Assembly (NCBI GenBank): GCA_009746045.1
Contig: RPFO01000015.1
Span: forward strand, 590,029 to 654,028
Direction of reading: 5' to 3'
DNA length: 64,000 nucleotides
From: Mesostigma viride
Lineage: Eukaryota; Streptophyta; Mesostigmatophyceae; Mesostigmatales; Mesostigmataceae
Under the pieces are notes generated by a model, which made no database searches, was not told the origin of the DNA, and was given only the letters and a program-made list of their open reading frames with translations. A program made the translations under genes and the position numbers. The stretch's first letter is position 1. The number at the start of each line of letters is the position of its first letter. Shown here one piece after another: positions 1 to 64,000 of the stretch.

Positions 1-996
<996 letters not shown>

Positions 997-1182
997 ACAG
1001 CCCTGCGTGTCATCAGTAGAAGAAGGTCAGCGCTCCAAGCATGAAACTACTGATTATTGAAGCAGTCAATCTATACACTAGTCTCGTAGCCCATGGCACC
1101 ACTTGGCGTGTGCGGCAGGTTTGGGGTGTGCTTGAAAGGATGGTTATTTTCGTTGGTTCCTTCTTCATTTTGTTGGTTTGTG

Positions 1183-1400
1183 AGCTGGGCTGGGCTGGGC
1201 TGGGCTGGGCTGGGCTGGGCTGGGCTGGGCTGGGCTGGGCTGGGCTGGGCTGGGCTGAGCTGGGCTGGGCTGGGCTGGGCTGGGCTGGGCTGGGCTGGGC
1301 TGGGCTGGGCTGGGCTGGGCTGGGCTGGGCTGGGCTGGGCTGGGCTGGGCTGGGCTGGGCTGGGCTGGGCTGGGCTGGGCTGGGCTGGGCTGGGCTGGGC
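1183..1400. repeat. (GGGCT)n pentanucleotide array 1
   Basis: About 43 head-to-tail copies of GGGCT with a single G-to-A variant near 1258. Because 5 is not a multiple of 3, every frame is open through it, giving Trp-Ala-Gly-Leu-Gly type peptides on + and Pro-Ala-Gln-Pro-Ser on -. The open frames here are therefore not evidence of coding. Runs of G3 separated by 2 bases fit a G-quadruplex pattern on the + strand. Confidence 0.95.
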
Positions 1401-2910
1401 CGGGTAGGGCTGCAGTATGTCTGAAGTTTGGGGGGAATCTGGACGGTCCGGACGAGGCCGTGAAGCAACCAAGTGGGGAGGGTCCGGGGGTGGGCGGGTG
1501 CTGGTGAATTTTTTCTGGGAAAAACATAAAATGGTGATAGGATTACTATCATGGTGATATTGTCTCCCTTTGCATTCTTACAAACTGCATCATCGCCTTC
1601 GTGACAAAACCCAGGCAAGAAGGGTAGCTGATGGCCCTGGGCATTAATTCAAGTCTCAGCCTAGCTGCACCAAACACGTGTTTGCAGTGTGCATCCATAG
1701 GCAGCCAAGCTACCAAGCACCAAGACAAATTAAGTGTGATAAAAGGCTGTTTGTGGAGTGTGGGCAGGGCCAAGCCACGCATCCAGTACAGCAAATAGCT
1801 TGGGTGTAAAGTAATATATTGTTCGGGTGTAAAGTAATATATTGTTCGGGTGTAAAGCAAAGCAATAGATAATGCAAATCCATGATAGTGCTTAGCAGTT
1901 CACGATAAAGGACCATTCTTTGGAACCTCTTGACTTTACTGGAAATAATCTTTTGAAGCCGCTTGTCTCTGGGTTGATGCCCACTTGGCCAGGACACTGC
2001 TTCGGCCCCTGGCATTTTTCTACTGTGTAAAAGCCCTGCTTTTTACGTCTGCCCTCGTTTCCAGAGGCAAATGCGCAGCCTTCCTTCCTAGTTTAGCGGC
2101 TCCGTGGTTACTTTGGTAATTCCCAGCACCGCAATGTCCCCGTTCCTTCTTTTCAGAATTCATAGCTACTTCTCTGACTGACAACAAGGGTGTAGCGACA
2201 GCTTTAGGATTGGCTTCCAACTGCCTCCATTGTCTTTGTGTGCATTCGCATGTATGCGGAGGTTCTCGTTCCTTAACTATTGCCAGCATGCGCTTAGCAA
2301 GCATGGTGTTTGCTGCTTGCTACTTGCTGCTTTTGATTTTCGTTTGACATCCGGCGCAGTTCCGGTTTGTATTTTGCGCGGCCTGGGGTTGCCTGTCTTC
2401 CCCAACCTCCGGTTGCTAGCAAAATTTTTCAATAATACTTGCAAAAGCATGCATGTCCCAATGTTTCCCACCCATTCTCTAGCGCAACATTAGCCCAACA
2501 CATCACCGTAATCGGACCTGTTTTAGCTGAGTTGCTGCCATTCTCGCAGCCTCCCTCATTGTTTTCATGCAAGGGGGAAAGCCCGGCATGACATTTGTGT
2601 GGCTGTCCAGTGCCTGCTGACAGACATTACAAGTGTGCCTACAGTCTGACACACAAGAAGAGGAATGTACCAAGTATTCACCAATTTGTTTCTGACAAAC
2701 AGAGGTATCAAGCGGCACAACATGGAATCCAAAAGTCCGTAGGCCCGGCGCCACGCCGCGCCGTGCCAGCCAGCGGCCCAGCTTGCTGCATGCTGGCTGC
2801 TAGGCTCTGTCGTGGCGGGGCCCCCGGACACCTACCGGACGCGTCCCGACGGCCGTGCGGCTTCCGGACATTTGAACAGAATATCCGGATCCGGACCATT
2901 AGCAGAAACG
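1401..2910. other. Non-coding stretch, no gene seen
   Basis: Only short unsupported reading frames are present. A 23 bp unit beginning GGGTGTAAAG is repeated about 2.4 times at 1802-1857. I see no splice-supported exon or RNA gene. Confidence 0.5.
1802..1857. repeat. 23 bp tandem repeat, about 2.4 copies
   Basis: Two exact copies of a 23 bp unit beginning GGGTGTAAAGTAATATATTG at 1802 and 1825, followed by a partial third. Confidence 0.85.
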
Positions 2911-2911
2911 T

Positions 2912-3115
2912 GGCTGGGCTGGGCTGGGCTGGGCTGGGCTGGGCTGGGCTGGGCTGGGCTGGGCTGGGCTGGGCTGGGCTGGGCTGGGCTGGGCTGGGCT
3001 GGGCTGGGCTGGGCTGGGCTGGGCTGGGCTGGGCTGGGCTGGGCTGGGCTGGGCTGGGCTGGGCTGGGCTGGGCTGGGCTGGGCTGCGCTGGGACGGGCG
3101 GGGCGGGGCGGGGCT
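2912..3115. repeat. (GGGCT)n pentanucleotide array 2
   Basis: About 34 near-perfect GGGCT copies run to 3085 and then decay into GGGCG/GGGAC variants up to about 3115. The orientation is the same as array 1, 1.5 kb upstream. The array ends against a T-run and the motif GGCTTGCCAGGCACA at 3137-3151, which recurs in element D1. Confidence 0.95.
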
Positions 3116-3386
3116 GTTTCAGAAATTTTTTTTTTTGGCTTGCCAGGCACAGTTCTTGTCGTTGCACTCGGAGTGCAGTCAGCAATCTGTATGTAGTGCA
3201 ACCGTACTTTCTACTCGCCGTATGGCCATCGATAGTTTTCTGATCGAGTGCATTATTATGTTCCTTCGGATGCTGTGCTTTGTTCTTCATGGTGAACACC
3301 ACAGCTGGGCGTCCAAAAAGCAAAGAAAACTGCAACCGGCAAGTCGACAGCAAAAGCCAAGCCTGCTGTGAGTCACCGCCGGGACC

Positions 3387-5514
3387 ATGCAGCTGCCTGC
3401 CAGCCTCGAGGCTGAAAGGGCCGCCAAGATTGCAGCTTTGCAGGCCCAAATCGACGCTATCAACGCGCAGTTCGACCAGCAGATGAGCGCCGTGCCGGCA
3501 CCCCCTCTCGTGGCCATGCCACCACCACCCATGCCAGGCTGTCCATCTGCCCCCGTGCTGGCACGTAAGTTCCCTTTTTTTCCCCTTTGGTATACGGGCC
3601 TTACTGTTGCTTCATGAAAACTTACAACGTATCAATTTGCCTGTATTTACCCTTCAACTTTGTGCATTATTATCTTTATGAAGTCCCACACGTTTTTTTT
3701 GTGTATATTGGTTTTCTTTGTGTTTCATTCAAGCTGACTTTTGACTTCTTTAATTGCATGTGTCTTTCCTTTTTCATCCAGCCGTGGACCTGGCTGGCAC
3801 AGTGACACCGGTGCTGGTGCCCATCCTGGCACCTGAACCAGGTCCAAATGTGAAGCCCCACTATTCGAAGCAATTATCGCTTCTGCTCGCATGCGAGTCT
3901 CCATGTATCGATTCAAAGGCCCTGCCCCAGCCCACTCCGGGGGCTGCTGGTGATGAACCTGTGACGCTGTTTCCGGTGGTCAGCTCTACTTCGCCCGTGC
4001 AGCAGGACATTCCCTGTAAGTAATATCAGATCACTTCCAAACTGGGTTGTTTTATTCTTGTCTCTTTTTGCATTGGCATACCTGTATTTTACTTAGCAAG
4101 TATCTCAGTTTCTGCACTGACGATGCACTCTAATCTTCTTTTCGCTCAACCTTATTAAGACCTTGCTATGTTCGTTTGCCACCATAGCATACATAACCCC
4201 CATTCACCAGCAGCTTCCCCGTTTCCCATTTGTAAATGCATTCCCTGTTTGTTTTTATGATCCCAACAAAGTCTCTCTTTTGCAATTGATGTGTGCAGTG
4301 CCTTCGCAGGCTTCTTCAAAGAGGAAGGGCATGACACCAGCGCCAGTTTCCAAGGCCCGGCGCGGATCAACAGAGACCAAGTCCCCATCTGCAACAAAGG
4401 ATCCAGTCCTGCCATCGCCGCAGCCTCTAGAAGAGAACATTGCCGTCCTTCCACAGCCGCCAACAGCACCTAAGACACGTGCTCAGTGCCCACCACCTTC
4501 AGATCTGGGGTTGATGCACTACATCAAGCAGGTGCTCCCTCAGGCCACTGTGGTGCCTCTTCCAGCAGAGGTGACAACGACCAACGTACCGGTTGGCACC
4601 ATCATAGCTCAAAAATGGTTGCTGAAGGCGCGCAAGCAGCTGAGATTGGGGGATGAGTTGGTGTGGGATGTAGGCCGCATTGCTATGGTCAAGCCACGGA
4701 ACAAGTCCCCGTGGACGCTTGCGTTTCCTAACGGGGATGAGCCAGAATCAAGGTATTGCTTTGATCTGAGGAAATTGCACTACGGTGAGGAGGGGTCTGG
4801 CGAGCTCTCATGGGTGATGTTGGGCAATGTTACGGTGAACGACCTGCCTGGAAAGGCAGAAGAAACGAACACGAGTCAAGTGCCTTCCCCCCCGGATGTG
4901 CCGGCCCCACTGCCACCCTCCACGGCCGTGCCAGCCCCTCTGGCCCCACTGCTGCCACCCTCCACGGCCGTGCCAGCCCCTCCGGCCCCACTGCTGCCAC
5001 CCTACACGGCCGTGCCAGCCCCTCCGGCCCCACTGCCACCCTCCACGGCCGTGCCAGCCCCTCCGGCCCCACTGCCACCCTCCACGGCCGTGCCAGCCCC
5101 TCCGGCCCCACTGCCACCCTCCACGGGAGGACCAGAGTCATCGGTGGAATCCGTGCTTGCCAACATGATGTTGCAGTTGAAAAAAATGCAAGAGGAGCTC
5201 GCTGAGAAGAACGCCATCATCAACAAACAAGCGGAGAGATCTGCACCGACAGAATCCTGCTCAAGCCTACCAATCCCATGTGTAAGTTCCGCAGCTCCTC
5301 AGATACGGAAATGTTACCATCTTTATAATTGTGGATGCCTTGATTAGTTTGCATTGCGGTTTTGTTGTGTATTCTTTTTCTGACTACTTGCGCAACCCAA
5401 TGGTCCAAACTCTCTGCTGTTTGCGTGCAGGAAAATACCCCGGACAGCGCGGCACAAGCAAAACACTGCGAGCTGCTGAATGGCCAGAAGGCAGAAGGCA
5501 TGGCATCAAACTGA
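3387..5514 (+). CDS. Four-exon gene for a 492-residue Pro/Ala-rich coiled-coil protein, function unknown
   Basis: Model: exons 3387-3564, 3782-4015, 4299-5281 and 5431-5514. All introns are GT(A)AGT...AG, the phases 1, 1 and 0 are consistent, and the 1479 coding bases end at TGA 5512-5514, which supports the model strongly. The N-terminus holds a short helical segment ([20 protein letters not shown]). A Pro-rich linker follows, then a conserved-looking globular part of about 120 residues in exon 3 (from [10 protein letters not shown] to the [10 protein letters not shown] region), then a tandem Pro-Ala repeat and a C-terminal coiled coil ([14 protein letters not shown]). An in-frame stop at 3369-3371 precedes the ATG, but an upstream exon cannot be excluded: the 3290-3367 stretch looks coding and ends at a GTGAGT. 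I do not recognise the globular domain. Its position near a terminal motif array suggests it is cargo of mobile element D0. Confidence 0.65.
4899..5125 (+). repeat. Coding minisatellite, Pro-Ala repeats
   Basis: About six units of 39-48 bp encode variants of [13 protein letters not shown] inside exon 3 of the preceding gene. Unit number probably varies between alleles. Confidence 0.85.
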
Positions 5515-6039
5515 GTCCAGCCAGTTTTGGAATAGCTGTAAGTTTTCACGATCAGGGTGCACAGGATTCCATTTTTTTGCACTACAAAGCGATTTTTTTG
5601 TCTCGTGTACGAGCGTGATTTTTTACTGTCTCGTCATTTTGGATTTGGTGTACATTTGCACATCCTGCAGCCTTTCTGATTCTGGCCCTGCCTTGCTGCT
5701 TTGTCCTTCTTAATTGTGCTCCTACGTGCAGGAAGACGTAGAACGAAACATGCGGACTCTGAACAGTATGGGAGAGGCATGAGAACTCTTCTCGTGAAGA
5801 ATTGTGTGAAGATGTACACAAACTTCCCTGATTCCAAGAATGAATCAGTTTTTCCCTTTCAGCAAGACATGACTACGAATGTCAGTTGACAGCATGTTTG
5901 CTGTGGATGATGTATGCAAGCTGTAACATGATATTTATCAATGTAATAAATGCACTGATTGTGAGTCATGCCCCTGTTGTAATCATCTTGCATTGTCGTA
6001 TTTCTGTCGGTCCCTGATAACACCATTTTTTTGTCCCAG
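5515..6039. other. 3' flank of the four-exon gene, no gene seen
   Basis: T-rich stretches and short frames only. An AATAAA sequence at 5946-5951 could serve as the polyadenylation signal of the upstream gene. A GTAAGTTTTC at 5539 could be a donor if the transcript is spliced in its 3' UTR. Confidence 0.35.
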
Positions 6040-6425
6040 AATGGCTGGAGAATTCGCCTGTGCATGTTCTTGATTTTCTTGAGATTCTACTCGTTTTTTT
6101 GTCATGAGATTTTCTTGAGATTCTACTCGTTTTTTTGTCCTGAGATTGTCCTGAGATTTTGTCCTGAGATTTTCACTACAAAGTCAAAATCTCAAGACCT
6201 GAGTTTTTCACCAGAAATCTCAGGACCCGAGGTGTGCACGTACCAGATTTTGTGAAGACGAAAAAAATCAGGAAAAATCAGGGCAATCTCAGGAAAAATT
6301 AAGAAAAATCTCAAGACGATCTCAAGACAATCTCAAGATATCTCAGGATTTCTCAGGATTTCTCAGGATTTCTCAAAAAAAAACTCAGGACGATATCAAG
6401 AAATATCAGGACGAATTTTTTCCGA
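6040..6425. repeat. Array of TCTCAGGA/TCCTGAGA motifs, probable subterminal region of DNA transposon D0
   Basis: Around 20 variants of TCTCAGGA, TCTCAAGA and their complements occur in both orientations in this AT-rich block. It stops abruptly next to LINE coding sequence at about 6430. D2 (9796-17352) ends in a comparable block built from a different short motif. The matching left end would lie outside the window, so calling this a transposon end is inference. Confidence 0.45.
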
Positions 6426-6429
6426 CTTC

Positions 6430-7238
6430 CTAGTGAAGCAACAGCGGCTAGGTGGCCTGCAGACCGAGCAGGACCCGGCGGCGCCCCCACCGGCGGTCCC
6501 ACCGTACATGCTCATCAACCGCTACATCCTGGACGGCTACGGCGAATGGGATCTGCAACAACTAGACATCCCCAAGGACGCCTCGGTGGGCAGCCAGCTC
6601 TACCCATACATCACCTCGGCCAATCAACCCAACAACTCTGCACCGTCGCTGCGGATAACAGCCCCAGCTTGTTGATGCACAAGCCCATGGGGGCTAGGAC
6701 AGGGCGGCCACTTGACATCTGGACGGAAACGGAGGACTTTCTCAAAGGTAACCAGCTCGCCACGCTTGTACAAGTCTCCCGAAACGAGCGCCGGCTGTCC
6801 ATAATGTTAGACGCTTCAATTGACGGCTACCGCCCCTGGGCTGGCACCATTCATATCCTGAAAACACTAGTGCCATGCCTCACATCCAAGGAAGGAGACT
6901 CCACATTCGCAACAGCCGGGGCTCGCTTGGTCTGGACCGACGAGGAGGACGCACTGAAATCCATCGGGGTTACGTCGGCCAAACTCAAGAGCATCCTCCG
7001 ACGCGTCCCCGGGGCAAACTACGTGGATCCCCCGGGAGCGCACAACCACCAGCCGTCACCGTCTGATCCGGCGGCACGGCTGCCGGTCCTACCCCATGAT
7101 CTCGACATGGTGCCCTCCTCAACCGGCTCTCTGGAGGAAGCGACAGCGCAGGACGACCCCTCGGCCAAACGGGCGCAGCCAACGGTCACCAAAGCCGACG
7201 CACCCAAGCGGGCGCGTGCGTCGTCTTCAAAAGCATGA
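6430..7238 (+). pseudogene. LINE ORF1-like fragment (piece 1a of the split LINE)
   Basis: GC-rich coding-like sequence reads first in one frame (6433-6675, with LINRYILDGYGEWDLQQLD) and then, after a frame change around 6650, in another to a stop at 7236-7238, ending with the basic tail PKRARASSSKA. It has no recognised domain. Its place immediately before reverse-transcriptase C-terminal sequence suggests a LINE ORF1 or gag-like remnant. The EN and RT core expected between this piece and the next is missing, so an internal deletion is likely. The 5' edge is abutted by the D0 motif array. Confidence 0.45.
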
Positions 7239-7394
7239 GAGTCCACGGGCTTGCATATTGGCAGAACAACCAACCCGACTCTCCAACCTACTAACCTGGC
7301 GGTGACATGGGTCCCGCCAGGAGGATACCACCTTTTGCATAACTGCCCTATCGGTCGGACAGCCGAAGGGAGGTTATTGGAAGTCAAAACCTTT

Positions 7395-7833
7395 TTATAC
7401 GACGAATCACAACAACTGGGCTAACTTACTGGTGTACATGCAACAGGTGGCCAACCGCTGGGCTGGCGTACACCGCCTCAGCCTCCGGGGCAAGGTCCTC
7501 GTTACGAACGAGCTGCTATTCTCCAAGCTGCTGTACTTCGGTCAGGCCCACCCACCGGATGAACACACCGTGTCGCTTATTCAACGACTGGGGCATAACT
7601 TTGTTTGGAAAAAATCGAGCGATCTCAGCCGCCAGGTACACGGATGGATCAGAGAGTCAATGTCTTTTATGCCGTGGCCTCTTGGAGGACTAGGCCTACA
7701 CAATATGCAATGGCGTTTATGGTCTGTGTATGCCAAACAAGTTATTGCTGCCCACATTGGTGTCAACACACACCCTGGATGTCTTCTGGCACGTGTAACC
7801 CTCTCACGTCTTACTCATCACTCCCATGGTATG
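7395..7833 (+). pseudogene. LINE pol fragment: RT thumb/C-terminal region (piece 1b)
   Basis: The frame containing 7432-7833 reads WAGVHRLSLRGKVLVTNELL, then FVWK and PLGGLGLHNMQWRLW. This is the pattern seen after the RT core in L1-type non-LTR retrotransposons (a 'sl.GR..lik.vl' segment, then 'FlW' and 'GGLG'). The catalytic RT motifs are absent. The piece is cut at 7833 by LTR-2, and its last codons lie in the duplicated target GTATG. The frame resumes at 38515. Confidence 0.65.
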
Positions 7834-8239
7834 TGTTACGTCCCGGCCCTTTAGGTCGGACGTAACAATGGAATAAATTACTAAGGCCTTGTGGCCTTTG
7901 TACTAAGTTTTATGGACATTGACTATTGTGTGAATTGGACTAGTTATTTTGGTCCTAGGTTGCCCTTTTAGGGGCCGGTGCGGTGGCGCCGCGCCAGTTC
8001 TGAGTCTATCTGTAGTACTAGGCGTGGATCCTGTAGTTGAGGGTCGATGTCGGCCCGGATCCTACGTGGAAAGATTGGCTTGGATTGGTCCAGGGAAATT
8101 GGCGTGTATCTGCGCCGCAATCAACCTAGGTTAAATTGGTCCGAGGACGAGAGTCTCGTCCTCTTGGTTTAATGAATGATACGTGCGAATACGCCTACAC
8201 ATTGAGCCCGGGGCAATTATCCATTTGTAATTGGTGTTG

Positions 8240-8252
8240 CTAGCCAATATAA
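8240..8252 (+). promoter_or_regulatory. Candidate TATA element in LTR-2 U3
   Basis: The sequence AGCCAATATAAGTG occurs in both LTR copies (8240 and about 38333), in the position where a U3 core promoter would lie. It is assigned by motif alone. In the left copy it no longer drives LTR-2, because LTR-3 interrupts downstream. Confidence 0.3.
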
Positions 8253-8317
8253 GTGTGTACTAATTAGCTTGGCATCAAGCCGTGATGCCAGATATCTCAC
8301 GACTCACGTCGTGAAGC

Positions 8318-8322
8318 GCAAC
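8318..8322. repeat. LTR-3 target-site duplication GCAAC (left copy)
   Basis: GCAAC at 8318-8322 matches GCAAC at 27358-27362. The intact 3' LTR of LTR-2 has one GCAAC at the equivalent place, which proves the insertion point. Confidence 0.95.
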
Positions 8323-8893
8323 TGTTACGCCTCGGGTATCTACCACTACCTCTACCTCTACCTGGCCTGATGCTACCTAAACTAGTCAAGCCACCTCTAG
8401 TTAAACCCCTAGCGAAAGACGAACGAGACGATCCAGATCTCAATGCATTAACGTAAGTATTGCTATAATACGCCATAAGCCATTTACACAACCCGTTTAC
8501 TCCAGGAATAGAGGAAGGAAACACAACTACACTGCCGTGACCCAAGCCTATATGTGTTAATTCATTTAACACACGCCGAGTGCACACACGAGGGGTAGAA
8601 CGTGCATAAATGGTCACCAACGGTCCAACACGCTCGGGCCGACATGGCCCTCGCCTACAGATGCACGCTGGTCCACTACATCTACAGATGCACGCTGGTC
8701 CACTACATTCTACCAAAGGATCAGGACCACTAGTAAAGTACGCGGCGCGGCGCCCCAAAGGCACCCAATGTACCACGGTACTGTTACGAGGACAATAGTG
8801 TCCCGGTAGGAGCTACACGTAAACCTAGGGACAACCGAGGCAAAAGACCTAATTTACGTCCGTAACTACAACGAATTGTTACGCGACGTAACA
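8323..8893 (-). repeat. LTR-3 3' LTR
   Basis: 571 bp, TG...CA, same length and apparent sequence as 26787-27357. It contains a 24 bp tandem duplication (CTACAGATGCACGCTGGTCC and following) near 8656-8705. In element orientation it begins with the inverted repeat TGTTACG-TCG-CGTAACA. Confidence 0.93.
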
Positions 8894-8908
8894 CCTCCCC
8901 CCCCACAA
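8894..8908 (-). promoter_or_regulatory. LTR-3 polypurine tract
   Basis: The + strand CCTCCCCCCCCCACA immediately inside the left LTR reads on - as a G-rich polypurine run abutting the 3' LTR, where plus-strand DNA synthesis is primed. LTR-2 has a very similar tract. Confidence 0.8.
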
Positions 8909-9263
8909 AGGTAGGGAGCCCTCTCCCTACGCACAGGGAGGAAAACAAGGGGTAGGAAACCTAATGCACCCAGCACACACCAACACAATCGGCAGACCAT
9001 CCAAGATACAAGGCACCAACGTATTAACTCGGTCTCCACCACCACGCCGGGAGGTGTAGGGTTAGCCAGCACCAAGCCTGGTGGTAGGTTCCCCTAACTG
9101 CCTGGAACAAAGTCCTTGCCGGGGGGGACGGCACTGGGCAGGACACACAGAGTAAACAAATCAGTACCAAGGACCAAGAACGACCAGTCAACTGGCCAGA
9201 ACGTGAGGGCGACTCTATATACCGGAGGGACAACACCCTCAGGTCGGGCCTAAGGCCCTCTAT
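8909..9263. other. LTR-3 3' non-coding segment
   Basis: Between the stop of the third ORF and the polypurine tract. I see no gene. Confidence 0.5.
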
Positions 9264-9795
9264 CTAATGGCCATCCGTCTGGTAGGTACCACGGGAGGCC
9301 AGCAGGACATCCAGGTACGCCTGGTAGTGAGACACATCCTCAGCATTGTCGTGCCTATCTACAGTGAGGAAAACATCGGCCCACACGCCGTCAGGAAAAA
9401 GACCCAGGAAGGCCCAGTAATACCTATGCTGCGTAAGAACGACCTGGCCCCGGGCCCAGTCCAGGAAACCACAGGCAAAGAGGCGTAGGAAAGGCTCTAC
9501 CGCGATCAGGCAGAGAGCCCGCAGGAGCAGGCGATGGTACCGGATCCGTGGGCGCATACCCGTCGGGAAGAACAGATCTACCAGGGGCTCCACGTTGGAC
9601 GGCCACAACCGGATATGCCGAATCTCACGGGAGCGCCACCGACGGGCACACTGTCGCGACCCGAACGTCTCGAGGTAGTCGCTAGCCCGGGGAGGAGGAT
9701 GACCCCGAGAGTCCAAACCCTGGCCCGGGATGGGCGCTGGACGACGGGCATCCCACTCTAGGATGGGCTGAAGGACCGTGCTGTAGGAAGGGGTC
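9264..9795 (-). pseudogene. LTR-3 third ORF, C-terminal part (separated by D2)
   Basis: Reads from the D2 boundary to a stop at 9264-9266. It contains QHRYYWAFLGLFPDGVWA, which aligns with HPQYLAGFLAMWPRGTWV near the C-terminus of the LTR-2 third ORF (about 37480-37540); both follow a DW pair. A hydrophobic stretch (LLLRALCLIAVEPFLRLFAC) precedes it, but I would not call a membrane anchor from this alone. The function is unknown; the location is that of env or other accessory genes in LTR elements. The N-terminal part is at 17353-19169. Confidence 0.7.
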
Positions 9796-10070
9796 TGTGA
9801 CATTTTGTGATATTTTTTTATCACAAAATGTCACTTTTGTGACATTTTGTGATAAAAAAATTATAAAACGTGACAAAACGTGACAAAATGTGATAAAACT
9901 GTGACAAATTGTGATCGAGACATGTCATGATTGTGACAAAACGTGACAAACGTGATAAAACCAGCATATTTTGTGATAACGTCATTATCACAAAATGTCA
10001 AAGTGTCACAAAATGTCACAAACCCACAGAAAAACAAAATGTGATAAGGTGATAAATCACGACCACTCAG
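9796..10070. repeat. D2 left terminal/subterminal motif field
   Basis: About 15 variants of TGTGACA / TGTGATA and their complements, starting with the terminal inverted repeat. These repeated sites are candidate transposase-binding sites. Confidence 0.75.
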
Positions 10071-10811
10071 GGGAAGTGATATATCACAAAGCACGCATAA
10101 TGCACATCCGCAGCAAGGAAGTGCGTGCATGCCGCAGCAGAGATGGAGAAGGAAAAGGCCAAGGTGGGACACGGCAAGGTGGCAATGCCAGGAGAGAGAC
10201 AACACGTGCAGCGGTACGGGGCAAGCTTTCAAAGGATGACACCAAGAACTCGCCACTGAGAAAGTTCTTAATTGCAGGTGACAACTTGAAAAACCAGAGG
10301 GGGGTACTGAAAGGAACTGACAAAACAAGCTGGAAACACTCTCAGGTGCATGATAAAATGCACCACAATGTCATGAGCCGTGGGAGACATGGTTTATTGC
10401 AAAAATATCGACTGGGATGTTAAGAAAAACACCAATATTGAACATTCAGGGCAATCGTCATCACGGTCATCAAGTGTCAACCTCCGACCCATCGCTGGCC
10501 AAGCATCCATCATGCTGATCAAAGGTGGCATCGTCAATATCTACACTAAATCACAACACTGCATCATGCATCCATTGCTCTGAGCTCACAACACTGGTAT
10601 GATAAAATGGCAACGGGGAGTGAACATGTTCAGATGGCATGCAACAACCCGATGAAATGGCACAACTGATCAAATACGAACACCAACTGTATTGATACAC
10701 ACACAAGGAACGGTGCACTCAAGCATGGCTGTGGGTGGTGTGCAAAATGGACACCCACAATCATCTCACAAATGCAATATAAAATCTGTTGACCGACAAG
10801 CACAACGGGGC
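10071..10811. other. D2 interior without a recognised gene
   Basis: Short reading frames only, in A-rich sequence with scattered TCATCA stretches. I see nothing I can support. Confidence 0.4.
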
Positions 10812-11048
10812 TCAACAGTCCTCGTCATCAAAGTCATCATCCTCATCATCACTGAAACCATTACGAGGGCTGTCCCAGCCACCATTGCTGAAATATCTGG
10901 ATGACTCTCTAGAAACAATCACAGGACACTGTCGAGTGCTACGGCAATGTGACCAAGGCTCAGAGCCTACAAAATCTGCATCCGCATGTGGCCTCTCGCC
11001 GTGTTGGACTGACGGATGTGCCCAGCCCGACTGTGTTAGGTATATTGC
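10812..11048 (-). CDS. Probable terminal exon of a D2 gene with an acidic C-terminus
   Basis: On the - strand a pyrimidine-rich acceptor (TTTTGTCTTGCATGCAG, AG at 11050-11049) is followed by a 79-codon frame ending with FSDDEDDDFDDEDC and a stop at 10812-10814. An acidic Ser-Asp-rich C-terminus also ends the DUF7869 gene of D1, so this may be the end of the D2 transposase. I could not find the preceding exons with confidence, and no catalytic motif is visible. Confidence 0.35.
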   Translation of the reverse strand, partial: AIYLTQSGWAHPSVQHGERPHADADFVGSEPWSHCRSTRQCPVIVSRESSRYFSNGGWDSPRNGFSDDEDDDFDDEDC

Positions 11049-14000
11049 CTGCATGCAAGACAAAAATACATCATCCGGCAAAGCACGCATCGGTACACAC
11101 AAAAATTTGTTAGTGAGATGAAGCCACGCGCTGGACGCGCCAACAACTGTCAACTTTGCATGACTTCAGTTCACTTGTATGTAAGGATGCGGGGGAGATC
11201 GCAGCAGTTGCGTGGCTATCTATGAGTACCGGCCTAGTTTTAGGACAAAGAAGGTGAGATACTGGGCCAAGAGAGAGACAGGGGTGCTCGAGAAAAAAAT
11301 TGGCCATGGATGTTCACCTAAATTGTATCTACATGCCTCACAAGTTGTAGGGAACTGCACACCCAGGAATCCTGGAGTCGCAAAGGTTCCCTAACATGCC
11401 AAGAGGCCTCACAATCTACTTCATTGCAATCTCTGTATGGTTAATACGGCAATAAGAAAGAAACGCCTGATTAGTGCCAAGAAAAAGCAAGGCCAATCAA
11501 CCAACAATATGCCCCGTTACAGGTAGGATGAACTCTAACGAGGCTGAAGGCTCTACGTCTGCAATTGACACTAGCAGGAGTCGTTCAGGGTGGGGTGTGG
11601 GGGGGAGGGAATGACAAAAAGCTGTGATCTGAGCAAAAAGGATAAATATGCAAAGATGCTACCCATGCAAGGAAGCGAGACATAGTCCAGCAATGCCACG
11701 AATGTCAGCCGAGGCTACTGGATTGCAAAGAAGGTTCTACCGACAGCGAAGGAATTGGTACGAATAATGCCAACTATTTGTAGCTGAGAGCATCACCAGC
11801 GGGCTACAAAAAAATCATGCACGGAAGCTGGAAGAACAAGGCCAATGGTGGCTGACGCGCACAGCACGTTGATAATTTGAGGAATGAGCACTACATAAAG
11901 AATGATCACCGTTGCTCACCATCAAGAATTCGCCGCGCTGGACAGGCGACCAAGAGCTTGTCGCTGCCACATGCGATGGGGCCGCGTGCAAGCCCAACGG
12001 TATTAGGCATCACAAGTACACGCGCAAAATTGACACCACAATGGCAACACAGATGCACACATACGAATGTATAACGACCGAAAGCATAAACAGAGAATCA
12101 GTTGGTTAAGACAAGGAAAGTGGCGCAAGAGCAGCCCATGTCATGCAACTCTCAATCTGAACAAGGTTATGCCCTTCATGAAAACTAAATCAGATGTCGT
12201 TTGCATAGTCTATTGACCTTGTACGAATGAGATAGTGAAACTGCTGCAGCATTCATGGCAAGCACGGCTAACTTGGCATGAAACCGAGCGGCCCATAGCA
12301 GCCTTGGCCCTAGGGCGATACGTGAGAATGCCACGTGCGTACGGCATGCATGTTAAAGTCGATGCAAACTTATTAGTATTTCAGGCGAGGAATTCCTTGC
12401 TCACCTCAACTGGTAAAGAGTGGGCAGCTTCTGGATGTCCGAATGTGCTGTGCGTACCACTGAGCGAACAGATCGATTAAAGCTTTATTCTAGACCATGC
12501 CTATGTTTCTCCCCCGATGGCTGCTTGTAGCCTTGTCCGAGCTCGCTCCTGAATTCATTTGAGACGACGCCCTAATGGCTACATAAATCACGACGGTCAT
12601 CAGTGAGCCTATGCTCCTATTCCAACCACCACGTGCGTTCATACAGAAGCGACATTGCTGGAAATCAAAAGGCACATAATCCCGCCTTGGCTGCGAGCCG
12701 ATCGCAGCTCCCTTCCACCTTTCCCACCTGTGCAGCGTGGATAGATGTGCAACTCTAAGGTCTTTTTTTTTTCGCGTCGTCTTAACTTCAACTTCAACGG
12801 TAACACCCGCGCAACCACTGGAATTAGGGCTCGCAATTCGCCAAGTCCCATCAACGTCGCAAAGTCTGGTGTCGTCGCTCTTCCTGTCATCAATCATTAG
12901 TGCCAATACTATCTATCGTCATTACTGTCGTCATTAGAGGCCCTTTAGGCCTTTACTATCGTCAGTCACTCGCTTTGTGACGATAATAACGTACGGTAGA
13001 TGGCATCAGTCGTACTTCCCGCCCCCCCCCCTGCCCACGTCCCCTTCCGATTTCGCCGCTACTACATCTCGCCCCAAGTAGAAGTTTGCATTTTGCCATA
13101 CATTAGGAATAACTGACTGACGAAACTAGTAAAAAGACGACTGACATGACTCTCTAGTATCGCTTGGTTGGGACCGCTGGCCTGGCATCGTAACTGTTAG
13201 CCGTACCGTTCAGACTACAGTCCACAGCAGCCCCTAGCTTGGGAGTCTGGAATGAATGGACAAAAATCTTTCGCAACATGCGCAAGTCTGGAATCAACCC
13301 GTCAGGATCCTTGCGCAAAATTCAAATATTACGCCGAAACCGATGGCAAACGACTAGGTGCACGCAATGGCTAAGGCAGTGAGGGGCTGAGGGTACGCTC
13401 GAGCGAAGGGGCCACCTAGTTTTATGTAACCACAGAGTGTGCAATAACAAACGGGGCTGCAGGTCCACGAAACGACGTGATTTCTCTAGCAATTGCGGCG
13501 TAGCAGTTTGGATCATGATGTAGGTGCACTTAGGATGTATGTCGAGTTTAATTAAGCATGGAGGTAGCAATGAGGGACTGAGACACATCATATCCAGTTC
13601 TGAATCAAGCCGTTCTTTACGCTGAAACACAGCGCAAGCAAGATCTCCGGAACCTGCCGCCAAGCTCCTTAGCCGCTAAGGTTAGCAAAATTCTGCCAGC
13701 TTCTTTTACAGCGGTTAGCATGCCGTGCTCATGTGTATGAGGCCATTTCATGGCGGCCGGGTAAAGCTGGCCATGTCTTTGAGAGCTTTGAATATGTATT
13801 CTCTGAAGGCTTTCAATACCATGGTGCTTTCTGCGCTCGGCATCTTATGTGTGCCTTCGAATTGCCGTTTTCCTCTTCAATTGCGCGTGTACCTGCGGGT
13901 GACTGATACCGTTGGGCTGGCCTCACCTGCGGCCTACCCGCGAATGGCAGGCTAGCTCCTGGTCGAGACTTGTGGTGAGTAGTGGGTACCATCGCATACC

Positions 14001-14858
14001 TGGAGTCTGTACTTTGTTATCGACGTGCTGTATGTGGCATTGCTAGAATGCATCCAGTTCTTCCTGTTTCTAACTCCAATTACTTGGCATTTTTGCAATC
14101 ATGCTCCGCCTACATTTAAACACACATGCGTTGCATTTTTTCATAAGGCTTCTTTGTTGTTGAAAGCCGTAAACTGTCTTTCTGCTATTTACATCCCGTC
14201 TGCTGCGACTTTCTCCGGTTTTCCCCCATTGACCCCGTCTCTGCTGCACTTTCCATCAGCTCCTTTTTGTTGACAATCAGCGCTTTTAACCTTGTTAGCA
14301 AATTGTAAAAATGACACTGTCTAATATATATGAGAAAAATCCTTGTGCCTATTTTTATTAGGAGTTCAGTCATTGGGCTCTAGGAGACATGTGTGATCAA
14401 CTTTGAGGCTCGTCCTTTGGGATAAAACCTCCAAAGAGTCACACCACTGGACGAGTTATCTTGAACCAGAACTTTTTGTTGGAACACTGACTGAGAGCAG
14501 CACGCTTAAGGTTTTGTAAGAAAATCATTTTTTCTCTGAAACGCCATAGCTCCTTTCTAATCATTGTGATTGTGTTGCGTATTCCTTGTCAGTCAGTTAG
14601 TTATGTATTCCTTATCATGGGACAGGCGGAGGGGGGCTAATAATTCCTCATGGGGGCAGCAAGGGAGTTGGTAGCACACGCAGTTATGAGCTTTGCTTCT
14701 TTCAACATGTTGCTCATAATATCCAATTTCGTGGTTTCTTGGTCTTTGGCATCTTCATAGTAGTAGTGCTAGGGTCTCACTTGGTCACCCTTACAATGTT
14801 AGTGCCCTTCAGCAATCTCATTTTTAGTCAATTAGGCTTCAATGGTCATCGATTTGAA
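11049..14858. other. D2 interior, no gene I can support
   Basis: Several frames of 60-140 codons are open on both strands (for example 12490-12906 on -), but none shows a recognised motif or a splice-consistent chain. A decayed or multi-exon transposase gene could be hidden here. The GGCCCTTTAGGCC palindrome near 12942 is a small local feature. Confidence 0.35.
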
Positions 14859-16430
14859 ATGGGAAGCGTAGTGAAGGCCGGTTCACGCCGAGAGAAACGC
14901 AGCGCTGCCGATCCAAGAGTGCAGCCGTGCACGAAGCTCGCAAAGCTGCCTGCAGCAGCACCACCACCGCCGGCAGCGCCGACAATCCTGCCCCCGACAG
15001 CACTCCCTTCAACAACCGCCACAGCATCGGTGCCATCATCCATGTTGCCTGCGCAAAGAGCAGATGAAGACATGGCCTCGGTAGAGGCGGCGCTGGCCGC
15101 GCTCCTTGCCAAGAAGGAGGCAATGATTGCAGCCAGAAAGGCGGCCGATGTCTCCCATGCAACCCCTGAAGTAAGTCTCAGGAGTGGGTGGGGTTGTAAA
15201 CCTGGACATGGTTATGAGTGGTGTGATTTGGGGGGTTGCAAACAGGGGTAGTTCATGAGTGGGCAGAGTGGGGGCTGTGGGAAATTGGGGTTATTTATGA
15301 GTGGAGGGGCTGTAAACTGGGTTGTTTTTTAGTGGGCTGAGCGGGGGCTGTTGGGGGGTTGTCAACCGCGTTATTTATGTGGGCTGGGCGGGGGCTGTCG
15401 GAAACTGGGATTATTTATGAGTGGGCAGTGTGTGAAACTGTTTTTTTTTTTTTTTAACAACTGATTGAGGAGGTTGTAAACACTTGGGATTATTTATGAG
15501 GGGGGGGGGGACTGTAAACTCGGTGGCATTTGAGGTGGCTGAGTGGCGCACTCGTTTTTCATAGCCCCCGGGGGCTGTGGAGAACTGGGGTTAATATGAG
15601 GGGGAGGTTGTAAACTGCATGGGTGGTTTATGAGTGGGCTGAGTGGGGGGCTGTAGGAACCTGGGGTTATTTATGAGAGGGGGGGTCTAAACTGGTGTGG
15701 TTTATGTCAGAGTGGGCTGAGTGGGGCTGTGGAAACTGGGATAATGTGTGGGTGGGTGGGTTGTATTTAACTGGATTGTTTATGAGTGGGCTGAGCAGGG
15801 GCTGTCATAAACTGGGATTATTTATGAGTAGGCAGTGTGTGAAAAGTGGGATTTTTTTGTTTTTGATTACTGATTGAGGGGGTTGTAAACCATTGGGATT
15901 ATTTATGAGGGGGGGCGGGTTGGAAACTGGGTGGTTTATGGGTGGCTGAGTGGTGACTGTGGGAAACTGGGGTTATTTATGAGAGGGGGGTCTAAACTGG
16001 GGTGGTTTAAGTCAGAGTGGGCTGAGTGGGGGCTGTGGGAAACTGGGATAGTGTATGAGTGGGGGGGGTCTAAACTGGGTTGTTCATGAGTGGGCTGAGC
16101 GGGGGCTGTCAGAACCTGGGATTATTTATGAGTGGGCAGTGTGTGAAACTGGGATTTTTTTTTTTTTTTTTAATGAGTGATTGCAATTTTACAACCCCCT
16201 CATGAGGGGGTTGTAAACACTGGGATTATGAGTTTGCGGGCGGGGGAGGCCGCCTTGCTGTTCTTGAAACCCATTCAAGGATGTTCTAGGCAACACGTTG
16301 ATTTTGATGTGCAACATTTCTATTGATCGAGGCTGTGAAAGGCTATGACACATCTTGAGTGTTTAAACTTGCCTTTTTTTTCTGCTCACAGGGAGACAAG
16401 GTGCCGGCCTCCTCGTCGTCGTCCACTTGA
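14859..16430 (+). CDS. Two-exon gene for a 116-residue Ala/Pro-rich helical protein, function unknown
   Basis: Exon 14859-15170 starts at ATG and ends at a donor GTAAGT. The 1.2 kb intron is filled with a degenerate tandem repeat. The acceptor follows a T-rich tract (TTTCTGCTCACAG, AG at 16390-16391), and the second exon codes for 12 residues to TGA 16428-16430; the phase is 0. The protein has a basic N-terminus (AGSRREKRSAADPR), a Pro/Ala-rich middle, an Ala-rich helix (SVEAALAALLAKKEAMIAARK) and a Ser-rich tail. It resembles the N-terminal part of the D0 protein (3387-5514) in composition only. It lies inside D2, so it is probably transposon cargo. Confidence 0.5.
15171..16240. repeat. Degenerate minisatellite filling an intron
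   Basis: Roughly 12 diverged units of about 60-100 bp containing GTGGGCTGAG, GGGGCTGT and AAACTGGGATTATTTATGAG, with interspersed T-runs. The strand is strongly G-rich. Confidence 0.8.
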
Positions 16431-16874
16431 CATCGTCATCTAGGCACTACGGCTGCGCATGTTTGTTTTTGTTTTCTTGATCTATACCGAGCGCTTTCTT
16501 GTTCATGAATTGGTTACTAGGGTGCGGTGGCAGATGAGACAATTGACACCAACCATCCGTTCATGTTTCTTGCGCATGTGCGTTTTTTAATGCATTCCAG
16601 GAACATTCCGAGATTTCTGTCACGCAACGACAAGCGCCAAGCCGGCGTTTGCAAATTGTCACTGATCGATAATCACATTTGAAGAATGAAGAATCAAGAC
16701 TGAAGAATGAAGATCTGTTACATTTATCTTTATATTTGTAATAAAGAAATCGCGAGGCGTGCTTTTCATCCGTTTTGCTTTGGAATGTGTTCTGATATAT
16801 CTGTGTGACATGTCACGATATATCTGTGTGATATGTCATGATCGCCCGTGGTTTTATGTCACTGTTTTCTCCCT

Positions 16875-17125
16875 AGATTTATCAGTGACAATGTCACGGA
16901 TTTTGTCGCCCTTTTTTCCTGATATATCAGTGACAATGTCACGGATTTTGTCACCCTTTTTTTCGTGATATATCAGTGATAATGTCACGGATTTGTCACC
17001 CTTTTTTTCGTGATATATCAGTGATAATGTCACGGATTTGTCACCCTTTTTTTCGTGATATATCAGTGATAATGTCACGGATTTGTCACCCTTTTTTTCG
17101 TGATATATCAGTGATAATGTCACGG
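16875..17125. repeat. 45-46 bp tandem repeat next to the D2 right end
   Basis: Six units, each with ATCAGTGATAATGTCACGGA and a CCCTTTTTT run; the last ones are nearly identical. The array merges into the terminal motif field that ends at 17352. Confidence 0.85.
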
Positions 17126-17352
17126 ATTTTGTCAGTGCGTTTTGTCAAGTCGTGACATTGATATTTTGTGATAATTTCCTTGTTTTTGTCACAAAGATAA
17201 TCACAGAATATGCTGGTTTTATCACATGATTTGTCACGAAATGTCACAGAATATCACAGTTTTGTCACAAAAAATCACAAAGTGTCACATTTTGTCACAT
17301 CCACATCACAAAATGTCACGTGATATGTCACAAAATATCACAAAATGTCACA
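17126..17352. repeat. D2 right terminal/subterminal motif field
   Basis: Inverted counterpart of 9796-10070 built from TGTCACA / TATCACA variants, ending with the complement of the 21 bp terminal repeat. Confidence 0.75.
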
Positions 17353-19169
17353 CCCCCCTTTAGTGTACGTGGCACCCGGCACCGCAGGAAACTCTACCGT
17401 AAGGGCATCTGAGGCCATAATGCCCAGAGGCGGAGGGTAAGCCCACTGGAACCCGCCGTAGGTGTCCAAGTCATTGTGGCGCCTAGCCCAGCGATACAGG
17501 ACGCGCCGAACCAGGATCTCACCCTGGAACACCGGATCAGCTAAAATAACCATATCGAAAGGAGGCCGATCAGTCTCAACTGGTAGGCCACGGTCCCGCG
17601 GCGCCCGACACACCTGAGAGAAACCGTAGGACATGGGCGAAATGGCAAGCTCGGCGGAGGCGCGCGGCAGGTCACACTGGCGGCAGGCGAGCGCAGACAT
17701 ACCGTACCCAAAGACAGGCGTGTCGCGCGACTCCGGAGTCGCATGCACCACAGAAGGGGCCCGATCCCGATCGCCCTCTGACAACTCCCGAAGGGAATCG
17801 GCAGCGCGGGTGGCGCGAGGGTCAGAGCCACTGGACCGAACAACCGCAGCCAAAGACCGCGGGGCCGAAGGGACAGGGGCCGACGAAGGGGTAGGAACCG
17901 GCACAGACGCAGACGGCGCCGGTACAACAGGGGGCCGCGTCGGACCCGATGCCGCAGGGGGTCGCGACGGACCCGCCTCCGCAGCTGGCGCGCCGGTCTC
18001 TGGGGGCGGAGCACCACCAGGCCACATGTTGAAAATAGGGCCCGTGGGGACAGGCAATCCGGCATACGACTGGTTACCGTCTAAGCTCCAGTCAGGCACC
18101 GGGATCCTCTGCGGAGGACCGCCCTCCCAAAGCCTGGGAAGACCGCCCGGGTCGCTGAAGAAACCCCGCGAGGGCGGCGCTGACGTGGTGGGCGGCTCGG
18201 ACGCGGCGGCGACGGGCGCGGCCGCTGGGACGGTGGACTCGCGCCGAGGCGCAGGTACGTCAGTAGCAGGCGCAGAGGTAGCCGAAGGCGTAGGAGCCGC
18301 AGCAACAGAGGGAGCCGCAGCCGCCGAGGGCTCGCGCGGCACAGACGGACCCGTAGACGCCGAGGCGACCGAAGGGGAAGGGGGCACAGCTGCGGCAGAC
18401 ACCCCACCTGGCGTGGCTGGAGCGTGCGCCTGGGCCGCCATGAAGGCCCCGAAGGCCGCCGTCAGGGACTGGATCTGCGCCTGCATCGCAGAAACTGTCG
18501 CCGAAAGAGGATCAGGCTCACGACCAGAGCCCAAAGGGGTAGGCTCCACCGATGCGCACAGGACCGACCTCGGTGAAGACGGGACAGGGGAAGGCGCCGA
18601 CACTGAAGAGGAGGACGCCGCAGGGGAGGCCGAATACTCAGGAGAATACTGTGCCTCTACCGGCGCGTCCGTAGGAGTAGGGTCGCCCAATCCTACGCCC
18701 GCTGTCTGGTCTGCTATCTCCATGAACTCTACTGCCCGTAGAAGGTCGCAGGGGTTCTCATCTATTTCCGCATCACCCTCGGCCGGAAGCCAGGGGAACA
18801 CATCCCGTAGGCAGGAGCGGCCCACAGGGGTAGAAAGGTAGGAAAACACCCTGGGGCACTGGAGAACCGCAGCTATCTGTCCCAAGGCTGGACAGCTGGA
18901 GCCACATTCTAGCAAACAGTGCCCGGCATCGTCGAACCCGTGCAAAACAAGCTGGTGCGGTTCAGCAGGGGAGGGACCGTACCACGTGACCCCGAAGAGA
19001 GCAGCCCTGACTAAACCCGCATGTTGGGCCTGGAGGGCCGGCTGCACGATGCCACCCGGAAACTGGACCGTGACACCCAGCGGCCCGGAAGGGCCTCGAA
19101 GTACAGCTCAGGGTCCGGTAGGGGCGGGGACGGCAGCGGGCTCTCAGCCGGAGGGGTAGGCTCTGACAT
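17353..19169 (-). pseudogene. LTR-3 third ORF, N-terminal part (interrupted by D2)
   Basis: It probably starts at ATG 19169-19167, 77 bases after the pol stop. A frame change near 19085 (a G/C run) joins MSEPTPPAESPLPSPPLPDP to the long frame that runs to the D2 boundary. The protein begins with a short Cys/His-containing segment (HCLLECGSSC, then LPAEGDAEID), which loosely parallels HERECACHGC and the LPPEGAL segment of the LTR-2 third ORF. A long Pro/Ala/Ser-rich linker follows, then a globular region (ILVRRVLYRWARRHNDLDTY). The C-terminal part continues at 9264-9795 after D2. The function is unknown. Confidence 0.7.
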
Positions 19170-20919
19170 GACGGCTGCGGAGGGGAGGGGACAACCAACC
19201 ACCCGTCGACAGCAGACATAACATAAGAGAGGAGAAGGTCTACAACTAGAGCTTGTGCAGGGTTTTATATTCCTGCAGCAGGCGACTACACCCATCTAGC
19301 TCACTCTCCGTATACCAGACCTTATCTACTTCACTACGAGCATACATCCACTTCACTTTATACTGACGCTGGGTACCGCGGCCCTTTTTGATATCTCTAT
19401 GGGCCACGATGCTTTCTACTTCGTCTTCTACTTCCCCAGTGTCAGGGTTATGCTCTAAAGGGGCAGGCGCTAGCTCTCTACCAGCGAACGTACTAGGGTG
19501 GTACAGTTTCAGCTGGCTTCTATGGAAGGTGTTGAATGTGTCTGCCAAGAGGTAGGGATATCGACTTTATATAAGAAATTTCCTACTCTAGACAACACAT
19601 GGAAGGGTCCTAAGAAGGCGGGCCTAAGTTTGACCTTAAGTTCTGCTTCAAACTTATGAGCAAAACGGCCAACACGGGGGCCTTCTACTAATACTAGATC
19701 TCCTATTTCTATCTCAGGTGCTCTTCTATCTAAGGAGGCACGCAACCTAGCAAGGTACTTAGACTGAGCTTTTTGGTACCCTGAGATCGCGTGGTCATGA
19801 GCAGTTTTCATTCTATCTAGTAAGGACTGTACACCTTCTACAGTATCTCGGGACACATCATCCTTGTCCCGTAGAGGACTAGCTAAGAGAGAGGTAGGGT
19901 AAGAGGCTGTCTACCAGTATCTAGGAAGAAGGGCGTATATCCATGCGCAGCTTGGGGACAATTGTTGAGGGAGAACTCTACCAAACATAAATAATCCTCC
20001 CAATCACTTCCCGAGCCATTAACATAGTGCCTAAGCGCTTCTTCCACTACCCTATTAAGACGCTCTACTAAATGAGAGGAGGAGGAGTGGTAGGCAGTAC
20101 CGTAGGTAACCTTGGTACCGATGGCAGCGAAAAACTGCTGCCAAAAATCTGAGGTAAATAACTTATCCTTATCACTAATAAACTGCCTACTCAAACCATG
20201 ATATCTGTATACATTATTGAGGTATAGGCGTGCGCAATCACGTGCTGTGAGTTCTAAAGGACACGGCACGAGATGGCACATACGAGTAAAACGATCTATG
20301 AACACAAGGATCTGGGCATTGCCCCTATCATTCTTTCTAAAAGGTCCTACAAAATCCATCATGATAGAATCCCACGGCATGATGGGGTCAGGCAAGGTCC
20401 TAGGTTCTGCTATCTGTCCTACGTTATTGGGTTTCATCTCCTGGCAAGATTGACAAGTTCTAACATACTCATCTACATCCTTATAAAGGGAAGGCCAGTA
20501 ATAAGAGCGGGCTACTAGGTCCCGTACCCGTTTACCACCCTGATGAGCAGCTAAGTCATGCAACTCAAAGAGCAAGGAGGAGCGACAGATAGGAGGGACA
20601 TACAGGCGCCATTGAGGGGGAGAATCTGCTATCTGCACATATAAAAACCCACCTACAAATTTACAAGGGTGCTTGCCTAATTGTTGGGGATGTGCAGCAA
20701 TGGCAGCTAATGCTTCCGGCTCAGTGGCCGTAAATCTACTAATAAGACGTTCAAGATCAGAGGTAGGCATCGCTACAGAGGTATCCAGAACAGGTTTAAA
20801 GAGATCTCCTACCGCCTTGCCAAAGAGAAGGGGAGGTCCTAGAGGGACTATGTTTTCATAAGACTTTCCTGACCTAGTCGCTATATGGCTAAGCGGTATA
20901 GAAATTTTATTTTTCCCCT

Positions 20920-20931
20920 CCCCCCCACCGA
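20920..20931 (-). other. G-rich run inside pol at a frame break, PPT-like
   Basis: On - the sequence GGTGGGGGGGAGGGG resembles the terminal polypurine tracts of LTR-2 and LTR-3 and is where the RNase H frame breaks from the integrase frame. It could be an extra internal plus-strand primer site, or just an error-prone homopolymer. Confidence 0.35.
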
Positions 20932-23340
20932 GGCCACGGGAAGGGCCTCACACGGGAGAGAGAGTCCTACGTGAGAAAGGAGATCAGGCATGCGAACAGC
21001 TGTATGAAAGAGGTAGGCATAGGATTCATCATCAGGTAGTTCACCATAAGGGGTTACACCCATAGTAGTAGGAACTAGAGTAGTATTGAGAACATCAAGG
21101 TCCTCGAAAAAGGAGTAATCTGCACGACGAGAGAGTGCATCTGGTACTATGTTATCTACACCCTTAACATACTGAAGTTTAAAAGGGGAAAACTGTGCTA
21201 AAAATTCCATCCAGCGCGCTTGCCGAGGGGTAAGGTTGGGTTGGGAGAGAAGATGGGTAAGGGGACGGTGATCCGTTTGGATAACTAACCTATAAGGATC
21301 TAGCTCACAGGGTTCATTCAGGCAGACATCAAATTGAGCACCTTTAAGAAAGTGCTGCCACGCGTGGCAACAATACACCACCGCTAAGAGTTCCTGCTGG
21401 TGTACGGGATAGTTACGCTCCGCAGGGAGCATTGTCCTAGAGATATACTCAATTGGCTGTAAGCCCTGACCCTGATCCTGGAGAAGGACGCCCCCTATAG
21501 CTACCTTACTAGCATCTGTAGCTACAACAAAGGGTTTAGTAGTATCCGGTAGGATGAGTACAGGAGGGGAAAGGAGTAGGGATTTTAGACACTGAAAAGC
21601 CGACTGACATTCACTACTCCAAACAAAGGGGATATCCTTCTTTAATAAATGATTAATAGGGGCTGCTATAGTTGCGAAACGCGGGATAAAACGCCTATAG
21701 TAAGAAGCAATTCCTAGAAAACTACGTACACCTTTAACGTCGGTAGGAGTAGGCCATTCCTGAATTGACTTAGTTTTATCCGGGTCGGTAGCGACCCCGG
21801 CATCTGACAGAACGTGCCCTAAAAATGGGACACTCCTACCCGAACGAACTTTAGCACGGCGCGCCCACAAAGAATTTTCAGCCATTATTTCTAATACTTT
21901 CTTTAAATCACGTAGGTGCGTTTCAAAATCAGGAGAGTAAATAAGAATATCATCTAAGTAAGCTTGAGCACAAGAACGGTCATGCTCAGATAAAGAAACA
22001 GAGGAGAAGGAAGGATCCTTTAAATCAGAGGACACCTGAGGAAGGTGAGAATTTCCCATAACAGGTCTAAGCACTTCATTCATTAACATTTGAAAAGAGG
22101 CAGGCGAGTTACAGAGTCCCATAGCCGCTACTCTAAACTGGTAATGACCAAAAGGGGTAGCAAAGGCGGTTTTATGGCAATCCTCAGGAGCTATCCGCAA
22201 CTGCCAAAAACCATCCGCACAATCCAGTACTGTGAAACAAGTGGAACCTTTAACCTTATTAAATATATCATCAATACGAGGTAGAGGGTATTTAGACTTC
22301 ACAGTAATATCATTCAACTTCCTATAATCAGTAACTAGGCGAAACTTGCCATTTGGCTTAGGAACTAACAGGACACCAGCTGAGTAGGGAGAGTTACTAG
22401 GCTCTATCAATCCTGCTTCTAATAGTGACACTAAAATCTGTTTTAGTTCCTTTAACTCGGTAGGGCCCATTCTATACATCGGAGAGTGCGTAGGAACTGC
22501 ACCGTCCTTGATAACTACACGGTGTAAAACAGAACGAGGAGGAGGATAAGAAGGAGTCTTTTCTTCAAAAACTTTTGAGGAATCTATCACAGCCATGTAT
22601 CTTACTATTTCATTTTCAGTAAATCCCACTCCTATTGTATCCACTGTGTTTATATCTATATCCACACTATTATTAGTGATAGGTATCTCCTGTACTTCTA
22701 ACTGAAGGAACATACATAATAAATATCCATATTCCTTTAATTCAGAACGCAACTCATCATTGGACATTAATACTTCAGGTATAGGTCTTACAGGAGGATC
22801 AACAGGTGTAGGAGGAGTAATATCTACCAAGGATAAATTTTCCAATCTATAATGACGTTCCGGTACCCAGTAAGAGCTATCTGGAAACCAAATGACCATG
22901 GTATCATAATTAATAGTAATCTTATTATCCTGGTGCCAATCTAATCCTAGTAATACATCAGCGGTAGTGATAGGGCCTATAGTGGCCGTCAGGTTGACAG
23001 TACGTCCTTGTATGACCAGGGGAAGGGACACCGTACCCGGGGAATGACTGGTGCGACCATCAGCATAATGAACAGTGACAGATTTGGTGTGAGGGGTAGG
23101 GACTAGTCCTAAACGCCTAACTAGGGCCTCGCTCACAAAGGAGCTAGCCGCACCGCTATCTACCAACACAGAGACATTCAAAACTTCATCAGCATGCAAG
23201 AACGGGTCTACAACAGTATGGGGAACGGTTAAACCACCATTCAAGAACATAAGAGGACGCACACGTAGTGGTAGGGAGGATTCAGCTCCTACAGAGGTTA
23301 TAAAAACAGGCAGGCAAAAATTTTTATCTGGGGTACTATC

Positions 23341-23924
23341 AGTTGTGAGTGTAAGAATGCCACGAATTCCGCCATGGTTCTTGCAGGAAGTTGCCTTTAT
23401 TAATAACAAGGAAACACAGACGTAAGTCACGTCACTTCCAAGACTGCACGCAGCACAGGCGACAGGGTCGCAGTGCCAAGAGAACGTGCACGCAAGAACT
23501 AGCGTCCCGGTGTGACCAAGTCACTCATATAGGTTGTTAGGGACGCGTCCAAGTATTCAGCTGCACTGTCACAGCTGAACTGTCAATCAATTGATTACAC
23601 AGACTCTGGCACGCCTTTGGCGCGCAGATCTATCAATTGTCCATACGGCTAGTCCTGTGGACCTATCCGTACACTAGTCAGCATCAATTGTCTCATAGGT
23701 CCTGGCGCGCTACAGCACGCCTACCTATCAATTGACTATCAAGTCCTGTACAAGTCCTGTCAACGTCCTGCGGACTATCAAAGTGACACTTGTACATCCT
23801 GTGTCCGTACGCGCCCACAGTGGCGCGCCGGGTACTGTCGGCACAGCCTAGGAAACGTCATAACTTTTACGTTCCTTAACCAAATGAGGCGTTCAAGGTG
23901 CCGCTGGAAAGAGCGTAACAATCT
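23341..23924. mobile_element. 584 bp insertion just after the pol start codon of LTR-3
   Basis: Direct repeats CTATC (23336-23340 and 23925-23929) flank a non-coding block. Removing it puts an ATG directly in frame with the pol coding sequence. On - it contains TTATTAATAAAGG near one end and four CAATTGA-type motifs (about 23582, 23633, 23691 and 23739). It could be a solo LTR of another family or a small non-autonomous element. Its ends (AGTTGT...AATCT) are not the usual TG...CA at the TSD-defined borders. Confidence 0.55.
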
Positions 23925-23997
23925 CTATCCATCTAACGTGAATCCTTTACGTTAACTCTATCTAAGGACCTGTCCAGGTTACCCCCGGCTGACAGGC

Positions 23998-25731
23998 CTA
24001 CTGTTCCCCCTCCCCCCCCAAATCCATAGGAACTAACCCCGAAGAAGACCCTGGCGAAAAAGCCACTGCTGGAGGGTCACGAGGGATCGAAGAGGGTGCG
24101 GGAGCCTGATTATCATAGGGGAACCCTGGGTGTCCTGCCTGCACAGCATTCAGCCTACTAGGGGTAGCTGAGGGAATGCGTCCTGAAGTAGGACGAATAG
24201 GAGCACGCTGAGGGGTACGAGGAGGGCGAGCGTCGGGATGAGGGGGAGCACCCGAAAGGAACTTGGGGCACTCACGTTTAAGATGACCTACTTCCTTACA
24301 ATGATAGCATGTGATATGAGAGACATCAAGAGCTGAAAGATCAGCAACGCATATATCTAATTCTTCTACATAGGAGTTCTCCTCCTCAGGGGTAAGGATA
24401 ATATTATTAATACGGGAACGGGTAGGGAGAGAAGGAGTGGTGAAGAAATCTGCTACTCGCAAGAGATGCTGGCGCACATGCTTGAGGGGGAGATCAGTAA
24501 AACGGTAGGCAGAGAACTGGCGCTTGACTTCACGTAATAAAGGTCTACTGAGGCCTTGGAGGAAGCGAGCACGTACTTCTGCACCCGACAAATCCCTAAT
24601 TCGTACCATCTGAGCATCAAACTCTTTCATATACTCCTTAAATGATTTAGTACCCTGCTGCAAGGTACCAAAGGCTAATCTATCCTGCCAATCTGAATCA
24701 GGAGGGACTAAATGGTTCTCTAAACGCTTAAACAATTCTGCTACAGAGTTAGGGTAGGCATGAGAGGCCAAAGACTCACACTGAATGAGGTTAGCAAGCT
24801 CAGGAGTAATGCAGGTTGTAAGATAGTGAGGGACTAGTACAGCATCAGAGAGACGCCATCTATTATGATTCTGCCACGACTCTGTGTTCTGGGTAAGCAA
24901 CATAATAAAGGTGAAAAACTGTTGAGGGGTAGACTTGACATCCAGCTTGGGAAGGTTAGCAAAGAGGGGAAGAGCAGGGGGCTTAGGGGGATTAGAAGAG
25001 TCAGTTTTTCCCATAGGGCCACTATCTTCCACTGCTACATAAGCGGGATAGAAGGAAGGAAGAGGAAAAGTCTTGGGTAGGGGTCTAGAAGGGGCCACCG
25101 TTTCAGGCTGGTGCCCATAAGAGAAGGGGACAGCATATTGCTCACGAAGAGAGGAGTAGGCAAAATGATCATAATGTCTATCATCTAGGGGCATGGTGCT
25201 GAAATCACTATTAACTTCTAAATCAGCCACACGGGTAGGGACCTGGGCTGCCTCATAGGCCGTCTCAGGGTAGGACCAGGAAGCAGGTGGGTAAAAGGGA
25301 ACTGCACTAGGGCGCCCAGAAGGGCCGACAGGGGCAGAGGCACGACCCGTGTTAAAGGCAGGCATGGAAGGCACAGGGTGGGAAGGAGGCCTAGCAACAT
25401 TGTTAGTTAGTGAGGACCTGCTGGGGGGTTGAGCCAAGGTTGCAGGAGGGGCAGGGGCCTGGTTCAGGGTAAGGGAAGGGTCATCACTAAATCTGACATG
25501 CATACGTTGTTCATAGGTAGGAGGGGTAAGTGAGGGACGACGGCGACCACCAGTAGCAGGGGAAGGAGGTGAGGTACGAAGATTACCTTGAGGGGTGAGA
25601 TGGTGCACCGTTTCAAGTGAGTCCCGTCGGTTACCACGATTGTTGTTATGGTTGTTAGTATTATTATTATTATTACTCATAGTAGGAGTGTTGGTAGGTA
25701 TAGGCGACATGTTACCACCCACTGGATCCAT
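23998..25731 (-). CDS. gag: LTR-3 Gag, 577 residues, intact
   Basis: ATG at 25731-25729, stop TAG at 24000-23998. An Asn- and Pro-rich N-terminus is followed by a retrotransposon capsid-like region (WQDRLAFGTLQQGTKSFKEY and the LQGLSRPLL segment), then a CCHC zinc knuckle CYHCKEVGHLKREC for binding genomic RNA, and a Pro-rich tail. The capsid region aligns with LTR-2 Gag (LVPPDSDWQDRLAFGTLQQG against LVPPDATLHERMAFSKLRQG). The uninterrupted frame contrasts with the broken pol of the same element. Confidence 0.93.
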   Translation of the reverse strand: MDPVGGNMSPIPTNTPTMSNNNNNTNNHNNNRGNRRDSLETVHHLTPQGNLRTSPPSPATGGRRRPSLTPPTYEQRMHVRFSDDPSLTLNQAPAPPATLAQPPSRSSLTNNVARPPSHPVPSMPAFNTGRASAPVGPSGRPSAVPFYPPASWSYPETAYEAAQVPTRVADLEVNSDFSTMPLDDRHYDHFAYSSLREQYAVPFSYGHQPETVAPSRPLPKTFPLPSFYPAYVAVEDSGPMGKTDSSNPPKPPALPLFANLPKLDVKSTPQQFFTFIMLLTQNTESWQNHNRWRLSDAVLVPHYLTTCITPELANLIQCESLASHAYPNSVAELFKRLENHLVPPDSDWQDRLAFGTLQQGTKSFKEYMKEFDAQMVRIRDLSGAEVRARFLQGLSRPLLREVKRQFSAYRFTDLPLKHVRQHLLRVADFFTTPSLPTRSRINNIILTPEEENSYVEELDICVADLSALDVSHITCYHCKEVGHLKRECPKFLSGAPPHPDARPPRTPQRAPIRPTSGRIPSATPSRLNAVQAGHPGFPYDNQAPAPSSIPRDPPAVAFSPGSSSGLVPMDLGGEGEQ

Positions 25732-25854
25732 TTTTAATTAAGTAAATGATTAGGAATCTAACTGAAAGCAACAAGGATAAAGGACAAGGCCTAATTTAAG
25801 GCAAGGAAAGAAAAGAAAAGCTTTTAGTGTCCTAAAAGAAGGAAACAATTTAAA

Positions 25855-26259
25855 TCAATCCTTTTTAGCAACAGTAATGGATAGGGAACCGAACTCTAAG
25901 GTGAGAGGCGTGTCTAAGCTAGATGAGGATGCAGCCCGTTTAGGGGGAGACGAAGGAGGAGATGGAGGTGGTGTAACAAAAACAAGACTATCTACTGCAG
26001 GACGCGCATGAGGAGAAGGACGAGAATGGAGACCCAAATCTGATTCACTATGCTTTAAGAGGTAGGTCTGAGCTTCTTCAAAGGACATAAACTTCTTATA
26101 TTTGGAGACGTTATAAGCACGTGACTGAACGAACTTCCTAGCATCGGCCCACGATAAGAAAATAGATGCCCATTGAGGGGTAATAACAACGTAATACTTC
26201 GCTAAACTATTATTACTAGTCGAATGAGAAGGAGCAGGAAAAGGACGTCGCTGGCTCAT
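25855..26259 (-). CDS. LTR-3 small leader ORF, RNase H1 N-terminal/viroplasmin-like domain, 134 residues
   Basis: ATG at 26259-26257; first long frame after the primer-binding site and upstream of gag. Residues about 20-72 read YYVVITPQWASIFLSW, then ARKFV, then YKKFMSFEEAQTYLLKH. This is the classic pattern of the RNase H1 N-terminal hybrid-binding domain, also called the caulimovirus viroplasmin domain: YxV, then G/SI+xSW, then +KF, then +A. In RNase H1 the fold binds RNA/DNA hybrids. The rest is a Pro/Ser-rich tail. LTR-2 has a counterpart in the same place (28199-28537). A role in handling the RNA:DNA hybrid during reverse transcription, or in translational control, is inference. Confidence 0.75.
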   Translation of the reverse strand: MSQRRPFPAPSHSTSNNSLAKYYVVITPQWASIFLSWADARKFVQSRAYNVSKYKKFMSFEEAQTYLLKHSESDLGLHSRPSPHARPAVDSLVFVTPPPSPPSSPPKRAASSSSLDTPLTLEFGSLSITVAKKD

Positions 26260-26773
26260 GTTAACGCACCTGGTAGGTCTTGAGTAGTCAAATAAGGAGA
26301 ACGAGGAGAAGGCGACTTATCTCGGGTGTCTGAAACCGAACCAGATTGACGACGCACGCAGGGACGAGGTTTCCAGCGCCAGGTGGTCGTAAGTATCCGG
26401 TTTCAAGAATTCTGCGTCTGGCGATGGGTCGTCTAAATACAACGCAGGCAAGAATGCAGAAAAGTGTAATCTACGAGACGCTAGTCGTCTCTCTAACGTA
26501 GAACCAAAACCATCACCTATCTACGACAGTAGGCCACATGTCTCAAGAAAACAAAACGAGGAAAAGGAGCTATCTATAAAAGGATTTTCCGCTTCGAGCA
26601 GGTCTATCTTCTAGGCAGGGCGTGTCCCGAATCGGGCAGCACTACCCCCCAGCTTGCAGGCGACCCGCCCATTACCTGTCAAGTAGGTGTCGTCTTCATT
26701 TTCCCGGACGCGGAAGGGTTGATTCAATGACGTATGTTGCAGGGGATCGTCGTCTGGTTCTCTACCTAAAATT
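26260..26773 (-). other. LTR-3 leader region
   Basis: From the primer-binding site to the first ORF. On - a 209-codon frame starting with GTG inside the LTR (27240) runs through the PBS to 26611; it has no recognised domain and is probably not coding. Confidence 0.4.
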
Positions 26774-26785
26774 CCTCCGAGTCCA
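26774..26785 (-). promoter_or_regulatory. LTR-3 primer-binding site
   Basis: On - the sequence TGGACTCGGAGG starts two bases inside the 5' LTR, as expected for pairing with a tRNA 3' end. LTR-1 and LTR-2 have TGGTATCGGAGG. Confidence 0.75.
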
Positions 26786-26786
26786 T

Positions 26787-27357
26787 TGTTACGCCTCGGG
26801 TATCTACCACTACCTCTACCTCTACCTGGCCTGATGCTACCTAAACTAGTCAAGCCACCTCTAGTTAAACCCCTAGCGAAAGACGAACGAGACGATCCAG
26901 ATCTCAATGCATTAACGTAAGTATTGCTATAATACGCCATAAGCCATTTACACAACCCGTTTACTCCAGGAATAGAGGAAGGAAACACAACTACACTGCC
27001 GTGACCCAAGCCTATATGTGTTAATTCATTTAACACACGCCGAGTGCACACACGAGGGGTAGAACGTGCATAAATGGTCACCAACGGTCCAACACGCTCG
27101 GGCCGACATGGCCCTCGCCTACAGATGCACGCTGGTCCACTACATCTACAGATGCACGCTGGTCCACTACATTCTACCAAAGGATCAGGACCACTAGTAA
27201 AGTACGCGGCGCGGCGCCCCAAAGGCACCCAATGTACCACGGTACTGTTACGAGGACAATAGTGTCCCGGTAGGAGCTACACGTAAACCTAGGGACAACC
27301 GAGGCAAAAGACCTAATTTACGTCCGTAACTACAACGAATTGTTACGCGACGTAACA
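26787..27357 (-). repeat. LTR-3 5' LTR
   Basis: 571 bp, matching 8323-8893 with no difference seen by eye, followed by GCAAC (27358-27362). Confidence 0.93.
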
Positions 27358-27362
27358 GCAAC

Positions 27363-27456
27363 CTACTTTAGGCTACCTTGAATTATTCCTAATTCCGGCA
27401 AGAAGGGTCTTTCGCTACGTAGCTCAGGCTAGGTGTGTCTGGGCTGGGACGTAACA
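27363..27456 (+). repeat. LTR-2 5' LTR, right piece
   Basis: The last 94 bp of the LTR, matching 38416-38509. With 7834-8322 it gives exactly 583 bp, the length of the intact 3' LTR. Confidence 0.93.
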
Positions 27457-27457
27457 C

Positions 27458-27469
27458 TGGTATCGGAGG
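27458..27469 (+). promoter_or_regulatory. LTR-2 primer-binding site
   Basis: TGGTATCGGAGG one base inside the 5' LTR, identical to the LTR-1 site at 39733. Confidence 0.8.
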
Positions 27470-27564
27470 AAATGTGCTGGAAAGGTTAGCTAACTCTCGC
27501 GGAGAGGGTTAGTGAGCCAATTAGGATACCAAGGCTGAGTTTGACGTAGGTAGAGGTTCCGGAA

Positions 27565-27769
27565 TTCAACGACTGCTGACTGGTCGGCGGCCAGCCCGTA
27601 AAGGGATTCAACGACGACCTAGCCAGCAGGCGGCCAGTCTGGGATACTCGGCGGGGCTAGCAATAGTCCTGTGGTGAGGTGCTGTAAACGATAGCGTTCA
27701 GCTCTCCTGCTTTCAACGACACCTAGTGGCGGCCAGGGCTTGCCTTCAACGACACCGGGTGGCGGCCAG
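27565..27769 (+). repeat. Four TTCAACGAC...GGCGGCCAG units in the LTR-2 leader
   Basis: Units at 27565-27594, 27607-27637, 27712-27736 and 27745-27769 share TTCAACGAC, a 7-13 base variable spacer, and GGCGGCCAG. They lie between the PBS and the first ORF, where packaging or dimerisation signals are found in retroelements. A function as such is inference. Confidence 0.6.
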
Positions 27770-28198
27770 CTCAGGAGGATTTAACGTCATCAATTATGGT
27801 GCGTCCCTCTAGATAGGATCCTTTCTTTGCAAGCGATGCCTGTGGAAGGCTAGCTGGCATGCTCGCTTCCTCTCCGGGTTCGCACGCGTAGGGGTTCTCG
27901 TTATACGTTGTGCCTCTATAGGGTGTGAATGTCGTTGGTTCGAATGGAAGTTGCGGACGACGACCATTCGTTGTTTTACATGTTGTGGGGGTGAATACCG
28001 TCTGGCTGTTGCCGACTGTGTTGACGGTGTTTACCTCCGTGTAATCGTTGTATAGCCCCTTTGCCGCGGAAGGCTGGGGGCGTGTGCTGTGCTACACTCC
28101 GTGCTCTCTCCTCGTTTGTTTAAGGTCACTGCATTAGAGGTAGCCCGGGTTTCCCCTTTCTCTCCTGCTTGCAAGCCGCTGCCAGACTATGATGTAAC

Positions 28199-28537
28199 AT
28201 GCCCCGACGTAAAATAAACAAGGGTGGACAGTCTGGATTTCCTTACTATGCAGTAGCTCACGACGGGGATAAGGGTAGACCTGCTATATTCTACAGCTGG
28301 AAGACTTGTGAGGAACACATTAAAGATAAGATATTGTCCCAAGGCTCTAGTGCTAAGTGGAAAGGGTTTGATAACATTACAGATGCAGATAGGTTTGTTA
28401 GGGAACACATGCCATTGCCTGAGGGGATGCACATCACACGTGAATGCTCCAAGCCACCCACGCTCAGCAGTCAGGGGGAGGGGACAGCAGTTACAGTTAC
28501 CTTCTCTCAGCTGACCATTGGCCCTAGCAAACAGTAG
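28199..28537 (+). CDS. LTR-2 small leader ORF, RNase H1 N-terminal/viroplasmin-like domain, 112 residues
   Basis: ATG at 28199, stop at 28535-28537, 127 bases before gag. It reads PYYAVAHDGDKGRPAIFYSW, then EEHIKD, then SAKWKGFDNITDADRFVREH. The YYAV, the aromatic-Ser-Trp and the K+F(n)...A...F positions match the RNase H1 N-terminal/viroplasmin domain and the LTR-3 ORF at 25855-26259. Sequence outside this core is not conserved between the two, which suggests selection on the domain. The tail is Thr/Ser-rich. The location and size make it the first translated ORF of the genomic RNA. Confidence 0.72.
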   Translation: MPRRKINKGGQSGFPYYAVAHDGDKGRPAIFYSWKTCEEHIKDKILSQGSSAKWKGFDNITDADRFVREHMPLPEGMHITRECSKPPTLSSQGEGTAVTVTFSQLTIGPSKQ

Positions 28538-28664
28538 AGGATACTATTACTAGGTAGTAATACTAGGTTCTATATCTATAGATCCATAGCACGTGGTTGC
28601 TCTTTCTCTCTCTCTTCTTCCTGGGGAGGTGATGCCTGCTGTGTAAGGTACCGGTACGAGCACC

Positions 28665-28961
28665 ATGCCAACACGGTACCAAACAAGGAACGCCAGAGAG
28701 ACAGAAGACGAGCTTAGGGAGAGAGATTCAGATAATAGAGAGATAGAACCGGTAGACAACCACGAGCACGGTACAGAAGGGCTAGAGGTACCACCACAAG
28801 TCCAAGTAGAGACAGGTACAGGTGAGGTCATGGAGAGACCTGTGGAAGGCTCCCTACGATCCAGATCTAGTTCCCCAGCGGATGGGGACAATCTAGACGC
28901 CTTGACAAGGCAGGAAGAGGACAGAAGTGACCAAGAGATACTCCAGGGGGGCTCGCAGCCG

Positions 28962-29026
<65 letters not shown>

Positions 29027-30981
29027 GCAACGACAGCAACAGCAGCAGCAGCAGCAACGACCGCAGCAGCAGCAGCAACCACCGCCGCAGCAGCAGCAAC
29101 AACGGCAACCCCGGTTACAGCAACAACAACTCCAGACGATACCACAATGGCCACCATCGGATCCTGAGCAGCAGGGGGACGAGCATGAAGATACCCTGCA
29201 CTACCGCCATCAGCAGCGCCCAGCCACCGGGCGGCCCATGCATCCTTGGGCAGGTCGGGGGCGGCCCCAGGGACCTCCACCGGGCCCCACACACCGGGGC
29301 AGACGCAGAGTGTCCTTCGGCAGCACGTCTCTGTTACCCACGGCGCTCTGGTATTCGGATGAGGAAGGGGAGATCCCAGGGGCAGATGGCGAGTTCGATG
29401 ACCTGGTAGGGACTAACGAGGCGGACGAGGGAACTGTCACACAGGGCCCGCCCGTTGGTACTCATAGACCACGGACCAGCCCAGGGGAGACCAGGAGCAG
29501 TGTCACCACCAGAGACGAGGAGACTCACACGCCAGTCCAGCGCCCGGCACCTCAACCGCAGCGCCCACGGGTGCTTGACCAAAGCGCGGTCCCCTCGCCA
29601 GCGCCTGCTGGCAACCTCAGCTTCAGCAGGGTGGCCTTGGATGACCCGGGGTACGAACACCCCTCATCCGTCCAGGTGCGGCGGACTCATGGTACGCCGC
29701 CCAGATCCAGCTCTCTCCCCCGGTCGCAGCCCCCCGACTTCGGCGATATCCCCCACGTAGACGTCGGTGGGCCCGTCACCGCCGCGGTAAAGGCCCCACC
29801 GATGCCCAATTTCAAGAATGTACCCAAGCTGCACGCGGACATGAAACCGCGCGAGGTAGAGGAATGGGGACGCATGTGGCGACGGCAGTATACCATCTGG
29901 CGCAACCATCACAACTGGCAGCTGGCCACCAGCGATCTGATTGATCTCGTGATTAACTCCTGTATGGACCCCTCGGTGATAAGCATCTTGAACTGTGAGA
30001 GCATCGCGTCCCAGTCATACCCGCAAACCTTGGCGGAACTGATGGACCGAGTGCGTCGCAAGCTGGTGCCCCCAGATGCTACACTCCACGAGCGGATGGC
30101 CTTCAGCAAGCTGCGCCAGGGGACCACCCCATATCGCGAGTTTCTGTCTAAGTTCGAGTCCAGCGCCGCCTACCTGGCTGACATGACCTGGTACGAGTAC
30201 AAGAGCAGGTTCATCGAGGCACTCTGCCCGAGCTGCAGGACGAGGTATTCAAGCACTATGCTGATGTCCCTTGGGAAGAGTGGGACATCTTGAATATCCA
30301 GAGGTATCTCCTACAGGTGGCCGACGTAGTGGCTCGCGGGCGTGCCCCTCAGTGCGCCGTTTCTTCAGACCTGCTCCCCCGCGACGGGTGAATCAGATGT
30401 ACTCCACTGATTTCGCCGGCGAGGAGGAGGACGAGTACCTCGACGACCCTGACGAGGGCTACACTGACCATGGCGTCAACGCGATCGACGCTAGCAAGGC
30501 GCGCTGCTTCATGTGCAGCGAGGTGGGGCACCTCAAGCGCGACTGCCCCAAGCTCCGGGGCAAGAACGCCAGTCGTGGGACAGGAGAAGGGACACCCAGT
30601 GTTCGTTTCTCCGGCCCGGCCTTCGGCAGCCGCCCCGACTCCTCCGGTCCTCGGGACCGACCCCGCAACGCGGGTGAGCGTGCGGCTCGCCTGCAGCACG
30701 CCAGACAGGTCCCGACGCAGTACCAGCAGCCGCGACCACCCGCGACCAGCTCTACCAAGGGTGTGTTGCGTGCGGTCAACGAGATTGAGGCGCGGCGACA
30801 GTCCTCCTCTTCCGGCCAAACGCAGGCAGTGGCTGGCTACGAGTACGACGACGAGGAGGGGGCTGACGAAGAGGAGGAGGGGGGGAAGAGGGCGGGTGGT
30901 CGGGCGAGGCGGCCTCCCGTCCCACCGCTCCTCGGGAGTAGTAGCCCTGCCCATGGGCTTGGGTCCCGGGGTAGGGGATAG
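28665..30981 (+). pseudogene. gag: LTR-2 Gag (polyQ, capsid, zinc knuckle), frame-broken
   Basis: ATG at 28665. Charged N-terminus, then a glutamine tract (about 28960-29130), a Pro-rich segment, and a capsid-like region (LVPPDATLHERMAFSKLRQG, then EFLSKFESSAAYLADM). The frame changes near 30225 and again near 30345, both in C-runs. It then continues through a CCHC knuckle CFMCSEVGHLKRDC (30505-30546) to a stop at 30979-30981. Alignment to LTR-3 Gag supports the joined reading. Two single-base losses or consensus errors explain the breaks. The polyQ tract is absent from LTR-3 Gag, which has an Asn tract instead. Confidence 0.85.
28960..29130 (+). repeat. CAG/CAA glutamine-coding repeat in gag
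   Basis: Nearly uninterrupted CAG and CAA codons with a few CCG/CGA substitutions. Confidence 0.9.
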
Positions 30982-33900
30982 GGCAGATGGTAGCCCAGAC
31001 GCGGAGTCAACTAGAGTAGAGGTAGACGTCAATAACGTGGCCGCAGACGCGTCCACCCAACCGGCGGCGCGTGCATCTCAAGGAGATTCGCGGCATCTGT
31101 TTCTTTTCAGCGGAGGGTTATTGGTCCCTCCCACCGTCCTTGATCCGTATTTGAAGGAGAAAACGATCATGGACGTGAAGTTCCTGGTCGACACCGGCGC
31201 CTCCACGTCCTTCATCAACGAGGCCCTGGTGCGTCGGCTGGGCCTGGTACCCCGGCCTCACACCACGGCAGTATATGTCACCTACTCAGACGGTCGGCGA
31301 CACCAATCGCCGGGCCTAGCAGACATCAAGGGTGTGCTGCAGGGCACGCCGGTGGACCTGGTGGCGACTATTGCGCCGCTGGGCGCTGCCGACATCATCA
31401 TTGGAGTGGACTGGCTGGACAAGCAGGATGTGGACATCAGTGTGCGCCGGCGGGTAGTTTGGTTTCCGGATGGTTCATTCTGGTGCCCAGACAGCGAGTA
31501 TAGGGCACAGGCCGCGGAGGTCCATAACATTACACACGAGCGCTCGGCGGACGGGCCTCGACCAGCGTCCCAGATCCTGATGAGTAGCAAGACGCTGGCG
31601 CGCCAGCTCCGGAAGGGCAAGGAGTACGCGATGTATCGCATAGACCTGGATAGCACTCAGGCTCTGCTTAACGAGATTGGTGCCGGATTCACACCGGACG
31701 AGCTGGCGCGGTTCAATGCCGTCCTGGAGAAGCGCACTACCCTTTTTGCGGATCGCACCCCCCAGTTCCCTCCCAATCGATCGGTGTTACATCGTGTCCA
31801 GCTCCAGGAGGGTTCCGGGCCTACCGTGTCTCCCATGTACCGCATGGGCCCAGTCGAGCTGGTGGAGCTCAAGAAGATCCTCATTTCACTGCTCGACGCT
31901 GGGCTCATTGAACCCAGCAACAGCCCCTTCTCAGCGGGCGTGCTGCTCGTTCCCAAGCCAGGAGGCAAGTGGCGTCTGGTGACGGATTACCGGAAGCTGA
32001 ACGCCATCACCGTCAAGTCCCGGTATCCTCTACCGCGGATCGACGACATCTTCAACCGTGTCCAGGGGGCACGTGTTTCACCGTCATCGACTGTGCGGAC
32101 GGGTTTTGGCAGCTGCGCATCGCGCCAGAAGACTGCCACAAGACCGCGTTCGCTACGCCCTTCGGTCACTATCAGTTTCGGGTGGCGGCAATGGGGCTGT
32201 GTAATTCGCCTGCGTCCTTCCAGATGCTGATGAATGACATCCTCCGTCCGGTGATGGGCACAGCCCACTTGCCGCAGGTCTCCCAGGACCTGGCGGACCC
32301 GCAGAAGGGGGCGCGCCCGCCCTGGACCTACAAGCGCACGTGCGCGCTGGCGTATCTGGACGACATCCTGGTGTACTCCAAGACGTTCGAGGAGCACCTG
32401 GAGGATGTGGACGCCGTGCTGCAGATCATGGAGGATGAGCACCTTTCGGCGCGGAAGGCCAAGGTGCGCGCCGGCCGCTGCGTGCCGTTTCTGGGCCATA
32501 CCTTGTCCGCGGACGGCATCGCGACCGACCCTGAGAAGATCGAGTCCGTCCAGCAATGGCCTGTCCCTACGGACGTGAAAGGGGTGCGCAGCTTCCTGGG
32601 ATTGGCATCTTACTACCGACGGTTCATCCCGCGGTTTGCCACCATCGCCGCCCCGATCAACGCTCTTCTCAAGAAGGGTACCGTTCCTTTGGGCTGAGCA
32701 GTGCCAACAGGCTTTCGAGGCGCTCAAGCGCCACCTCACCACAGCGCCAGTCCTTATCCTGCCGGATCCGGCCCTTCCTTTCGTCGTGGCCACGGACGCC
32801 AGCAAGGTGGCCATCGGGGGTGTTCTCCTGCAGGACCACGGCAAGGGCCTTCAGCCCATCGAGTACATCTCACGCACGATGATTCCGGCGGAGCGGAATT
32901 ATCCAGTGCATCAGCAGGAACTCCTGGCAGTCGTCTACAGCTGCCACACGTGGCGTCATCATCTCTTGGGGGCCCAGTTTTCGGTGGCCATCAGTGAGCA
33001 GGGGGATCTCGACCCCCATCGCCTGGTGATCCACACGGACCACCGGCCGCTCACCCACCTCCTGGTGCAGCCCAACTTGACGCCCCGCCAGGCGCGGTGG
33101 ATGGAGTACCTGTCACAGTTTGCGCCGTTCAAGATCCAATATGTCAAGGGCGCGGACAATGTGGTGCCCGACGCCCTCTCGCGACGGGCGGACTATTGGT
33201 TCTACGAGGACATGGACGTGCTGCATACCACCTGTGTCCCAGTGGCCGCCCCGGGGACCGCCTACGGTGTGGAACCACGGTCTCCCCAGGCCCGCCACTT
33301 GTTTCATCTTGGGCACACCACCATGGATGACTTGTCACCCCTCCCGGAGGAGACGGTTCAACCAAGCGCCCACGAGGACGTGGACACCCCCGGGGAGGGG
33401 GAGGGGTCGCATGCGCGCGTGCCCCTTAGTCATGTGGTGCCGCCCCAGGGAATTTTTCAGCTTCAGCCGCTCGGCCCTCCCACAGTCTTCTCAGAATTCG
33501 TCAACCAGGCGGGTACGGATGCGGCAGAACCGGCTGCGGACGCGTTCACAGTCACGTCGGACTTGGAGATGCTGATCAGCCGTTTCACGATCACGGAGGA
33601 AGCAGCACTTGAAGCCATCCGGGCACATCCCCAGCAGATGGGGGCCTATCCTTGCAAGTTCCAGGAGGGGCGCCTGTTCGTGAGTCCCCAGCCGGAGGAA
33701 TGGCGGCTGTATGTTCCTGAGCTCTGTAGGGCTGCCTTGCTTCACGAGCTCCATGATTCTCTTCTGGGCGGACATCAGGGAAGTCACCGTCTCCTTCCCC
33801 GGGCACGTAAGCACTTCTACTGGCCAGGGATGAAGGAGTATATCGAGACGTATGTGCGCCAGTGCCCCTCGTGTCAGATCATGAAGTCCAGGAACACGGG

Positions 33901-35077
33901 CTCTCAGGCCGTCCCTAAGACGCTGCCGGATCCTATGGGTCCTTGGGATTCTATCATGATGGACTTCATCGGCCCGTTCAAGAAGACGAAGAACGGCAAC
34001 AGCATGGTCTTGGTGTTCGTGGACCGCCTGACGCGCATGTGTCACCTGGCTCCGTGTCCGGTCGACCTCACAGCGGAGGAGTGCGCCAAGATATACCTGA
34101 CGCACGTGTTTCGGTTTCACGGGCTCAGCCGGCAGTTCATCTCTGACCGCGACAAGCTCTTCACGGCCAAATTCTGGCAGGAGTTCTTCGAGCAACTGGG
34201 CACCAAGGTGTCGCTGGGCACGGCCTACCACAGCTCGTCGTCGCACCTGGTGGAGCGGTTGAACCGCACGGTGCAAGAGACCATGCGACACTACACCGAC
34301 ACGGTGGGCAGCAATTGGGAAGAACTTCTGGGCTTGGTGGAGTTTTCCCTGAACAATGCCCCCCAGGCCGCCCATGGGTTCACCCCCTTTTTCCTCAACT
34401 CCGGCCGACACCCTCTCACACCGCTCGACTTGCTTGGGAGCCACGAACTGGGAGAGGATCAGGTCAAGCTGGATACCCTGCAAGGGGTTGAGCGGTTGCT
34501 GCAGCGGATGCACCAGGCGCATAACAGCGCGGTTCAGGGCTATCGCGCAGCGGCAGCGCGGTATCTGGAGAGGACAGCCGGCAAGCGGGATCACCGGACG
34601 CCGTCCATCGAGGTGGGCGATTGGGTCCTGGTTGAGGGCCCGCAGATCGGGCGATTTTCGCACAAGGTGGAGAAGGAGCTGAAGACTAAGCTCCGACCCA
34701 TGTTCCTGGGACCCTACAAGGTCCTCACCAAGTTCGATGATGTCATGTTCCAGGTGGACATTCCAGTGTCATGGAACCTCACGTCCAACCGTTTCCACCG
34801 TGACCAGCTCAAGTTGTATCACCAGAACACCATTCAGGGTAGGGTCAATCCCCCAGCCCCACTGGAGTTCAATCCGGATACGGGGGAACAGGAGGACGAG
34901 GTGGCCGCAATCGTGGGTCACCGGGATGTCAAACGGGGACGAGGGGTCCAGCGACAATATCGGGTGCGATGGCGATTCGCACAACACGAGTCTGAGGACT
35001 CCTGGCGCACCGCTACCGAGTTAGCGGGGTGCGCCCGCTTACTAGAAGCATACAAGAAGACGCACCAGTTGCGTTAG
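30982..35077 (+). pseudogene. pol: LTR-2 pol: protease, RT, RNase H, integrase, chromodomain (frame-broken)
   Basis: Protease LVDTGASTSF; RT with FTVIDCADGFWQL and YLDD (32353-32364); RNase H with VATDASK, HQQELLAVV, HTDHRPL and DALSRR; integrase finger ending CPSCQIMK, and D-D-E in MMDFIGPF, FISDRDK and HLVERLNR; C-terminal chromodomain (VGHRDVKRGRG, then YRVRW). Stop at 35075-35077. Single-base breaks occur in G-runs at 32065-32069 and 32676-32678. The gag and pol frames differ at the boundary, so pol may be expressed by frameshifting, or the boundary may hold another indel. The protein is closely similar throughout to LTR-3 pol but belongs to a different family, with different LTRs. Confidence 0.9.
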
Positions 35078-35105
35078 CAGACCACAGCCGGTAGGGTGTA
35101 GGGTG

Positions 35106-37706
35106 AGGGTGGTGCGTGAGCCAGGTATTAGGTACGCGTCGACTAACGCCCTGACATCTTGTGTGTGGGCTGTGCAGGGGGACGCCGCGGAGGCGCTTCC
35201 CAGAGGCCAGACTCCGTCGGCGCCGTGGAGGCTGCTGACGCAGGATTCCGGGATGCAGATGGGGAGTCCAGTGAGGGGGATTTGGTCGACATGGATATAC
35301 CCGACGATCCGGAGGTCCCAGAACCGGAAGTGGGGGCAAGGACGCAGATAGCTCGTGGAGAGCCTGCGGTCCGAAGGGATGCACCAGGGGCCGGGGGCTC
35401 GAGAGATGGTGGCGGACAGACGGGGCCCTCCCTAGTCGCGAGCGCCGGCAAGAAACCTCGTCAAGGCCTGGAGCACCGGACGCGCGTACGTTGCAGCTGG
35501 TAAAGGAGCTGCACGAGGAGACGTTCAATCCCCGGGTGTTCTTGCGTGACTACGGTCGGGAGGGGGAAGCCCTGTTGGAACGACGACGGCGTCGCCGTAA
35601 TCAAATGCCGTCGGACCTCCGCGCTGATTCTATCATGGCGCGAGTCGGCCCTGTGCAGATGGAGACTTTCGAGGGTTCGTGCGGCGCAACGCGAGGTTTC
35701 GGATCGAGACCCGCACGGCTGCGCGCAACGGCGTGGTGGTCGGGACCGACTGGGAAACACATGAGCGGGAATGCGCCTGTCACGGGTGCATGAACACGCT
35801 GGAAGCGGGTCTGGCATTCCCACGGCTCCTTCTCCTCTTACTTCCACCCCCAGTGCGGAAGCTGCTGGAATACCACTTCCCCCGGTATCTTCCGCCAGAG
35901 GGGGCGCTACGGGGTGAAAAATGCCTGCGAGAAGGGCAGTATTCGTTGCGGCAGGCTCTGGATCGCATCGTGGCTATGGATGATGAGGACCAGGATGATG
36001 GGAGTGAGGGGTATGACTCCGGTTCCGACGACGACCATCCTCCACACCCCCCTCTCGTTCCCCTCCGCGGGATCCGCCTTCTCGGGGTTCCCAGGGGAGC
36101 GGCGGAAGAAGCCGTCCTGTGCCTCGTTATGAGGCGCCACCGCCGGCGACGGGCTGGGGGCGACCTTCAGGGCGCGAGACGCGGAGTCTTCCGAGGGCTA
36201 CCGGATGGGGTGGGGGCAGCCAAGCCGCTCCTCGACGTGTTCCGGAGTGGCCGGCACGTCGTCGCTCGCCATCACCCCTCCCGCTCGCGTTCCCGCTCGG
36301 ACTCCGGGACTGATGTACGCCCCGCTCGCCAAGCGTCACCACCACCTCGCCGACCAGAGGATCGGCAATGGGAGCGCACGTGGGGGTCGGCGGTGGAGTT
36401 GGAGCAAGAGCGAGAGAATCGGCGACGGCGAACGACTCCGACAGAGACCGCGGTGGCTAGGGCCGAACGGCCGGCTGGAGAGGAGCCGATTGATGAGGTT
36501 CCCGCTGGCACCCCGCCCGATGCGGGCCAAGAAGAGCCTACCTTCCATGTCTCCCTGGAGCCTCGCTCCCGAGTGGAAGAGGTCCCACCGGAGCCCAACT
36601 TCTTGGTCTCCTTGGAGCCTCGTCACCGGCCTGCCCAGGCCGGATCGTCGATGTCACGTCCTGCGGAGGGACCCAGCAGACCCACCGCTACCTCGGATCG
36701 ACACTCGCACCTTCCCGCGGAGGGACCGTGCTTACATACCGTCCGGAATGCCGCGGAGGGTCCCAGCGTGGCGGGTGTCATGGTGCCGGCGGAGCCCGTG
36801 GTTACCCTTGAGACGCTCGTGGCGGCGGTGCAATCAGGGCAGGGTCTCATACAGCGGATGTTGGACCAGCTCGGGCGCCAGGGCGATCATTCAGTCGCCA
36901 CCTCAGTAGGCTACGAGGCCGCTTCCCGGGCAGCCTCACATGAGGAGTGGTCGTTGGGGGACTTCATACGGACAATTCCGGGGAGGACCGTAAGACATGG
37001 TGGGCCGGGGCCTCGAACGGAGAAGTTGTGTGTGGTATTCGAGGGACCTTTGATCTCTGTCCCTCCCGGCATGCACCTGCCCGCCCCTTTGGTTTTTCAA
37101 GCGGGTCCTTGGTGCGCGGTTGACCGTGGTGCTTACTGGGAACAACTAGAAATCACCTTCTTCCCACAGGCGCCGCTGCCCTTGCCGCAACCCGACGACC
37201 TTCGTTTTCCCCGGACGGTGGGCAACACGGTGCGGTTCGGTACCGAGGATTGGTGGGATTGGAGGTATCAGGTGGATGGAGTGGGGCACGTGGTTACGCC
37301 GCCCAAGGTGGCCCCAGCGGAAGGGCGCGCCTTCCTGGATCGGGTGGTGCCGGACATTGTAGGGGCCCCCAGGGCGACCATCCTTGAGGATCACGTGCGC
37401 ACCGAGGTTTTCATGATGGGGGTGAAGTTTGTTCGTGATCACCGCTGTGGGGTGGCGGATTGGTCGGCGCTGACCCTTCTCTTTACCCACCCCCAGTACC
37501 TCGCCGGGTTCCTGGCTATGTGGCCCCGGGGTACGTGGGTGGAGCTGTCCAAGCTGGGTCGGCAGAAGACGTCCCCATATCAGATCGCCTTCGAGGTGGA
37601 CTTATGTGCGCATCCAGGGGTGATGACCCATATTATGACACCCGTGGGGCGACGGGCTCTCCTTGAGGCCCAGCAGCAGCGGCGGACTACTAGCGGCGGA
37701 CGCTAG
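35106..37706 (+). pseudogene. LTR-2 third ORF (about 800 codons), probably frame-broken at its start
   Basis: The main frame runs from 35679 (GTG, no ATG) to the stop at 37704-37706. Coding-like sequence continues upstream in other frames (35491: LVKELHEETFNPRVFLRDYG; 35159: DIPDDPEVPEPEVGARTQ), implying one or two frame breaks. A good acceptor, GACTAAC...GGGCTGTGCAG ending at 35177, precedes it, so a spliced subgenomic mRNA is possible. The protein has a Cys/His segment (HERECACHGC), an acidic run, a Pro/Arg-rich linker with repeats of SLEPR, and a C-terminal globular region. The segment HPQYLAGFLAMWPRGTWV matches LTR-3. The domain is not recognised. Confidence 0.7.
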
Positions 37707-37911
37707 AGTAAATAGTTCAGTTTCGGGATGGATAGCGGAGTCCAATCCCCAAAGTTTTGGCTACTACGTCAGGGTTGGGCATGTGTATCGACCTCTAGAG
37801 GAACTGGCATTACTGACTTGCGGGTGAACCGAGGTCGGGACATAGTACTCTTATAGTAGTCTTGTTGTGTGATCCTATTATACCTTTGTACGGTAGGGAC
37901 TACCGACCCCC

Positions 37912-37926
37912 GTGGGGGGGGAGGAG
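37912..37926 (+). promoter_or_regulatory. LTR-2 polypurine tract
   Basis: GTGGGGGGGGAGGAG abuts the 3' LTR. The region 37707-37911 between the third ORF and this tract is non-coding. Confidence 0.8.
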
Positions 37927-38509
37927 TGTTACGTCCCGGCCCTTTAGGTCGGACGTAACAATGGAATAAATTACTAAGGCCTTGTGGCCGTTGTACTAAG
38001 TTTTATGGACATTGACTATTGTGTGAATTGGACTAGTTATTTTGGTCCTAGGTTGCCCTTTTAGGGGCCGGTGCGGTGGCGCCGCGCCAGTTCTGAGTCT
38101 ATCTGTAGTACTAGGCGTGGATCCTGTAGTTGAGGGTCGATGTCGGCCCGGATCCTACGTGGAATGATTGGCTTGGATTGGTCCAGGGAAATTGGCGTGT
38201 ATCTGCGCCGCAATCAACCTAGGTTAAATTGGTCCGAGGACGAGAGTCTCGTCCTCTTGGTTTAATGAATGATACGTGCGAATACGCCTACACATTGAGC
38301 CCGGGGCAATTATCCATTTGTAATTGGTGTTGCTAGCCAATATAAGTGTGTACTAATTAGCTTGGCATCAAGCCGTGATGCCAGATATCTCACGACTCAC
38401 GTCGTGAAGCGCAACCTACTTTAGGCTACCTTGAATTATTCCTAATTCCGGCAAGAAGGGTCTTTCGCTACGTAGCTCAGGCTAGGTGTGTCTGGGCTGG
38501 GACGTAACA
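37927..38509 (+). repeat. LTR-2 3' LTR, intact
   Basis: 583 bp, TG...CA, followed by the GTATG duplication. It differs from the split 5' LTR at two positions seen by eye (near 37990 and 38165). Confidence 0.95.
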
Positions 38510-38514
38510 GTATG

Positions 38515-39030
38515 TCCTGGCACACTGGAGCCGCACTGCTTACTGCTCGCCTCCCCTCCCCCAAACTCACCAAAGGTCTTCCTTCTTGGTACTGGGCTCG
38601 TATATGGCAAGGCTTTATGGCGACCGCCTACTATTCCCCACACTACGTGAGGAAGTTGCACGCCAACCCCTATTCTGTAATGATATACCCCGTGACTCCC
38701 CAACGGGAGCACGAGTCTAATTAATTAATTAATTCATTATTTTAATGATATATACCTCAACCCTCTTAATCGCCCCTTTGGATGCTCAATTAAGTGGCCC
38801 TAACCCCTATGAAGGCTTCATAACATCCCCCCACCCTGTAACCACGATTCTCCACCTGTATATTCTCCACGGTGACTGCTACCGCCTCTTAACATATAAC
38901 GAATTGGCTGCCTGGGTCCCCAATATGCCTACTTATGCTGCCTGGGTCGCGCTGGTACAAGCCATACTCCCCCGCTGGCACACACTCATGACTTCTCCCC
39001 GTGCCCCCTATAAAGCTGGTGAATGGTGCT
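38515..39030 (+). pseudogene. LINE pol fragment (piece 2)
   Basis: The frame of piece 1b continues here directly after the LTR-2 target site (SWHTGAALLTARLPSPK and onward) to a stop at about 38722. After an AT-rich ATTAATTAATTAATT stretch the reading resumes in a different frame (SPHPVTTILHLYILHGDCYR, then WVPNMPTYAAWVALVQ) to 39030, where LTR-1 is inserted. That frame is in register with piece 3 across the LTR-1 insertion. The LINE is therefore decayed, but the two LTR insertions themselves preserved its frame. Confidence 0.65.
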
Positions 39031-39731
39031 TGTAACAACCAAATGTTACATCCAAAGTTTTCCTACTGGTGACCTTATTATGAGTTCTTGGGGACAATTA
39101 TTTGGATAGTTAGGAGGCTTCGACGTATGATTGATATTGGGCCTGCTGAGATCTGTCGAATTATTGTTCTACCCTCATTGGTCGTGGCCTGATCCACGTG
39201 GGGTGCTTTGCATGGTTTAGTTCAGCCAGTCATAGATTCTCTTTAAGACTGTCGTACCTGGTGGATCTGGTTCCAGGTCACGGAGATTCTGTAGTGCTGG
39301 CCTTGTGCTGTGTTGTGGATTCTGAGGACAGGATCTTACCTTGAGTGATCCTCACTTTTGATTGGTTCTTTCGGGTTAGGGTTGAGCCGACTCTGCGTGC
39401 ACGATGACTTTTATACTGTTTGTGGCGGCCGTGCATGTGTGCGTGTAAGAGAGCTAAAGCTATGGTGTAATTCAAGGGTTTCCTTGTTTCATCAATCAAA
39501 CAACCCTCGCTAAAAGTCAACTATAACTTCAACAGATAGTCGACTTGGATATAACATTGTCTGTTGTGTCTAACAAGGGTGGGGACTCATTCCCTTAACT
39601 GTTGAAGATCCATCTTCATTGCTTCTCTGGACGTGAAGTTATCTGTCGCGACTCCAACCCAGGTATAAAGATCTTTTCACATCAATGTTGAAACTGAGGC
39701 TGTTGCAAACACAACATTTTTAGTCGTTACA
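39031..39731 (+). repeat. LTR-1 5' LTR
   Basis: 701 bp, begins with the inverted repeat TGTAACA-accaaa-TGTTACA and ends GTTACA. It differs from the 3' LTR near 39369 and 39664. Confidence 0.95.
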
Positions 39732-39732
39732 T

Positions 39733-39744
39733 TGGTATCGGAGG
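39733..39744 (+). promoter_or_regulatory. LTR-1 primer-binding site
   Basis: TGGTATCGGAGG one base after the LTR, identical to LTR-2. Confidence 0.8.
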
Positions 39745-42700
39745 TTTCTACCTAGGTGTTGGTTGTCTAGATAGTATTAGTTCACGGTTAACAGTGGAAT
39801 TCATGCCCGACCCAGAGAGGGTACGTTATGCTGTGTGTTCGGACAGTTTTTAGAGTGTGACTCATCCTTATGTGACAGTCTTGCTCTGAGAGCTGCTTTG
39901 AGCTCACAAGTCTCTAACGTTTCCCCAGTCCGGCATGCGCGACCCATGGAGTGATGATTAACCTGGAGACACAACCACCGTTATCAAGTAAGAGAGTTGA
40001 AGATGCAACCACATCTTTAGCAGCTCAACGGACGACCGGTGATGAAAGGGTTTCATCATCTACTCCCAGACGTCAACTATTTGGATTCGTGCAATATTTC
40101 ATAGACAAGCGTCGTTATTTACGGGCTTTCGGCTGGCTGGCCGCATCGTGCTGAAGTCCGACCACCGCCCTGTCTGTCATGGCTGCTGACGCCGCAGTCT
40201 CCGCCTAGCTCCAAACAGGTCTTTATATATTAGCATTACGCAAGTGTTGCTACGTTTCGAGCAGGGCAATGCGGAGTGTTGGTACAGTAGCTCAGCAGGT
40301 CCGGCTCCAGAACCCTGCTAGGAGCTGTTCTTTTTTCCGGCAGGCTCTGTTTTCGGCCAGGCTGACATGGCGCTACGGGTTATGGCTGAGCCGACGCACT
40401 GTTGCTGCCGACGGCACCTATTACCCGGCTTCCGGGTTGCGGCTGCACGCACGACCACCACCGCGACCGCCTGACGACGTCGCTGTCTCAGGTTGTTGTT
40501 TTTTTTTTCCCGGTGCTGCTTTTCTTTGACGACATTGTTACGGTGTGGCTCAGGTTACACCTCGTGTCTTTTGAGGGTGGCTCCGGATGAGCGGACAGTA
40601 GGGATTCATGGCTGCCTTTTCACGCAAGGTTCCTTTTGCACTCACTTGACAATCTTTCAGGATCCTTTTCTTCCGTGCATGGGCAGCCTACCCTAGCTGT
40701 TTAAGGACTGTGGCACGTTCTTAATTCACGCGTCGCCAAACATTTGTTTCAGTTGTGGGGGAAACTCTTCCTTTTCTTGTTGAGCAACATGACAGTGGAG
40801 GCGTTCTAGGTGGAGCTTTGGTTCCTCCCACGTGGATGGTGGTTTGGTTTTGGTGGGGAGGAGAACAACGGCATCTGAGTTGTTCCCACTATCCTAGGAG
40901 TTGTCCAGAGTGGTCCAGATTGGGGGCAGCTACGTCTGATTACCCTGAGCAAATTTTTGCGGGGGAGTGGACATCCTGGCTGTCTGCAATGTAATTTCCA
41001 GACGGCATCACACATGCCAGGGCAGAACAACAGCAGGTACGGAATTTCCACTATCATACTTGGACAGCTGTGTCTAGTTACCCTGAGAAAATTTCTGCGG
41101 GGGAGTGGATATCCCAGGTCTGCCAAAGGGGTTGCCAGATGCTATCATGGAGGCATATGGCATGGTAGATGCCACCACATCAGGGGACATCGGGATACCT
41201 GCAGTGGGTTGTCCCAAAAGGGTATCACATGAGTTGGATATCCCAGGTCTGCCAAAGGGTTGCCAGATGCTATCATGGAGGCATATGGCATGGTAGATGC
41301 CACCACATCAGGGGACATCGGGATACCTGCAGTGGGTTGTCCCCAAAAGGGTATCACATGAGTTGGATATCCCAGGTCTGCCAAAGGGTTGCCAGATGCT
41401 ATCATGGAGGCATATGGCATGGTAGATGCCACCACATCAGGGGACATCGGGATACCTGCAGTGGGTTGTCCCCCAAAGGATATCACATGAGTTGGATATC
41501 CCAGGTCTGCCAAAGGGTTGCCAGATGCTATCATGGAGGCATATGGCATGGTAGATGCCACCACATCAGGGGACATCGGGATACCTGCAGTAGGTTGTCC
41601 CCCGGAGGGTATCACACGGGCACCCATGAGTTGCCAGGGGTCTCTTGCATGGGTTGCCCACTTGCCAGACGGTGTCCTTTGACACATGTTCCCATGCAGA
41701 GGGGGGGGACCACTTGCTTGACAACGTCCCCTTACAAGTGGGGTGTGGGTCACTTGCCAGTTGGGGCCCTTACCTGCGCCAGACCATTGTGACCACACAT
41801 TTACTTCTCCGAGGACATGATGGTCACCACTGCTTGTTGGCAGATGGCCCCTGTTGGGCCTAGGAGGTGCACTAGGACAGCAAGTATGGACACCAGGGCT
41901 GCTGTCATAGTTCTTATCTGTGAATATATCTGATATAGTTCTCAGATCAGAATTTTTGACACTGGGCAAGGCGCTTTTAGGCCCATTCTCTTGATTTTTG
42001 GGCAGTTGTGCTGGCTGTTGGACCACCTCAGGCCCTTGTCACTCCTTAGGCTTAGGAGTTCTGGCTACCTGGCACTTGGTAGTAGCCATGTTAGAGTCAG
42101 CTGTCTTGACAGGTTGGCAGTCTGTGGTTTGCCTACTAGGCAGTTTTTCTGAGTGCCATAGTGAAGGTTGCTGGCTCCTTCTTGCAGCTGATTGACGCTC
42201 AGTCCGGGAAGTTGACAGCATGTGGTCATTCTTCCAAGCAGCTTCTGGAGCCAGGCTCATTGGTGTCCGTTCCAGGCCTCCTTAAAGCAGCTTAGTCACT
42301 TCCCCATCGCGTGACCGGCGCAAGCAGCTAGTCTTGGTTGTCCAGTCAGGCAACCGCTGTGTTGACTACCCACATGTGGGGGTGGTCCAACGCTGATTGG
42401 GCGTGGTGGCAGTAGCCTATTGGGGACTTGAGGCCAGTGGGGGATTGGTAACTTGTCAATGGCGGACATGGTGCATGGAGGCGACGCTGGAGAGTATCCT
42501 GGTGGTTGACTAGTGCTGTTGGTGGTGACTGCAAGCACTCAATGGTGGAGACTTCATCAAGCACTGCATGGTGGCCGCTGGGACTCTGGTGACTTGGGGA
42601 CGCCCAAGTGACGCGTATCTGTAATGCTGGTGCCTGCTCCTGACGCTGTGTTGGGTCCTGCCTGCTGGTGGACATCAAGCCAGCCGTGTGCAGATGAGTA

Positions 42701-45700
42701 ACCTCCTACCCTTGCTTTGCCCTGCTATGGACTTATCCTTGCTTGCATGGTGCCAGGATGGCTTGTTGTCTTGATAGTACACCATCCGCCCTTGAGCTGA
42801 TTGCTTGCACAGCATGATGGTTGTATGAATAGGACTGCTTGCACGGGGGGTCTGGCATCATGTTTGCATGGGTAGGATGTCCTTGTGGGTTGGATGATGG
42901 GCGGGATCAACGGAGCTACAACTGTGGGGCCGGCTGGAATCTTTGGCATGACAGTGATGACAATGGTGCCCACTCCGTTGCCTCTTAATTGAGGAGTTGG
43001 ACTACTGGGTGCTGGGCGGGGGCTCACATGAGCTTAGAGGTGTGGGTTTGTTGAGGGACCCATTCAGCCCTTTACCACCCTTACAACCTGCCTCATATGC
43101 ATCAGTATCCGTGGTACACTGACATTAATACCATTTGGCAGTCTACGTGGTTCACGAACATGGATACTACCTTCCATGCTTTGACTAGGGGGACATTGTT
43201 CAGTCTACTTGCTAGGGCCCTGCCAAGCTGAGGGTGTATCTGTTTGATGACTGATGGCCTCATCCAGCATACCCTTATGCTGCCCTACTTGTGCAACCTT
43301 GTCTTGGGCTCCTTCGATCCTAATGCCCACATTACCTTGCATGGTAGTGCCACCTGGATGGTTGCGGGGAGTGATGTTGTTGCTGGGGGCCCTGCCAAGC
43401 TTGAGCACATCAGTTGCCTGATTGGTGATTGCTTTCAGTTTGCTCTCAAGCTGCCCTGGATGCAACTCCGTCTTGGACACTTTGCTGTAGTGCCCATCCC
43501 ATCTTTAGTCATGAGGTGCATAGGACGCCGTTATAGAGAGACCCTGCAGGCCACCAGTGGGTCAGTGGGCTGAGAGACAGGCCTCCCCCACCCTTCTCTA
43601 GTTGGCTGGGCCTCTGTCCTTATGCGTATTCCATGGCGTTTGTTCCTGCTAGGTTATGCTGTCAATCTTGGGAAGCTGATACCAGGATTATTACAGCTTA
43701 TTCTGAGCAGAAGGGTGGAATTACTAGGCATGCTGGTAGTCTCCAGTTTACCAGTTATGCTGAGGGGGATTTGTGTGGGGAGCAGGGCGTGCAGGGGATT
43801 GGGCTGCGTCTAAACCTTGCATGGGGGTAGCGTGTGCTACGCTTTATCAGTTGGGGCATACCGTTCATAATGCTGGTGAGGCATTACTGACCTTCTGCTA
43901 TCCCTATCAAGGCTGTGGATGGTTTCCCAGGCATCTTATGGAGAAATAGTGTGCCTTGGCTCATAAAAAGCCACTGGCTATGGGTTGAGTGTACTAGCTA
44001 CTAAGGAGATGTGGCTTTACCTCACTCTCACTCCTGTGGGTGCGACTGGAGGGGGGGGAAATTTTGTTCTGGTGGGGAGGAGATCTATGAGGATCATAGC
44101 GTGGAGACACCTTGGGATTTCAGTTCATCTTTTCTGGGTCTCCTCATAGATCCCTGACTAGATGGTATCCTGGTTTCGCTGGCCATCGGTGGGCTATTTT
44201 GGCTGTGCTTTGTTGCATCTCCCCAACCTGCTGACGGGTACCCACTGGAGACAACCCTGTCCACGGCCTCTCTTCATCATGGGCGTACTTCTGAGATAAC
44301 CTTGCTCTTCATGAGGCGACCCTGTTGGCGACGTCTTCCTGCTGGATTGCTCCTGTCTCTTGGTGACTGCACTTCCACCTGGGGCGCTGTTGACGTTTCC
44401 TCGTTCCAAGTTTGCGGGGACTGCCGGGTGTCAGCGGGCCTTGGACTTGCTGCAGCAGAAGCTCATGCCAGCCCTGTGTTAGGATTGAGCATTCTTGGCA
44501 TCCATCCAGCCTGCTATGACCTGATGAGCCTTGGACCCTGGCAGCCCAGTTAATTATGGGGGGTTGGCTGTATAGAGGGTTAGCCTTGCTACATGACACT
44601 ATGCTTCCTGCCCTGATCAAGCAGTGAGAGCTGTCAGTATTCATGGCATGGATCCCTGTGGATGACCCGTTATCCCTGGGAATGTCAGGCTTGTCTTTCA
44701 CCCGTGGACTCTAGTTGAGGGAGGGCGGTGTCCCAGAACCTGGAGTGGCCTCACCTTGTTTGGCTTAGGTGCCTTGATCCTGTTTACTCCTTTCTGGATT
44801 CATGTGGACTCATCGAATCCGACTGGGATCTGAGTTGAGTGGGATGGACTCTGGTGGGAGTTTGGTTGGACTAAGCTGAGATGACATCCAGATTTTGGTG
44901 ACCAGCTTCTGAGGATGGTTGAGGGGATCTGAGCCTGGATGGCACATGGAGAGTGACTTCTGTGTTGTACCCCTGACATATGGAGTTGTTCACCTAGGGC
45001 TTGATGCCTGGTATGATTAAGACACGTGGTGTATGTATGCACACCAGCCTGTATGAGAGTGGCTCCCCTTTTTGTGGCTCATCTGCTGCATAGGATGTAT
45101 GCATTGTCACCAGGACCTGAGTTTGATATGAGGCCTACTGAGGGGCAGGACATGCTAGCAGCCTTACCTGAGGCCTTGAAGGAGGCATTTACTCAGTTGC
45201 AGCCAGTGAGTATGGGAGAGGCTTCCTACCGGGAGCTGTTGGAGTTTCAGTTCAGAAGGGTGACTTTGATTTGGTTCCTTCTTTCTCCAGCTCAGCCAGA
45301 AGGTGTTTTCCTTTGGAGACTTCTACCTCTTTTGCAATCCCGGGTTGCCCAAGTACACTGTGGAACTTAGGGTCCGTCTGATGCCACTACGGGTGCTGGT
45401 GCCCTGATAGGTGCTAAGTGGTCTGTGGTCAAGACCTTTCTGCAGTTCTGGTGAGCGTACAGATCAGGGGTGAGCAGGCACAAGACGTCCTCTACTTGGG
45501 TGATGGACCCGGCGAGTCAGTCTGTGGTGCTCCTCTCCTGGGGCATGCTTTCGCTATGCTGTCCAGATGGTGGCAGGGGCTACTGAGACTTGCATGGTGC
45601 TGCAGGTCAGCAGGAACTGGCCAGAGTTGGCCCACGTGGTGGAGCAGTTTCCCATGTGTGGACCCAATGGCAAGGTGGCCTGAATGGGGATTGGTATAGC

Positions 45701-45944
45701 CTGTGAGGAACAGGGCTGAGAAGGAAAGGGGGCTTTGGATTGTGGTGTGAGGGGGGGGGATTCCAGGATGGATGATGGGGGGGCTCCATTCCAGTTCTGA
45801 TGTTCCAGTCCAGAGTTCCAGAATTCCAGAATGATGACGGGATGACTTCCCGTATTGCTGTGATTATCTGGGCTTGTAGTGGATAAGGATGTGACTTGTC
45901 TTCTTTAAGCACCTGTGACTAGATGTTTATGCGATAGGAGGCCC
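39745..45944 (+). other. LTR-1 interior without gag-pol
   Basis: Frames are short and broken on both strands. Some (43244-43573, 45026-45370) look mildly coding (for example RPTEGQDMLAALPEALKEAF at about 45130), but no domain is recognised and no protease, RT or integrase motif is present. It may include captured or decayed host sequence. A 123 bp tandem repeat lies at 41104-41610. Confidence 0.6.
41104..41610. repeat. 123 bp tandem repeat, four copies, in LTR-1
   Basis: Each copy contains GGATATCCCAGGTCTGCCAA, then GCATATGGCATGGTAG, then GGGATACCTGCAGT. Copies are nearly identical and differ mainly by one base in C/A runs. Confidence 0.92.
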
Positions 45945-45947
45945 TGG

Positions 45948-45978
45948 GAGGGGATTCATAAGTGTTTGCTCAATTTCA
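45948..45978 (+). repeat. D1 left terminal inverted repeat
   Basis: 31 bp, first bases GAGGGGATTCATAAGTG, perfect inverted match to 57640-57670. Confidence 0.93.
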
Positions 45979-46029
45979 CAAGTCTTCAAATGAGTAAAAA
46001 AAAAATCTTTCAGATCTGAGGGTACCTAA

Positions 46030-47100
46030 AGCTGGACTGTTGCAGGCAGCATGTAGACCATGAAAATAGACCACCCACAAAAATTGGGCTCATTCTGAGC
46101 TCAAATGGTGACATGTGACAGCATACATGTGCAGTTTTTCGTCATTTTCCCCCTTTACTTACATGAAACAAATATGAATAGTGGACAAATGAACTCATTT
46201 CAGGCTGGATTTTTGCAGGCAGCATGTAGACCATGAAAATAGACCACCCACAAAAATTGGGCTCATTCTGAGCTCAAATGGTGACATGTGACAGCATACA
46301 TGTGCAGTTTTTCGTCATTTTCCCCCTTTTCTTACATGAAACAAATATGAATAGTGAACAAATGAACTCATATCAGGCTGGATTCTTGCAGGCAGCATTT
46401 ATACCATGAAAATAGACCACCCACAAAAATTGGGCTCATTCTGAGCTCAAATGGTGACATGTGACAGCATACAATGATGTGCAGTTTTTCGTCATTTTCC
46501 CCCTTTTCTTACATGAAACAAATATGAATAGTGGACAAATGAACTCATTTCAGGCTGGATTCTTGCAGGCAGCATGTAGACCATGAAAATAGACCACCCA
46601 CAAAAATTGGGCTCATTCTGAGCTCAAATGGTGACATGTGACAGCATACATGTGCAGTTTTTCGTCATTTTCCCCCTTTTCTTACATGAAACAAATATGA
46701 ATAGTGAACAAATGAACTTATATCAGGCTGGATTCTTGCAGGCAGCATTTATACCATAAAAATAGACCACCCACAAAAATTGGGCTCATTCTGAGCTCAA
46801 ATGGTGACATGTGACAGCATACATGTGCAGTTTTTCGTCATTTTCCCCCTTTTCTTACATGAAACAAATATGAATAGTGAACAAATGAACTCATTTCAGG
46901 CTGGATTCTTGCAGGCAGCATGTAGACCATGAAAATAGACCACCCACAAAAATTGGGCTCATTCTGAGCTCAAATGGTGACATGTGACAGCATACATGTG
47001 CAGTTTTTCGTGATTTTCTCGGTTAACTTCCATGAAACAAATATGAATAGTGAACAAATGAACTCATTTCAGGCTGGATTCTTGCAGGCAGCATTTAGAA
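46030..47100 (+). repeat. D1 left subterminal array of about 174 bp units
   Basis: Six full units and a partial one, each beginning near GGCTGGATTCTTGCAGGCAG (about 46031, 46202, 46376, 46552, 46726, 46898 and 47073) and containing AAAATTGGGCTCATTCTGAG and GTGCAGTTTTTCGTCATTTT. Confidence 0.93.
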
Positions 47101-47351
47101 AATGCACATTGCCAGCTTTTACGTCATATCCCATTGAAAAAAAATAGATGAGCCATGAGCCATGAAACCTGTTCACCCAAATATGGTTTTATCCCATTTG
47201 ATATATGTTCTACCAATTGTAAGGACATGTAATAAACCTATGAACCAAGGTCATAAGACACGGAATGTGTTGATCACAAGGCTGCTAGCCGCAAAGCATG
47301 CACCGAGAAGGTAGGGCAGCCATGAAAAATTAAAAGCCACATGCGGCAAGG
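47101..47351. other. D1 3' flank of the DUF7869 gene
   Basis: AT-rich, no frame. On - a TTTATTACAT polyadenylation-like sequence lies near 47230. Confidence 0.4.
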
Positions 47352-50300
47352 CTAGTCATCAGAGTCTGAATCAGGAATGATGGGAGGCCGGCGCTTGTGG
47401 CGCGGGGTGGCCTTGGCTTGCTTCATTGCCGTGGACCGCTGGGCGACCTGCTTGCGAATGCACTCAGTAATGTCCGCCTTCCCTCGCGCAATGCTCGCAG
47501 GTGGAAGATTTGGCAACTGCACACCGGGGCATGCGCAAAGCGCAGCCTGCACCTCATCAAATCCCACTATTTCATCGTCGCCATCGGAGTATAGCAGATG
47601 GGCCATGTCGTGCTCCTTACTAAAGGCCGTCACATGGCCATGATACCGCTTCTCCCCCGAGTTGGGGCCCGAAAATATCTTGCATACCAGGGTCCCCACC
47701 AACCATTCCGGCTCTGGCACGTCCATGACACGCGATTTGAAAAGTCCCACCGCCGTCTTCTCCGCCATCGCCGGGGTTCCGTACCCATCCCACTGAATCC
47801 AGTCGAGCGAGAGCCCAACAACAGCATCCTTCGTGTGCTGCGTCAATGTGCCACTGCTTGTCAAGCCCACCCGGCGCACCTTGCCCCCCCCGCACGCCAC
47901 GAAGACAAGACGATTGTGCTTGCCTTCACTGAAAATGTGTGGGTACCTGTCCTTGTGGCGGCGGGCAGGGGGAAATGGGCCGAGCTCGGGCTGAAGGGCG
48001 AAAACCGCGTTGTGTACGAGTGCGAGCCGTAGCACTCAAGTTCAACCACGGCGTCTGGCGATAAGTCGCCGGTGATGTTGCGGGCCACCGCGTACAGCAA
48101 AGGAGTGAAAGGCATTAGGGGGCTGCACAGAAGATCGCAGCCGTCCTTTAGCCCCGGATGTTGACACATCACCGGCTTCCCCACCTCGATGCCCTCCCAT
48201 GCTGCAGCGGATGCTTGCTTTAGCGCGACCGCTGCATCCTCTGCGCGTCGCACAGCAGCGGGCCGCCCCGCGTGGACAACGGGGTCAACCAGCGGCACGA
48301 AGCAACGAGCACCCTCCAATGCTAGACGCGTTTCCGCATCCAGGTCAGTGGTGGCACTCGGGCCTGCTCCGCTCTGATTGGGTCGCCGCAGCGCCTGGAT
48401 TTCCGCTCTAGTTGGCCACTTGGGGGGCTGCCATTCAGCAGGCACGGTGGCCACACCAGTTGGAACAAGAGGCCAGAAGGCCTCCCACTTGTCCATGCCC
48501 TCCTTCTTTAAATACTGCGCGTATCCTCCAGCCATCAAGCCCTTGATCTTTCTCTGGATTCCTGGCATCTTGCCCTCCAGGAAGTCCAAATCCAAGCCTG
48601 CTAGCGAGGGCACCGTCCCAAGTGCGCGCTCCACCTTCTCCCCGTCCACCACCAATACCCCATACAACTCCTTGTCGTCGTGTTCCCTAGTCCACAGCGG
48701 GTGCTCGCCGTCGGCGCCGTCCGGCCTCCACTCGAGCAAGTCATGGAATTTATACCACAAGTAGACTTCCCCGTCCGCAGCACGCCGCAACATCAGATGG
48801 TGAACCTTGCAGGACTTTGTGTTTTTTTCTGCCTCCCCCGTCAGCGGGTTTTCCACCCAATCCGTTGACATCGCCCAGTTCGCGAGCTCCGGCTCTTTCA
48901 AGAGCATGAGCCACGCAGCGATGTTGTAGGCGGCGCCCATGGTCCAGCAGACCGTGCCTGCGGGCGTGGTGCGACCCAGGTCCGACGTGTCCGAACGCCG
49001 AAACGCGGCAACGACCGCTTCCCCATACTCCTCCACTGTGTGCCACACCGCACCCTTCAGTGCGTTGGCCCCCAGCTTGAAGTACCCCCAAACTTGTCCG
49101 AATTTCTGATCGATGTCGAGATGGGTGTGCCCCCTTGGCAGGCGATGAATCTCGACACGCGCGAACAAGCCCGACGCCACCAGCCACCACGCCCACAGCA
49201 GCACCGTGTCGTTGCGATTTTCAGATCCCCCGTCGAGTTGCAGGTGGAGGGTATCAGGCATCGGCAGCCCCTTCCCCTCCCAAGGCTTGGCCTTGATGAG
49301 CTCACAGAGCACCCACATGAGCAGCGTGACGGTGATGCCCCCCGACTGATCTGCCACAGCCACCCAGGGGAGCACCTGGAAGAAACAAGTTTTCCACCCG
49401 TGGGCTGCGACACAAAAGAGAGAGAAACGAAACAATGTGTTTATTCCGTTTTCCCAACCCTCGTGTTTCGCGCACATGTGCGGCACGTATGACTTGTTGC
49501 TGTCGATCTTATCGCACGCAAGGGATATGATCTGCCAATCCACACCCTCACGGCGGCGCTTCCAAAACTCGCGCCGCGCAACTCGCACGGCAGCCAGGTG
49601 GCGATTCCGCTCCAGGGTGATGCGCTCCAGCTGCTCCCGATTGGTTCCCGCTGCCGCACGGAGGGTACGGTACAGCACACAGTGCCCACAAATCCCCACA
49701 TTGCGCCGGTTTTTCTGCATCTCTATTTTCAAGCCGTCGCTGTATTTGCCCTCGCAGACGTCGTTCCACAGAATGGTGAAGGCCGTGTACTTGTACATCA
49801 TTTTCGACTCCGTTGGGTTGCCCCATACCGCGATGCAATCCATACAATACTGCTGCTCCCACAGGTTTTTCAAGTTCTCTTTCTCTAGCAGCAATACATT
49901 GTCGCGTGTGGGATCGCGGCAGCCATTCGTCTGCACGTATGCCGCAATCCAGTCCACAGCCCATTCTTTACGCTGTTGCACAACACTCGGCTCGCGTTTG
50001 CCAGCGCCTGCATTGCACAAGGCACACATCACATGGACAAGTTTACCAACAGAGGCATGAAGAATATAAGTTATCCATGCAGGGTCATCCTCAACATGCA
50101 CACGCGAGAGCAACATCAGGTATTAAACATAGTAATGAAACAACAATAAATGTGCCTGGCAAGCCAAAAAAAGGCGGCGGGCTCCGCTTTGCCTTTGCCG
50201 TTTTCCAGCGCCCCCCGCGAGGGGAAAAATTTTTTTTGGCTTGCCAGGCACAGTAGCATTTCTCATACAGATTTCTCAAAACAGGGCAGCAATAAGGTGA

Positions 50301-50972
50301 ATTGCATCCAAAAGGAGGAAGGGCAGAACGATAGCATGTCTTCTTACCGTGAGAGATTCCTGGTATTTCACACCCCACGGCGTCGAGGGTGTCCGCCTCC
50401 CAGACTTCGTGATCAAGCTTGCAGGCCGCCTTGGCGACGGCCATGTATGTCCTCCACGTGGAGTGGGCGATGCCAAACATGCGTCGTATCGCATGGTGGC
50501 ACCCCTCCACGTGGTGCCGTCGCCCATGCACCAGCACCTCCGCCACAACCGGCACCGAGCATTCGTATTTCCCATGGTGTCGGCCAAACTCTGGCAAGGT
50601 GACTGTCACATGCTCCAGGCCGGCAGCGACAAAGAGCCCCACCACCAGCTGCCGGCGTTCATTGCAGGACAGCCCCCAATATTTGCTACGTGCCGCCTCC
50701 CATATTACAAAGGATGACAGGGGGCTCTGGGGATCTTGTATGCATCTATGTTTACAACACCGCCCGCGCAGCTCTGCCGCGATCACATGGGCATTACAGG
50801 CGTATTTCAGTACTGTTGTTGCTGATGATTTGAATCCTGCTGTGCGGCACCCACCACCTACATCATCATCGTCATCACTGCCGATATCCAGATGGTCGAC
50901 CTGATCGTCATGATCAACGTCTACTACGACGTTGTAGGCCTCGTACAAGGGGAATCGACGCTGCCTGGGCAT
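47352..50972 (-). CDS. DUF7869-type integrase/transposase-like protein with C-terminal Tudor-like domain
   Basis: Model on -: exon 50972-50348 from ATG, donor GTAAG; intron 50347-50008; exon 50007-47352 after GTGCAATGCAG. The phase fits, giving about 1093 residues if one indel in the G8 run (47884-47891) is allowed. The N-terminus is acidic (DIGSDDDDD). The middle has Cys pairs (CMDC, CGHC), then HLQLDGGSENRN and LPRGHTHLDIDQKFG. These are the Asp and His-x-His-x-Asp-x-Asp signatures of the DUF7869 family, found in many eukaryotic mobile elements. After the frame break comes a Tudor-like segment (LVGTLVCKIFSGPNSGEKRY, then YSDGDDEIVGFDEV) and an acidic Asp/Ser tail. Tudor folds bind methylated histones, so chromatin targeting is plausible but inferred. 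It is divergent from the gene at 52078. The transposase role is inferred from family and context. Confidence 0.8.
50151..50252. mobile_element. 102 bp hairpin/MITE-like insertion in the intron of the DUF7869 gene
   Basis: 22 bp perfect inverted ends (TGTGCCTGGCAAGCC plus A7, and its complement) bound a GC-rich centre. It lies wholly in intron 50008-50347. One half of it (T-run plus GGCTTGCCAGGCACA) also occurs at 3126-3151 beside the second GGGCT array. No clear TSD. Confidence 0.6.
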
Positions 50973-50990
50973 CAATTCCCCTTGTACGAG
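50940..50990. other. 16 bp inverted repeat around the DUF7869 gene start codon
   Basis: Arms CTCGTACAAGGGGAAT (50940-50955) and its complement (50975-50990) with a 19-base loop that contains the ATG complement at 50970-50972. In RNA it would form a stem enclosing the start codon; alternatively it is a dyad binding site. Confidence 0.6.
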
Positions 50991-51056
50991 ACAGGCCCCT
51001 GGTGGTCGGGACGTAAGAGCAGCAACACCAAAACGGCAACGAACATTCTCCAGCAA

Positions 51057-52077
51057 GCTGCCTCATCCCCGGCTAAAACAGGGGGCCTGGGGCAAGGGTC
51101 TTCTTCAATTTCCAACGACATCCAATTCCAGCGCCCCCCACCATATTCGTCACGGCGCCTCCAATAGTCTGAACCTTCACGACCGCCCATGGCAGCTCTC
51201 GCAATTATGTTGGCACGCCTCTCCCAATTATGCCTCTCCTGCCTCGTTTGTGGCTCGATCTTCCGCTGACTCAGCGCGGCGCATGAGAGTTCCATTCAGA
51301 ATTCATTCACCGACCCCCAACACTGACCGTACAGCCAGAACAAACGAAAAGGTCTTGCATTCTCAATGAAAATGGGCTGTAACGGCATTCCATTGAGAAT
51401 TCCATTCAGAACTCATTCACCGACCCCCAACACTGACCGTACAGCCTGAACTGGGCTGAACATGCGAAAAGGACTTGCATTCTCAATGAAAATGGGCTGT
51501 TGCGGCATTCCATTGAGAATTCCATTGAGAACCCATTCACCGACCCCCAACACTGACCGTACAGCCTGAACTGGGCTGAACATGCGAAAAGGACTTGCAT
51601 TCTCAATGAAAATGGGCTGTTGCGGCATTCCATTGAGAATTCCATTGAGAACCCATTCACCGACCCCCAACACTGACCGTACAGCCTGAACTGGGCTGAA
51701 CATGCAAAAAGGACTTGCATTCTCAATGAAAATGGGCTGTTGCGGCATTCCATTGAGAATTCCATTCAGAACTCATTCACCGACCCCCAACACTGACCGT
51801 ACAACCTGAACTGGGCTGAACATGCGAGAAACGAAGGACCATCCAAAAAGTGAAAAAATTCTGAAACAGTCCGCGGCGTTGTCCGAGCCTCGCATGCAAA
51901 TGGCATTTGAATGAACAAAGCGCAGTGACCGTCGTCTTTGCGCGCGCGCGGGTGGAGGTGCGTGCACTAGTCTGCCAAGAAAACACTGCAGGGCATGCGC
52001 GCACGAACACAACGAGAACGTGCCAGCCTATGACGTCGTCGACGATGAAGTTCGTCGTCCGCTAAATTGTAGGGGAT
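51057..52077. promoter_or_regulatory. Divergent intergenic region between the two D1 genes
   Basis: About 1.1 kb separates the two start codons (50972 and 52078). About half of it is a 120 bp tandem repeat (see next entry). No TATA box is obvious. Shared regulation of both genes is inferred from geometry. Confidence 0.5.
51297..51830. repeat. 120 bp tandem repeat, about 4.5 copies, between divergent genes
   Basis: Each unit has CGACCCCCAACACTGACCGT (starts 51311, 51421, 51541, 51661 and 51781), then CATTCTCAATGAAAATGGGC and GAGAATTCCATT. Periods are 110 then 120, 120, 120. A 119-codon frame through it is an artefact because 120 is a multiple of 3. Confidence 0.92.
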
Positions 52078-53669
52078 ATGGCGGAGTATCTGAGTGAAAC
52101 AGAGAGGCTGCGGGCAGAACGGCTGTGTTATGGACAAACTGCGGGTGTTTGCCTCTTAGGCCATGCCGATGGGGCAGACAACAACTGTCGGGGCCGAAAT
52201 GGTGAAAGCTGCAACCTATTTGCTCACGCGATCTGCGTCAAGGCAATTGACGGGAATAAAAATGGGGAGGAGTGGTGGTGCCCAGGATGCCGTGACGTGG
52301 ACCCCGGTGGCGTGAAAGTTGCCAATCTCCAAGCTTCGGGTTCGAACGGTCATCATGAGCTCGGCACTCCCCCCCCGGCCCTGGGGTCCGCTGCTAACAA
52401 GTTTCTTCCAAACACCGACAAAGACCGGCGCATGTTGATGGATGATTCCGGATGCAAGGCCGTTGACGACTTCGAGAAAGCACATCACAAGGCACCCGGC
52501 AGGAAGCTAGTGTTTCCTGGTACTACCGACGGCCATGCCACCCAGGAATCAGATGCACGCAGCAAGGAGGACGTGCCGTCAATTCCGGCTGATGCCAGCA
52601 AGGGCGTTCAATCGAGTGATGAAAAGTCGACCGCGGGGGTGGTGGACGATGACCTACCTGCAGGCGGTGCAGAACATGGAGACCACGCTAACCTTGACGA
52701 GGCCCAGCCGGCAGCAGCTGCCATGCCTGGCAGCGCTAGCAGTGCGACACGGCGCGCCAGCTTTGATGCAGCGAACCTCAAGTCCGGCGACCAACTTGCG
52801 TCGGAAGCTCCAGCGTTTATGACGTGGCTTCCCTCCCCTGATGGCCCCTCCCCTGGCCATCTCCGTGTTGGACAATTGGTTCGCGTCGCCATCCCTCATA
52901 AGGAGTTTGGCAAACCCCTCTTCCCCAAGGTAATTCTTGGGTTTCATTTGTACCCTGGAGGAGCGGGGATCTTCCTGGCCAACACACCGTACGGAAGAAA
53001 GGACATGATGGAAAAGGCTGTCAAGAGCGGGGGGACCAAGCTGACGCCTGATCCCCCAGCATATTACGTGAACTGGGCTCAACAATCCCAGGCCCTTCGG
53101 CCCGTCTTCATGGAGGATGATGCTGTCGCCACGGTTGGCGACCTGACCGTCCTGCGCGACCGGCTAGATGCTGTGTGCGAATACCTGCCAAACGCAGGTC
53201 TGGCGGCGCTTCGAGCCACATCTGGTGGCTTGATCTACACAAACAAAGGCGAGGCCGTCAAGTTTGACTTGGTAAAGGACTTCCCAAAGCGCAAGGCACC
53301 ACCACCAGCTGCCACGGCACCACCACCAGCTGCCACTTCCAGCCAACCTCGCGCTAACAAAAGCGTGCCAGAGGCGCAGCTGGTTCACCCCACACGCTCC
53401 AAGCGTGTGAAGGCGGACAGCCAGCAGCCAACTGCAGAGCCCAAGTGCGGTGTTCAAGTGCCAGTCAAGCCGAGCACCGAAGCCAGGGCGAGTGGTGTTC
53501 GCAACAAGAGGCCTCCCTCGAGCTCGGTATATGTACGCTGCGATGACTCGGGTGAAGAACGCGACTCGGACCAAGAAGTAGCGAAGCTACGCCGCACTGT
53601 CGCGGACCAGCACAAGCAGTACAACGCGGAGGTTGCGCAGCTGCAACGCAAGATGCAGGAGATGGAACA

Positions 53670-53708
<39 letters not shown>

Positions 53709-53855
53709 CCAACAGCAGCAGCAGCAGCTCCTACAGCAGCTGCAGCAGCAGCAGCAAATGCAGCAGCAGCAGCAGCCTTTGCAACAGCAGCAGCAGGAGC
53801 CGCCGCCGCAGCAGCTGCTGCAGCCACAGCAGCTGCTGCAGCTCTCACAGCTCCT

Positions 53856-53894
<39 letters not shown>

Positions 53895-54616
53895 GCAGCC
53901 GGCGCCGCCGCCACAGCAGCAGCAGCTGCTGCAGCAGCTCCTACAGCAGCTGCAGCAGCAGCCGCCGCCGCCGCACCAGCAACTACAGCAGCTGCTGCAG
54001 CCGCCGATGCAGCAACAGCTGCTACAGCAGCAGCATCCGCAGCAGCTGGTGCTGCAGCAACTGCAGCAGCTGCTGCAACAACAGCAACACTATCGCCTCC
54101 CACTCCCTGCCGCTACAACGACTACACGAGTAATTGACGGGGACGCCGAAGTAGCGCCCCTCGCGCAAGTGCAGCAAATGCTGGCTCAGATGCAACTTCC
54201 CCAGGTATGTCCTTTCCTATTGTGATTTATTTGAATCAACATAATCTGCCTTTGTGAATAGTTTGTTGGAGTATATAGGATATATTTGTTTGGTTTGTTG
54301 ATTATTCCTTCATATACCGTGCCCTAAGGCATGCTGGCTTGATGTGCTGGGTGGTGGTGTGCAGGTTGGTGGACGCCGGCTCCCATCCATTGACCCCTTC
54401 TCTGGCACGGTCTCTGTGGCGGTGGCTGCGCTCAACTCAATTGCGACACTGGCCATGTCTGGGAACACGACGCCCGTGCCACGATGGCGCCCGGTGACCA
54501 CGTGGGTGCCATCATCCGTGTCAGCTCCGCCCAACTATGGTGTCGGCCGCCCATTGCAGCAGTGGCCAAACTTCTCCAATGACTGGACTATGAGCAATGA
54601 CTGGTTTACCAGCTAA
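52078..54616 (+). CDS. PHD-like zinc finger, polyglutamine, coiled-coil protein (792 residues)
   Basis: Exons 52078-54204 and 54365-54616, intron GTATGT...GTGCAG, phase 0, stop at 54614-54616. Residues 23-72 contain Cys/His ligands ending in FAHAICV and EWWCPGC, a PHD-like C4HC3 pattern. Residues about 240-400 form a globular part (LRVGQLVRVAIPHKEFGKPL, then GFHLYPGGAGIFLAN) that I do not recognise. A basic linker is followed by a helical segment (AKLRRTVADQHKQYNAEVAQ) that runs into about 140 residues of Gln with Pro and Leu (53664-54090). Exon 2 encodes a Ser/Thr/Pro/Trp-rich tail. PHD fingers usually read histone tails, so this may be the chromatin-targeting or accessory partner of the DUF7869 protein, with which it shares a divergent promoter region. 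Confidence 0.7.
53664..54090 (+). repeat. CAG-rich polyglutamine-coding repeat
   Basis: Mostly CAG and CAA codons, with CTG/CCG interruptions that make Leu and Pro. The complementary frame gives a polyalanine artefact. Confidence 0.92.
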
Positions 54617-54641
54617 GCTTATACTAGTTTCTGATGTATTA

Positions 54642-56539
54642 TTAAGGGGAGGTGGCACCCCAAAAACCTTAAAAATTGAACTAAGGTAATAACACTTGAA
54701 ATTCATTTGCACAATGCTGAAATATGATTGCGGGCACTAAATAACATCTCTTGTGAGTTGTCCATGCACTTGTTGGGGGTACTACCCCCAAGTATACGCC
54801 AATATTGCGCTATAAATAGAAAAAGACGCTAATTAGGGCTGGGTATGCCCCAGCCAATGCACACATTTGTTGGCAACCAAAAATCAACCATTTGTAGTTC
54901 CCTGAGTGTGTAGCTTGCTGAGCTATTTACATCATGGAAATGGCAAAACCTTGAACAGTTATTAATTTTCCCGCAAAACAGGTCTTTTTTTACCGGACAT
55001 TGGGAATAAACATATCATAAACACTTCAGATAAGGCCACAAAATCAAGCGAAAATCCGGCTAACAGGGGGACAGCAGTGGTCCAAGTCCCAGGTCATTCC
55101 GACAAGTCTAGCTCAAGTTATAAGGTTTTGCGTGCTAAAACCTGAACATACGCTAAATGAGGTTTTTCTGTGTGTAAGGCCACCTAGACATCATGTTTTC
55201 CATCCAAGAAGCCAAAAAACATGCCCAACTCGATCACACAACATAAGAAAAGGCTAGGCACCTCATCTGCCCTCCCCTGCGCCCTCAGCATGGCCAGCCT
55301 TGCCAGCGTGCGCATAGCAACACCATCGCTAGGCATACACGCACCAAGAGAGCATACACTAAGCTCAGCCCAAGGTTACCATGTAAATTTATGCCAAGAA
55401 CTCAGCAAGTATACGTGTAAAAACCTTAGAAATACTGCCCAAGCAATAGAGGCAACTGCAGCCTGCAAACTTGGCAGCAAATCATACATGTTGTCTGCCA
55501 AGCATTCACATCCTATCCAGCTTGCCTTGCTGCACACATAGCAGGGAAGTCTTAACGGTTATAGCTCAAGGAAAGCAATGGAAACACCTATCTAATGCAA
55601 TGCCACTCATGCAGTATGGCCAGCAAAAGAACCACTCTCACCTTCCTTTCCAATAGGGCACTTTGCTAAGAAGCTGATGCCAGCTTGTTAGCCTCTAGGC
55701 ACATGCCGGATGTCGTTCTAAAACAGGCGTGTCAGATCCGGCACATAACAAAGCGTCTGAGCAAGCTCACGTCCAAAGGATTATGGAAAACAAATGTCAA
55801 CACACTACCAACAACTTGACCTCGGCGCATTTAGCATGCCAGCCACAAGCTACACGAAATTGTACGAAATAGCTAGGAATCTGACGATGCAACCGAAAGA
55901 AATGGAGCGCTTCCTGCAGGGAAACTGCCCGAAAAAAAGGCGAAAGGCCGACGTTAATGCACCTGCCTGCGTGGAAATGTTTCATGCATAAACTGGCACG
56001 CAAGCTCGAACAATAAAAGACATCATCCATCGATCAGGCGAACAAGGAAGGTGCGCCTTCCGTGAATACGTCGAAGGCGACATGCGCAGGCCTGCGTAGG
56101 TTCTTACCTTGAATGCCGGAAATGTAAAAGAAACCGGGAAGCTTCGGCACAAACTCGACAACACCATTAAGTTAGCTTCATAATCGCTCTTTAGAGGCTA
56201 CGTTGCCTCACAACAATAGCTGCCGTAAACCTGCATTAAATTTCATGATCCGCAAGAGAAATTATATCCTGGACCCCCGCGCCCGTAGCCGTTCGAGAAA
56301 TTAGCGATATTGCAAACCGTAAACTTTCCGCCACGAAATGAGGTCATCAACTAATCTTCTGCGAAATTCAATCATTTTTTCTAGCTGTTTACGTGCCATA
56401 TCGATTAATATTGCATAAAGGCATGCCGCCATGGCCACTTCCGCGAGGGTTGAGCGGTCCGGGCACACATTATACACCGTACGGACGGTACCGCGAATTT
56501 TTTGGCGCGGAAAATATTCGGCACGCCACGTCCCCTTAA
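54642..56539. mobile_element. TTAA-flanked non-autonomous element inside D1 (54646-56535)
   Basis: TTAA GGGGAGGTGGC at the left and GCCACGTCCCC TTAA at the right: the ends match as inverted repeats at 10 of 11 positions, with TTAA duplications at 54642-54645 and 56536-56539. Inside, a CTATAAATAG sequence lies about 165 bp from the left end, as in the second TTAA element (59728-61805), and a 9 bp inverted repeat TTGGGGGTA lies at 54773-54791. There is no transposase frame; the longest frames (such as 55221-55541) have no recognisable content. TTAA targets are typical of piggyBac and Kolobok elements. Confidence 0.5.
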
Positions 56540-56859
56540 GTGAGCCAGTGCTTCTAGTAGAAGGTGATGTCTTAGTACTTATTGTATATTCATGCTGGAC
56601 TGAAAGAGTACGTGGCGTGCCACTGGCAGCCGAGACATGTGCCTTGTCGATGGCCTGGGTTGCTCTTGTGCCATCCCATTTCATCTCAGATTGAATCATG
56701 AAGTTTCATGATTCAGTTGATGCTTGCAAGTTTCCAGCCTGACATGATCGATCGAGTTCATTTGGTCGCACAAAAATGTTTTATTCAAGAGAACAGTGGC
56801 AATGGCATCAAACTGCATTGTTTTCCTTTCATTTGTCACCTTTTGAGCTGTAAACAGTC
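56540..56859. other. D1 interior next to the right array, nothing recognised
   Basis: A 132-codon frame on - (56699-56301) crosses the TTAA border and is not supported as a gene. Confidence 0.4.
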
Positions 56860-57570
56860 TATTTTCATGGTATAAATGCTGCCTGCAAGAATCCAGCCTG
56901 ATATGAGTTCATTTGTTCACTATTCATATTTGTTTCATGTAAGAAAAGGGGGAAAATGACGAAAAACTGCACATGTATGCTGTCACATGTCACCATTTGA
57001 GCTCAGAATGAGCCCAATTTTTGTGGGTGGTCTATTTTCATGGTATAAATGCTGCCTGCAAGAATCCAGCCTGAAATGAGTTCATTTGTTCACTATTCAT
57101 ATTTGTTTCATGTAAGAAAAGGGGGAAAATGACGAAAAACTGCACATGTATGCTGTCACATGTCACCATTTGAGCTCAAAATGAGCCCAATTTTTGTGGG
57201 TGGTCTATTTTCATGGTCTAGATGCTGCCTGCAAGAACCCAGCCTGATATGAGTTCATTTGTCCACTGTTCATATTTGTTTCATGTAAGAAAAGGGGGAA
57301 AATGACGAAAAACTGCACATGTATGCTGTCACATGTCACCATTTGAGCTCAGAATGAGCCCAATTTTTGTGGGTGGTCTATTTTCATGGTATAAATGCTG
57401 CCTGCAAGAATCCAGCCTGATATGAGTTCATTTGTTCACTATTCATATTTGTTTCATGTAAGAAAAGGGGGAAAATGACGAAAAACTGCACATGTATGCT
57501 GTCACATGTCACCATTTGAGCTCAGAATGAGCCCAATTTTTGTGGGTGGTCTATTTTCATGGTCTGAAGG
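56860..57570 (-). repeat. D1 right subterminal array of about 174 bp units
   Basis: Four units, the reverse complement of the left array (46030-47100), with the same core segments. The innermost unit starts within diverged sequence near 56860. Confidence 0.93.
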
Positions 57571-57639
57571 CTGGATGACCCCTGCTTTATTGACAAATAT
57601 AAGGATTTAATCACATGTGGAAAAATTGAGTAAAATTTA

Positions 57640-57670
57640 TGAAATTGAGCAAACACTTATGAATCCCCTC
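57640..57670 (-). repeat. D1 right terminal inverted repeat
   Basis: Perfect 31 bp inverted match to 45948-45978, followed by TGG. Confidence 0.93.
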
Positions 57671-57800
57671 TGGCTTCAGGGATGTAAAAACCCATCTGCT
57701 TGTCCCAAGAGATGGTGGACTTCCTGTTTATTGTTGTGTTGTTCTTGTGTAGGTTGTTGTTTATTCTTCTTGGCTTCTAGGAACTGGGAGTTCCTGTCTT

Positions 57801-57812
57801 GAGGGGGAGATA
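57801..57812 (+). promoter_or_regulatory. LTR-1 polypurine tract
   Basis: GAGGGGGAGATA directly before the 3' LTR. Confidence 0.75.
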
Positions 57813-58513
57813 TGTAACAACCAAATGTTACATCCAAAGTTTTCCTACTGGTGACCTTATTATGAGTTCTTGGGGACAATTATTTGGATAGTTAGGAGGC
57901 TTCGACGTATGATTGATATTGGGCCTGCTGAGATCTGTCGAATTATTGTTCTACCCTCATTGGTCGTGGCCTGATCCACGTGGGGTGCTTTGCATGGTTT
58001 AGTTCAGCCAGTCATAGATTCTCTTTAAGACTGTCGTACCTGGTGGATCTGGTTCCAGGTCACGGAGATTCTGTAGTGCTGGCCTTGTGCTGTGTTGTGG
58101 ATTCTGAGGACAGGATCTTACCTTGAGTGATCCTCACTTTTGATTGGTTTTTTCGGGTTAGGGTTGAGCCGACTCTGCGTGCACGATGACTTTTATACTG
58201 TTTGTGGCGGCCGTGCATGTGTGCGTGTAAGAGAGCTAAAGCTATGGTGTAATTCAAGGGTTTCCTTGTTTCATCAATCAAACAACCCTCGCTAAAAGTC
58301 AACTATAACTTCAACAGATAGTCGACTTGGATATAACATTGTCTGTTGTGTCTAACAAGGGTGGGGACTCATTCCCTTAACTGTTGAAGATCCATCTTCA
58401 TTGCTTCTCTGGACGTGAAGTTATCTGTCGCGACTCCAACCCAAGTATAAAGATCTTTTCACATCAATGTTGAAACTGAGGCTGTTGCAAACACAACATT
58501 TTTAGTCGTTACA
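57813..58513 (+). repeat. LTR-1 3' LTR
   Basis: 701 bp, followed by the GTGCT duplication at 58514-58518. Confidence 0.95.
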
Positions 58514-58518
58514 GTGCT

Positions 58519-59620
58519 GCTTTTGTCCATACAGCACGACCGCAACATGCTCGGGGAAGGTGATCGCAGAACTCCCCCCTGGAACCCTGCACGTTCAACT
58601 ACTGGCGCCGCTGAGCGGCCATAACGGCTGTCTGGCTCAACTTACAACTGCAGTTGTGTTCCTCCCCACTCAGCTATGCCACCGGATTCGGGTTGTACCT
58701 TGGTCCCTTGAACAATCATGTGTATACCAACCCAACCCCAACCTTCCCAACGCTGCTATTATTTGGCTACATGTGGGATCAACCCGCCTGGACATGTTGT
58801 CATTGGATCCAGTGGAATTTGGCTGGGTGCTAAATCAGGGTGACAGCAGAATTGTAAAAGGCCTTTACGAGTACACGGCAGAGTGGGGCTACATAATGCT
58901 CTTGCATAAAAACCATCAATTCCACCCCGGACGGACACGCTGGGGCGCTACTGAGTGGCCTGGCCACATCTGGGTCCGCAACATCACCCTCGCCGCTGAC
59001 CACCCGCTGATCGACCGCCGCGCGGCCGACGTACAACACCTCGTGATGCACCGGTCCATCGGGGTCGGGGAGATCCTCCACCGGCGATTTCAACACCCTG
59101 CCACATGTTTACAGTATGTACCAACCCCAATGAAACGGTGGAACACCGATTTTTATGGTGTAACCTCCAGGGAGTTTGGACCTGGTTGATTGGTTTATGG
59201 GCAGCCTGGACGTCTGAGCCTATCATACCGGTGTCTACCCGCTCAATTATCTTTGGCATCACTGGCACCCCTGGCCTTGAGCTCACCTTTGCACAACAAG
59301 CGTGGATATGGCTCCGCACATGCATGTTATATACAATCTGGACGGTGCGAAATGATGTGGTGTTCAATAGGCGCACAGTTTTCGACAAAGCTGGGGTTCT
59401 CTCACGCTTCATTTACCTATGGAACTCCGGCATGCGACGCTACTGGATGGTTGCAAATGAACAAAACAAAATCTGGGACCCTGGCGCGGACCAGGATAAG
59501 CCCAGCCCACTTGAGATCTTTCATGACCTCATGGGCAAAAACAGGATCTTTACCCACATGCCCAATGACAACCCATTAGAAGTCCAGTGGCTTCCGTGGT
59601 CTAGTAAGGCTCCGTTTTAG
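58519..59620 (+). pseudogene. LINE pol C-terminus with RT zinc-binding region (piece 3)
   Basis: The reading frame of piece 2 continues here after the LTR-1 target site (58560 onward: ELPPGTLHVQLLAPL) to about 59130. It then shifts by one frame into CTNPNETVEHRFLWCN, VWTWLIGLWAAW and WIWLRTCMLYTIWTVRNDVV, ending at 59618-59620. The C...ETVEHRFLWC pattern and the trailing 'tiW..RN..vf' segment are typical of the zinc-binding (zf-RVT) C-terminus of plant-type L1 LINEs. The frameshift in the zinc-finger region shows decay. Confidence 0.75.
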
Positions 59621-59723
59621 CCACTGACATCTTGATACCCTAGGCTTAGCAGGGATTAACTATTGACTATATTTGGAATAAACGTACACCTATTTACCTG
59701 GAAAATTCCTAACGTACAAGAAT
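59621..59723 (+). other. LINE 3' untranslated remnant
   Basis: Contains GGAATAAACG near 59671, a possible polyadenylation signal. No poly(A) tail is seen before the TTAA element starts. Confidence 0.35.
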
Positions 59724-61809
59724 TTAACCCTTAAATGGTGTCAACTGGAACCACCGAAACGGACTGAGTTTGGGTATCTTTGTGCGCCTGGCAGTAACTA
59801 GCCAAATAACATTTTCTGGCCCACCCTTGGAACCAAGCATGCTTTTATATCAAATAATGTTTGGGAAATTTGGTTGGTCACATATCAATGCCCTACACCT
59901 GCTATAAATAGCACCCCCCTCAGGGGGGTACAGCGCACATGGGGTTCGAGACACATATAATGCATTATCGACCATTTACACAAATCAGTTGGCCCTGGCC
60001 TTTTAAAGGCAGGTTATTATAATCATAGACACGCCATCAATGCATTCACAACATCAAATGTCACAAAACTGTGAACGCTAGCTACAAAATGGCCAAAGCC
60101 AGCTGGCACCGTTATAACGGTGCCAGCTGGCAGGGGTATAAATGGTAGCATAACAACACAAAACTTTATTCCAATTGGCATGAAACAACAAGGGATGCCC
60201 AAACGGGCATAATGCACCATACCCAGGTGATAAAACAAGAGACCATGCAATATAACACATGCCAACATGCCGCAAGGGGCCAAAATGGCACTAGTGCGCG
60301 CCCGCGGTATATATAGCGCATGACTAGCCAAGGGTGTAGCTAACTGTCAATTAGGCTACCTGGCTATGTGCCAAACTACGGATTGTGCCTCTGGGTGCGC
60401 AGATACTGCCTCCTACGAGGCCCTGTCAGCTGGGTGCCAGCTGCCAGCGTGTGGGTCGTGCGGCCGTTGGCCTCAGTCCTCGCGCGGCCAGCCGGGCTGC
60501 GGGCTGACAGGGGCTGCATGGCACGCTGGCGGCGGGCGTCGTCGTCGAGGCCAGCCACTGGCCCAGCGTGGAACCTGAGATAAGCCAGCATATAAGACAC
60601 AAGACCATGCTTAAAAAATAGGTGAAAGGCTCATTAATCAAGGCCTAAAGCGCGCGTCAAAGGGGTGGCAAGGAGCTACATCACTAACGCACCCAATGAA
60701 TGACAAAACACCTCCACGTTCTTTGCAGCAATAAAGAAAACAAAAGGAACACGTTGGTAATGCTTCCATGCAAACAGGTATTGGGTATCTCCATGTTTGT
60801 CACGTGCAATGGATGCAAAATAAGAAGGTGGGCGTTGGCCAGCAAAACAAGAAGCCATGCCTAAAACTGGTCAGAAAAGAACTTGTCTCGGGCTGTTTGA
60901 GCCAGGAAAAGCACTGGGTAATCACATTTACCATATTACTAACCAATACCAACCGTTATCACGCTATTTCCGTTGCAGCCTCAGCTAACAGCGACCAAAC
61001 ATGGTCCAAAATCTGCTTGACCTGATGGTATTCCACAACCATGACAAGCCGATGCGTAGAGGCAGCAAAACAACAAAATGACGATCACAAGCCCTCGATT
61101 ATAACCCTGATATTAGTTAGAAACGATAATACAACCATATACGGTTAACGGAACCCGCTAGGAGGCTAGAACGTACCAGGTCGGAACAGCAGATTACCTT
61201 TTCCTGCGGGAGCCAGCACGCCCGATTCACGGACGTAGCCTCGAGCCTTTCCTGGCTACCAGTTATAGCAAATCTGGTTGGGAACAACGTCAAACGTTTA
61301 TCCATGCGCAAATATCTCGAAAATTTCCGCCTAGCAACATGCAGCACTCGCACTGTCACCGCCTGGCCGCTAACATGATTTGCTGCGCCTACCAGCACCC
61401 CGAGACCCATCTACGCATCTTCAAACGCTCCATGGCTAGGGGTATAACGTTTTTATGACTTAAAAATCATGCCTACAAAATTTGAGTCCATTATGTCAAG
61501 CTATTCTCTCGTACCAGTCAGTTGTGTGCACCGCCATAGCTGTGCGCGTCAATATTTTTCATGCACGTCGGTCCCGTTGGACCATGGTACCCCCCTAACT
61601 TTGCTCAAGCATATCTCCCTGGCCAGGTGTCCAAAGTACGGTCTGAAGTGCTCTACGGAAAGCTGAGATCTAGATCTTTCAATCCCCCCAGGTTTGACCG
61701 TTAAATTGTTTTTGGCGCGGCGCCTGCAAGGCGCACAAACTCAGTCCGTTAGAGTGGTAGGACTTCGACTGGCACCACGAAAACGGACTCAGTACCATTT
61801 AAGGGTTAA
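59724..61809. mobile_element. piggyBac-like non-autonomous element (59728-61805) with TTAA duplications
   Basis: TTAA CCCTTAAATGGT at the left and ACCATTTAAGGG TTAA at the right: 12 bp perfect terminal inverted repeats starting CCC, with TTAA target duplications (59724-59727 and 61806-61809), the hallmark of piggyBac-type elements. Subterminal AACGGACTGAGTTTG recurs inverted near 61739. The interior has CTATAAATAG near 59902, an inverted repeat of C6/G6 beside it, and a 34 bp palindrome (60098-60131), but no transposase frame. Confidence 0.65.
60098..60131. repeat. 34 bp perfect palindrome
   Basis: Each half is GCCAGCTGGCACCGTTA read toward the centre, and each half contains the smaller palindrome GCCAGCTGGC. 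It can form a cruciform or serve as a dimeric protein-binding site. Confidence 0.9.
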
Positions 61810-62469
61810 TGCGGGCATCGGGATGGTTAACTGCAAAATGGAAATGACCAACACCCTGGCTGAGCTCTTGTTTGAGCAGAGCACTCGGATTTCCGCCGGC
61901 AGGGAGCCCTGAACCTTACTGCTGGCAAGTGGCAACCGGTGGAGCCGGACGCCGTCACCACACGTGGCGCTCACCTTCCTAGGACGAGCCACGTGCACGC
62001 TTTTTTCCGTGTCCAGTGACACAAGCTACACTTTGTCTGTGGTTCTGTGCACGCTTTGCGTGTGCGCGGGGAAAGGTTGCCCTCCAATCCCACGTGACTT
62101 GCTCAAGTCAGCAGCCTGTGGTGCTCCGCTGCTACGCCAGCAACTTGCCCATCTGTCAATTCCGGCGACGTGGACATCTGGATTGCATCCAAGTGGTGGG
62201 CGGACCCGAGCCCCCGGATACCTGCACCCGGTCCGGGTACTGTGGGGCCCCGTCGCTGTGCCTTTGTGCAATCCACGTCCACGCTTCATCCAAGCTCCTA
62301 CGAAAGGGCAAGTTGACGCGCAATCGGAACACACGCCAATTGAGGCTGGGCGCAAAATATTCACCAGCAGAATTGCAGCCGTTGTTCGAACAATTACTGC
62401 AGCCAGTCCTGCTAAAAGCATAGTCAATTTGTTTTTGAAAGTGCGGTAGGTCGATTTGGGTGCTACATC
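61810..62469. other. Host intergenic / 5' region of the PPR gene
   Basis: Frames such as 61964-62449 are open, but they lack recognisable domains and overlap on both strands. The region probably contains the PPR promoter and 5' UTR, but no specific element is evident. Confidence 0.4.
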
Positions 62470-64000
62470 ATGGCAACTGCAGCATTGTCCTCGCTCACTT
62501 GCGGGCTGCGCACTGTTACCCATGTCCTCGCACACAACAACATCTTCCTTCCAGCAGTATCACCCGCGTGCCGAGGCGCCGTTAGCAAGTGTTCGCCGCC
62601 TTTGGTAGTGGCAGGACCCACTGGGCAAAATGCGGGGAGCGCGGCATCGTTTGGCGCTAGCCAACGAAAGGGGTCATCGCGGCGCGCTTCGGCGGTTAGA
62701 CGGCGACTGCATGCCGCCTCCCAATTGCTCGACCAAGAGGTGCCTGAAGGCGACGTTTCTCCACAACTTACCGCCAGACTGTGCAGGTTTATCCGCAGTT
62801 CCTCATCCGTCGACGAAGCGCTGGAAATTGTACGTCTTTTCGCCTTTCCGCAGCCGTGATTTCTACGCACTTAACTTTGAGAAAGATTGAAGTCCGTGGG
62901 AAAATTCAACTAATTTGTATCACCCGGGGGTCCCTTGTGGTTAGAGAATTAACATCTTTTCTTTCCCAAATTGTACCCCTGTTTGGTTGCATGCATCCAT
63001 CCGCTTCAGCTCGCCAAGATGCGCGCAGCGGACATCTCCCCGACCGCCGACGCCTACGCGGCGGTCATCTCGGTGTGCCGCCGCTGCCGCGACGCCGACC
63101 GGGCGCTGGAGGTCTACCAGTCCATGCAGGAGCAGGGCGTGGTGCCCGACACCTCCACGCTGAACGAGCTGCTCATGTCTCTGGGCCAGTGCCAGAATGT
63201 CTCTGCCGCGCTGCGCCTCAAGGACGAGATGGCGGCCAGTGGCATCACGCCAGATGTCGTCACGTACACGTCCGTGATGGCCATCCTGTCGTACTCGCGC
63301 ACGCTCAACGACCAGGAAATCCTTCGGCGCATCGCGTGCTTGTTCGACGAGATGGCTGCGGCAGATATTGCCCCCGACACCTTCTGCTACAACACGGTCA
63401 TCCGCGCCGCCGCGCGCGCCCGCCAGATGGACCAGGCGCTGGCCTACTATGAGGCAATGCTGGCCGCTGGCACGCCGCCCAAGGATGCAGGCACCCGCGT
63501 GGACCCCAGCAATAAGGGGGTACGCATCGCTGCCGGCACCCCATCAGGCACTGCCAGCAGGTCTAAAGTTGGCGGCAGCCCCCGCGTGGCCCCCAACCAG
63601 TTCACCTACGACATCCTGATCGAGGGCGCGTGCGTGGCGCATCGGGTGCCTGTTGCGATGGAGTTGTTCAGCGAGATGAAGGCGCGCCGCGTGCGCCCAG
63701 GGCCTGTCGCGTACAATCGGGTCATCACCAGCCACCTGCAGGGGCCCGTGGGCACCACCTCGCGCGTGGACCTCGAGTTTGCGTTCGCCGTGTTTGAGGA
63801 AATGCTTGCGGACAAGGTGGCACCGCGCGCGGGCACGGTGGACGCGTTGGTGGCGGAGTTGCTGGCGGTGGCGCCACCGTTGCCGACAGCGGTGATCGCG
63901 GTGCGCCTAGAGAGCCTGTTTGGTGCCACGGAGCTGTACGACCTGGCGCTGACACCCGCCACCTACGAACGGCTGATTCAGTTCCACACGAGTCACGACG
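62470..64000 (+). CDS. Pentatricopeptide-repeat (PPR) protein, probably organelle-targeted (partial at 3' end)
   Basis: Exon 62470-62829 (ATG, phase 0), intron 62830-63009 (GTACGT...CTTCAG), exon 63010 to the window end without a stop. The N-terminal 90 residues are rich in Ala, Ser and Arg and poor in acidic residues, as in chloroplast or mitochondrial transit peptides. PPR motifs follow: the splice junction lies inside DEALEI/LAKMRAADISPTADAY, then VYQSMQEQGVVPDTSTLNEL, then KDEMAASGITPDVVTYTSVM, then FDEMAAADIAPDTFCYNTVI, and later FSEMKARRVRPGPVAYNRVI. Each is the 35-residue helix pair with P-D at the end and Y/T-x-x at the next start. A Ser/Gly-rich insertion (about 63480-63590) separates two repeats. 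PPR proteins bind organellar RNA and control processing, stability or translation. The RNA target is unknown. This is the only clear host gene. Confidence 0.88.

Follow-up and report, generated by a model that had tools for sequence, protein, structure and literature searches.

A DUF7869 protein as the probable transposase of a recently active terminal-inverted-repeat transposon family with 3-bp target-site duplications

We analysed a 64,000-nucleotide stretch of DNA (the window) holding a unit bounded by 31-bp terminal inverted repeats (TIRs), and conclude, with a probability of roughly 0.8, that this unit is a recently active cut-and-paste TIR transposon from a family of ~9.4-10 kb elements (family A), and that the DUF7869 protein is its transposase. 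Bounded copies, 3-bp target-site duplications (TSDs), an empty site, derivatives with both ends and a second family of the same terminal plan and mostly the same TSD length (family E) were all observed; we infer cut-and-paste rather than a copying mechanism. The Pfam entry PF25273 (DUF7869) has a name without a function, whereas here the domain sits in bounded mobile units, which links a domain of unknown function to DNA transposition and offers it a concrete, testable role. No mention of "DUF7869" or "PF25273" was found in the literature searched. The features of the unit are listed in Table 1.

Table 1. Features of the transposon and its surroundings (window positions).
Feature	Position	Strand	Basis or remark
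Host LTR retroelement	39031..58513	.	LTRs 39031-39731 and 57813-58513; TSD GTGCT
Left TSD, TGG	45945..45947	.	Flank read; empty site with one TGG
Left 31-bp TIR, GAGGGGATTCATAAGTGTTTGCTCAATTTCA	45948..45978	+	TIR comparison; genome-wide exact count
Left subterminal tandem array, 173-bp unit	~46031..47118	+	6 units by core match
DUF7869 gene (putative transposase), main exon	47352..50007	-	PF25273 match within 48027-50005
DUF7869 gene, predicted intron GTAAGA...TGCAG	50008..50347	-	
DUF7869 gene, predicted first exon	50348..50972	-	ATG at 50972
~120-bp tandem repeats in the intergenic region	51284..51831	.	
Second gene, exon 1	52078..54204	+	N-terminus Cys/His zinc-finger-like, C-terminal part Gln-rich
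Second gene, predicted phase-0 intron GTATGT...GTGCAG	54205-54364	+	Sequence reading
Second gene, predicted exon 2	54365..54616	+	Sequence reading
Nested 1,890-bp insert	54646..56535	.	TTAA flanks 54642-54645 / 56536-56539; non-native
Right subterminal tandem array, 173-bp unit	~56857..57573	-	4 units, inverted relative to left
Right 31-bp TIR	57640..57670	-	TIR comparison; genome-wide exact count
Right TSD, TGG	57671..57673	.	Flank read; empty site

The two TIRs are identical at 31/31 bases and diverge from base 32 on; allowing up to 8 mismatches, the window has no other match to the TIR. Because the 440-Mb assembly contains 151 exact copies of the 31-bp sequence and none (0) of its reversed control, the TIR is not a chance repeat. 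The sequence-only reading had described perfect TIRs with TGG on either side and ends placeable to the base, and both statements hold: a site with a single TGG and exactly these borders is present, the junction being crossed in 40/40 scored places (40 of 494 candidates scored), with 39/40 matches spanning all 162 bases at 97-100%. That reading had also proposed searching for other copies and for 3-bp TSDs beside them, and neither of the outcomes it named as refuting, a lack of other copies with these ends or empty sites with different borders, was observed. Of 431 candidate left ends 40 were scored, the window's own among them, and these match at 99-100% over 174 bases; the 40 right ends scored, out of 170 candidates, match at 100% over 110 bases. 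A flush 3-bp TSD is seen at 22/24 family A loci with both ends read (swapped flank pairs as control: 8/552), the exceptions being C446 at ~4.47 Mb and C2 at ~4.79 Mb; at least four flush bases occur at none (0/24), and the TSDs (n = 22) show neither a fixed base position nor a target consensus. Family A has general properties of a cut-and-paste TIR transposon: TIRs at both ends of many copies, a TSD of fixed length and a clean empty site. That the borders reflect an assembly or segmental-duplication artefact has a negligible chance of being right. C1199 has the same left flank as C1040 but the right flank of C469, so some contigs are misjoined or haplotigs, which would fit such an origin, but the 24 family A flank pairs are all different, and TSDs at 22/24 loci together with empty sites refute the artefact for the family.

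The transposon sits in the internal region of the LTR retroelement, with 142 bp separating it from the 3' LTR; both borders had been placed inside LTR-1 sequence, but they do not lie in an LTR. Nor is the unit a complete 11.7 kb element: 1,890 bp of that length is the nested TTAA-flanked insert, which is absent in copy L045, so the native length is ~9.8 kb; the DUF7869 frame of the window copy is also broken. An Rfam search of the element gave 0 matches.

The window element represents a family with recent activity. The DUF7869 exon recurs at 16 places, the window included, each matching no fewer than 653 of its 659 residues at 99-100% (15 of them without an internal stop), and L045 is 99.97% identical to the window gene DNA over 3,721 gapless bases; it is from these near-identical exons and this gene DNA that recent activity of family A follows. 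Copies without most of the DUF7869 gene have moved as well.

The DUF7869-type gene reported earlier inside the unit was confirmed: the window protein matches PF25273 above the gathering score (E = 2.3e-14; 53.9 bits, cut-off 26), its tail has a weak Tudor-like match below the cut-off (E = 4.8e-4), and the predicted first exon has no Pfam match. The single break in the window frame falls at a G run near 47884-47891; the frame is open for 923 codons in the copy at C1813. A 27-nt intron was considered as an explanation for the shifted frame and rejected: the family E protein continues through the region (compared by eye) and the G run is not the same in all copies, which makes a break at the homopolymer the likelier explanation.

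Besides A, the genome contains four multi-copy groups of DUF7869 sequences (B, C, D and E), which are 35-40% identical to A. All 10 DUF7869 proteins compared, drawn from the five groups, match PF25273 (E up to 1; best 4.2e-15). Aligned, they share D165, D168, D258, E262, H293, H295, D297 and D299 in 10/10 sequences (exon-2 numbering), and the histidines H287, H402 and H403 are likewise conserved in 10/10. We have hypothesized that DUF7869 is an RNase-H-like DD(D/E) recombinase, its catalytic residues probably being D165 or D168, D258, and D297 or D299. A profile search of the PDB with DUF7869 gave no match, and a single-sequence AlphaFold model gave no usable fold (pLDDT 35). Among viral and prokaryotic contigs no relatives were found: one pattern search returned 0 matches, two others returned 41 and 128, and tblastn identified no relative among these.

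It is very improbable that the element belongs to Zator or another known superfamily with 3-bp TSDs (Zator/ISAzo13, IS3-like). The D-G-G-x-E-N motif of DUF7869, which resembles the D-x-G-x-E/F motif of integrases, counts for such membership. So does TSD length, 3-bp TSDs being made by Zator, ISAzo13 and most IS3 members (PMC10045372). Against it, DUF7869 matches no known transposase model: the 10 proteins gave no match to known transposase families in Pfam at E up to 1, nor was there an NCBIfam hit, and the element has two genes and array ends. Pfam includes an ISAzo13 model.

Family E bears on the function of DUF7869. Its DUF7869 protein is 38-40% identical to that of A; the family carries a separate 33-bp TIR built on the plan GAG-N13-GTTTGCTCARTT, with spacing identical to A, and a divergently placed zinc-finger gene (PF23663, E = 2.6e-6). 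Ten distinct insertions include 8 with a 3-bp TSD, one with a 4-base and one with a 2-base flush repeat; the control rate of 6/90 swapped flank pairs is not negligible. TIRs of this plan other than those of A number 127 in the genome (control: 0). Among the matches listed, no TIR of the plan shared by A and E was seen near B, C or D genes. The same-plan TIR, the divergent zinc-finger gene and the 3-bp TSDs of this group make it most likely that DUF7869 forms the core of a cut-and-paste transposase. The earlier expectation that the bounded unit would help define a superfamily and mechanism is strengthened by family E.

DUF7869 might instead be an accessory or passenger protein, all these elements being non-autonomous and moved in trans by another transposase. 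We regard this as improbable: DUF7869 is the sole protein found common to A and E, two families with ends of one plan and the same usual TSD length, and it carries the invariant acidic set, whereas the second proteins of the two families have no nuclease match above cut-off and could not be aligned (that of A was compared with one E exon, with no sequence similarity). What favours a passenger is that catalysis by DUF7869 is a prediction, that the copies lacking most of its gene have moved, and that giant families with non-transposase genes only are reported in Ectocarpus (PMC12477816).

If DUF7869 is the transposase, it would recognise termini of the GAG-N13-GTTTGCTCARTT plan, excise the element and integrate it at almost any sequence, with cuts staggered by 3 bp. 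The second protein, with its zinc-finger-like and Gln-rich parts, is most likely an accessory DNA-binding factor. Its gene had been called PHD-like and divergent to the DUF7869 gene; the gene and its divergence stand, and the PHD match of the N-terminus falls below the Pfam cut-off (E = 0.094; 13.2 of 24 bits). The Gln-rich part has a sub-threshold UvrD_C match, and no Myb/SANT match was found in the protein. A different 5' part of this gene in L040 and L045 was considered and rejected, direct comparison of L045 giving 98.5% identity over 1,255 bases. The ~120-bp repeats between the genes are a putative shared promoter region. Inverted arrays at the ends had been read with a 174-bp unit; the arrays and their inversion are as described, the unit being 173 bp. 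They occur at both ends in 11/11 elements scanned, with 4-11 units per side; judged by DNA match, 9 of the 11 have lost most of the DUF7869 gene. By analogy with two-protein CACTA elements, the family A arrays are likely cis-acting sites of the second protein.

Subterminal repeats are a CACTA feature and count for the view that DUF7869 elements are a very diverged member of CACTA/EnSpm-Plavaka-Lanisha (CMCT) and no separate superfamily. A 3-bp TSD (within the 2-5 bp of CMCT), a transposase with a second protein, and long elements also fit (PMC4158355, PMC12730594 and PMC12477816). This view is nevertheless unlikely. CACTA/EnSpm termini are 5'-CA..TG-3' in most cases (PMC12730594), whereas those of A and E are GAG..CTC; the C(2)C and H(3-4)H that CMCT has between the second D and the last E were not found in DUF7869, the 10 aligned proteins having no conserved Cys pair after D258; and the absence of a Pfam transposase match weighs here too.

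PHIS (Harbinger, Nuwa) is similar in its short TSD (3 bp in many) and, in Nuwa, in pairing a transposase with a DNA-binding partner. Harbinger/PHIS 3-bp TSDs have a TNA or ANT target consensus (PMC12477816), whereas the 22 TSDs of family A have none; there is also no profile match, and the partner lacks Myb/SANT. Kyakuja-Dileera-Zisupton (KDZ) elements are likewise large with accessory genes and are reported in green algae too (PMC12477816); Zisupton and Dileera make 8-bp TSDs (PMC12730594), unlike the 3 bp of family A, and here again no profile matches. Compared by Pfam and NCBIfam models and published descriptions, a new DUF7869 superfamily is likely but unproven. We lean slightly towards DUF7869 defining an unnamed eukaryotic cut-and-paste superfamily with GAG..CTC termini and an internal GTTTGCTCA box, consensus-free 3-bp TSDs, a D..D..D core whose third acid has a GHxHxDxDQ motif, and a rapidly evolving zinc-finger partner gene transcribed divergently. 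If so, many of the DUF7869 genes that are listed as "hypothetical" in other eukaryotes would encode transposases or domesticated transposases. On confirmation, genome projects could class DUF7869 genes as mobile rather than host genes, orphan TIR elements with 3-bp TSDs and GAG ends could be assigned, and a green-lineage organism would have a candidate active transposon. A single genome here supplies the termini, the duplicated target, the partner gene, almost identical copies and two families.

We read both ends of the element in the window and found, as the sequence-only reading had described, perfect 31-bp terminal inverted repeats (TIRs), which diverge from base 32 onward and are both adjoined by TGG; no further TIR match occurs in the window, even with up to 8 mismatches. 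The transposon lies in the internal part of a host LTR retroelement, 142 bp before the 3′ LTR, and the earlier placement of both borders inside this element (named LTR-1) holds for the retroelement as a whole but not for the LTR itself. A query that joined both flanks with one TGG (162 bases, junction after base 86) was searched against the genome, and all 40 scored places (40 of 494 candidates) crossed the junction, 39 of them matching over all 162 bases at 97–100% (3 of these at 100%) and one over bases 1–156 at 99%. The insertion therefore lies in an LTR family of high copy number, and the borders of the transposon are exact, the single-TGG sites having returned the same borders as had been proposed.

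Features of the family A transposon and its surroundings (positions in the window)
Feature	Position	Strand	Description
Outer LTR retroelement	5′ LTR 7833-8322 + 27358-27456; 3′ LTR 37926-38509		Inner element inside 5′ LTR
Inner LTR retroelement	8323-27357		LTRs 571 bp, 100% identical; TSD GCAAC
Host LTR retroelement	39031-58513		701-bp LTRs, 99.7% identical; 5-bp duplication GTGCT
TIRs	45948-45978 / 57640-57670		
First gene (DUF7869)		minus	PF25273 match, E = 2.3e-14, cut-off passed
Second gene		plus	PHD match below threshold, E = 0.094
Nested insert	54646-56535		1,890 bp, TTAA-flanked

The other copies that the earlier reading had proposed to look for were found: the exact TIR occurs 151 times (77 + 74; reversed control pattern: 0) in the assembly (439.9 Mb, 2,243 contigs). 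At least 40 copies, window included, match the left end at 99–100% over 174 bases (40 of 431 candidates scored), and the right end likewise has at least 40 matches, identical across 110 bases (40 of 170 scored). After matching up facing ends by eye, we examined 24 loci at both borders; 22 carry a flush direct repeat of 3 bp (swapped partners: 8 of 552), and none has four or more flush bases. This bears out the proposed 3-bp target-site duplication (TSD). The 22 triplets have no fixed position. The two failures are at contig C446 (4.47–4.48 Mb), where the left TIR carries a mismatch, and at C2 (~4.79 Mb; L087, around 4797760; scored as one locus, though two pairings were tried), where one TIR directly adjoins another in head-to-head orientation. 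The second TIR is missing its initial bases, which could reflect insertion into an end or an aberrant product of transposition. The shortest family A span is 4.9 kb (C667) and the longest 32.6 kb (C108, TSD AAG). Very long TIR-bounded units with 3-bp duplications are C108:875-33513, C113:16153-32733 (16.6 kb), and C1391:4487242-4502274 (15.0 kb), the first and last being known from their ends. The original observation holds up and is exact, and the analysis supports its interpretation.

Inside the TIRs lie inverted subterminal arrays, present at both ends as reported, but with a unit of 173 bp, not 174 bp; ~120-bp repeats separate the two divergent genes. The element had been called complete at 11.7 kb, and it is bounded by exact ends, but 1,890 bp of it is a nested insert whose terminal repeats are imperfect (GGGGAGGTGGC / GGGGACGTGGC). 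Because the corresponding site is uninterrupted in another copy (L045; 9,397 bp), the native length is ~9.8 kb (11,723 minus 1,890 minus one TTAA). We scanned a 47-base core of the 173-bp unit in 11 elements (window, L042, L045, L046, L048, L049, L052, L053, L054, L057, and L058), leaving out the two-piece copies L040/41, L043/44, and L055/56. All 11 carry the unit at both ends in opposite orientation, with 4–11 units per side and arrays beginning 129–131 bases from one end, and by DNA comparison most of the DUF7869 gene is missing from nine; this retention argues that the arrays would be needed in cis.

Genes of the DUF7869 type are probably common across eukaryotes, as the earlier reading stated, and the identification of one here was confirmed by Pfam (see table). 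The C-terminal part of its protein (47352-48035, minus strand) has a weak Tudor-like match below cut-off (PF21743, E = 4.8e-4). The window gene is 99.97% identical to that of L045 over 3,721 gap-free bases, and has a single frame break in a G run that varies among copies. With the 659-residue exon as query (67 of 817 candidates scored), at least 16 places, window included, matched over at least 653 residues at 99–100%, 15 of them without an internal stop. The open frame is 753 codons in 12 of 16 near-full copies and 923 codons at C1813, which we take as unbroken from that length. In-frame expansion of a 66-bp repeat was seen in two copies (C1518:49430-51127 and L039; C1107:4554405-4561793), with open frames of 4,243 and 2,726 codons.

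A second divergent gene exists as claimed, but its PHD-like character lies below threshold; the long Gln-rich part of the protein has a sub-threshold UvrD_C match. Its relatives (87 of 266 candidates scored) show 60–100% identity, with one group near 78%, and none among the matches listed lies beside a DUF7869 gene of groups B to E. Some copies keep the second gene with no DUF7869 gene among the matches listed; open 633-codon frames of this kind are at C335:5480158, C446:675872, C1690:2416483, and C1735:1841188.

The same DUF7869 search returned fragments and four more multi-copy groups (B, C, D, and E) at 36–39% identity, with 10, 4, 7, and 15 rows (E at one score, plus variants) among the matches listed, some rows being haplotigs of a single insertion. 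A damaged relative nearer to A (47–58% identity, two internal stops) is at C1469:954075-955948. We aligned 10 proteins (A, three B, two C, two D, and two E), which are 35–40% identical to A and 33–40% between groups, except B vs. D (56–61%). All 10 match PF25273 and share D165, D168, D258, E262, H287, H293, H295, D297, D299, D382, H402, H403, H136, and C109. The order DKxD ... QxDGGSEN ... GHxHxDxDQxFG fits a putative DD(D/E) RNase H core in which, on this reading, the second and third acids are 39 or 41 residues apart. A PDB profile search with DUF7869 gave no match, and a single-sequence structure model was poor.

As an independent test, we searched 10 kb surrounding one E gene (L059) against the genome (7 of 3,092 candidates scored). 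Homology stops at base 9204–9208 in three copies and earlier in others, and in four copies an inverted match to the terminal bases (from 9172) lies at the opposite end. The E TIR is 33 bp (GAGCTGGTGGCCATGAGTTTGCTCAGTTGGCCA) and shares with A the plan GAG-N13-GTTTGCTCARTT, at equal spacing. The non-A pattern of this plan has 127 genome matches (62 + 65; reversed control: 0), and 95 of the 100 listed, counted by eye, have the form GAGYYGGTGGCC. We read 12 loci bearing ends of this kind. Two were redundant, C1468 having the same two flanks as C631 and C1199 sharing its left flank with C1040, so that 10 insertions count as distinct. A flush duplication of 3 bp is present at eight of these (swapped flanks: 6 of 90); it is four bases long at C224 (3.20 Mb) and two at C631. 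At least two of the 10 (C1391 at 0.38 Mb and C224 at 3.20 Mb) have no DUF7869 gene among the matches listed. The divergent upstream gene of E encodes a zinc finger (PF23663, E = 2.6e-6, 27.7 bits vs. a cut-off of 27), one exon of which was not alignable with the A second protein; the intergenic region is rich in inverted repeats.

Bounded copies, TSDs, and an empty site are direct observations, and their best account is cut-and-paste transposition, in which we infer the catalysis and the partner's role: a DUF7869 DD(D/E) transposase would carry out the reaction, inserting with a 3-bp stagger and aided by a zinc-finger partner protein. A copying mechanism may operate in place of cut-and-paste. 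No known transposase family was among the Pfam matches (E up to 1) of the 10 proteins. In the literature, 3-bp TSDs are described for CACTA, which also has a second protein supporting transposition (PMC4158355), and for Zator and ISAzo13 (PMC10045372). Of the defining traits of CACTA/EnSpm (CMCT), the elements described here share just the TSD length. Zisupton and Dileera have 8-bp TSDs (PMC12730594), unlike the 3 bp at 22 of 24 family A loci. The names "DUF7869" and "PF25273" were not found in the literature searched. The Repbase superfamily list appears in PMC4455052; similar elements may be present in Repbase under a different name. Family A is a new family within a known kind of system, and it is probably the type member of a superfamily yet to be named.

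The window contains several layers of nested elements, the transposon included, with nested LTR retroelements at 7833-38509. The assembly's plastid rbcL (180 residues) belongs to the green type, with bit scores of 386 against 1wdd and 382 against 1gk8 (presumably rice and Chlamydomonas) and lower ones against non-green entries, 254 for 1bwv and 243 for 5mz2 (presumably Galdieria and a diatom). Two copies of it lie in opposing orientations on a contig of 205 kb (C602:9413 and 87810), which suggests a large plastid inverted repeat.
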